A DNA stretch of 41,182 nucleotides from Bathymodiolus brooksi methanotrophic gill symbiont (GCA_020996635.1 JAJJBE010000040.1:1-41182); one strand, 5' to 3'. Counted from the first letter of the stretch, positions 1 to 41,182 are shown. Notes: generated from the letters alone by a model not told the origin. Program-made: numbers and translations.

Positions 1-95
1 CTGTCGGGATAACTACTTGCCTCCCGAGCGAACTGACCAGTTCACTTCGGATTGGCGAATTTCCCTGTCGCCTACTGCGGACTAAAAATCATCAC
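1..95. repeat. 95-bp terminal direct repeat, left copy
   Basis: Bases 1-95 are identical, in the same orientation, to 41088-41182. The sequence is visibly richer in GC than the genes around it and continues past base 95 to about 135, where the kinase remnant begins. Two readings are possible: the contig is circular, with an assembly overlap, or both ends stop in copies of a dispersed chromosomal repeat. The housekeeping gene content favours the second. I do not recognise the repeat. Confidence 0.9.
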
Positions 96-133
96 TTCGC
101 TGCGCTCCGTTTCCCTGATTTTCAGCGTAGGAG

Positions 134-533
134 GTGCAACCCGCTTTATTTGCACAGGATACAAACTCGCCACCAAAAAAAGTTTTAGCCATCTTTATCT
201 TTAAACAGGGCATGCCTTGGGCCTATTACCTTGAAGAAAGTATGCGCGCTGCTTTAAGCAAAAAATTTGGCTCTGCGCTTGAGTTTAATGTTGAGTACGC
301 GGATCAATCAAGATTTCCAGAAGAAACTTACCGCGCTAAGGCCATCGACTTATATCGTTATAAATACAGCAAACAAAAAATGGATTTGGTGCTTGTCTTG
401 GGCGCTGAATCAGTGGACTTAATGATTGAATACGGTAGTTTACTATTCGATGATACGCCTGTGATATTGATTAATACTGATAAACAAGGATTACTGAAAC
501 CCAATATTCTCTCTATGACATGGGGGTTTGACT
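134..533 (+). pseudogene. Sensor histidine kinase, N-terminal fragment (ABC_sub_bind-like periplasmic domain), 5'-truncated
   Basis: This reads as the first half of an ABC-transporter-substrate-binding-like sensory domain (residues such as VLAIFIFKQGMPWAYY, then LVLVLGAESVDLMIEYG). Residues ALFAQD just after the start look like the tail of a signal peptide, so the native start and most of the leader are missing. The only available start is a GTG at 134 with an in-frame TAG just upstream, and it falls at the junction with the GC-richer repeat. At 533 the frame is broken by a miniature element and ends at a stop 17 bp inside it. Removing the element and one target duplication joins this frame exactly to the fragment at 716. 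The product would be a useless periplasmic stub. Confidence 0.8.
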
Positions 534-715
534 CAATGCCAGTAAGTTAAGCGTAACATATTAATACCAATAGAGTTTTTTGGTATAAAAATGAGGTTTT
601 TTTAACCACTCTAATAACATCAATCCTTTAGAAGCTAAAGTTTCTCTTATATTTCGACAAAACAAGTATTTTAGTTATTAAATATCAATTACTTGCGCTT
701 AACTTACTGGCATTG
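534..715 (+). mobile_element. 182-bp IS4-like MITE, copy 1, inserted in the kinase gene
   Basis: The ends are perfect 20-bp inverted repeats, CAATGCCAGTAAGTTAAGCG. It is flanked by a 10-bp direct duplication, GGGTTTGACT, at 524-533 and 716-725. There is no coding capacity. Inside are smaller palindromes (CTTTAG-AAG-CTAAAG; TACCAA...TTGGTA). A second copy lies in opposite orientation at 40770-40962. The end sequence resembles, from memory, the IS4 inverted repeat (AATGCC...GTTAAG), and a 10-13-bp duplication is usual for IS4-family transposases, so a family member elsewhere in the genome probably mobilised it. The near-perfect ends and clean duplication indicate a recent insertion. Confidence 0.92.
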
Positions 716-2116
716 GGGTTTGACTTTGTAAAGACTGGAGCGCTTATTTATAATTTGCTGCCAAAAACCAAACACTTGTTTGTTATTTCGGGTGTGTCAA
801 TGATGGATCAAAATCTAAAAAAGTTGGCAGTTAAGGCGTTGAGCGGTTTGGAAAATAAATATGTAATTCATTATATTGATAGTTATACCAAGCAAGACTT
901 ATTATTAAAGGTTGCCCACTTACCTAAAGATTCAGCCATTTTCTTTATATCCTTATTTCGTGATGTCAGTGGGCAATCCTTTGTTCCTCGGGATGTTATG
1001 GCCGAAGTTTCACAAAAAGCTAATTCCCCTGTGTTTTCTATGGTGGATACCTATTTAGGGTATGGTACCGTTGGTGGAGCACTGCTGAGTGCAAGTTATC
1101 AAGGGAAAAAATATGCTGAGATGGTCGTAAAAATCTTGGCAGGAGAGTCTTTAGCTAATTTACAATATACAGATAAAGGAAATCAGCTAATGTTTGATTG
1201 GCAACAGCTTAAACGCTGCTCTATTGATGAAAGCCGGTTACCTATTGGCAGTATTGTCCGTTACCGTAAGCTATCTACTTGGGAAGAGCATCAATGGAAA
1301 ATAGTTGGTGTAAGCATCATTATTGTAATGCAAGCTCTGGCAATGATTGGCTTACTGATTCAACACAAAAGACGCCGCCGAGCTGAAGAGGAAGCCCAAA
1401 AGCTTCGTGATGAACGTGCTCATATATCACGGGTACTGGCAATGGGGGAGATTGCCGCCTCCTTGGCGCACGAAATCAACCAGCCCTTATCCGCTATCCG
1501 TAGCTACGCACAAGCCGCACAGCGTTTTCTTAAAAATGATCCTGCTGAGGCAAGTAAGGCTTTATCAGGTATTATTACGGGTAACCGACGTGCTGAGGAA
1601 GTCATTAAACGCATACGCATGTCTTTAAAAAAAGAACCTTTCAAACAAACACGTATTCAGCTTAAAGGGCTTGTAGAAGAAGTCATAGAACTTGCAACGA
1701 GTAAGGCGCAAGAACAAAACATTTCCCTAAAAAGTGAGCTGATACTTGATTTTCCTGCTACCTTCGGCGACCGAATTCAACTACAACAAGTACTATTTAA
1801 TTTAATTCTGAATGCTATTGAAGCGATCACTGATAAAAACAACACCCATGCTGAAGTCGTCGTGCTTGCCCTACAAGAAAACACACAGTTTATAACCCTC
1901 TCTATACGCGATACAGGTATGGGGATTGATGAGCAAAAAGCCAATAGTTTATTTGATGCATTTTACACCACTAAAGCTGAAGGTTTGGGCATAGGATTAT
2001 CCATTAGTCGTTCTATTATTGAAGACCATAGTGGGCGATTATGGGCGACAAACAACGACGATATAGGCAGTACCTTTTCTTTTACCATCCCTATTTGTGA
2101 GGACGATAAAAAATGA
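713..2116 (+). pseudogene. Sensor histidine kinase, C-terminal fragment (half sensor domain, TM, HisKA, HATPase)
   Basis: This is the rest of the gene interrupted at 533. In order it has the second half of the periplasmic ABC_sub_bind-like domain (fragment residues 1-185), one membrane segment (about 196-217), an Arg/Glu-rich linker, the phosphoacceptor H-box LAHEINQPLS with His253, the N-box (FNLILNAIEAI), the G1 box DTGMGID and the G2 box GLGIGLS. The kinase core is complete. The apparent TTG start at 713 lies in the end of the inserted element, so it is unlikely to be the native start. The lost signal peptide and half sensor should abolish normal sensing. The stop overlaps the response regulator start by 4 bp (ATGA), which marks them as a cognate pair. 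Confidence 0.85.
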
Positions 2117-2733
2117 CTTTACCTAAAAAAGCAACCGTCTTTATTGTAGATGATGACGAGCTTATTCGAGACTCTCTTGAGTTTTTGGCGAAATCGGTAG
2201 GACTTGCAGTAAAGACATTTTCATCTGCGCAAGCATTTCTTGATAGTGAACTCCCTAATACCCCTTGTTGTTTAGTGTCAGATATTCGCATGCCGGGATT
2301 AAGTGGGCTGGACCTTCAAGATGAACTAGTGAAAAGAGGCATTACCATTCCAGTCATTTTTATCACAGGGCATGGTACGGTGCCTATAAGTGTCCGAGCT
2401 ATGAAAGCAGGTGCAGTAAATTTTTTACAAAAACCATTTGAAGACCAAGACCTTTTAGATTCTATTCACCACTCTATTGAGCAGGACAGGCTTAGCAAAA
2501 TTGAACAACATAAAATAAAAGATATTGAACGACGTATCAAATCGTTAAGCTTACGTGAGCATGAAATTCTTATTTTTGTTGCAGCAGGTCAGCTGAATAA
2601 GCAAATCGCATTTGAGCTAGGAATGAGTGAAAACACGGTAAAAACACACCGATTTCGAATTATGCGCAAAATGGAAGTTAAAACCTTAGCAGATTTAGTA
2701 CGTGCAACTGAAAAGGCTAATGAAAAAACATAA
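2113..2733 (+). CDS. Two-component response regulator, FixJ/TtrR type (REC + LuxR HTH)
   Basis: A 206-aa cytoplasmic transcription factor. The receiver domain (residues about 7-120) has the acidic pocket DDD (13-15), phosphoacceptor Asp57 in SDIRMPG, Thr85 (FITGHG) and Lys107 in QKPFE. A short helical linker leads to a LuxR/GerE-type helix-turn-helix (about 140-200) with the typical LSLREHEIL...GMSENTVKTHRFRIMRKM pattern. It overlaps the upstream kinase gene by 4 bp and looks intact although its kinase is broken, so it may now be an orphan or answer to another phosphodonor. Its targets cannot be read from the sequence. The divergent-facing ccm/cytochrome genes downstream are one possibility, not a conclusion. 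Confidence 0.93.
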   Translation: MTLPKKATVFIVDDDELIRDSLEFLAKSVGLAVKTFSSAQAFLDSELPNTPCCLVSDIRMPGLSGLDLQDELVKRGITIPVIFITGHGTVPISVRAMKAGAVNFLQKPFEDQDLLDSIHHSIEQDRLSKIEQHKIKDIERRIKSLSLREHEILIFVAAGQLNKQIAFELGMSENTVKTHRFRIMRKMEVKTLADLVRATEKANEKT

Positions 2734-2789
2734 TCAGTGAATAAGTCGAATAATTTTGCAATATTCATACCTTGGCTATTTAAGTGCTT

Positions 2790-2952
2790 AGGGACGTGCA
2801 CGGAATAACATCCCGAAGTTATAACGCAGGATTTTTGTGCCGGGAAGGTTGCTCTCATGAGGCGCATAGTTATTCTACGCAACGAATGAGAGCCGCCTTC
2901 CTGGTGCAAAAAGACTAGTTAGAAATCGGGAGATTGTTTCGTGCACGTTCCT
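2790..2952. repeat. Palindromic repeat element with nested inverted arms
   Basis: The outer arms are 2790-2816 (GGGACGTGCACGGAATAA then CATCCCGA) and 2926-2952, which is its approximate reverse complement (TCGGGA...CGTGCACGTTCCT). Inside, 2832-2857 and 2885-2912 form a second inverted pair (TTTTTGTGCC / GGTGCAAAAA and CTCTCAT / ATGAGAG). The whole unit could fold into one long imperfect hairpin. TTAAGT occurs just outside both ends and may be a target duplication, but the boundaries are not certain. It has no coding capacity and looks like a MITE or intergenic dispersed repeat. Confidence 0.75.
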
Positions 2953-3306
2953 TAAGTTGCTATGGAGGGTTCAACACGATTAAAGAGCACTTGTTAAAGT
3001 CGCCGTATGCTGGCATATTTAATACTGTTAAAATTTAGAAAAAGCTCCCCTCGCTTTCATCAAGCCTTACTTAATAATCGCTTTTTTGGTGAGCCATTGC
3101 GCCAATAGGAAGAAAGCCGCAGTCTTACACGCCGTACTAAAATAAAAGCTGCCGTTTTATTATTCTTTATCTGGCGACTTAAAGAAATCAATAAATCCCC
3201 CGTAAAAATATCAAAGAAAGAAAAAATAAATTAACAGTGCCTAGCTAGCACTATAAAAAAAATACCATTCAATATCAATTCATTACAATAAAACAAAATC
3301 TCTCTT

Positions 3307-3332
3307 TAAAAAATGTGGGACTAAAGTCCCGC
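3307..3332 (-). terminator. Rho-independent terminator after ccmI
   Basis: Read on the minus strand this is GGGAC-TTTA-GTCCC followed by ACATTTTTT, a short GC stem with a T-run. It lies about 70 bp past the ccmI stop and would end the long ccm/cytochrome transcript. Confidence 0.7.
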
Positions 3333-3401
3333 TTCCAAGTTGTCTAAGTATTCCATACACGCTGCTAAGCCTATTCAAGTAGCTGGGCTGGGGTATAGAG
3401 C

Positions 3402-4673
3402 TTATTTCTGCAATTGATTAATGACTAAATTTAAGTCCTTAGCTCCCTTTACCAAGACAGATTTTTGTTCGACAAATAAATCACCCGCTTGCGGTTTAGC
3501 TGTGCCAGCTAATGAAATACGCGCAATAATATCGACAGACTCAACCGATGCGATAGTTGCAGTAGGCATGGCGGCTTTGCTTTCATCTAAAACTATACGC
3601 TTAGGTAGGTCTTTTACCTGAATCCGCTCTATTGCTAAAGGCATTCTTCCCCCTTGCGCTCGTGCATAAACAAATACCGTATGTTCTGGTTTTACACGAC
3701 TAGCTAATTCAGGTGCTAGGCTGAGATTAATAATGACTTGTGCTTTATTAGCAACATCGACAGCTTTATCAACAACAGGTGCTATACCTGCTTTTAATTG
3801 TGCATCAGCGATTGCAAGCTCTATAAAGCGTTCCGCTTGTGCTTGCCCTGCTTGCACTTTTGCTTGCTGCCAATGCTTGATTGCTGCTGGGTATTGTTCC
3901 TGCATATACGCCTGAATGCCCTTTAAGATAAGTGCTGTGCTTTCTTGAGCATCAGCCGCTAAAGCTTGCTCGATAGCCACATTCACTTCATCGGTGAATT
4001 TTTCACCTTGAGCTTGATATAAAGCTTGTGCATAAGAGCCTTTAACTCGCGCATAATCTTTATGTTTTGCACCTAGGTTCTTAGCTAAGCGTGCATAAAC
4101 ATCAACGACTTTATTGTAACGACCAATCGCCATATAGCTATTCGCAAGCAAAATAGATTTCTCAAAATCAGCTGGGTTTTCTGCTAATTTTTCTTCTAAC
4201 ATGTCGATGGCTTTAACAAAATCTGGTGCTTTATTTTGCCCATTTTTTGCTGGTTGAGATTGTTCACTTTGCGCTTTTAATGCTAGAAAATCTGCATAAT
4301 CATCACTACGCCCTAAATCTAAATACACCGCAAGACTGGCTATAATTAAAACAACGCCAGCACTAACAACCATTAATGCTTGAGCCACACTCACTGGCTG
4401 TGTTTTATACTGAAGTGCGTGTTTACCTTCTACATCTTGTAATAGAGATTTTTCTAATTCTGCTTTTAAGGCATTATATGAAGCATCATCTAATGTACCT
4501 TGCGTTTTTTCTGCATCTAACTCTGCCAAACGTTCATGGAAAATATTGACATTATCTTGTTCGACACCTGAGCCTTCAACATGCTCTGCTTTTTGATTTT
4601 TTAACAAAGGCAGCACTAAAAATAACAGTGCGAGTAGGCTTAATACTGCAATCCAAATCCATAAACTACTCAT
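3402..4673 (-). CDS. ccmI: Cytochrome c biogenesis protein CcmI
   Basis: A 423-aa inner-membrane protein of Ccm System I that presents unfolded apocytochrome c to the heme ligation complex. It has an N-terminal membrane segment (residues about 4-23), a cytoplasmic loop with the family hallmark NIFHERLAELDAEKTQGTLDDA, a second membrane segment (about 100-118) and a periplasmic TPR region (about 150-290, e.g. LLANSYMAIGRYNKVVDVYARLAKNLG). A C-terminal beta-rich domain typical of long CcmI proteins follows. The start shares one base with the ccmH stop (TAATG). It is the last gene of the operon, followed by a terminator. Confidence 0.93.
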   Translation of the reverse strand: MSSLWIWIAVLSLLALLFLVLPLLKNQKAEHVEGSGVEQDNVNIFHERLAELDAEKTQGTLDDASYNALKAELEKSLLQDVEGKHALQYKTQPVSVAQALMVVSAGVVLIIASLAVYLDLGRSDDYADFLALKAQSEQSQPAKNGQNKAPDFVKAIDMLEEKLAENPADFEKSILLANSYMAIGRYNKVVDVYARLAKNLGAKHKDYARVKGSYAQALYQAQGEKFTDEVNVAIEQALAADAQESTALILKGIQAYMQEQYPAAIKHWQQAKVQAGQAQAERFIELAIADAQLKAGIAPVVDKAVDVANKAQVIINLSLAPELASRVKPEHTVFVYARAQGGRMPLAIERIQVKDLPKRIVLDESKAAMPTATIASVESVDIIARISLAGTAKPQAGDLFVEQKSVLVKGAKDLNLVINQLQK

Positions 4674-5146
4674 TACTTTTTACCTTTATTTAATACTTTC
4701 TGTAGACGTTGTTTTTGCTGTTTATCTAGTTCAATACTTTCTACTGTCGTGTTAATAACTTTTTTACTGCGCTGACGGGTTAAATAAATAACAATAGCTA
4801 ATCCGACAATTAATAACACAAAAGGGCCTAGCCATAAAATGGCATTTTGGCCATTGAAGCGTGGCTCATATAAAACAAAATCACCATACCGAGCTACCAT
4901 ATAATCAACAATTTCTATGTTACTTTTCTCTGCACCCAGCATTTCATACACTTTCTGACGCAAATCTTGTGCAATAGCAGAATTAGAATCTGCAAGGTTT
5001 TGATTTTGACATTTAGGGCAGCGTAAATCCGCAACTAACTCATGAAATCGTGCTTGCTTATCAGCATCTTTAAATTCATAAGTATCAATAGAGGCATAAG
5101 CAGAGTTGAATGAGATTAAAGTTAAAAATATAAAAAATCTAAGCAT
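4673..5146 (-). CDS. ccmH: Cytochrome c-type biogenesis protein CcmH (thiol oxidoreductase)
   Basis: The product reduces apocytochrome heme-binding cysteines in the periplasm so that heme can be attached. I place the start at the ATG at 5146, two bases after the ccmG stop. This gives a 157-aa protein opening with a clear signal peptide (MLRFFIFLTLISFNSAYA). The family motif LRCPKCQNQNLADSNS contains the redox CxxC. A single membrane anchor (ILWLGPFVLLIVGLAIVIYL) follows, with a short basic cytoplasmic tail. An upstream in-frame ATG at 5194 would place the signal peptide internally, so it is less likely. The CcmI function is on a separate gene. Confidence 0.93.
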   Translation of the reverse strand: MLRFFIFLTLISFNSAYASIDTYEFKDADKQARFHELVADLRCPKCQNQNLADSNSAIAQDLRQKVYEMLGAEKSNIEIVDYMVARYGDFVLYEPRFNGQNAILWLGPFVLLIVGLAIVIYLTRQRSKKVINTTVESIELDKQQKQRLQKVLNKGKK

Positions 5147-5148
5147 TT

Positions 5149-5679
5149 TTATTGATTCTCCCAGCTTTGCATAATTGTTTGTAATTCTTGCCACGTTTGT
5201 TCAGTAACAACTCCGACATGCCGAAAACGTATAATGCCCTGCGCATCTAATAGATAAGTTTCTGGTGCACCATAAACGCCTAAATCTAAACCTAACATGC
5301 CAGATTCATCATAGATATTAAACTGATAAGGGTTACCTAATTCAACAAGCCATTTTGTGGCTGCCGCTCGATTATCTTTATAATTTAAACCAATAATCGC
5401 AATTTTATTTTGCTGAGCAATGCGTAATAATTGATTATGCTCCTTCCGACAAGAAGGACACCAAGTTGCCCATACATTAACTAAAACTGGCTTACCAACA
5501 AGATCAGCCATGGTAAGTTTTCGTTCTGGTGCTAATAAGGACTCTACTTTAAAAGCAGGAAATGATTTATCAATCAGTGCTGACGGCAGTTCGCGAGGAT
5601 CAATACTCAGGCCTTTCCATAAAAATAATATTAAAACAGCAAACAAAGCTAAGGGTGCAAAAAGTAATAACCTAGGCAT
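5149..5679 (-). CDS. ccmG: Thiol:disulfide interchange protein CcmG/DsbE
   Basis: A membrane-anchored periplasmic thioredoxin-like reductant for apocytochrome c. The ATG at 5679 has AAGGAG upstream and overlaps the ccmF stop by 8 bp, giving 176 aa. An N-terminal anchor (residues about 3-21) precedes a thioredoxin fold with WATWCPSCRKE (Cys74, Cys77) and the cis-proline segment GVYGAPETYLLD (Pro139), both diagnostic of DsbE. A longer form from an ATG at 5727 would add 16 hydrophilic residues before the anchor and lacks support. Confidence 0.94.
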   Translation of the reverse strand: MPRLLLFAPLALFAVLILFLWKGLSIDPRELPSALIDKSFPAFKVESLLAPERKLTMADLVGKPVLVNVWATWCPSCRKEHNQLLRIAQQNKIAIIGLNYKDNRAAATKWLVELGNPYQFNIYDESGMLGLDLGVYGAPETYLLDAQGIIRFRHVGVVTEQTWQELQTIMQSWENQ

Positions 5680-7633
5680 GTGCAACTCCTTGTTTTTCAC
5701 TTTTATTTTGACGGTATCGTCTATCAAAAACAGTTAATATGCCGCCCAATGCCATTAGTAATCCACCTAACCATAACCAGCGTACATAAGGTTTGTAATG
5801 CACTCTTACCGCCCATGCGCCATCAGCAAGTGGCTCACCTAAAGCAACATATAAATCACGAAATAAACCTGGATCAATAGATGCTTCTGTCATCATTGAT
5901 TTCTTAACATTATAACGACGTTTTTCAGGATGTAAGGTGACGATAGAAGCGCCATCTAATGAAATTTCTATGGTTGCTTGATCAGCCGTATAGTTAGCCC
6001 CTTTTACCGGTTTTGTTCCTAGAAACTTAAACTGATAGTCTGCCAATTCAACTGTCTCACCCGGCGCTAGTCGCATATCACGCTCTTCACTATAAACAGA
6101 GACTAAGGTAATACCTATTGCGGTAACAGCAACACCGATATGCGCTAGCATCATTCCATAATAGCTGGGTGATAGTTGCTTTAATTTTTCAGTAATAGAG
6201 CTAGAAGTGCGAAACTTGCCTTTAAATTCTTTAGCAACCGTGGTGATAATCCACATGCTTAAGCTAATACCAATAAACACTCTGAAATTAAAACCATCAC
6301 CGTATAAAAATGGAAAAATAACGCCTGCTAGCAAACTTATTATTGCAGGTAGCATAAGCTGTTTTTTTACATTTTCCATTTTGGTATTTCGCCAGCGTGC
6401 TGCAGAAGAAAGCCCTAAACAAATAACCATCAGGCCCATAATGGGTACAAATAAGGCATTAAAATACGGAGGCCCAACAGATATTTTTCCTGCACCTAAG
6501 GCATCTATTAATAAAGGATAAAGCGTACCTAATAAAACAGTTACCGCCATGACCATTAAAAAGACATTATTAATCAGTAATAACATTTCACGAGAAAGCC
6601 AAGCAAAGCTCGATTCACTTTTTACATTAGGGGCTTTAAATGCGTACAAGGTTAAAGAGCCACCAATCGTTAAAACAAGTAATACCAAAATGAAGAAGCC
6701 GCGTTCTGGATCACTAGCAAAAGCATGAACTGACGTTAGTACGCCTGAACGCACTAAAAAAGTACCTAATAAACTTAATGAAAAAGCAAAGATAGCCAGT
6801 AATAAAGTCCAGCTTTTAAAGACACCACGTTTTTCTGTTACTGCTAAGGAGTGCATTAAAGCCGTACCGACTAACCAAGGCATCAAAGAGGCATTTTCTA
6901 CAGGGTCCCAAAACCACCAGCCACCCCAGCCTAATTCATAATAAGCCCACCAACTACCTAATGTAATTCCCGCGCCTAAAAAGGCCCAAGCAATATTTGT
7001 CCAAGGACGTGACCAACGCGCCCATGCTGCATCTAATCGACCCGATAATAAAGCGGAAATAGCAAAAGCAAAGGCAACAGAAAATCCCACATAGCCCATA
7101 TAAAGTAATGGAGGATGTACGATTAAACCAAAATCTTGTAATAACGGGTTTAAATCAGCCCCATCCATTGGGTATCGCGGTAAGTATCGTAAAAAAGGGC
7201 TAGATGTCCAAAGTAAAAAGGAAGTAAACCCTGTCGCAATAATGCCCATCACACCTAAAACACGCGCCAGCATATCAAGAGGCAATCCTTTACTAAATAA
7301 ACTAACCGCTAAGGTCCAGCCACTTAAAATTAACGCCCATAATAATAAAGAGCCTTCATGCCCCCCCCAAACCGCACTCAGTTTAAATTGCATGGGTAAT
7401 TGACTATTGGAATGATTAGCCACGTATTGCACGGAAAAATCATCAACTGAAAATGCATAGCCTAAGCAGATAAAACTAATCAGCATAAATGTAAACTGTG
7501 CTTTGGCTAAAGGCTTCGCATATTGCATCCATAAGGTCTTTAATGTCGCAGCGCCATATAAAGGAACCGTCGCTAAAATAATCGAAAAACCTAGCGCTAA
7601 AATTAACGCAAACTCACCTAACTCAGGGATCAT
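5672..7633 (-). CDS. ccmF: Heme lyase subunit CcmF
   Basis: A 653-aa polytopic inner-membrane protein, the catalytic core of holocytochrome c synthase in System I. The tryptophan-rich WWD domain is complete ([19 protein letters not shown]). The four histidine contexts known for the family are visible: [37 protein letters not shown] and [12 protein letters not shown]. Many hydrophobic helices span the length, with a periplasmic loop (about 510-600) before the last helix. It overlaps ccmE by 4 bp (ATGA) and ccmG by 8 bp, so the genes are translationally coupled. Length is normal for the family. Confidence 0.97.
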
Positions 7634-8067
7634 TTTATCGCCTCTTGTTTTTTCTTCATGGTTTCTGCAATTTCAGGTGGCATATAATTTTCATCATGTT
7701 TTGCTAATACTTCAATTGCTTGGAAAACGCCCTGCGCATCCATTTTTCCTTGTGCAATGATTCCTTGCCCTTCGCGAAATAAATCTGGCAAAATCCCGGT
7801 AAACACTACATTCACTGTTTTTTCATAATCTGTTAATGCAAAGCTAACACGCAATGAATCCGTTGCTCTTTTTACACTGCCATCAACCACCATGCCGCCA
7901 ACACGAATTCGTGTGCCCACAGGCGCTTCACCATTAGCGATTTGGTTAGCTGAATAAAATAAATTAATATTTTGATTTAAGGAGTACATAACCAAACCCA
8001 CAATCAAGCTAGTTCCTAATACTATCGATAAAATAATGATTAAACGTTTTTGTCTTTTAGGTGTCAT
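7630..8067 (-). CDS. ccmE: Periplasmic heme chaperone CcmE
   Basis: A 145-aa protein that binds heme covalently and carries it to CcmF. One N-terminal anchor (residues 8-29) is followed by the OB-fold periplasmic domain ([21 protein letters not shown]) and the conserved C-terminal heme site [12 protein letters not shown]. His124 would be the heme-bonding residue and Tyr128 the axial ligand, so it is the common His-type rather than the Cys-type CcmE. It overlaps ccmD and ccmF by 4 bp each. Confidence 0.96.
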
Positions 8068-8246
8068 GATGCGTTTTCTTCTCTTCTTAATTGACGTTTT
8101 GCTTTCATAAAAAATGCACGCTTCAGTAAAATGACTGAACTTACATTATAAATAAAGATTGCTAAAGCCATGCCATAACTCAACCAGACATAAAGGCCGT
8201 GTTTACCCATCTGTAAAAATTCGCTAAATGAAGCAAAATCACCCAT
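8064..8246 (-). CDS. ccmD: Heme exporter protein CcmD
   Basis: A 60-aa single-pass membrane protein that helps release holo-CcmE from the CcmABC complex. The ATG at 8246 has AAGGAAAAC upstream. An in-frame upstream start at 8309 would begin inside the stem-loop and is unlikely. The family pattern is present: [19 protein letters not shown], one membrane helix, then a basic tail (KAKRQLRRE). It overlaps ccmE by 4 bp. Confidence 0.9.
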
Positions 8247-8270
8247 TTTTGTTTTCCTTTCTAAATTAAA

Positions 8271-8301
8271 ACTCCCCAAGTACATTAAAGACAAGGGGAG
8301 T
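8271..8301 (-). promoter_or_regulatory. Stem-loop between ccmC and ccmD
   Basis: ACTCCCC (8271-8277) pairs perfectly with GGGGAGT (8295-8301). On the minus strand the stem is followed by TTTTAATTT and then the ccmD ribosome-binding site. It could attenuate transcription or mark an mRNA processing point between ccmC and the coupled ccmD-I genes. The long 17-nt loop and broken T-run make full termination unlikely. Confidence 0.55.
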
Positions 8302-8358
8302 GAAGTCAAAGCCCTGCGTAAAACTGACTTTAAGTAAAAAATATTACTAAGTCTGAAA

Positions 8359-9108
8359 TTATAACGACTTAATCAACGATTGTACCCAGCTAGTTTTCAT
8401 TTCTCTCTGTAAAACCTCAAGCCGTGCACGATGCATTAAAATAACAGAAAAGAAACAATAAAAGCCTAGCACCATAATGAGTAGTGGAATCCACATTTCT
8501 GGCGGCATAGCGGGCTTTTCTGTGATGGTGAACGTAGCAGGTTGATGCAGCGTATTCCACCACTCAACCGAATATTTAATAATGGGAATATTCACTAAAC
8601 CAACTAAAGATAATACCGCAGCGGCTTTATCTGCACTTTGGGTATTTTCAAACGCCCCCCGCAATGCAATCACGCCCACATATAAAAATAATAAAACTAA
8701 CATAGAAGTTAATCTAGCATCCCAAACCCACCAAGCACCCCAGGTTGGTTTACCCCAAATGGCTCCCGTTGCTAATGACATCACAGCAATCGATGCGCCA
8801 AAGGCCGCACAAGATTGCGCTATGACATGAGCCAATTTCATTTTCCAAATTAAACCAATAGCTCCTGCAATCGCCATCAACATATAACAGGACTGCGCTA
8901 AGATGGATGCTGGAACATGTACATAAATAATCCGAAAACTATTACCTTGTTGATAATCAGCTGGCGCAAAAACCAGCCCCCAAATACTACCTGTTAGCAA
9001 TAAAATAATAGCAGCCGCTGTAAACCAAGGTAATAACTTGCCACTAATCTCATAAAACCAACGAGGTGAAGCTAATCGATAAAACCATTGCGGTAATTTA
9101 ATACTCAT
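8359..9108 (-). CDS. ccmC: Heme exporter/heme-handling protein CcmC
   Basis: A 249-aa six-helix inner-membrane protein that loads heme onto CcmE. The WWD motif is complete (WGAWWVWDARLTS, around residue 123). The two heme-ligand histidines expected for the family are His64 (YVHVP) and His188 (NTLHQP). It is the first ccm gene here: ccmA and ccmB, which usually precede it, are absent, and a 14-heme cytochrome gene lies 95 bp upstream with no terminator between them. That spacing suggests co-transcription with the cytochrome operon. Confidence 0.96.
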   Translation of the reverse strand: MSIKLPQWFYRLASPRWFYEISGKLLPWFTAAAIILLLTGSIWGLVFAPADYQQGNSFRIIYVHVPASILAQSCYMLMAIAGAIGLIWKMKLAHVIAQSCAAFGASIAVMSLATGAIWGKPTWGAWWVWDARLTSMLVLLFLYVGVIALRGAFENTQSADKAAAVLSLVGLVNIPIIKYSVEWWNTLHQPATFTITEKPAMPPEMWIPLLIMVLGFYCFFSVILMHRARLEVLQREMKTSWVQSLIKSL

Positions 9109-9203
9109 ACTTTTCCTATTTTTTCTTTTTTGTATTCACAAAATAAACTGCCTTAATAAATATAATCATACTCTAATATTGATTAGATTTATGCTCTTCC
9201 TTC

Positions 9204-11870
9204 TTACTTTAAATAATCCACGCCAATATCTCGTGCCTTATCTTTATGGTGGTAATACTTATATTTTGATAAGGCCTCAATACCATGACAATCAACACAA
9301 AATGTATCTTTTACGCCCTTATGGCGTAAAAAACTATTAATCACATTACCTTCAATATTTTCCTGTTTATTAAAATTTAGCACCTTACTTTTGCTCTCTT
9401 TCAAAAAGGCTTTCGGTTCCCATGTATGCGGTTCATGGCATGTCATACAGGCAATCACGCCTTTCTCATGGATAGTCTCATTTTTTGCGCCAATAACTGG
9501 CATAACAGTTTCATCAGAGCTTAAAATCATATCTTGATAAGGATGCCCATAATCAACAATTTCTTTCTCTTTACCTATGCCTTTTTTCTGATGGCAGTTT
9601 AAACATAGTTCATCACGCTTTAAATGCGGTGCGGTATCATCACGTTCTTGCTTATCTAGCCCTATCACAGAACTTAAAAAAGGCAGTTCAGCACTGCCTT
9701 TATGCAGTGTATGGCACGCGCCACAAGCACCTGAGTGTAAGGGACTTTCTTCTTGTTGGTTTTCCGATTCTTTTACCGTCACACGTAAATCATGATCTGT
9801 ACCCACTACTTTCTGCATACCCTCATGACAGTTCTCACATAATTGTCCATTACGGTGCTCTTCATGTAATACCGGTGTATTAGGTTTCCCAGCATGCACG
9901 GAATGACAACTTAGACAGCCAATTTTTTTAATTTCATTACCTGCAATTTTAACGGGCTCATCCATTTCTATATTCATTGGATGAATGCCCTTTTTCTTAG
10001 CCTCTTTATCGTCTTTTGCATGCTGCCTTTGATGACAATCAGCACATAAAGTTTCTGCTTGTTTAATTTTATCAGGGAATAATTCTGTCCCCACAGTGCC
10101 ATTATGTACTTGGTGACAGCTCTGGCACTGTACCGACTTAACCTTTTGTCCTCGAATTTCAACAGGCTCTTCCATCTCAACATCGACAGGATGTACGCCG
10201 GCTTTACGTGCTGCTTTGGCATCTTTAGGGGCTTGTCGTTGATGACAACTTGCACAAAGTTTCCCTGCGTCATCTGTTAAAGTTAATAAATTATCTGTTT
10301 TCCCTTGATGTATTTGGTGGCAGGACTGACAAACGAGTGCATCATCCACACCTAACGCAGCACCATTATTCAATAATAATTTTGGTAGTCCTTTTTGTAA
10401 GTATGGATCAGCCGTTTCTAAATGCTGTACTTTTTTAGTTTTGGGTTTATGCATTTTCACCCCTAAAGGATGATTAATTCCAAACTGCTTACTATTTTCT
10501 CTACCAGAAGATTTTGCATTTTTTTCATGGCAAGCTTCACATTGCTCACTGCCATAATCAGCACCCCGTAACCATGCATTATGGTTTTCTTTATACAAAC
10601 TTTGTGGGGTTTCATTATCATTGTGAGGGGTATGACAGCTAGCACAATTTAAATCCTGCTTATCTGTATGTGGATAAACTTCTGGCATTTCATCTTCACG
10701 CGGCAAGGCATCATAACGCGCCTGTTTTTTATCTGCCGCATCATACACAGTTGGGTGCTGTACCGCATGAGGGATTGCTTGCCTAGAATCTAAAACAGCA
10801 CCATGATGACAACTAACACACATATCTAATGCCGCAACGGGTAAAACAGCTTGTTCATCCTTAACACTTTCTTGGCTGACTTGCTCTGCACATGTGAAAT
10901 GACACATCACACAATTTTTACGTGAGATCTCTGCTATTTTATCTGGCTTATTTGTTAATAATTGATAGCTTAAAGCTAACTTAGTTAATTGCTGTGTTGT
11001 TGAATCCAACACATACAAATAACCAGATGAGTCATACTGTAATGCAACCGGGGTTTTAAAGTTAAAGGCTTCGCCTGCTGCATTTCTCAATAAACCTAAA
11101 AACCGTCCTTGCAGATAAATACTAATATTGCCCAAATAAGCATCACTAACATACTGAAAGCCTAGTTCATCAAAGCTATTTCCATTAGGTCGGTAAAAAT
11201 TTTCTACCGAAAACCGCCCTGTCTGCGAATAATATCGTCCACTGCGGTCAAATACTTGAATACGTGCATTCAGTACATCGACTACATTTAAATAGCTATC
11301 TTTATCTTCGGCTACCTGGAAGGGGTATTGAAATTGGCCATTCATTTCACCACGCTCACCGATACAACGTACTTGTTTGCCCGATGTAATATCTAAATAA
11401 CAAACCCTATGCCAACGTCTATCGCTATAAATTAAGTAATTTTCATTTGCCAATAAGGCAACAGGTTCTGGTAATAAACTCTCTTTCTCAGGCGCAGTTA
11501 AACTAATATTTTTTAACCACTTTCCTTGCAAAGAAAGCTGAATGATTTGGTGACGTACTGGGTCTGCTATATAGAGTTGCTGCCCTTGAACAGCTAAACC
11601 CATTGCTTTAGTAAAATCATGACCTAGGGATTTTTCTGATATTTCGCTTAGTTTTTTCCCTTGCGCTGAAAAAATAACAACGCGTGAATTCATACCATCT
11701 AAAACATACACTAAACCTGCTGAATCAACGGCCAAAGCAGTTGCTTGGTTAAATTCGTCGGCCAAGATAGTGCTTATTTCTGCAACAGGAATTTGCTCTT
11801 CTGCGACAACCAGCTTTAAAAAAATAACTTGCAGCACTAGACATATAACAATTAAGGCATAGCGTATCAT
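9204..11870 (-). CDS. NHL beta-propeller / 14-heme c-type cytochrome fusion
   Basis: An 888-aa secreted electron carrier. A signal peptide (residues 1-23) precedes NHL-type propeller repeats (about 30-305; e.g. TALAVDSAGLVYVLDGMNSR and PVALQYDSSGYLYVLDS). Fourteen CxxCH heme motifs then run from CVMCH (320) to CVDCH near residue 860, many in the doubled-CXXCH style where CHQIH or CHTLH follows a motif. Two adjacent modules of about 69 residues are near copies (from about 538 and 607), pointing to heme-array growth by duplication. It overlaps the triheme gene upstream by 4 bp (ATGA). NHL-cytochrome fusions are known in porin-cytochrome loci. Here it could be the outermost electron-transfer protein, which is inference. 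No lipobox is evident. Confidence 0.9.
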   Translation of the reverse strand: MIRYALIVICLVLQVIFLKLVVAEEQIPVAEISTILADEFNQATALAVDSAGLVYVLDGMNSRVVIFSAQGKKLSEISEKSLGHDFTKAMGLAVQGQQLYIADPVRHQIIQLSLQGKWLKNISLTAPEKESLLPEPVALLANENYLIYSDRRWHRVCYLDITSGKQVRCIGERGEMNGQFQYPFQVAEDKDSYLNVVDVLNARIQVFDRSGRYYSQTGRFSVENFYRPNGNSFDELGFQYVSDAYLGNISIYLQGRFLGLLRNAAGEAFNFKTPVALQYDSSGYLYVLDSTTQQLTKLALSYQLLTNKPDKIAEISRKNCVMCHFTCAEQVSQESVKDEQAVLPVAALDMCVSCHHGAVLDSRQAIPHAVQHPTVYDAADKKQARYDALPREDEMPEVYPHTDKQDLNCASCHTPHNDNETPQSLYKENHNAWLRGADYGSEQCEACHEKNAKSSGRENSKQFGINHPLGVKMHKPKTKKVQHLETADPYLQKGLPKLLLNNGAALGVDDALVCQSCHQIHQGKTDNLLTLTDDAGKLCASCHQRQAPKDAKAARKAGVHPVDVEMEEPVEIRGQKVKSVQCQSCHQVHNGTVGTELFPDKIKQAETLCADCHQRQHAKDDKEAKKKGIHPMNIEMDEPVKIAGNEIKKIGCLSCHSVHAGKPNTPVLHEEHRNGQLCENCHEGMQKVVGTDHDLRVTVKESENQQEESPLHSGACGACHTLHKGSAELPFLSSVIGLDKQERDDTAPHLKRDELCLNCHQKKGIGKEKEIVDYGHPYQDMILSSDETVMPVIGAKNETIHEKGVIACMTCHEPHTWEPKAFLKESKSKVLNFNKQENIEGNVINSFLRHKGVKDTFCVDCHGIEALSKYKYYHHKDKARDIGVDYLK
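9975..10260 (-). repeat. Tandem heme module duplicated inside the 14-heme cytochrome
   Basis: Two consecutive coding blocks give CASCHQRQAPKDAKAARKAG and CADCHQRQHAKDDKEAKKKG. Each continues with HPVDVEMEEPVEI or HPMNIEMDEPVKI and a second CxxCH (CQSCHQVH, CLSCHSVH). The unit is about 207 bp (69 codons) and carries two hemes. The copies have diverged at the DNA level, so the duplication is not recent. Confidence 0.75.
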
Positions 11871-12658
11871 TTTAAAAGTCTCATAATACGAAGTCGGCTC
11901 TCTTCATCCTTATAGCGTGCAAAAAATTGTGCAATGATATTATTGTAAATTTTATTAGCTTGATAAGTATTTGCACCAAGCTTAGATAAATCTAAAAACT
12001 GCTCATCTTTATCATGGCAGGCACTACATTCTGGACCTTTTTCCTCTAAAGGCGCATGAATCAAGGCACGTCGCTCTATTTTTTCAGCTTCCACGCCGCC
12101 CTCCCATATACGCTTTGTTGCCTGTGCAAATTGGCTATTTTTACGCAAAACAGCGGCTTCTCCTTTATAAAATGGCGTTATCTTATAATAAGAATGTAAG
12201 GCCTTTACTCGCTCCAGAGGTTTTTCCTCTGTACTTTGCACTTGTCTAAATAATTTAGCTTTTCCCTTTAGGCTTAATCCATCTCGTACATCCTCCCATT
12301 GATAGCTAAGTACTTTATCTTTAGGACGAAAATGACAGCTTTCACAAGCAATAAATTGTGTATGCATATTCATAAAGGTACGAGTGCGCTCACTTTTAGT
12401 ATGCGGTGGCGACAAATGGCAAGTCGTACAAGTGTTATATTCTAACGATGCATTCAATTGGCCTCGTTTATGAAAAGGAGGCATATCAAGTTTTTCACGC
12501 ACCTCTAAGTCTTTATGTGCTGCTAATTTTTCTTTAGACTCTGCTAATTGCCGCTCACTTAAAACGGTATTGTTAATTTCTTGCAAATACAAACTTTCTG
12601 CTGTGACATGACAACTCATCGCACTTAATAAGCCGATAATAAATATACGATAAACCAT
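11867..12658 (-). CDS. Triheme c-type cytochrome, periplasmic
   Basis: A 263-aa protein with a signal peptide (MVYRIFIIGLLSAMSCHVTA) and three heme motifs: CTTCH, CESCH and CSACH. The first two sit close together; the third lies past a charged, heme-free middle region. The start is the ATG at 12658, one base after the stop of the upstream cytochrome, with GAGG just before it. An in-frame ATG at 12676 would overlap the upstream gene and put charged residues before the leader. It overlaps the NHL cytochrome by 4 bp. I do not recognise a named family. Its position suggests a periplasmic relay between the anchored octaheme cytochrome and the outer proteins, which is inference. Confidence 0.85.
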   Translation of the reverse strand: MVYRIFIIGLLSAMSCHVTAESLYLQEINNTVLSERQLAESKEKLAAHKDLEVREKLDMPPFHKRGQLNASLEYNTCTTCHLSPPHTKSERTRTFMNMHTQFIACESCHFRPKDKVLSYQWEDVRDGLSLKGKAKLFRQVQSTEEKPLERVKALHSYYKITPFYKGEAAVLRKNSQFAQATKRIWEGGVEAEKIERRALIHAPLEEKGPECSACHDKDEQFLDLSKLGANTYQANKIYNNIIAQFFARYKDEESRLRIMRLLK

Positions 12659-12659
12659 C

Positions 12660-13991
12660 TTAAGCCTCAGAATCATCAGATTTTTTAGGTGTCTTTTCTA
12701 CTTCAGTTGTTGCAGCATCTTGGTTAATAGTAGCAGGCGTTGTTGCCGCTATTTCTGGTGCTGTGACTGCTGCTTTCGGCACACGCGATTTTCTTGCCGC
12801 TGCTTTCGCTCTAGCCTTTTTAGGTTTTCTGCCGATCATGACACGCTCAAACCGATCTCCCCCTAAAATAGCAATAATCTTTTTATCCGTTCTATAAAAA
12901 AACCACCAAATTAAACTACCTATTGCAAAAACAATACCTGCTATCATTAAAGGCCATGCACTACGAAACCAATTTGACTGCCACAGGTCTGTATCAGTTA
13001 GAGGCTTTTCCATGCTACTTAAGCCCAATAAGGATAAACTGTGCATATCGGTCATGGTAAAACCTTCATTACCCGGTTTTTTGCTATAAGCATGGCAGTT
13101 AGACTGGCCACAACTCTCCGCTAAATTATCAGGGTGTGAGGCTGATTTTTCATCAGTATAAGCACGAATTTCATGTTTCCATCCATCAGGAGCATGACAA
13201 TCAATACACGATGCACCAAAATCTGAATTGGCATCAATTAATCGGCCGTGTAATGTTTTTGTATAACTTTCTGAACTCTGTATAAAGCGCTCACTAGGCG
13301 GATGTTTTTCTAAGGTTTTAACATCCTCTTGCTTAACATCCCGCATGGCATCAATATCACCATGACATTGAATACAAAGTTGATTATTCTCAATATTATT
13401 CCAGCGCCTGCCAACAAAACGTCTTAAGATATGTCCACCAAATTGCCCCATCCACGCCTTACCTTGATGACAATTTCCACATTCCGTTTCTGCATGGTCA
13501 AATGCTTCTTTAAATTTCTCTAACTGCATCTCAGCAATATAGGCGGTATTACTATGACATCGCCGACAAGAAGGGTCTTGCTCTGTTTCTAGCTCTTCCA
13601 AACGGTTACCACCCGTTAGACCTTTATACCAACCATCAGCATGGACAGATTTATCCATTTCTTCATGAATAACATCATGACTATACTTAACACCTTCTGA
13701 TGGTTCTTCGATATGACAGGATGCTCCACAATCAACTTCAGTATTTTCGACTTTATGCGGATAATCAATGACTTTTCGATGACAATCTTTACACGGCACA
13801 CTACCATGTAAAGAGCTTGCGTAATGGTCTCCATCAATCGTTGCACTGCGAAAAACGCCATTCTCATCGATAAAATTTAAACCTTCATAAGCATGGCAAG
13901 ATAAACAGCCATCAGGATCACTATAACGAGGGTTTGCTTCAGCACTATAATTAAGCAACAACAAAAACAACAGTAAAAAAGAACGCACCAT
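12660..13991 (-). CDS. Membrane-anchored octaheme c-type cytochrome with basic C-terminal tail
   Basis: A 443-aa protein with a signal peptide, then a periplasmic heme domain. Six motifs are canonical (CLSCH, CKDCH, CRRCH, CGNCH, CIQCH, CIDCH). One is CX3CH (CGASCH) and one CX4CH (CGQSNCH), so eight hemes if the unusual sites are filled. A single membrane helix near the C-terminus (AWPLMIAGIVFAIGSLIWWF) is followed by a cytoplasmic tail of about 75 residues rich in Lys/Arg, Ala and Pro. Three in-frame ATGs (14003, 14000, 13991) compete; 13991 is best spaced from AGGA. It follows the NapH-like gene directly, as NapC/NrfH-type cytochromes follow their quinol dehydrogenases, so it probably takes electrons from that protein. 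Confidence 0.87.
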   Translation of the reverse strand: MVRSFLLLFLLLLNYSAEANPRYSDPDGCLSCHAYEGLNFIDENGVFRSATIDGDHYASSLHGSVPCKDCHRKVIDYPHKVENTEVDCGASCHIEEPSEGVKYSHDVIHEEMDKSVHADGWYKGLTGGNRLEELETEQDPSCRRCHSNTAYIAEMQLEKFKEAFDHAETECGNCHQGKAWMGQFGGHILRRFVGRRWNNIENNQLCIQCHGDIDAMRDVKQEDVKTLEKHPPSERFIQSSESYTKTLHGRLIDANSDFGASCIDCHAPDGWKHEIRAYTDEKSASHPDNLAESCGQSNCHAYSKKPGNEGFTMTDMHSLSLLGLSSMEKPLTDTDLWQSNWFRSAWPLMIAGIVFAIGSLIWWFFYRTDKKIIAILGGDRFERVMIGRKPKKARAKAAARKSRVPKAAVTAPEIAATTPATINQDAATTEVEKTPKKSDDSEA

Positions 13992-14006
13992 GACAATCAT
14001 CATCCT

Positions 14007-15047
14007 TTACAAAAATGAGCCGACAATTATGACTGATATAACTGTCAATAAAACCATTGCATTAAAAATACTTACTCCACTTATTTGAGGTAATACTCTA
14101 CCTGCCTCCTCTTTAACTGGATGAATATGAATTGCCTGCCAATCAGGTAAAGGGAAAATTTCAGTATTCTTTTTAATACGCTTAGGGCTATTATGTTTAT
14201 GCTTAGGGGGAGCCGTCCATGCTAAAGCATTCCAGTCACAGACATCGACACATTCATGACACGACATGCAAGACATTTGATCAACTACCGCAATTTTATC
14301 GACCATTTTAATGGCGCCACACATGCAATTTCGGGCGCAAATATTACAGCCAGTACAACGCTCTTTTGCCACACGAATACGGTGCGCAAAAGGCAGTCTT
14401 GCACCAATACGATTAACAATGCTATCTGCTGCACCTATTGGGCATAGAAACTGACAGTAAGCACGCCCTTTACTAGCAAAAACGCCCAATAACAATAATA
14501 AGGCGAGGTTAACTAAGCCCACGCTAGAAACAAGATAAATCATGCCGCGATATTCCCCACTCATCGCTTCTATTAATCGAGGGATAGTAATAAAGTTACA
14601 TAAACTACAAGCACTAATTCCTAATGCCGGCATAGCCACTAAATAAAAACCAAAATATCCATAACGAATCTGTATTTGAGGTAAAGAGCGAAATTCAATT
14701 TTCCAGCGATCATTTAACATACGTGAACTCAGTTCTGCCAAACCGCCTACTGGACATAAATAACCACACCAAATACGCCCAAAAAATAAAGTCGTTATTA
14801 AAATAATCGCAAAGGCCATGACACCAATAGTGGCTGAATTCACATGTACAAAAAAATCATCCCATGTCATTCCAGGAAAATACAAATAAAAGCGACGCAT
14901 ACAAAGCTGGCCACATAAATCATCGTTACCTACCAATTGTGGTAAAAAAGCTAAAGGCCCTAATAAACTCAGGCTTGCTAAAAGAATCATGCCATACCTA
15001 AATTTCTGTACTTTAGGAATCGCTTTTAAGTTTTGAATAACACGCAT
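14007..15047 (-). CDS. NapH-like polyferredoxin membrane protein (putative quinol dehydrogenase)
   Basis: A 346-aa inner-membrane protein of the NapH/NosR/CcoG-like 4Fe-4S family. About five membrane helices are visible. Two CxxxCP motifs characteristic of NapH lie at helix ends (WCGYLCPVGG, YCQFLCPIGA). They are followed by a two-cluster ferredoxin domain (CTGCNICARNC and CMSCHECVDVC) and a last C-terminal helix. Such proteins oxidise menaquinol or ubiquinol and pass electrons to periplasmic cytochromes. The ATG at 15047 is preferred; a TTG at 15059 is possible. It lies between hexaheme and octaheme cytochrome genes and has no napA, nosZ or napG beside it, so its partner is most likely the cytochrome array. 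Confidence 0.9.
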   Translation of the reverse strand: MRVIQNLKAIPKVQKFRYGMILLASLSLLGPLAFLPQLVGNDDLCGQLCMRRFYLYFPGMTWDDFFVHVNSATIGVMAFAIILITTLFFGRIWCGYLCPVGGLAELSSRMLNDRWKIEFRSLPQIQIRYGYFGFYLVAMPALGISACSLCNFITIPRLIEAMSGEYRGMIYLVSSVGLVNLALLLLLGVFASKGRAYCQFLCPIGAADSIVNRIGARLPFAHRIRVAKERCTGCNICARNCMCGAIKMVDKIAVVDQMSCMSCHECVDVCDWNALAWTAPPKHKHNSPKRIKKNTEIFPLPDWQAIHIHPVKEEAGRVLPQISGVSIFNAMVLLTVISVIIVGSFL

Positions 15048-15062
15048 ACTACTTCTCAATTA

Positions 15063-15938
15063 TTAATCTTTAAAATCATGACAAACAAGACAAAGCTGCC
15101 CATCTTTTGCAGGAAGCCTTAATAAGGTTTCTTGAACTATCCGTTGATAAGAAAATGCCACATTCATATCATGCTGTTGATTAAACTCAGCAAGGCGGTC
15201 TAATTTGTCAGCTGTCACTACTGCTTTCCAAGGGTGGGGTTTATAATCCACGCCTTTTTCTAAGTCTTTTGTTTTCACTTGTTTACCAGCAGGGGTACTC
15301 GGGTCAATCACGCCATATTGGTGTGGACTATGGCAACTCACGCACACGACTTCTTGCTTATCACTTAATGGCACGATAATGCCTTGCTGTTGACTATTTT
15401 TTTCAATCAATTTCAGCATTTCGTCTTTTGCAGGTTTTACTTGATGCTCTACCGCATTAAAATGCGGATCTTTTAAATGACATCCTAAGCAAATAGTCGT
15501 TAAAGGTAAGCGTAATTTTGCATCTTTATGAGATTTTACTTTTTCTCGGTCGGGTACTTCCTCATGACAAAACTCACATTGTTTCTTCTTAATATTGCCG
15601 CTCTCATCTAACATCAGATGAATATTGTCACGCTGAACCTTTTTTTCATCATGACATCGATAACAAAAACCCGTAATTTTTCGATAGCCTCCGCCTACTA
15701 AAAAATCAGCTGATTCAGTATCCACTTCATCTAGCGGTGTCTTATCTATATCTTTTAGACCATGACACGTTGCACAAATTAATTCGCCTTGCTCACCTAG
15801 CTTAAATGCATCGGGGATTTCAATCGCATCAGAAGGCTCTATGCCAACAAGGTGATGCAGAGGGGGAAGTATCGGCGCATCACCTGCAAAAGCAGGCATT
15901 GCAAGTAAGACTAAAAATAAGTAGCGTAATAAGAGCAC
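15063..15938 (-). CDS. Hexaheme c-type cytochrome, periplasmic
   Basis: A 291-aa protein with six CxxCH motifs (CATCH, CYRCH, CEFCH, CLGCH, CVSCH, CLVCH) spread along the mature chain. I chose the GTG at 15938: it comes three bases after the upstream stop, has GGGA at good spacing, and starts a proper signal peptide (VLLLRYLFLVLLAMPAFAG). An ATG at 15980 in the same frame would overlap the upstream gene and place 14 polar residues before the leader. CHSPHQYG after the fifth motif is reminiscent of doubled-CXXCH cytochromes. No named family recognised. Confidence 0.86.
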   Translation of the reverse strand: MLLLRYLFLVLLAMPAFAGDAPILPPLHHLVGIEPSDAIEIPDAFKLGEQGELICATCHGLKDIDKTPLDEVDTESADFLVGGGYRKITGFCYRCHDEKKVQRDNIHLMLDESGNIKKKQCEFCHEEVPDREKVKSHKDAKLRLPLTTICLGCHLKDPHFNAVEHQVKPAKDEMLKLIEKNSQQQGIIVPLSDKQEVVCVSCHSPHQYGVIDPSTPAGKQVKTKDLEKGVDYKPHPWKAVVTADKLDRLAEFNQQHDMNVAFSYQRIVQETLLRLPAKDGQLCLVCHDFKD

Positions 15939-15940
15939 TT

Positions 15941-16924
15941 TTATAATCCCGTTTGCGCAGCCATGCCATGTACATGACATTCAACACAACTACCACTGGC
16001 TTGATGCACTCCGCTTAATCCATTGCCTGTTTGTAACTCAGATTCTTCCACAACTTCTTCACTGTCATGACAAGTCACACACAATTGAGCATAGTTATTT
16101 CCGGGTGTATCAATCGAAATAGGTACTGAGCGTAAACTATCTTTTAACAAGCTCATGCCTGCATCAGAGCGATCAACAATTAATTTTTCATTATGTGTGC
16201 CGTGCATTGCATGGCAATCACTACAAGCAACCGTTGTTTGATACTCATAAGCTTCGCGCAATCCAGTATAAGTCCTATTACCTTCTCCTAATCTCTTACC
16301 GTGCATATCGATATGCTCATAATTTATCGCCATCATCACCAAAGGATCACGCTTAAAGCGAACTTGTATTTCATAACCGGCTTGTTGATGATTTTTATTA
16401 TGGCAGCGTAAACAAAATTCAGAACCATTTCGATATGGTAAGTCGAGCGCACCTTTTAAATCGTAGTCTTTTAAATCAACCGCAGGCTCAAAATCACCAT
16501 CCATATCCGATGCGTAATGACAAGCTAAGCAGTCTTTATCATTTAGAATGCTATCTTCTTGCATTTTAAAATTATGATTCTTAACATCTTGCATCAACGG
16601 TTTTTTAGGTAGTAAACTTTCATTATGACAAAGCACACACTCTCGCTTAATTGTTGTGCCATTTTGTCCGTGACAACCGGCACAAGACGCATACCCTGTT
16701 TGCTGGACGATACCCTTAATTTTAGGCGCATTACCATGAATATTTCTTAGCACATGACAGCCGGAACACTCACTTAGCCCCCAAGCACTGCCATCTCCTC
16801 CATGATTTAGCGTTAATACTATTTGATTCTTTTCTAAAGAAACATCTCTTGCAAAGCTACTTTGCATAGCGAGGGCTAAACAAAGAAACATAAATAATTG
16901 TGCGATTTTTTTAATCATAATCAT
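15941..16924 (-). CDS. Octaheme c-type cytochrome, periplasmic
   Basis: A 327-aa protein with a signal peptide (MIMIKKIAQLFMFLCLALAM...SSFA) and eight CxxCH motifs: CSGCH, CAGCH, CVLCH, CLACH, CLRCH, CSDCH, CVTCH and CVECH. The start at 16924 overlaps the upstream stop as ATGA; an ATG at 16918 is nearly as good. Extra histidines (NHGGDG, NIHGNAP, MHGTHN) could be distal ligands. Length and heme count are similar to decaheme or octaheme periplasmic cytochromes of porin-cytochrome conduits, and the gene is two places after the porin. It is therefore a candidate for the cytochrome inside or beneath the barrel. This is inference; I see no diagnostic family motif. Confidence 0.87.
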   Translation of the reverse strand: MIMIKKIAQLFMFLCLALAMQSSFARDVSLEKNQIVLTLNHGGDGSAWGLSECSGCHVLRNIHGNAPKIKGIVQQTGYASCAGCHGQNGTTIKRECVLCHNESLLPKKPLMQDVKNHNFKMQEDSILNDKDCLACHYASDMDGDFEPAVDLKDYDLKGALDLPYRNGSEFCLRCHNKNHQQAGYEIQVRFKRDPLVMMAINYEHIDMHGKRLGEGNRTYTGLREAYEYQTTVACSDCHAMHGTHNEKLIVDRSDAGMSLLKDSLRSVPISIDTPGNNYAQLCVTCHDSEEVVEESELQTGNGLSGVHQASGSCVECHVHGMAAQTGL

Positions 16925-17511
16925 TGAGTGTGGCAATCTTTACAATAAAAACTATTATGACATTGGCTGCAATTAGCCGGCATCATGCGTGACTCCAATC
17001 CATGGCGGTTAACATAGCCTAAAGGGTGATAACCTGTCCCTAAGGTATCTCGGCTAAAATGGCAGTCGGTACAAAATTTACGATCTAAATGGCAGGTTTC
17101 ACAGATTTCAGTATCTTGTTTACTGTCTTCAGCATGATTCTGAATATACCCAGAATTATGATCTGCAGGCCAAATCTTTTTATTGTCATCATGACAAAGA
17201 TCGCAACGCCATGGCGCTCGCTTTTCATCGACATGACAATCATGACAAATACCCATTAATGGTTCATTAGCAATGGTATTTAATGGCTTACGCTTTGTTT
17301 CATCATGCTCATCATTTTTTTGAAAGGCATGACACAATAAACAACTATCTCCCTCTTCTTCCATGGTTTCATAATGTAATTTATGCGGGTAATAAATATC
17401 ACTCCGTTGAGCTCGCTCTTCCCACCATGTTTCTTGTAACGGCGGCAAGCCATCTGCAAAAGTAGAAGCAGAAAGAAATAGGCAGGCTATTAATAAAATT
17501 AATCGAAACAT
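16921..17511 (-). CDS. Heptaheme c-type cytochrome, small and heme-dense
   Basis: A 196-aa protein with a signal peptide (MFRLILLIACLFLSASTFA) and seven CxxCH motifs: CLLCH, CHDCH, CDLCH, CETCH, CTDCH, CSQCH and CKDCH. That is about one heme per 25 mature residues, a very high density, and the last motif ends two residues from the C-terminus. Its start codon shares a base with the porin stop (TAATG), so the pair is translationally coupled. That coupling suggests it is made in fixed ratio with the barrel and may plug it. Many Asp/Glu/His residues give an acidic surface. No named family recognised. Confidence 0.88.
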   Translation of the reverse strand: MFRLILLIACLFLSASTFADGLPPLQETWWEERAQRSDIYYPHKLHYETMEEEGDSCLLCHAFQKNDEHDETKRKPLNTIANEPLMGICHDCHVDEKRAPWRCDLCHDDNKKIWPADHNSGYIQNHAEDSKQDTEICETCHLDRKFCTDCHFSRDTLGTGYHPLGYVNRHGLESRMMPANCSQCHNSFYCKDCHTQ

Positions 17512-18785
17512 TATTTTGATCCCTTCGCCGTAAAATTATCAAAATACCACGTCATTTGTACACCACCTAAATACTCATCTTTTAAGCGAGAATTTACAAT
17601 ATAACTACCGGCTAAATCCATAAATAAACCTTTGATAATTTTGTAACGTAACTTTACTTCTGTTCCTGCTGCTTTGTTTTCTGCATACAAAGCACTGTTA
17701 TCTAATGAATATGCTAAATTAAGACTTAATAGCGCATTAGCTGATAATGAATATTCCGAGCCAAAATACAGGTTATAACTACTACTATCCCCAAATTCCA
17801 GCATGTCAAAATCAGCACTCAAGTTCCAATCACTAAAATATTGGTTGTTTACTCCCATATCAAAACCATAACCAATATCTTGATTAGCATTCCTTGCTGC
17901 TCTTTTTCCTGCCAAATGATAATGTAATGTCGGCGTTAAACTTTGATTAAAGCTAAGGCTTATTAAATCCTGTTTTCCGTAATAGTAACTGGTGTAAAAT
18001 TTTTCTTTAAACGTCGGATAATAAGACCTAGGCTCATACCTTGCATAATTAAGTTGTATCCGACTATATTCTGTAATATCTAATAAAAAGCCCGTAAATA
18101 TCTCTTCAAATGCGCCGCTTTCTATTTCTACTGTGGTCATAAAAGAAAGCTCATAAGCATGTAAATATTGATGTTTAAACTGCCCTGAAAATACATTGCC
18201 TAAACTTAATATTGATGATGTCTGTTGATTGTGTAACTGTTGAAAACTAACACGTAGCGCCCACGTATCAACAGGTAGAAAATTATTCTGCCAATTTACT
18301 TTTTGTAGACTATTAAATTCAGCACCATAAACCCAATCAGCCGTGACTGAATTCATATCTTCTTGGCGTATAGGTCGCCCGCCATAAACTTCAACCGTTA
18401 AGCCCTTTGTGGGTAGCTGATACCTTACTGTTGCTCCATCTAAACTGTAATACCCTAAACTATCTGCTCGTTGAAATCGGCCAGCTTTTATTTTAGTGTT
18501 TAGTTCAGCTAAATACTTTTCTATATAAAACTGAAAAATATCACCTTCAAGCCCTTCTTCTAAACTTTCTCTGGTTACAAAATCTAAAGCTACATTCCAA
18601 CTTTTATTATCAAATACTTCAAAACTCCCCCAAAGCTCACCAAATACACGAGTATCATCAACATAACGCGTATAACGATTATCAGCTTGTATTTTTGTCT
18701 TTAAACTACCACTCCAATTCCATGCAGCCTGCGCAGTTAATGGCAATAAAAAACAACTAAGAAGGATTAAATAAGCTAATTTCAT
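17511..18785 (-). CDS. Outer-membrane beta-barrel protein, putative porin of a porin-cytochrome conduit
   Basis: A 424-aa protein. The start is the ATG at 18785, which opens a signal peptide (MKLAYLILLSCFLLPLTAQA). An open stretch extending upstream to 18965 only overlaps the small gene. The mature chain is a series of amphipathic strands rich in Tyr, Phe and Trp (e.g. WNVALDFVTRESLEEG, IQLNYARYEPRSYYPTF, YNLYFGSEYSLSANALLSLNL) and finishes close to an aromatic-ending strand (GGVQMTWYFDNF). About 18-22 strands are likely. It carries no heme motif. It is coupled to a heptaheme gene and heads a cytochrome operon, which points to an MtrB/OmbB-like role although I see no MtrB signature. Confidence 0.82.
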   Translation of the reverse strand: MKLAYLILLSCFLLPLTAQAAWNWSGSLKTKIQADNRYTRYVDDTRVFGELWGSFEVFDNKSWNVALDFVTRESLEEGLEGDIFQFYIEKYLAELNTKIKAGRFQRADSLGYYSLDGATVRYQLPTKGLTVEVYGGRPIRQEDMNSVTADWVYGAEFNSLQKVNWQNNFLPVDTWALRVSFQQLHNQQTSSILSLGNVFSGQFKHQYLHAYELSFMTTVEIESGAFEEIFTGFLLDITEYSRIQLNYARYEPRSYYPTFKEKFYTSYYYGKQDLISLSFNQSLTPTLHYHLAGKRAARNANQDIGYGFDMGVNNQYFSDWNLSADFDMLEFGDSSSYNLYFGSEYSLSANALLSLNLAYSLDNSALYAENKAAGTEVKLRYKIIKGLFMDLAGSYIVNSRLKDEYLGGVQMTWYFDNFTAKGSK

Positions 18786-18793
18786 TAATATTG

Positions 18794-19051
18794 CTATTCG
18801 CTGTAAAAATCGTCGCCTTGGCGCTTTTTTATCATAGCCCAACCCACTAGCGATCCTAATGCAACCACGCAGCCACCACAAACCGCACATTTCCCTTGCT
18901 GAGGAATCGTACAATTTGAAGCTGTTAATAAATGCCCTGCCGCAATACCAGCACCAAACAACCAAGGTATACTTTGATTAAGCAAGCTATCAGCGTCTAA
19001 AGCCTCACTTCTTTGCTCATTTTCTTGTTGTAATTCACTTATTTTTTTCAT
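18794..19051 (-). CDS. Small Cys-rich membrane protein, unknown function
   Basis: An 85-aa protein with an acidic, helical N-terminus (MKKISELQQENEQRSEALDA), two hydrophobic segments (about 28-45 and 61-75) and between them four cysteines: Cys47, then C55-x2-C58-x2-C61 (KCAVCGGC). There is no signal peptide and no heme motif. AAAGG precedes the ATG, and the porin gene begins 8 bp after its stop, so it heads the cytochrome operon. The cysteines could bind a metal or Fe-S cluster, or form disulfides. I recognise no family. Confidence 0.7.
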   Translation of the reverse strand: MKKISELQQENEQRSEALDADSLLNQSIPWLFGAGIAAGHLLTASNCTIPQQGKCAVCGGCVVALGSLVGWAMIKKRQGDDFYSE

Positions 19052-19067
19052 TGAGTTTAACCTTTAC

Positions 19068-19112
19068 TTAAACGATAAAAGGAGCACCTAAATACTTAGG
19101 CGCTCCTTTGTT
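19068..19112 (-). terminator. Stem-loop terminator/attenuator between the 918-aa cytochrome and the operon
   Basis: AAAGGAGCACCTAA (19078-19091) pairs with TTAGGCGCTCCTTT (19096-19109) with one mismatch and a 4-nt loop. Read on the minus strand it is followed by TTTTATCGTTT, giving a plausible intrinsic terminator for the upstream cytochrome gene. It ends only about 25 bp before the next start codon, so it may act as an attenuator that lets some transcripts through to the porin-cytochrome operon. Confidence 0.75.
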
Positions 19113-19120
19113 TATTTTAG

Positions 19121-19140
19121 TTTATTATTTAAATAATAAA
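19121..19140. promoter_or_regulatory. Perfect 20-bp AT palindrome
   Basis: TTTATTATTTAAATAATAAA is its own reverse complement. It lies just upstream (minus strand) of the stem-loop preceding the small Cys-rich gene. It could be an operator or promoter element for the operon, but in AT-rich DNA chance is also possible. Confidence 0.35.
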
Positions 19141-19182
19141 TGCTAAAGAAATAAAAACATTTCCTTTACTTACGATGAGCAT

Positions 19183-19209
19183 GTAGGTTTTAACTCACTT
19201 AAAACCTAC
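19183..19209 (-). terminator. Stem-loop after the 918-aa cytochrome
   Basis: GTAGGTTTTAA and TTAAAACCTAC form an 11-bp perfect stem around a 5-nt loop, 23 bp past the cytochrome stop. There is no T-run, so it is more likely a 3'-end stabiliser than an autonomous terminator. The stronger terminator is at 19068-19112. Confidence 0.5.
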
Positions 19210-19231
19210 ACCACTCAATTAAGTCTATTTA

Positions 19232-21988
19232 CTATTTATCTGCTACAAAGTAAAAACCAGTTGCAGCTGCTTTGAATATCACATATCCATTCAACCCAGA
19301 CTGAATAGCGATAATATCAGAAGCTGGAACTTGCCCAACTTCTTCTACTGCCCAATCAATATAAGCAACATTGATAGCTGAAGTGTCTGTTTTACTACCT
19401 TGATAAGGTACTTTTAACAACACATCTCCACCAACCATTGTTCTAACTAGCTTACGTTTATCATCCTCTGCTCTAAAGTAAGTAACATCAGAACTTAAGT
19501 TACCTAAATTTTTCGCTTGAAGGACTTGCTTGGCAGCTTCAACACCTTTGTCATTTAATAAACCTAGCATAATTCTATAGCTAGGTAACACTTTAGTATT
19601 AATTGAAGTGTCTGCATCTGCAATAACAGCTAAACCACGTACTTTTTCATTGGTAGGGTTTGCCTTAAAAACAAGAGCATTACCACTTTGCAATCTAGCC
19701 GCAAGTTTTGCTTTATCTTCATCATTGAGTGCCACTTCAGCATATACTTCAGCATTGATTTTTATAGGTGCAAAGTAACCCAGTGCTTCAGCAACCGTAT
19801 TAATCCCTTTTTTCTGCAATAAAGTCATAAAAGGATCAACTTTAGTAGCAAATAAAATGTCTGATACATTCTCAGTCACTTTACCGTCAGCATCGACCTT
19901 CATATACTCTAAATCAAGGATAACAATACCTTCCTCGACTAAACGTCTATCAGGTAATGTAGTAACTTCTTTAGCATTCGCTTCACCTAATACACCATCT
20001 ACAGATAATAAAGAGCTAAATGAACCGTTTTGCTTTTTAGCATGACAGTCACCACATGGCATAGACTCAGGAGAAGGACGTGTGTTATGAGAAATAACAT
20101 ACTCATTAGATTCCGTCCAGACCATGACAGCATTAGGCGATGTATATCCTTTAGCTTTCAAGACTCCGTCGTAAGCCTTTTTCATTCCCACAAAACCTTC
20201 GTAATCTTCAGGGTCTGAATACCTCATGCTTCCATGACTAATTCTTGCTGAAACTCGTCCAAATTCCTGACCTGTTTGTGGATCAAAAATAATACCGAAT
20301 AAGCCGTCATCATCTTCACCTTTTTTGAAGATAGCATTCCGATCATTCTTAAATAATACATCACCCGTTACTGCATCTTTCCAGTAATAACGGTAACGTG
20401 GTTTATAAGGAATGATTTTTTGCTGACCATCTTCAGCTTGGCGGTAGCGATACAACATTGCATCATCAACACTTCCACGTTTATTTGTAATATGACAAGT
20501 CTGACAGCCAACTACATCTAAATGTGTTTGTGTAATTTTAGTTAGGGTGCCTGCTGTATAGCCAGCCATATCCCCATTACCTTTCCACAACTCAAGGTGA
20601 GCACCTAACATGCCATCTGTATGGCCTGATGGAACGACTTTATTAACCGCTTCATCATGACAATACTCACAAGACATCGCATTTGGCTCATAATCTAAGT
20701 CATTACGTACATCCATATCAGAATTTCCTTTAGGGAAATCATGATTTGCATCTAAATCTATTGGTGCCCCTAATGGTTTATAGTACTGCTTCGCATGGCA
20801 AGCATTACAGTTATCAATGGTTCTTGATTCGCCATTGTTATCTGTAAAAACTTTACCTTTATGTACATCATCTTTGTAATCATCAACAATCACACCCGTT
20901 GATTCAATTCCATCTTCAGTTTCTGGTGTCATAACAGCATCATCACCAAAACCATAAAAACCACGACGTGAATTACTGGTTCGATGACAAGCCATGCAGT
21001 TATCATTATCAGGAAAACGTAGCATAGGAATCACAACACGTTTTTCAGCATCAAATGCAGCAGCATTCCAATTTAAAATCGGCTTACCGTTCTCGTCTAA
21101 ATCTAAACCAACGCTGGCCTCCATTTCACCAGTCATGTGATTATGCACTGATTGCTCAGAGCGACTAAAAGACAGCATATTAACGCCATCTTTATTCTTC
21201 ATTCCTTCTATAATTGTTGATCCTGTTTCACGAAAATATCCTTCCTCCGCAAAATCACCACGTTGGCTACGAACCCAGCCACCAGGGCCACGTCGGTTAT
21301 CAGCAGGCTGGTCAATCAAACTTGCTTCGGCCACTGATAAATCAGCAAATTTAGCATGACATAACATACAGTCAGCTTCGACTACACCACTTTTCTTCCA
21401 ATCATGAGGAACAACTTTTGTTGTGCCACCTTCTTGTTTTACACGATCGTAATAATCGCCATCAAATTCTTTGATAGTAAATACATCTTTTTCATCGTAA
21501 CGAATACCATCACGATCTAGCTCAGCAAAACCGCCACCGGCATGACAGTTAGCACAATCTTTTACCCAACCAGCTGAACCCCAATCTCCAAACTCTGCTG
21601 CACTGGCATTATTCTTTTTAGCCAATACGATTGGGTTGCTTCCACCCATACAGGTGTAACCACCAAAATAACCCGGCGAAACCAAATGTGGTAGGCCACG
21701 TTTTTTACCATAATAGTCACCTACTTCATCACGACCCATTTCAAAATGATATGAGTGATTGATAGCATCATAATCATGACAACCACTGCCTTCGCAACTT
21801 TTTTTCGAGCTATATGGATTACCCGTATCCAAAACATTCAGCCCATCTTCATCGAGCATAGGTATCTTTGGGTGATCAACTAATTCATCAAAGACATTAG
21901 CTGCTGCATATACAGGCATTTGACTATTGAAAAAAAGAAAAATACTGAGACTTAGAAATTTTATTATGTTATTTGTTATTCGCCGCAT
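19232..21988 (-). CDS. Large octaheme c-type cytochrome with heme-free C-terminal domain
   Basis: A 918-aa secreted protein with a signal peptide (residues 1-30, ending VYAAA). The heme motifs are CX4CH (CEGSGCH, 65-71) and seven CxxCH (145, 207, 331, 394, 440, 495, 645). The last 270 residues have no heme and are predicted alpha/beta (e.g. VAEALGYFAPIKINAEVYAE). Long Gly/Asp-rich spacers between hemes suggest a large single domain rather than a compact nanowire unit. GGAG precedes the ATG. It is followed by stem-loops, so it is probably its own unit upstream of the porin operon. The size and layout are compatible with an extracellular terminal cytochrome or an octaheme oxidoreductase. I cannot name the family. 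Confidence 0.87.
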   Translation of the reverse strand: MRRITNNIIKFLSLSIFLFFNSQMPVYAAANVFDELVDHPKIPMLDEDGLNVLDTGNPYSSKKSCEGSGCHDYDAINHSYHFEMGRDEVGDYYGKKRGLPHLVSPGYFGGYTCMGGSNPIVLAKKNNASAAEFGDWGSAGWVKDCANCHAGGGFAELDRDGIRYDEKDVFTIKEFDGDYYDRVKQEGGTTKVVPHDWKKSGVVEADCMLCHAKFADLSVAEASLIDQPADNRRGPGGWVRSQRGDFAEEGYFRETGSTIIEGMKNKDGVNMLSFSRSEQSVHNHMTGEMEASVGLDLDENGKPILNWNAAAFDAEKRVVIPMLRFPDNDNCMACHRTSNSRRGFYGFGDDAVMTPETEDGIESTGVIVDDYKDDVHKGKVFTDNNGESRTIDNCNACHAKQYYKPLGAPIDLDANHDFPKGNSDMDVRNDLDYEPNAMSCEYCHDEAVNKVVPSGHTDGMLGAHLELWKGNGDMAGYTAGTLTKITQTHLDVVGCQTCHITNKRGSVDDAMLYRYRQAEDGQQKIIPYKPRYRYYWKDAVTGDVLFKNDRNAIFKKGEDDDGLFGIIFDPQTGQEFGRVSARISHGSMRYSDPEDYEGFVGMKKAYDGVLKAKGYTSPNAVMVWTESNEYVISHNTRPSPESMPCGDCHAKKQNGSFSSLLSVDGVLGEANAKEVTTLPDRRLVEEGIVILDLEYMKVDADGKVTENVSDILFATKVDPFMTLLQKKGINTVAEALGYFAPIKINAEVYAEVALNDEDKAKLAARLQSGNALVFKANPTNEKVRGLAVIADADTSINTKVLPSYRIMLGLLNDKGVEAAKQVLQAKNLGNLSSDVTYFRAEDDKRKLVRTMVGGDVLLKVPYQGSKTDTSAINVAYIDWAVEEVGQVPASDIIAIQSGLNGYVIFKAAATGFYFVADK

Positions 21989-22436
21989 CTGATAGGCTCC
22001 ATGACATGATTGATTTACATTGCTTATCTAAACAAGGCAGGAAGTATGCCATATAAAAAAACTTCTTAACAATCTGTATTTTTACATACAGTTCAATCAT
22101 TTACATCACGAATAATAACTAATATCGCCCTCTGTTAAATTTCAATTTTTAAGCTATATCCCTTTGCAGTATGTCATATCCCTTATTTTCACTTATTCCT
22201 ATCAATCACCCTAATAGACCAATAATAAGGTAATTAGCTTTAACTACCTAGCTTACAGCGCCTTCTAAAAAAATAATTAATATTCGGCATAAAAAATGCT
22301 TACCATAAATTAACAATTACGCTTATAGGTAAACCTCTATGCAGCACTGTACGAAATACTTTCATCAGTTACATACTTATTTATTAGCGACATTTAGCCC
22401 TCATTTACCAAACACATTTCGACAGGACTTAACTTT
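21989..22436. other. Divergent intergenic/promoter region
   Basis: This 448-bp AT-rich stretch lies between the minus-strand octaheme cytochrome and a plus-strand lipoprotein gene, so it should hold both promoters. It contains the inverted repeat at 22074-22091 and a GAAGT...ACTTC pair at 22041-22065. No convincing full sigma-70 pair, FNR box (TTGAT-N4-ATCAA) or small gene could be read. Confidence 0.6.
22074..22091. promoter_or_regulatory. Inverted repeat, possible operator upstream of the 918-aa cytochrome
   Basis: CTGTAT-TTTTAC-ATACAG is a perfect 6+6 dyad about 90 bp upstream of the cytochrome start, in a region that must hold its promoter. The spacing suits a dimeric transcription factor. 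The regulator is unknown. Confidence 0.4.
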
Positions 22437-22661
22437 ATGCAAAAAAAAACCTCCCATCAGTTACCACTTATTTCATTAATAAAACCTTTAATCTTCGCCT
22501 GCATGGTTTTCAGTTTATCTGCTTGCGGCAGCAGCTCAGATGAAGCACCATCAAGCCCTACAGGTGGTACAACACCTACTGCCACAACGCCTGTCCCACT
22601 TTCTACAGCACTTGATAACTTTAAAACTGTCGCTACCGACGCAGGGTTAACTGATAACTAA
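22437..22661 (+). CDS. Small predicted lipoprotein
   Basis: A 74-aa protein. The leader ends in a lipobox (FSLSACGSSS, modified Cys at about residue 30). A Ser/Thr/Pro/Gly-rich linker follows, then a short helical tail (STALDNFKTVATDAGLTDN). AGGAC precedes the ATG. It is divergent from the large cytochrome gene. The function is unknown. The mature chain of about 45 residues is too short for an enzyme, and it may be a truncated copy of a larger lipoprotein, although no broken continuation is seen downstream. Confidence 0.6.
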   Translation: MQKKTSHQLPLISLIKPLIFACMVFSLSACGSSSDEAPSSPTGGTTPTATTPVPLSTALDNFKTVATDAGLTDN

Positions 22662-22706
22662 GTACTTGTGCATAATTACTCTAACATTTTGATATGACGA
22701 ATTTTA

Positions 22707-22810
22707 GTAGGATGGGTAGAGCATTTTTTTGCGAAACCCATCATTCAGGCAATGATTGATGGGTTTCGCTGCGCACCTAAAAAACAAGCACTTCATTCTA
22801 CCCATCCTAC
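22707..22810. repeat. Palindromic intergenic repeat (about 104 bp)
   Basis: The outer arms are GTAGGATGGGTAGA (22707-22720) and its near-perfect complement TCTACCCATCCTAC (22797-22810). The inner arms are GCGAAACCCATCA and TGATGGGTTTCGC around a short loop. Repeats with GTAGGATGGG and GCGAAACCCATC arms are common intergenic elements in Gammaproteobacteria (from memory). It lies in the 397-bp gap between the lipoprotein and oadB terminator and encodes nothing convincing. Confidence 0.75.
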
Positions 22811-22828
22811 AAAATGTTAAGTCAAATA

Positions 22829-22847
22829 CCTCCGGCAAAGCCGGAGG
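22829..22847. repeat. Short GC hairpin
   Basis: CCTCCGGC-AAA-GCCGGAGG is a perfect 8-bp stem with a 3-nt loop, followed by further small dyads (GCACCC...GGGTGC near 22890-22906). There is no T-run. It may be part of a REP-like unit. The rest of 22848-23000 shows nothing else. Confidence 0.55.
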
Positions 22848-23000
22848 CTTGAAAACCGTGAACCACTCAAAGCGGGCTGATTCATTGAGCACCCAAGGGT
22901 GCAAGGGTAACTAAAACAGGTTAAGCTGCTCTATTCGCTTATCTTCACTTTCTTGATGTTTTATGTAATTTCTCACAGTTTCTTCATCTCTTCCTTATGC

Positions 23001-23042
23001 AAAAAAAAGCCCCAGCTAGATTTCTCTAACTGGGGCTTTTTT
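23001..23042 (-). terminator. Bidirectional Rho-independent terminator after oadB
   Basis: A stem GCCCCAG(C/T)TAGA...TCTAACTGGGGC is flanked by eight A on the left and six T on the right, so it has a T-run in both directions. On the minus strand it ends the oadGAB unit 17 bp after the oadB stop. Confidence 0.92.
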
Positions 23043-23058
23043 ATAGGGTGTGAACTAA

Positions 23059-24192
23059 TTAGCCAACTTGCACCAAGCTTAACAACACACCAGCAGCAAC
23101 GGCTGATCCAATAACACCTGCAACATTTGGTCCCATCGCATGCATTAATAAAAAGTTATGCGGATTATCTTCTAAGCCCACTTTATTGGCTACACGTGCT
23201 GCCATCGGTACAGCAGAAACACCCGCCGCTCCAATTAATGGGTTAATCGGTACATCACTAAACTTATTCATTAATTTAGCCATCAATACCCCAGAAGCAG
23301 TTCCGATACAGAATGCAACCGCACCTAAAGCTAAAATACCTAATGTAGTCATCTGCAAGAATGCATCAGCACTCATTTTAGACCCTACCGATAAACCTAA
23401 GAAAATAGTCACGATATTAATTAATTCATTTTGCGATGTTTTGCTTAAACGCTCAACTACACCCGATACATTCATTAAGTTACCTAAACAAAACATACCC
23501 ACTAGTGGTGCTGCTGAAGGTAATAATAAAGTACATAAGACTAATAACATTAAAGGAAAAATGATTTTTTCAATCTTTCCTACATGACGCAACTGAACCA
23601 TTTCAATGCTACGCTCTTCTTTGGTCGTTAACGCACGCATAATCGGCGGCTGAATAAGTGGTACCAATGCCATGTAAGAATAAGCTGCTACCGCAATTGC
23701 ACCCAATAAATCAGGCGCCAGTTTAGAGGCCACATAAATAGCCGTCGGCCCATCAGCTCCCCCAATAATAGCAATGGCTGCCGCATCTGACATGCTAAAT
23801 TCCATACCTGGAATCATATTTAAAGCCAGCGCACCTAACAGAGTGGTAAAAATACCAAACTGTGCCGCTGCTCCTAATAATAGGGTTTTAGGGTTTGCAA
23901 GCATAGGACCAAAATCGGTCATTGCGCCTACACCCATAAAGATTAATAGTGGAAAAATACCTGATTTAATACCTGCATATAAATAGTATAAAAGGCCACC
24001 TGGATCAGACATCCCAGCAACAGGGATATTACTTAAAATAGCGCCAAAACCAATGGGTAGTAATAATAAAGGCTCAAAACCTTTTTTAATGGCAAGAAAA
24101 AGCAATAAAAAACCCACTAACATCATTACGATTTGTGGACCTTCGAAATTATAAATACCTGTGCTTTCCCATAAAAGTCTGAGATTTTCCAT
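23059..24192 (-). CDS. oadB: Na+-pumping oxaloacetate decarboxylase, beta subunit
   Basis: A 377-aa polytopic inner-membrane protein that decarboxylates carboxybiotin and exports Na+. Family features are [20 protein letters not shown] near the N-terminus, [15 protein letters not shown], the conserved [19 protein letters not shown] segment around the ion-binding Asp, and the C-terminal [19 protein letters not shown]...[18 protein letters not shown]. Length is normal or slightly short. It is the last gene of oadGAB and ends at a strong terminator. Members also serve glutaconyl- and methylmalonyl-CoA decarboxylases, but the OadA next to it fixes the substrate as oxaloacetate. Confidence 0.95.
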
Positions 24193-24283
24193 AAGTATGT
24201 CTCTTTAAATTTTAAAAAATATGTTGGTTAAGCTTTACTCAATATTATTTTAGTTAACATCAAGGTTAAGCAGCAAACATAAA

Positions 24284-24320
24284 ATAACCACCTAATAACA
24301 TCTCGTTAATGGGTGGTTAT
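24284..24320 (-). promoter_or_regulatory. Stem-loop between oadA and oadB
   Basis: ATAACCACC (24284-24292) pairs with GGTGGTTAT (24312-24320). It lies in the 153-bp gap between oadA and oadB and lacks a T-run. It may stabilise or process the mRNA so that OadA and OadB are made in different amounts. Confidence 0.45.
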
Positions 24321-24345
24321 AAAGTACTGTAAATAAATAAGCTAT

Positions 24346-26100
24346 TTACAAGCTAATAAGGATTTGGCCCACTGCAACGGCATCACCTTCTTTCACGTTT
24401 ACTGAACTAACCGTACCAGCAACACGCGAACGCACTTCTGTTTCCATTTTCATGGCTTCTAAGATAATAATAACATCGCCTTCAGCAACAACAGAACCAG
24501 GAGCCACATTCACTTTGAATATAGTTCCTGCTAGTGGTGATTCAACACCCTCGCCTATACTCGCGGCTGGTGCAGAACCTGAAGCCCCAATCACTAAATC
24601 AGCGCCACCCGGCCCTACTGCAACATTAAAGTTTTGACCATTCACATTCACGGTGTAGCTTGCTGCATCCGTTTGTGGTGCGTTTTTAGCCGCAAAAGCT
24701 TCTGGATTTGGCGCAGGTTCGAACGCATCTGGATTACCGCGATTAACAAGAAACTTCCAACCTGTTTGTACAAACAAGCCATCAATTAAAGCATCTTCTT
24801 CAACATTTTCGGCTAAAGTGACGCCTTCTTCTTTTGCTCTTTCTTTTAATTCAGCAACTAATTTATCCATCTCAGGTTCAATTAGGTCTGCTGGCCGACA
24901 AGTAATGACCTCAGCCCCATCTAAAACACGAGCTTGTAATTCAGCATTAACAGGCGCAGGTGTTGCACCATACTCACCTTTTAATACACCCGCTGTTTCT
25001 TTACTAATTGACTTATACCGCTCACCTGTCATCACGTTAAGTACTGCTTGCGTACCCACGATTTGAGACGTTGGCGTCACTAAAGGTAAAAAGCCTAAAT
25101 CTTCTCGCACACGAGGAATTTCTTTTAAAACTTCAGCAAATTTATCTTCTGCACCTTGTTCTTTTAGCTGGCTTTCCATATTGGTCAGCATACCGCCTGG
25201 AACTTGAGCTAATAGGATACGGCCATCGACACCTTTTAGGCTACCTTCATGCTCTGCGTATTTTTTACGCACACCACGAAAATAATCAGCAATATCTTCT
25301 AATTTTTCTAAATCTAAACCTGTTGCTCGCTCTTGACCTTCCATACTAGCAACAATAGTTTCAGTAGGACTGTGCCCATAGGTCATGCTTAAAGAAGAAA
25401 TCGCAGTATCAACATTATCAACACCTGCTTCAATTGCTTTAATCAAAGTTCCGACACTTAAACCCGTCGTTGCATGACAATGTAAATGCACAGGAATATC
25501 GACAGCCGCTTTCAGTGCGGTCACCATATCAAAAGCATCATAAGGCGTTAACAGTCCCGCCATATCTTTAATACAGATAGAGTGAGCACCCATATCTTCT
25601 ATTTGCTTACCTTGAACGATCCATTTTTCAAGCGTATGTACTGAACTTTTTGTATATGAAATAGTTCCTTGAGCATGCGCATCAGTATTTAGAACCGCCT
25701 TAACAGCACTCTCAATATTACGCATATCATTCATCGCATCAAAAATACGAAAAATATCAATTCCATTTACTGCACAACGTTCAACAAATTTCTCAACGAC
25801 ATCATCCGCATAATGGCGGTAACCTAGAATATTTTGCCCACGAAATAGCATTTGCTGCGGTGTATTTGGCATCGCTGCTTTTAATAGACGTAAGCGCTCC
25901 CAAGGATCTTCACCCAAATAACGGATACAAGAATCAAACGTTGCTCCACCCCAAGATTCAATAGACCAATATCCAATCTTATCTAGCTGCTCACAAATTG
26001 GCAGCATATCTTCAACTCGAAGGCGTGTGGCTAAAATGGACTGGTGCGCATCTCTAAGGACAACTTCGGTAATACCTACCGGTTTATTTGTTACTGCCAT
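24346..26100 (-). CDS. oadA: Oxaloacetate decarboxylase, alpha subunit (carboxyltransferase + biotin domain)
   Basis: A 584-aa cytoplasmic enzyme that transfers CO2 from oxaloacetate to biotin. The N-terminal HMGL-like TIM barrel has [30 protein letters not shown] and the metal-site histidines in [14 protein letters not shown]. The PYC/OADA domain follows (about 300-460), then an Ala/Pro-rich linker (about 475-515). The biotinyl domain has the acceptor Lys551 in EAMKMET. All catalytic parts are present and the length is typical. It is preceded by oadG at 56 bp. Confidence 0.96.
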
Positions 26101-26156
26101 TATATTTTTCCTATGACTTTTTTAACGTTTTAATTTAAATAAATGTATAAAACGAT

Positions 26157-26390
26157 TTACTTAGATCTATGTTGGTGAACTGCTGCAGTAATTGCAGCGG
26201 TCACAGCAGGTGTAACACCGCTAGAAACTGGTGTAGGTGGTGCTGTCGTAATAGGTGCTTCTTCTGGTAAAAATTTAGCTACACAATAAGCCATTAGCTT
26301 TACTGTACCTATTAACATCACAAGAAAAAGGAAAACAATCCCCATGCCCGTAAGCATAAGTTCGACTCCTTGCGTTATGACTTCATTCAT
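26157..26390 (-). CDS. oadG: Oxaloacetate decarboxylase, gamma subunit
   Basis: A 77-aa protein with one N-terminal membrane helix (VELMLTGMGIVFLFLVMLIGTVKLMA) and a short Pro/Ala/Thr-rich cytoplasmic tail ending in HQHRSK. OadG assembles the alpha and beta subunits, and its histidine tail can bind Zn2+. The GMGIVFLFL pattern is typical. It is first in the oad operon and divergent from rnfB, with 217 bp between them. Confidence 0.88.
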   Translation of the reverse strand: MNEVITQGVELMLTGMGIVFLFLVMLIGTVKLMAYCVAKFLPEEAPITTAPPTPVSSGVTPAVTAAITAAVHQHRSK

Positions 26391-26607
26391 AATTACAAAC
26401 CAAAGTTTATTAACATTGCCCTCATTATCGCTAAAAAAGTACTACTTCACAACCTTAAAGACCAATCATTATCGACTAAATATAAGTAGACTAAAGCTAT
26501 GATTACGTGATAGAAACATGCTTAATTTATTTTTCATGATAATATAGTTAATCTTATTGTGAGAGAGAATTCCCACATATTTTCACCCCCCAATTAAACG
26601 GAACACC

Positions 26608-27492
26608 ATGATTTCAACCATCGCCACAGCCGCTCTATTTATGGTTGCTTTAGGCGCTATCTTGGCAATAATTTTAGCCATCGCAAATAAAAAATTATTT
26701 GTCTATGAAGACCCTCGAATTGCAGAGGTTGATGATATGCTGCCTCAAGCGCAGTGTGGTGCTTGTGGCACGCCTGGCTGCCGGCCTTTTGCCGAAGCTT
26801 TAGTAGATGGCACAAAATCTCCCTCAGCATGTACCGTCAACACCGCTGAAGGTAATGCAGATATCGCTTTATACTTAGGTGTTGGCATGGGCGACCACGA
26901 AAAAGTGGTTGCTCGCTTGGCTTGCGCAGGTGGTACTCACGTCGCTTATACACGCGCAAAATATGAAGGATTAAAATCCTGCCAAGCTGCTTCCGCTGTC
27001 TCAGGTGGCGGTAAAGGCTGTAGCTGGGGATGTTTAGGTTTAGCGGATTGCGCTGATGTCTGTGATTTTGACGCCATCTACATGAATGAACATGGCCTCC
27101 CTATTGTTATAGAAGACAAATGCACTGCATGTAATGACTGCATTGTGGTTTGCCCCAAAGACTTATTTTCACTGATGCCTGTTAGTGAAAAACTTTATGT
27201 CGCCTGTAAAAGTTTAGATGAAGGTGACACAGCTGAACAAGAATGTGAAGTTGCTTGCACCGCTTGCGAAAAATGCGTTGTCGATGCACCTGCAGGCTTA
27301 ATTGAGATTAAAAATAATTTAGCTGTTATTGATTACTCTAAATATACTGATTTTGAAGTTGACCGAACTCCCATTGAGCGCTGCCCAACAGGCGCTATTG
27401 TCTGGTTGGATAATAAGCTAGGCTCTACTTATGCGAGCAAAGGCAAAGAAGGCAGCAAAGCACATCGCGAAAATACACTACCGATAGGCTAG
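26608..27492 (+). CDS. rnfB: Rnf complex subunit RnfB (long form)
   Basis: A 294-aa Fe-S subunit that accepts electrons from ferredoxin. An N-terminal membrane helix (residues 5-27) is followed by the RnfB cluster site CGACGTPGC (Cys50, 53, 58 with Cys75). A C-x3-C-x5-C-x3-C group follows (138-152), then CTACNDCIVVCP (172-182). The next ferredoxin repeat keeps Cys217, 220 and 223, but CP has become AP at 227-228. The last repeat has lost its CxxCxxC and keeps only Cys259. Classical pairing would leave one cluster intact and one gone. It resembles the long clostridial-type RnfB rather than the short enterobacterial RsxB. GGAA precedes the ATG. Confidence 0.92.
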   Translation: MISTIATAALFMVALGAILAIILAIANKKLFVYEDPRIAEVDDMLPQAQCGACGTPGCRPFAEALVDGTKSPSACTVNTAEGNADIALYLGVGMGDHEKVVARLACAGGTHVAYTRAKYEGLKSCQAASAVSGGGKGCSWGCLGLADCADVCDFDAIYMNEHGLPIVIEDKCTACNDCIVVCPKDLFSLMPVSEKLYVACKSLDEGDTAEQECEVACTACEKCVVDAPAGLIEIKNNLAVIDYSKYTDFEVDRTPIERCPTGAIVWLDNKLGSTYASKGKEGSKAHRENTLPIG

Positions 27493-27551
27493 CTTATACT
27501 TCGCGCTAAATATTAAACAAACCACTGAACACCGTTTTATAAGGAAACCCT

Positions 27552-30500
27552 ATGGCTTTTTTTGGCAAAAAAAAACAAAAAAAAGACGTTAAATACCCCG
27601 GTATTCGCCAAGCAATGGATGGCAACTCTGCAGTAATAATGTGTGAACGCGAGGCTAGTGATGCCGCGGGAGCCTTCCCTATTACACCGTCTACCGATAT
27701 GGGTGAACAATGGGCTGAAGAAAAAAGCAAAGGTCATATTAATATATCAGACCGGCCGCTTATTTTTGTAGAGCCAGAAGGCGAACATGCCGCCGCGGCA
27801 ATTACCGCGGGTATGTCGATGACAGGCTTGCGCTCAACCAACTTTAGCTCATCACAAGGCATTGCCTATATGCATGAGTCTCTGTACACAGCAGTGGGTA
27901 AGCGACTACCTTATGTATTGAATATTGCTTGCCGCGCCATTACCAAAGCAACGCTTAACGTACATTGTGGCCATGATGATTACCACTGCATGGATGATAC
28001 GGGCTTTATCCAAGTTTTTGCTAAAGATAACCAGTCTGTTGCTGACTTAAATGTTATCAGCCGTAAAATCGCCGAATTGAGCTTAAATCCTGCTGCTGTT
28101 GCCCAGGATGGCTTTTTAACCTCACACTTAATTGAAGATTTACAACTTCCTGAACGCAAATTAATTGCAGAATTTTTAGGCTCGCCCGAAGATATTATTA
28201 ACAGCCCAACAGCAGCACAAAAGATTCTTTATGGCGATGTACGCCGCCGCGTTCCTGAACTTTGGAATGTTGATGAGCCTATGATGTCTGGCGCAGTACA
28301 AAACCAAGATTCCTATATGCAGTCGGTTGCAGCTCAGCGCCCTTATTTCTTTGACCATGTAAAACAACATGCTGATGAATGCATGGATGAATGGTTTGAA
28401 TTAACAGGCCGTCGCTATAACCGCATCGGGCAGTACCGCTGTGATGATGCCGACTATTTAATTATTGCGCAAGGTAGTGTTATTCAAACAGCCGAAGCAA
28501 CTGCTGATTATTTGCGCGAAACACGCAACATTAAAGTTGGCGTAGTAAATATGATATTTTTCCGCCCCTTTCCAGGTGACCTAATTTCAGCTGTCGCCAA
28601 AGGCCGTAAAGGCATTACCGTTATGGAGCGCACCGATCAGCCCTTATCAGAAGATTTGCCGCTGATTTCAGAAATTCGTAATGCTTTAGCAAAAGCATTT
28701 GAAAATGGCCATTCCAAAGAAACGCCATTCCCTGAGTACGCTTCATTTAACAAAATTACAGATACCTCGCCACTTTATTCAGCCTGCTTTGGTTTAGGTA
28801 GCCGCGATTTACAACCAGAAGGCATTATTGCTGCCATAGAAAATATGCTGCCCAAAGCCAAGCATCAAAAATTCTACTACCTCGGCATAGATTTCATTCG
28901 TGAACAGGCATTTAGCCCAAAACAAGAATTACAACAACAAACGGTTCTTGATGCCTATCCTGCCATTGCAAATTTAGCTTTAAAAGGCTCAGAAAATCCA
29001 AATTTAATGCCTAAAGACGCGTTAACAATACGCATGCACTCAGTCGGAGGCTGGGGGGCAATTACTAGCGGTAAAAATTTGGCAATGATTTTATTTGACT
29101 TGCTAGATTACAATATTAAAGCAAATCCAAAATATGGTTCTGAGAAAAAAGGCCAACCGACAACCTATTATTTATCGGCAGCGCCCGAGCCTATTCGTAT
29201 CGCCTGCGAATACGCACATATTGATGTGGTTATCGCGCCTGACCCCAATGTATTTACTCATTCAAACCCGTTAGCAGGGCTAAATAAAAATGGCGTATTT
29301 ATCATTCAAAGCGATGCCGAAACACCCGAAGATGTTTGGCGCAGCTTTCCTAGAGCATCACAGCAATATATTGTTGATAAAAACATTAAAGTCGCTTATT
29401 TAGATGGCTTTAAAATTGCACGCGAAGAAACCAGTCATCCTGATTTACAATTTCGTATGCAAGGTATTACTTTCCAAGGTGCTTTTTTTGAATCAACTTC
29501 CATTGCAGAAAATGCAGGAAAAACAAAAGAAGATATTCTTGATGCTATCCATGAAACTATCAAAACTAAATTTGGCAACAAAGGTGGGCAAGTTGTTGCC
29601 GATAATTTTCGCACTGTAAAACGTGGGTTTACTGAAACTCAACATTTAGATGTGAGCAGTATGACGGTCGGCGATATGGCTGAGTCAGCAAAAAAAGTAG
29701 AAAAAACTGCGCCACTGATGTTATTACAAAAGCCTAAAAATGAGTCACCTGTTTCAGATATTCACCGCTTCTTTGAGCAAACAGGTAGTAACTATATTAA
29801 TGGCCGAGCTAACGATAACTTAGCTGATCCATTTTTAGCGCTTAGTCTTATGCCTGCCGCTTCGGGTATTTACCGCGATATGACTCAAATTCGTTTTGAG
29901 CACCCTGAATGGATTCCTGAAAACTGTACCGCTTGTGGTGATTGCTATACCGTCTGCCCTGATAGCGCAATACCGGGCTTAATCAATAGTATTAATGAAG
30001 TCTTTGAAACCAATATTAAACGCATAGAAAATACCGGCAAGACGGTTAAGCACTTACGTCGCGCCATTCGTAGCGTAGAAAAAAAATACCATGCCTTAAC
30101 AGCAGATAAATCTGAAGGCACAGTACTCGATCCGATTTTTAATAAATCAATCGGTGAAACCATTAAAGAATACCCTGAAGATCAACAAGCAGAAGTGCGT
30201 CAAGAGTTTGATTGGTTTAAAGAAGCTATGGGGGATTTTAAATTCGCCATTACCAAGCCTTATCATGATGCAGTTAATAAGCGCACCCCTAATAATGGAG
30301 GGTTATTTTCCATCACTATTAATCCTATGACCTGCAAAGGCTGTATGGAGTGTGTTGAGGTTTGCCCTGATGAAGCTTTAATTCCCATCAAGCAAACGCC
30401 TGACAGCATACAAACTTTACGTGATGACTGGGAATACTGGAATGACTTACCCACCTCTAACCCAAAATATAAACGTATTGATGATTTAGATGAAAAAATT

Positions 30501-32546
30501 GGTGCGCTAACCACCATGATGTTGGATAAACGCACTTATTCATCCATGAACTGTGGTGATGGTGCTTGTTTGGGCTGTGGTGAAAAGACCATTGTGCATT
30601 TATTCACCGGAACGGTTGTTGCCCTGATGCAACCGCGTGTGCAAAAACAAATCACTAAAATTGAACAGTTAATTACCGGAATGGAAAAACATATCCGCCT
30701 AAAATTATCTGAAAAATTGGATATTAGTGATATTGAAGCCGTAGAAGCGGCTATCGAAAATAATAAAAATGTTGATTTAACGCTAACTAACTTGAGTAGC
30801 GCGTTGAGTGATGGCAAAGCCAGCAACCCAATTGATGCCGACTGGTTAAAGTGGGCATCTCAATTAACCGCCAAATTAAAACACTTAAAATGGCAATATA
30901 CGCACGGTACAACAGGCAATGGCCGTACCGAAATGGGAATTACCAATAGTACTGGCTGTAGTTCAGTTTGGGGATCTACCTTCCCGTTTAACCCCTACCC
31001 TTTCCCTTGGGCTAATAATCTATTTCAAGATGCGCCCTCTTTAGCTATGGGTATCTTTGAAGGGCATATGGTTAAAATGACCGATGGCTTTAAAGCGATT
31101 CGTATGGCTGAATTAGAAATCGCCAATAAATACGATAAAGACGAGCAAGCGCACTTTTTTAACTATTTTGATTGGCATCAATTTAGCGAACAAGAATACC
31201 TAATGTGCCCACCTGTCGTTACTGTTGGTGGTGATGGTGCAATGTACGATATTGGCTTCCAAAACCTCTCGCGCAGCATTATGTCGGGGATGCCATTGAA
31301 AATATTAATTTTAGATACTCAGGTCTATTCCAATACCGGCGGGCAAGCCTGCACTTCTGGCTTTATCGGTCAAGTCTCGGATATGGCGCCTTATGGTAAA
31401 GAATGGAAAGGTAAAACCGAACGCCGCAAAGAAATGAGTTTAATTTCTATGGCACATAGAACGACTTACACCTTACAAAGCTCTATCGCACACCCTAATC
31501 ATTTAATTGAAGGTTATATAGACGGCTTAAACTACCGAGGCCCTGCTATTTTTAATATTTATGCTGTTTGCCAACCAGAACATGGTGTTGCTGATGATGC
31601 AGCGGACATGCAAAGTAAATTAGCGGTTGAATCTCGTGCCTATCCATTAATGACTTACGACCCACGTGAAGATGATACTTGGGAAAAAAGTATGTCTCTT
31701 AAAGGCAACCCCGCTATTGACCAAGACTGGACGACTTATGAACTACAATTTGTTGATGAATATGGCATAGAAGATAAAATGATCGTGCCTTTAACCTTTG
31801 CAGACTGGGCAATGACCGAAGGCCGCTTTCAAAAACACTTTAAATTTGTGCCACCTTCGCAGTGGAATGATGACATGGTTCCATTACATGAGTTTATTGA
31901 TTTAGACCATGATGAAATGGCAGATAATATTGCTTATATCCATGCGGTACACCCTGACAGTAATACTTTAGTCCGTGTTGTGGTTGATCCAGAAATTGTA
32001 CATTCAACTATCGAAAGACGTAATTTCTGGCGCACCCTAAAAGGTTTAGCAGGGGCGGATAGAAAAGAAGTTGATACCGTCGCAATTGCCACACAAGCAA
32101 AAGCAGAAATGGCCTCTAGCATTGCCTCTAACATTATGGGGATGGTGGGCGGTGATGACGCTAGCGAATTAGCCTCCATGCTGATGGCGGCACCTTCCGC
32201 AAATGCCCCCGCTGTTGCGGTACCATCAGCATCAACACCTGCTGAAGCAAGTGCAACACCGGCAGCGGCTACAGCAGCTGAAAAACCAGCTGGTGGGCAT
32301 GAGCCTGTTTGGATAGAAACACCCGATTGTACGACTTGTGATGAATGTGTGGATATTAACCCTAATATTTTCAAATACAATGCGGATAAAAAAGCGATGG
32401 TCATTGACCCTACGGCAGGAACCTTTGAAGATATCGTTAGATCTGCAGAGAAATGTACTGCAGTGATTATTCACCCCGGCACACCTTGGAACCCGAATGA
32501 AAAGAATTTAGAAAAACTGATTAAACGCGCTGAAAAATTTCAGTAA
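27552..32546 (+). CDS. nifJ: Pyruvate:ferredoxin (flavodoxin) oxidoreductase with C-terminal ferredoxin domain
   Basis: A 1664-aa cytoplasmic enzyme that oxidises pyruvate and CoA to acetyl-CoA and CO2 and reduces ferredoxin. Domain order: N-terminal PFOR domain (CEREASDAAGAFPITPSTDMGE), gamma domain (MHSVGGWGAITSGKNLA, around 495), two 4Fe-4S motifs (CTACGDCYTVCP near 792, CKGCMECVEVCP near 927), CGDGACLGCGEK near 999, and the TPP site GGDGAMYDIGFQN near 1226 with YSNTGGQ. An Ala/Pro-rich linker (about 1540-1585) then joins a ferredoxin-like module (CTTCDECVDINPNIF...CTAV). Ordinary NifJ is about 1170-1200 aa, so this is some 470 longer. AAGGAAACCCT precedes the ATG. Its place between rnfB and rnfC couples it to Rnf. 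Confidence 0.95.
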   Translation: MAFFGKKKQKKDVKYPGIRQAMDGNSAVIMCEREASDAAGAFPITPSTDMGEQWAEEKSKGHINISDRPLIFVEPEGEHAAAAITAGMSMTGLRSTNFSSSQGIAYMHESLYTAVGKRLPYVLNIACRAITKATLNVHCGHDDYHCMDDTGFIQVFAKDNQSVADLNVISRKIAELSLNPAAVAQDGFLTSHLIEDLQLPERKLIAEFLGSPEDIINSPTAAQKILYGDVRRRVPELWNVDEPMMSGAVQNQDSYMQSVAAQRPYFFDHVKQHADECMDEWFELTGRRYNRIGQYRCDDADYLIIAQGSVIQTAEATADYLRETRNIKVGVVNMIFFRPFPGDLISAVAKGRKGITVMERTDQPLSEDLPLISEIRNALAKAFENGHSKETPFPEYASFNKITDTSPLYSACFGLGSRDLQPEGIIAAIENMLPKAKHQKFYYLGIDFIREQAFSPKQELQQQTVLDAYPAIANLALKGSENPNLMPKDALTIRMHSVGGWGAITSGKNLAMILFDLLDYNIKANPKYGSEKKGQPTTYYLSAAPEPIRIACEYAHIDVVIAPDPNVFTHSNPLAGLNKNGVFIIQSDAETPEDVWRSFPRASQQYIVDKNIKVAYLDGFKIAREETSHPDLQFRMQGITFQGAFFESTSIAENAGKTKEDILDAIHETIKTKFGNKGGQVVADNFRTVKRGFTETQHLDVSSMTVGDMAESAKKVEKTAPLMLLQKPKNESPVSDIHRFFEQTGSNYINGRANDNLADPFLALSLMPAASGIYRDMTQIRFEHPEWIPENCTACGDCYTVCPDSAIPGLINSINEVFETNIKRIENTGKTVKHLRRAIRSVEKKYHALTADKSEGTVLDPIFNKSIGETIKEYPEDQQAEVRQEFDWFKEAMGDFKFAITKPYHDAVNKRTPNNGGLFSITINPMTCKGCMECVEVCPDEALIPIKQTPDSIQTLRDDWEYWNDLPTSNPKYKRIDDLDEKIGALTTMMLDKRTYSSMNCGDGACLGCGEKTIVHLFTGTVVALMQPRVQKQITKIEQLITGMEKHIRLKLSEKLDISDIEAVEAAIENNKNVDLTLTNLSSALSDGKASNPIDADWLKWASQLTAKLKHLKWQYTHGTTGNGRTEMGITNSTGCSSVWGSTFPFNPYPFPWANNLFQDAPSLAMGIFEGHMVKMTDGFKAIRMAELEIANKYDKDEQAHFFNYFDWHQFSEQEYLMCPPVVTVGGDGAMYDIGFQNLSRSIMSGMPLKILILDTQVYSNTGGQACTSGFIGQVSDMAPYGKEWKGKTERRKEMSLISMAHRTTYTLQSSIAHPNHLIEGYIDGLNYRGPAIFNIYAVCQPEHGVADDAADMQSKLAVESRAYPLMTYDPREDDTWEKSMSLKGNPAIDQDWTTYELQFVDEYGIEDKMIVPLTFADWAMTEGRFQKHFKFVPPSQWNDDMVPLHEFIDLDHDEMADNIAYIHAVHPDSNTLVRVVVDPEIVHSTIERRNFWRTLKGLAGADRKEVDTVAIATQAKAEMASSIASNIMGMVGGDDASELASMLMAAPSANAPAVAVPSASTPAEASATPAAATAAEKPAGGHEPVWIETPDCTTCDECVDINPNIFKYNADKKAMVIDPTAGTFEDIVRSAEKCTAVIIHPGTPWNPNEKNLEKLIKRAEKFQ

Positions 32547-32555
32547 TATCCCTGA

Positions 32556-32590
32556 ATTCCTCGCGGTACTTAATTAATACGGCGAGGAAT
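32556..32590 (+). promoter_or_regulatory. Stem-loop downstream of nifJ
   Basis: ATTCCTCGC (32556-32564) pairs perfectly with GCGAGGAAT (32582-32590) across a 17-nt AT-rich loop. There is no T-run, so it is more likely an RNA-processing or partial-attenuation point between nifJ and rnfC than a full terminator. Confidence 0.5.
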
Positions 32591-32693
32591 AGCAATAATT
32601 CACCAAACGGTGTTTATAGTAAAAAATAAAAAACACACTCTTTTTTCTACATACTTTAGAGTTTTTTCTTCGGCAAACGGACGGCTTTCAAAT

Positions 32694-34049
32694 ATGAATC
32701 TATTCAACTTATTTGGTAATAAATCATTTTCTCATGGTGTTCACCTTGAGGAATACAAAGAAGAAACTAACTCAAAATCGACACGTCGCTTAGCTTTTGC
32801 GCCTGAGATTATCGTACCTTTAGCACAAAACATAGGCAAACCAGCAAAGCCTATCGTTTATAAAGGCCAACATATTACACGTGGCGAACTGATTGCAGAA
32901 TCGACAGGGTTTATGTCTGTGCCTCTTCATGCACCTGTAACAGGTACAGTTAAAAGCATTGAATTAGTTAAAGTTGCCGATGGTGGCAAGCAGTTGGCTA
33001 TTATTATCACCACCTCTTTAAATTCTGGACAGCATGTTATCGCGTCAGAAACCTACAATAATTACCTAAGCATGTCGCGTGAAGCCCTTGTTAAAGCGGT
33101 TCAAGACACAGGCATCGTTGGCTTAGGTGGAGCGGCATTTCCCTCACATGTAAAAATGACCACGCCTGAAAATACACCTATTCATACTATTTTAGTCAAC
33201 GGTTGTGAATGTGAGCCTTTTTTAACCACTGACCATCGCGTTATGTTAGAAAGAATCGAGCAATTAATTTTGGGGATTCATATTGCGATGAAGTGCCTAG
33301 CTGCACCTAAGGCAATCATTGGCATAGAGGATAATAAGCTCAATGTTTTACAAGAAATTAGGCCGCATCTACCCAATAATGGCAGTATTAGCATTGAAGC
33401 CATTAAGACAAAATACCCTCAAGGGGCACAAAAAATGCTGGCATCGGCATTATTAGGCATTGAAATCCCTTCAGGCGGCCGCTCTTCTGCTGTCGGATTA
33501 GCCATTTTTAATGTGGCAACCTTAGCTAAAATAGGCTTATTACTCCCCGCCGCCCAAGGCTATACTGAACGCATTATTACCATTACAGGCGATAACTTAA
33601 CAAACCCAGGAAATTACTTAACACCGCTGGGTACCCCACTACGCTTCCTACTTGAACAGGCGGGATTCACAGACACAGGCGAAGCTTCGATTATTTTAGG
33701 CGGGCCAATGATGGGGATGCCTGCTCGCTCGCTTGATGTCCCTATTACCAAAGCAACAGGGGCCGTCTTAGTATTAGATGAGCGTGCAACGGGGCATGAT
33801 CATGATGACATAATGCCTTGTATAAAATGTAGTCGATGCTTGCAAGCTTGCCCGATTCATTTAAACCCTTCTGAAATGGGGCTGCTTGCAGCAAATCGCC
33901 AATATCAGACCATGGAAGAAAATCATCACTTAAACGATTGCTTTGAGTGCGGTGCATGCAGCTATGTCTGCCCTTCAAATATCCCTTTAGTGCAATATTT
34001 TAGAATCGCTAAAGCATTAAATCATGAAAGGCATTTAAGCGACGAATAA
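32694..34049 (+). CDS. rnfC: Rnf complex subunit RnfC, copy 1
   Basis: A 451-aa protein for the NADH/FMN-binding peripheral subunit of Rnf. The ATG at 32694 is chosen because it aligns with the start of the second copy (MNLFNLFG versus MTLFNLFG); an open stretch back to 32610 has no family match. It shows the N-terminal RnfC barrel-sandwich region, the nucleotide-binding GIVGLGGAAFPSHVKM and VNGCECEPFLTTDHRVM, an SLBB domain, and two 4Fe-4S motifs (CIKCSRCLQACP, CFECGACSYVCP). It is about 70% identical by eye to the next gene. In the conserved segment EIPSGG-LPSEVG it has RSSAVG, and GRGLIERI is AQGYTERI, so it is the more divergent copy. Confidence 0.92.
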   Translation: MNLFNLFGNKSFSHGVHLEEYKEETNSKSTRRLAFAPEIIVPLAQNIGKPAKPIVYKGQHITRGELIAESTGFMSVPLHAPVTGTVKSIELVKVADGGKQLAIIITTSLNSGQHVIASETYNNYLSMSREALVKAVQDTGIVGLGGAAFPSHVKMTTPENTPIHTILVNGCECEPFLTTDHRVMLERIEQLILGIHIAMKCLAAPKAIIGIEDNKLNVLQEIRPHLPNNGSISIEAIKTKYPQGAQKMLASALLGIEIPSGGRSSAVGLAIFNVATLAKIGLLLPAAQGYTERIITITGDNLTNPGNYLTPLGTPLRFLLEQAGFTDTGEASIILGGPMMGMPARSLDVPITKATGAVLVLDERATGHDHDDIMPCIKCSRCLQACPIHLNPSEMGLLAANRQYQTMEENHHLNDCFECGACSYVCPSNIPLVQYFRIAKALNHERHLSDE

Positions 34050-34138
34050 GTCCTCTCGCCTAAAGACAATAATGAGTAACTTTCAGTTATTTTTACAAAG
34101 CATAAAACAGCTTGCTCACTTTCCAGTTAAAATAGTAT

Positions 34139-35482
34139 ATGACTTTATTTAACTTGTTTGGTAAAAGAACCTTTGCACACGGTATTCACCCCGAAGAATA
34201 CAAAGCAACAACCAAGGAAAAAGCAACGCGCCGCCTTCCTTTTGCACCTGAAATAATTGTCCCGCTTGCCCAAAGCATCGGTAAACCCGCCAAATCTATT
34301 GTTTTTAAAGGCCAGCAAATAACACGTGGTGAAATCATTGCTGAAGCAGATGGTTTTATGTCTGTTCCCATTCATGCTCCTGTAACCGGCCAAGTAAAAT
34401 CGATTGATATTGTGATGACTGCAAAAGGTGAAAAAGCGCCAGCTATCACAATCACTACATCGCTTAGTTCTGGGCAGCTTATTTTAGAGTCCGATATTCA
34501 ACAAGATTATTTACGTTTATCTCGCACTGAATTAATTCAGGCCGTTAAAAATACAGGCATCGTCGGCTTAGGCGGTGCAGCATTTCCCACTCATGTAAAA
34601 ATGAGCATTCCTGATGACAGAAAAATTCATACGGTATTGGTTAATGGCTGTGAATGCGAACCTTTTTTAACCACCGACCATCGAGTAATGCTTGAAAAAA
34701 TCGAGCAATTATTAGGCATACGCATTGCAATGAAATGTGTGGATGCTCCTAAAGCTATTATTGGTATTGAAGATAATAAACTCGATGTTTTAAGCGCAAT
34801 CAAACCTCATCTACCTGATGATGGATCAATCAGCATTGAAGCCATTGAAACAAAGTACCCCCAAGGTGCAGAAAAAATGCTTGCCTACTCATTATTAGGC
34901 ATAGAAATTCCGTCAGGCGGTTTGCCTTCTGAAGTGGGTTTAGCTATTTTTAATGTCGCTACTTTAGCTGAAATTGGTGCCTTATTACCTGCTGGACGAG
35001 GGCTAATTGAACGCATTATTACTATTACCGGTGATACGGTAGAAAAGTCAGGTAATTATTTAATCCCTATTGGTACACCTATCCGCTATTTATTAGAGTA
35101 TGCGGGAGTTAGCGGTCAGGAAATTGAGCTAATTTTAGGTGGCCCAATGATGGGTTTACCAATACAATCGCTTGATGTTCCTGTTACCAAAGGTACCGGC
35201 GGCTTGTTAGTACTCGATAAGCATGCAACAAAGCAAGGTGATGTTTTACCTTGTATAAAGTGCAGCCAATGTTTACAAGCCTGTCCTATTCTTTTAAACC
35301 CTGCAGAGCTAGGACAGTTAGCAGCAAAGCGGCTCTACGATATTATGGAAGAAGATTTTCATTTAAATGATTGTTTTGAGTGCGGTGCTTGTAGCTATGT
35401 CTGCCCCTCTAATATTCCACTCGTACAATATTTTAGAATTGCAAAAACTTTAAACCGCGAAAGGCATTTACAAGATGGCTAA
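34139..35482 (+). CDS. rnfC: Rnf complex subunit RnfC, copy 2
   Basis: A 447-aa paralogue of the preceding gene with the same domains: the flavin/NADH region (GIVGLGGAAFPTHVKM, NGCECEPFLTTDHRVM), an SLBB domain, and CIKCSQCLQACP plus CFECGACSYVCP. It keeps residues that copy 1 has changed (LPSEVG, GRGLIERIITITG), so it is probably the one in the standard complex. It overlaps rnfD by 8 bp, so it is the coupled copy. It lacks the long C-terminal Ala/Lys tail of enterobacterial RnfC. Confidence 0.94.
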   Translation: MTLFNLFGKRTFAHGIHPEEYKATTKEKATRRLPFAPEIIVPLAQSIGKPAKSIVFKGQQITRGEIIAEADGFMSVPIHAPVTGQVKSIDIVMTAKGEKAPAITITTSLSSGQLILESDIQQDYLRLSRTELIQAVKNTGIVGLGGAAFPTHVKMSIPDDRKIHTVLVNGCECEPFLTTDHRVMLEKIEQLLGIRIAMKCVDAPKAIIGIEDNKLDVLSAIKPHLPDDGSISIEAIETKYPQGAEKMLAYSLLGIEIPSGGLPSEVGLAIFNVATLAEIGALLPAGRGLIERIITITGDTVEKSGNYLIPIGTPIRYLLEYAGVSGQEIELILGGPMMGLPIQSLDVPVTKGTGGLLVLDKHATKQGDVLPCIKCSQCLQACPILLNPAELGQLAAKRLYDIMEEDFHLNDCFECGACSYVCPSNIPLVQYFRIAKTLNRERHLQDG

Positions 35483-36533
35483 AACTCCTTTAAAAATCGA
35501 TTTACGCACCTCTCCATATATTCGCAAAGCACCCAGCGTACCGCAAATTATGCGTAATGTTGTCTATGCCTTATTACCGATTGCGGCTTATGCTATTTAC
35601 CAATTTGGTATTAGTGCTTTAGCATTGATGTGCACCACTATTTTGGCTTGTATAGGGACAGAAGCTCTATTCAACAAGCTATCTAATAAAAAAAATACTA
35701 TTGTTGATTTTAGCGCGGTAATAACAGGTTTATTATTAGGCATGACTTTACCGGCAGGTTTCCCTTTATGGATGGCTGCTGTTGCAGGGTTTACCGCCAT
35801 TGCAATGGGCAAGACTTTATTTGGTGGATTAGGTTTTAATATTTTTAACCCCGCGTTAGTCGGCCGCGCCTTTATTCAAGCTGCTTTTCCAGTGTCCATC
35901 ACAACATGGACACCCGCATTAGCCTCTGACCGCTTTATAGAATTCATCCCTTCTACCTTAGCTTTACCTTTTATGAAGCCTTTAGCGACGGCAGAATGGT
36001 CTCAACAAGTCGCAATTGATGGATTTACAGGAGCAACCCCTTTAGCACTGATGAAATTTCAAGGGATTTTCACCGATAGCTATGATTTATTTTTAGGCAG
36101 CGTTGCAGGCTCTACAGGTGAAACATCGAGCTTATTAATTTTAATTTGTGGTGCTTATTTAATGGCTCGCAAAATGTTAGATTGGCGTATTCCTGCTGCG
36201 GTACTTTTTGGCGCTGCCGTTACCTCAGAATTTTTCTATTTTATGGACCCCAGTCATTATCCATCTCCTGCTTTTATGCTATTTTCAGGAGGCTTAATGT
36301 TTGCCGCTGTCTTTATGGCCAGCGATATGGTTGCCTCTCCCGTGACACCCTTGGGTATTTTTGTATTTGGCTGTTTAGTGGGGTTTTTAACGATTATTAT
36401 TCGCTTATTTGGCGGTTTAACAGAAGCGGTCATGTATGCCATTTTGTTTGCTAACGCAGCGACACCGATTATAGAGTCTTATACCCAACCGCGTATTTAT
36501 GGCGCCCGTAAAAAAATACAGGAAAAATCATGA
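35475..36533 (+). CDS. rnfD: Rnf complex subunit RnfD
   Basis: A 352-aa polytopic inner-membrane subunit (about 9-10 helices) of the NqrB/RnfD family. It has the N-terminal PYIRKAPSVPQIMRNVVYALLPI and the core GFNIFNPALVGRAF. The flavinylation motif DGFTGATPLALMK puts the likely covalent FMN on Thr188. It overlaps rnfC copy 2 by 8 bp and rnfG by 4 bp. Normal length. Confidence 0.95.
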   Translation: MAKTPLKIDLRTSPYIRKAPSVPQIMRNVVYALLPIAAYAIYQFGISALALMCTTILACIGTEALFNKLSNKKNTIVDFSAVITGLLLGMTLPAGFPLWMAAVAGFTAIAMGKTLFGGLGFNIFNPALVGRAFIQAAFPVSITTWTPALASDRFIEFIPSTLALPFMKPLATAEWSQQVAIDGFTGATPLALMKFQGIFTDSYDLFLGSVAGSTGETSSLLILICGAYLMARKMLDWRIPAAVLFGAAVTSEFFYFMDPSHYPSPAFMLFSGGLMFAAVFMASDMVASPVTPLGIFVFGCLVGFLTIIIRLFGGLTEAVMYAILFANAATPIIESYTQPRIYGARKKIQEKS

Positions 36534-37210
36534 GTACGCCTGAGAACGAAGTACCTGAATTGCCCTCAAGTACCAAACTTATTACAACTTTAGGTTTAGT
36601 CGCCATGATTTCTGGCTTACTGGTTGTTATCGTCTATGAATTCACCAAACCTATTATTGCTGAAAACCAGCGTTTAGCAACCGAGCGTGCAATTTTTAAA
36701 GTATTACCTAAAGCAAACAGCCGGCTTACTTTTCAGGTAAGCGCCACTGGTTTCACATTAAGTGACGATAAAGCAAATGGCCCTCTTATTTATGCTGGCT
36801 ATGATGCTCAGCTCAATTTAGTAGGGATTGCTTTAAATTCTGCTGCTCAAGGTTATCAAGATACCATTAAACTATTGTACGGTTACCAACCCAGCACAGG
36901 CTGCATTACTGGATTTGATGTTTTAAAAAGTACAGAAACGCCTGGATTTGGTACTAAAATCACCACCGATACAAAATTTTTAGCTAATTTTAACTGCTTA
37001 GAAGCCAAAGTGAATTCAGAACAAACAGCTTTAGCACAAAAGATAAAAACAGTACGCCATGGAACAAAATCTCAAGCTTGGGAAATTGATGCCATTTCAG
37101 GATCCACCATTACCTCTAATGCAATTGGTCGCATGCTCAATCAAAGCGGACAGGATTTACATCCGATTATTATGCAAAATTTAGAATACTTAAAAAAAGC
37201 TAAGGAGTAA
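36530..37210 (+). CDS. rnfG: Rnf complex subunit RnfG
   Basis: A 226-aa subunit with one N-terminal membrane helix (residues about 18-37) and a periplasmic FMN-binding domain. Family marks are ETPGFGTKI (136-144) and the covalent flavin motif AISGSTITSNA, with Thr193 as acceptor. Ser replaces the common Ala in SGAT, which is tolerated in the family. It overlaps rnfD by 4 bp and is 3 bp from rnfE. Confidence 0.94.
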   Translation: MSTPENEVPELPSSTKLITTLGLVAMISGLLVVIVYEFTKPIIAENQRLATERAIFKVLPKANSRLTFQVSATGFTLSDDKANGPLIYAGYDAQLNLVGIALNSAAQGYQDTIKLLYGYQPSTGCITGFDVLKSTETPGFGTKITTDTKFLANFNCLEAKVNSEQTALAQKIKTVRHGTKSQAWEIDAISGSTITSNAIGRMLNQSGQDLHPIIMQNLEYLKKAKE

Positions 37211-37213
37211 ATT

Positions 37214-37882
37214 ATGAGTCAAGCAATAAAAAAAGAAGTGCCGCTAACACTTGAAGTCTTTACCGCGGGCATTTGGAAAGACAACCCTGTTTTTGTCATG
37301 ATGCTCGGTTTATGCCCTGTTTTAGCTGTTACTAACTCGGTGATTAACTCATTAGCGATGGGCATTGCTAGTATCTTTGTTTTAGTTTGTTCAAATGCTT
37401 TAGTTTCACTGCTAAGAAACTTCATTCCTAGGCAAGTACGTATCACCACTTATATTATTATTATCGCAACCTTTGTTACCCTAGTTGATTATATGATCCA
37501 AGCCATTAGTTTAGATTTATATAACCGCTTAGGTGCTTTTATTCAGCTAATTGTAGTGAACTGCCTTATTTTAGGTCGAGCAGAGGCCTATGCCTCTAAA
37601 AATGGTGTGCTTAAATCAGTTGTTAGCGCATTGGGTATGGGCTTAGGTTTTACACTTGCCTTAGTCATGCTAGGTGGCGTACGGGAATTATTAGGTGCAG
37701 GGCAATTATTAGGCTATCAAATATTTAGTACCCAATTCGAACCATGGGTGGTAATGATTTTACCTCCAGGTGGCTTTATTGTTTTAGGTTGCTGGTTATT
37801 ACTTATTAACTACATAGAACAACGTAAAACCGCTAAGTTAGTAACTATGGAAGCAGCCTCGCATTGCACTGTAAAGCAATAA
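37214..37882 (+). CDS. rnfE: Rnf complex subunit RnfE
   Basis: A 222-aa six-helix membrane subunit of the RnfA/RnfE/NqrD/NqrE family. The N-terminal GIWKDNPVFVMMLGLCPVLAVT, with its conserved cysteine, and the matching C-terminal half (NCLILGRAEAYASKNG) identify it as RnfE rather than RnfA. The paired cysteines are thought to hold a membrane [2Fe-2S] cluster together with RnfA. RnfA itself is not in the window. A glycosyltransferase gene begins 15 bp later. Confidence 0.93.
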   Translation: MSQAIKKEVPLTLEVFTAGIWKDNPVFVMMLGLCPVLAVTNSVINSLAMGIASIFVLVCSNALVSLLRNFIPRQVRITTYIIIIATFVTLVDYMIQAISLDLYNRLGAFIQLIVVNCLILGRAEAYASKNGVLKSVVSALGMGLGFTLALVMLGGVRELLGAGQLLGYQIFSTQFEPWVVMILPPGGFIVLGCWLLLINYIEQRKTAKLVTMEAASHCTVKQ

Positions 37883-37897
37883 TTTTCACTTTTCATT

Positions 37898-39547
37898 ATG
37901 ACAAAAGAGACAGTTCCTTTCTACCAAAAACCTATTCTACTGATTGTTTTAGCAGGTATTTTTTGGTTTGCAATGCTCGGCTACCGTGACTTAATTGACC
38001 CTGATGAAGGTCGTTATGCTGAGGTTGCACGAGAAATGTTAAGTACTGGGGACTGGGTGACACCCCGCTTAAATGGCTATAAATTTTTCGATAAACCCCC
38101 GCTTCAATACTGGGGGGCTGCTATCAGCATGGCTATTTTAGGTGAAACCAATACTGCCGCAAGGCTTTGGTGTGCAGGGACTGGCTTTTTAGGTGCTTTA
38201 TGGATGGGCTTTGTTGCCTATCGCTTATATGGTAAACCTGCGGCTCATTACACCTTCTTAATACTGGTTAGTTCCTTCCTGTATTTTGGGATTGGCCATG
38301 CCAATGTACTAGATATGGGAGTCAGTGTCTTTTTATCTGTTGCGGTTGGGGCTTTTGCTTTGGCACAAGCAGAACGAAATACAGCCAGCAAAGGCCAGCG
38401 ATGGATGTTAATAAGCTGGGCAGGTTTAGCGGCAGCCATCCTAAGTAAGGGATTAATCGGTATTGTTTTTCCAGGGGCTGCAATCGTTTTTTATAGCTTA
38501 TGGCAGCGTGATTGGGCGCTATGGAAAAATCTATTTATTATTAAAGGATTGAGTTTATTTCTTTTATTGGTCTTGCCTTGGTTTATTCTTGTTAGCCAAG
38601 CGAATGATCAATTTCTACATTTTTTCTTTATTCATGAACATTTCGAGCGATTTACATCGACTGTTCATAATAGAGATCAACCTTGGTGGTACTTTACTGT
38701 TGTTTTATCTATCGGCTTTTTACCGTGGATAACTAATATTATTAGTGCTATTTTTAAGCCTGAATTTTCATGGAAAGTCACTAACAAAGGTGAGTTTGAA
38801 GCATCCCGATTATTTTGGGTCTATGCTGTTTTTATCTTTCTATTTTTCTCACGATCTCATTCACAACTCGTGCCCTACATTGTGCCTGTTTTTCCTTTCT
38901 TAGCGATTTTAGCGGGAGAAAAATTAGCTAAACATCAACAAAGTTTACGTACCATTATAAGCACTGCTTTATTAGCTGTTATTGTAGCGGTTGTTGCTTG
39001 GAAAATTGTTGGATCAGCTAAGCCTAATACCCCTCTTGCTATCTTTTTAGAGTTTAGGCCTTGGTTAATTGCAGCTTCTATCAGCTTAGCACTCGCCAGT
39101 GCTATCGCTTTTTATTACCGCCAAAAACAACCCATTGCTTTTACCATTATTGCAATGGGTACTTTGCTAGCCTTTAACTTAGGAGCATCAGGCTATCAAA
39201 GCCATACCAGCATCCGGTCAGGACAGAATATGGCAATAGCGATTCAAAGTTACACTCATAATAAAGACATACCAATTTATAGTGTTAATAACTTTAATTA
39301 TTCACTTATTTACTACTTAAACCGTACAATCACACTTGTAGGTTATACAGGTAATATGGAGTTTGGTATTGGCCGTGAAGTCAAAGGCTGGATTGCATCT
39401 GAAGTAGAATTTATGCCAACATGGCTATCGTCTACAAATGCAATTGCAGTCATGTCTCAGAAAACCTACCAATCATGGTTAGATCGCAATATCCCCATGA
39501 AAATCATTTACCAAGATCCACGCCGTTATGCCGTGACCAGGAATTAA
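37898..39547 (+). CDS. ArnT-like glycosyltransferase (GT83, PMT superfamily)
   Basis: A 549-aa polytopic membrane protein that moves a sugar from an undecaprenyl-phosphate carrier to a periplasmic acceptor, lipid A in classical ArnT. The first luminal loop has the catalytic-type DLIDPDEGRYAEVAREM and the following WVTPRLNGYKFFDKPPLQYW, both hallmarks. About 12 helices are visible, with a periplasmic C-terminal domain. It is coupled to a GT2 gene 2 bp downstream, as in arn-like pairs, but the other aminoarabinose genes are absent, so the sugar is not known and the symbol arnT would overreach. Confidence 0.88.
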   Translation: MTKETVPFYQKPILLIVLAGIFWFAMLGYRDLIDPDEGRYAEVAREMLSTGDWVTPRLNGYKFFDKPPLQYWGAAISMAILGETNTAARLWCAGTGFLGALWMGFVAYRLYGKPAAHYTFLILVSSFLYFGIGHANVLDMGVSVFLSVAVGAFALAQAERNTASKGQRWMLISWAGLAAAILSKGLIGIVFPGAAIVFYSLWQRDWALWKNLFIIKGLSLFLLLVLPWFILVSQANDQFLHFFFIHEHFERFTSTVHNRDQPWWYFTVVLSIGFLPWITNIISAIFKPEFSWKVTNKGEFEASRLFWVYAVFIFLFFSRSHSQLVPYIVPVFPFLAILAGEKLAKHQQSLRTIISTALLAVIVAVVAWKIVGSAKPNTPLAIFLEFRPWLIAASISLALASAIAFYYRQKQPIAFTIIAMGTLLAFNLGASGYQSHTSIRSGQNMAIAIQSYTHNKDIPIYSVNNFNYSLIYYLNRTITLVGYTGNMEFGIGREVKGWIASEVEFMPTWLSSTNAIAVMSQKTYQSWLDRNIPMKIIYQDPRRYAVTRN

Positions 39548-39548
39548 T

Positions 39549-40493
39549 ATGCAAAACAATACGGAATTGCTATCTATCATTATCCCTTTTTATAACGAGC
39601 AAGAAGTTATTACGGAGTGTCAAAATCGTTTGTCAGCTGCTGTCAAAAATATCGACATGAATGTGGAAATGATCTACATCAACGATGGCAGTCAAGATAA
39701 TACTTTAAACATTTTAACTGAACTATTAACAACAGACCCACGTATAAAAATTATTGACCTTAGCCGCAATTTTGGTAAAGAAATTGCAATGACAGCGGGT
39801 ATTGATGCCGCGAAAGGGGATGCCGTTATCGTTATTGATGCCGATTTACAAGACCCTCCAGAGTTAATTTCAGATATGATTACAAAGTGGCGTGAAGGTT
39901 TTGATGTTGTTTATGCTAAACGTGTGGAACGTAAAGGCGAAAGCTTTACGAAAAAACTCACCGCGAGCTTATTCTACAAATTAATCAACAAAATCAGTGA
40001 CACCGAAATCCCTGAAAATGTAGGTGATTTTCGCCTTATGAGCCGCCAAGCTGTCAATGCTTTAAATGAAGTTCGTGAACGTAAACGCTTTATGAAAGGC
40101 TTATTTGCATGGATAGGTTTTCCACAAACAGCCATTGAATACAGCAGAGACCCTCGCTTTGCAGGTGAAACAAACTGGAATTATGGCAAGTTAATTAAAT
40201 TTGCTGTTGAAGGCATTTCATCATTCACCCAAGAACCTTTACGTTTAGCCACTTATGCGGGGTTCATTACCGCTCTAGGCGCATTTTTATTCGGCTTCTA
40301 CTTTGTCATTAAAACCTTAATATTTGGTGAAGCAGTGCAAGGTTTTACTACTTTAATCACGGTTATTTTGTTCTTTTCAGGTGTGCAGCTTTTATCGATT
40401 GGTATTCTAGGAGAATATGTAGGGCATATGTTTATTGAATCTAAGCAACGACCTTTATATTTCGTGAAAAAAACCTATAGTTCAACTAATTAA
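39549..40493 (+). CDS. Polyprenyl-phosphate glycosyltransferase (GT2, ArnC/GtrB-like)
   Basis: A 314-aa protein. The GT-A domain has SIIIPFYNEQEV, YINDGSQDNT, LSRNFGKEIAMTAG and the metal-binding VIDADLQDPPELI, plus a DFRLMSRQAV acceptor-site segment. Two C-terminal helices (about 230-255 and 265-290) anchor it. Enzymes of this type load a sugar onto undecaprenyl phosphate at the cytoplasmic face, which would feed the ArnT-like transferase just upstream. GtrB-type glucose or ArnC-type substrates are both possible. Confidence 0.9.
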   Translation: MQNNTELLSIIIPFYNEQEVITECQNRLSAAVKNIDMNVEMIYINDGSQDNTLNILTELLTTDPRIKIIDLSRNFGKEIAMTAGIDAAKGDAVIVIDADLQDPPELISDMITKWREGFDVVYAKRVERKGESFTKKLTASLFYKLINKISDTEIPENVGDFRLMSRQAVNALNEVRERKRFMKGLFAWIGFPQTAIEYSRDPRFAGETNWNYGKLIKFAVEGISSFTQEPLRLATYAGFITALGAFLFGFYFVIKTLIFGEAVQGFTTLITVILFFSGVQLLSIGILGEYVGHMFIESKQRPLYFVKKTYSSTN

Positions 40494-40769
40494 AAAGTAC
40501 AACACATACTCTAAGAGCCTGGTTTTGATACCTGTAATGATCAACTTTAGTTAGAATTTTCATAAAAAATATTTTAAGTTATGTAAATCTCCCAAAAATT
40601 AATACTAGTGATAAGTAGAATTTCTCATAAAGGAGACTCCACCCATTGAAAAATGTGAATTGACACCTCTTCAGGTATTAGCATTAAATGAACCCACTTA
40701 TCCTTAAAATGTAGGAAAAAGAGAACGATAGGCGCGCCATTCCTACTTCATGAAACATTGGGATGTCCT
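40494..40769. other. Intergenic region leading into repeat
   Basis: This is 276 bp of AT-rich sequence after the last glycosyltransferase, with no gene and no clear terminator. From about 40730 it becomes GC-richer (GGCGCGCC) and belongs to the repeat that is interrupted at 40770 by the miniature element. It ends in the left target duplication GGGATGTCCT (40760-40769). Confidence 0.6.
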
Positions 40770-40962
40770 CAATGCCAGTAAGTTAAGCGCAAGTAATTGA
40801 TATTTAATAACTAAAATACTTGTTTTGTCGAAATATAAGAGAAACTTTAGCTTCTAAAGGATTGATGTTATTAGAGTGGTTAAAAAAATTCTAAAAAAAC
40901 CTCGTTTTTATACCAAAAAACTCTATTGGTATTAATATGTTACGATTAACTTACTGGCATTG
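40770..40962 (-). mobile_element. 193-bp IS4-like MITE, copy 2 (inverted relative to copy 1)
   Basis: This is the reverse complement of the element at 534-715, nearly identical, with one 11-bp insertion (TTCTAAAAAAA) beside the GAGTGGTTAAAAAAA run. The left end reads CAATGCCAGTAAGTTAAGCG; the right end has one change in its inverted repeat (CGATTAAC instead of CGCTTAAC). The 10-bp target duplication is GGGATGTCCT at 40760-40769 and 40963-40972. Both target sites begin GGG, which hints at mild target preference. Non-coding. Confidence 0.93.
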
Positions 40963-40972
40963 GGGATGTCCT

Positions 40973-41087
40973 ATCGCCAATCTTCATTCAGCACGGAGCG
41001 ATTTATGGGAGCCCCAGTTCATCCTGCGTCCAACTCAACTACGCAAAAAACACTGTTTCGTTAAGTCTACCTCAAATGACTTGACGG
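40973..41087. repeat. Dispersed repeat, unrecognised, adjoining the terminal direct repeat
   Basis: Together with 40730-40769 and 41088-41182 this forms one GC-richer block that the miniature element split. Once the element and one target duplication are removed, one plus-strand frame stays open from about 40731 through 41182 (ETLGCPIANLHSARSDLWE...). It would continue past base 95 at the left end of the window. There is no start codon context and no family I know, so I list it as repeat DNA rather than a gene. Confidence 0.5.
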
Positions 41088-41182
41088 CTGTCGGGATAAC
41101 TACTTGCCTCCCGAGCGAACTGACCAGTTCACTTCGGATTGGCGAATTTCCCTGTCGCCTACTGCGGACTAAAAATCATCAC
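41088..41182. repeat. 95-bp terminal direct repeat, right copy
   Basis: Identical to bases 1-95 and in the same orientation. The window ends exactly where the match ends, so the true repeat is probably longer: the left copy runs on with TTCGCTGCGCTCCGTTTCCC. See the left copy for the circular-versus-dispersed-repeat alternatives. Confidence 0.9.

Follow-up and report, generated by a model that had tools for sequence, protein, structure and literature searches.

In Geobacter, the genes of the porin-cytochrome complexes OmbB-OmaB-OmcB and ExtABCD, which encode a barrel, a periplasmic multiheme cytochrome and a lipoprotein multiheme cytochrome, adjoin one another. In the quinol dehydrogenase NapGH, NapH pairs with NapG. 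Known entry proteins of extracellular electron transfer (EET), namely CymA, CbcL and ImcH, oxidise quinol (PMC6295460). The system closest to the locus described here is found in Methylococcus capsulatus, where the cluster MCA0424-MCA0433 was proposed in 2016 to serve EET: Larsen and Karlsen described a putative operon starting from MCA0424, with 11 genes, eight cytochromes, 58 CxxCH motifs and a barrel, MCA0427 (PMC4831470). According to these data, which are specific to that species, the cluster is repressed by copper and induced under copper starvation, it adjoins TonB genes, a Fur box has been proposed for it, and two of its cytochromes, MCA0424 and MCA0426, were located in the surface fraction (PMC4831470).

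The 2004 genome paper had already listed an undescribed Fe-S protein and a flavodoxin-domain gene in the MCA0421-0443 region (PMC517821). A study of 2018 found that M. capsulatus gives a current that depends on formate and can reduce ferrihydrite; it saw no growth on Fe(III), and the currents were very low. The mutant of that study was in MCA0421, a neighbour of the cluster, and its current was lowered only partly (PMC6281684). We found no published experiment that puts the cluster itself to the test, and know of no member that has been deleted or purified. More recently, a 2026 bioanode study of Methylobacter proposed an EET cluster consisting of a decaheme MtrA, an MtrB/PioB barrel and two monoheme cytochromes (PMC13322032).

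A version of the M. capsulatus cluster in a gill symbiont

The window, a stretch of DNA of 41,182 nucleotides from the methanotrophic gill symbiont of Bathymodiolus brooksi, carries nine minus-strand genes at 9204-19051 that had been read as an operon for a new EET conduit. Their coordinates, strand and heme counts were confirmed, and the counts recur in other Methylococcales. The extent proposed in the initial annotation was too small, in that it omitted an upstream octaheme gene, G0, which precedes the nine genes in most loci and which we assign to the operon. All features lie on the minus strand:

22037-22051, minus strand: putative sigma54-type promoter TGGCATACTTCCTGC, 63 bases upstream of the first gene, G0
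19232-21988, minus strand: G0, secreted octaheme cytochrome of 918 aa (seven CXXCH and one CX4CH), homologue of M. capsulatus MCA0424 and MCA0426
18794-19051, minus strand: G1, membrane hairpin of 85 aa with four Cys (CX7CX2CX2C), a candidate Fe-S site
17511-18785, minus strand: G2, predicted outer-membrane beta-barrel of 424 aa (refined start, ATG 18785; AlphaFold2 model)
16921-17511, minus strand: G3, small heptaheme cytochrome (seven CXXCH), candidate in-barrel wire, with a 1-bp overlap with the barrel gene
15941-16924, minus strand: G4, octaheme cytochrome (eight CXXCH; refined start, ATG 16924), a predicted lipoprotein in relatives outside Methylococcales
15063-15980, minus strand: G5, secreted hexaheme cytochrome by CXXCH count, candidate periplasmic relay
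14007-15047, minus strand: G6, NapH-like membrane protein with 16 invariant Cys (refined start, ATG 15047)
12660-14003, minus strand: G7, octaheme cytochrome (six CXXCH, one CX3CH and one CX4CH) with a C-terminal membrane anchor and a cytosolic tail
11867-12676, minus strand: G8, secreted triheme protein by CXXCH count
9204-11870, minus strand: G9, secreted protein with NHL repeats (domain match) and 14 hemes (CXXCH count)

The genes are tightly packed. With the refined starts, the overlap is 1 bp for G3/G2 and 4 bp for both G4/G3 and G9/G8. The CXXCH counts of the cytochromes, listed from G9 to G3, are 14, 3, 6, 6, 8 and 7; the 447-aa protein reaches the eight hemes first attributed to it when its CX3CH and CX4CH are added, and the sole CMSCH of the NapH-like G6 is a ferredoxin ligand and was not counted as a heme site. 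Genes for ccm cytochrome maturation (3402-9108) lie directly downstream of the operon, and no RNA families were found. The nearest relatives are Methyloprofundus metagenome-assembled genomes (MAGs), and this kinship, together with pmoA in the symbiont's own genome, identifies the host as a Methylococcales methanotroph. The use of pmoA as a test for non-methanotrophs was dropped, since the draft genome of M. capsulatus Texas likewise gave no match.

A synteny search over 20 loci of related genomes and 49 named loci, mostly MAG contigs, recovered the order octaheme, four-Cys hairpin, barrel, 7-, 8- and 6-heme cytochromes, NapH-like protein, 8- and 3-heme cytochromes and NHL/14-heme protein; order and heme counts were kept in Methylococcales and in some other Gammaproteobacteria. 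The heme number of G9 is 14 for most Methylococcales, 12 for the majority of copies from elsewhere and 16-20 for some. In a search seeded with the heptaheme, which therefore covers heptaheme-bearing copies, protein identity among Methylococcales copies goes down to about 25-60%, that of the barrel over all the loci compared goes down to about 25-30%, and the heptaheme was detected in 47 of 301 genomes and 15 of 50 genera in the sample of the order and in 7 of 369 genomes in that of the class, five of them outside Methylococcales and in different families. Judged by how the gene set, its order and its heme counts recur across Methylococcales, the operon is real and far above chance.

The claim that the gene set matches no named conduit did not survive the comparison with MCA0424-MCA0433, to which the set corresponds. 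This comparison with the cluster of strain Bath was made through the M. capsulatus Texas genome (L051), the copy of which has two G0 genes and 7+7+7+8+6+6+3+14 = 58 CXXCH motifs, in exact agreement with the published eleven genes and eight cytochromes. Gene order, the barrel, the 7-8-6-NapH-8-3-14 series and a sigma54-type promoter are all shared. By gene content and order, the window operon is a Methyloprofundus-type version of MCA0424-MCA0433, itself part of copper-responding cluster 1.

The published sigma54 site, TGGTTCGCATTTTGC (PMC4831470), lies 117 bases upstream of the first G0 in the Texas copy. Of 32 loci, 25 had the pattern [T/C]GG-N9-TGC no further than 250 bp from G0 on the sense strand and 7 had it on the reverse strand, compared to a mean of 2.7 and a maximum of 9 loci in 300 dinucleotide shuffles; the site is absent from most copies outside Methylococcales. 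The putative promoter is conserved, and the operon is probably sigma54-controlled. In M. capsulatus, the induction of the cluster by copper starvation, the adjoining TonB genes and the proposed Fur box (PMC4831470), as well as the lack of growth on Fe(III) and the very low currents (PMC6281684), would suit an assimilatory surface metal reductase, in which NAD(P)H drives the reduction of Cu(II) or Fe(III) outside the cell for the sake of uptake in copper or iron shortage and not of respiration. However, more than 50 hemes would be a large outlay for assimilation, and upstream of the window operon no Fur-like box rose above the shuffled background; we consider this use unlikely.

The outer end of the conduit had been assigned to the NHL 14-heme protein, G9. 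The evidence for surface location falls on the G0 homologues MCA0424 and MCA0426, and the homologue of the NHL protein went undetected in the M. capsulatus surface proteome (PMC4831470). The outer end is likely to be the octaheme G0 rather than G9. A link of G0 by sequence to MCA0421, the c553o paralogue, was set aside, as the search of M. capsulatus Texas returned the two cluster copies only; the link is one made in the 2004 genome paper (PMC517821).

A barrel probably paired with a heptaheme cytochrome

The AlphaFold2 model of G2 is a large plug-less barrel of 22 strands (pLDDT 86), the gene of which adjoins and overlaps a multiheme gene, as in porin-cytochrome conduits in general. In sequence searches, G2 matched no Pfam family above threshold, no NCBIfam family, MtrB/PioB (TIGR03509) included, and no PDB entry at E up to 10. 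MtrB was absent from the 50 best Foldseek matches; the best fold matches in the PDB were unrelated barrels of the usher and OprD-like kinds, whose rmsd was high, and were not taken as homology. A search of the symbiont's own genome for the MtrB family gave no match; neither did any control genome, which makes this negative a weak one. Checking against the MtrB/PioB and MtrA/DmsE families, part of what the initial annotation had advised, returned no MtrB/PioB relative of the barrel, and the matches to TIGR03508 (MtrA/DmsE) were partial and far below the cut-off. On the model, G2 would be a previously unclassified 22-strand barrel without recognisable kinship to MtrB.

All seven CXXCH motifs of G3 are invariant among 14 aligned sequences. 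In an Oligoflexia locus, the barrel and heptaheme genes are all that is kept; they overlap, at 28% protein identity, and this supports the partnership of the two proteins. G4 carries a lipobox or lipoprotein signal in copies outside Methylococcales and not in Methylococcales, with one possible exception (L053), and has undergone tandem duplication or triplication in L046, L056 and L055 (16 or 24 hemes). Given the lipoprotein signal of the copies outside Methylococcales, G2-G3-G4 are similar to the set seen in known conduits, in which a barrel is joined by an inner cytochrome and a lipoprotein cytochrome.

A different explanation would be a periplasmic multiheme system for respiration or detoxification with an unrelated porin beside it, and no conduit. 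It would account for the barrel having no conduit-family match and for the weak local matches of the window cytochromes to nitrite- and tetrathionate-reductase types. These matches all fall under the family cut-offs, however, and the surface location of the G0 homologues (PMC4831470) and the overlap of the barrel and heptaheme genes, paired even in the distant Oligoflexia locus, argue against it; we regard it as quite improbable. The conserved gene set, the heme sites and the barrel model give good support to the original proposal of a trans-envelope conduit formed by a barrel and multiheme cytochromes, and we hold a crossing of the outer membrane to be very probable.

The proposed inner-membrane entry

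G6 carries both CX3CP motifs and both 4Fe-4S ferredoxin-type Cys sets of NapH, and scored below the NCBIfam NapH cut-offs (82/213 and 72/234 bits). Twelve of its invariant Cys align with E. coli NapH. The other four, C45, C49, C147 and C150, do not; hydropathy places them on the periplasmic side, where they may be ligands of an additional cluster that faces the octaheme. An alignment of 22 sequences shows all four Cys of the hairpin G1 to be invariant. That the NapH-like protein is coupled to the anchored octaheme, as claimed from the outset, is well supported, since a single gene encodes both in six relatives (L073, L074, L078, L079, L082 and L083), which fall outside the Methylococcales clade that was sampled. 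A single-chain AlphaFold2 model of one such natural fusion (L079) was unusable (pLDDT 49, pTM 0.26). With high probability, the NapH-like protein and the octaheme form the entry of the conduit.

In Methylococcaceae (M. capsulatus and relatives, L032/L051), in Methylothermaceae (L027/L059) and in one further lineage (L071), the octaheme and a CysJ-type NAD(P)H diflavin reductase form one fusion protein. Its reductase part is a full Flavodoxin_1, FAD_binding_1 and NAD_binding_1 array, C-terminal of the membrane anchor; as a signal peptide precedes the hemes and the anchor separates them from the flavoprotein, the latter must be cytosolic. Several of these fusions come from complete or near-complete single-contig genomes, and a limited literature search found no paper describing them. 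The Fe-S protein and flavodoxin-domain gene of the 2004 paper (PMC517821) fit the NapH-like and octaheme-diflavin genes. Most copies, including that of the window, have no diflavin domain, and G7 ends in just a short basic tail. The symbiont's own genome does encode a CysJ-like protein in free form, with 43% identity to the fused domain; its gene adjoins glutamate synthase, away from the operon, and nothing ties it to the operon.

The operon had been credited with its own quinol dehydrogenase. The NapH-like features stand and quinol entry is possible, but the donor may instead be NAD(P)H, given the cytosolic diflavin reductase carried by the octaheme in M. capsulatus and Methylothermaceae. If the conduit were quinol-fed, the NapH-like protein would oxidise quinol and the octaheme would export the electrons, with NAD(P)H uninvolved. 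The NapH-family match of G6, the precedent of CymA, CbcL and ImcH (PMC6295460) and the copies without diflavin domain all speak for such a route; it sits less well with the fusions in two families and with the Fe-S ligands of the soluble domains, which are all on the predicted cytosolic side. The electrochemical activity was driven by formate, which also counts against quinol, though formate-derived NADH can feed the quinone pool too. We judge a purely quinol-fed conduit to be somewhat unlikely. Electrons might also run inwards, from the surface to NAD(P)+ reduction for soluble methane monooxygenase, as was proposed for M. capsulatus in 2018 (PMC6281684); a diflavin reductase could run backwards, but the reaction would be uphill without an energy source and outward current alone has been demonstrated, which makes electron uptake very improbable. 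Several of these alternatives are different uses of one conduit, and our confidence in them overlaps accordingly.

Discussion

The best reading of the operon, which we hold with reasonable confidence, is a conduit across the envelope, in which NAD(P)H and/or quinol supply electrons to an Fe-S/octaheme entry. NAD(P)H, by way of a fused or free CysJ-type flavoprotein, and/or quinol or ferredoxin would donate to G6, where G1 may provide one more Fe-S site for entry, and the electrons would then pass to the anchored octaheme G7 and on to G5 and G8 as relays in the periplasm. The outer membrane would be crossed via the barrel G2, with G3 inside or against it and G4 as an outer-membrane partner, and the exit at the surface would be through the octaheme G0. 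The conduit would likely be used for disposal of excess reductant or for extracellular metal reduction when oxygen or copper is short.

At least where the fusion occurs, NAD(P)H is rather probably a donor; in the window organism it is only tentatively the main one. It is similarly tentative that a path from cytosolic NAD(P)H through the diflavin reductase, the NapH-like Fe-S protein with its extra periplasmic four-Cys site, the covalently linked octaheme and the 22-strand barrel to the surface bypasses the quinone pool and represents a new type of EET entry. The NapH-octaheme and octaheme-diflavin fusions, the four extra Cys of the NapH-like protein, the G4 lipoprotein outside Methylococcales and the conserved sigma54-type promoter appear to be new here. 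The fusions offer a testable entry that differs from the quinol oxidases CymA, CbcL and ImcH and would explain formate-driven current. The cluster is present in many Methylococcales, and the genetic model host M. capsulatus has published current assays. How aerobic methanotrophs export electrons without oxygen is a climate-relevant question.

M. capsulatus has two G0 copies and the octaheme-diflavin fusion; in the window, G0 is single and the fusion is absent. The Methylobacter cluster is likewise a proposed EET conduit of Methylococcales; its gene content differs, so that the two are not the same system (PMC13322032). MtrCAB, MtoAB and PioAB share with the window operon the logic of a barrel, an inner wire and an outer cytochrome, whereas the window barrel has 22 strands and no MtrB/PioB match, a 7-heme protein takes the place of the decaheme MtrA, and there is no CymA. 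In relation to NapGH, G6 keeps the NapH motifs but has four extra invariant Cys and an octaheme partner in place of NapG. G2-G3-G4 are like the Geobacter porin-cytochrome complexes in gene arrangement, the feature on which the likeness is drawn, with the lipoprotein in relatives of the window only; in contrast to those complexes, the inner-membrane entry and the surface octaheme share one operon with the barrel.

Genes flanking the porin-cytochrome operon

Immediately downstream of the operon and on the same strand, window positions 3402-9108 carry cytochrome c maturation genes of the ccmC, E, F, G, H and I types, and ccmC also adjoins the cluster at the homologous loci L016, L021 and L035. 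At the contig end, a paired histidine kinase and FixJ-type response regulator (713-2733) might conceivably regulate the operon. On the upstream side, oxaloacetate decarboxylase-type genes (23059-26100) adjoin G0, the first operon gene, and the beta-subunit gene of this type is likewise a neighbor of the cluster in L016, L018 and L021. Close to the operon lies an Rnf-like set (26608-37882) of rnfB, two tandem rnfC copies, rnfD, rnfG and an rnfE-like gene, which is split by a pyruvate:ferredoxin oxidoreductase of 1664 aa.

Variation of the cluster in other genomes

The start of the cluster is retained in the methanotrophic endosymbiont of Bathymodiolus puteoserpentis (L039/L020), where G0 comprises residues 356-918 only and no N-terminal part was detectable nearby; this shortened G0 is possibly decaying or misassembled. 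In some Methylococcales, a single gene holds two or three tandem copies of the octaheme cytochrome G4, for a total of 16 or 24 hemes, respectively:

L046:4753-6753, tandem-repeated G4 gene
L056:1972-3789, tandem-repeated G4 gene
L055:4528-7479, tandem-repeated G4 gene

An Oligoflexia locus (L084:7739-10579) combines a multiheme cytochrome gene with one for a barrel of 409 aa, which a heptaheme gene overlaps; Fe-S and NrfD-like genes follow. This locus may represent a distant conduit type.
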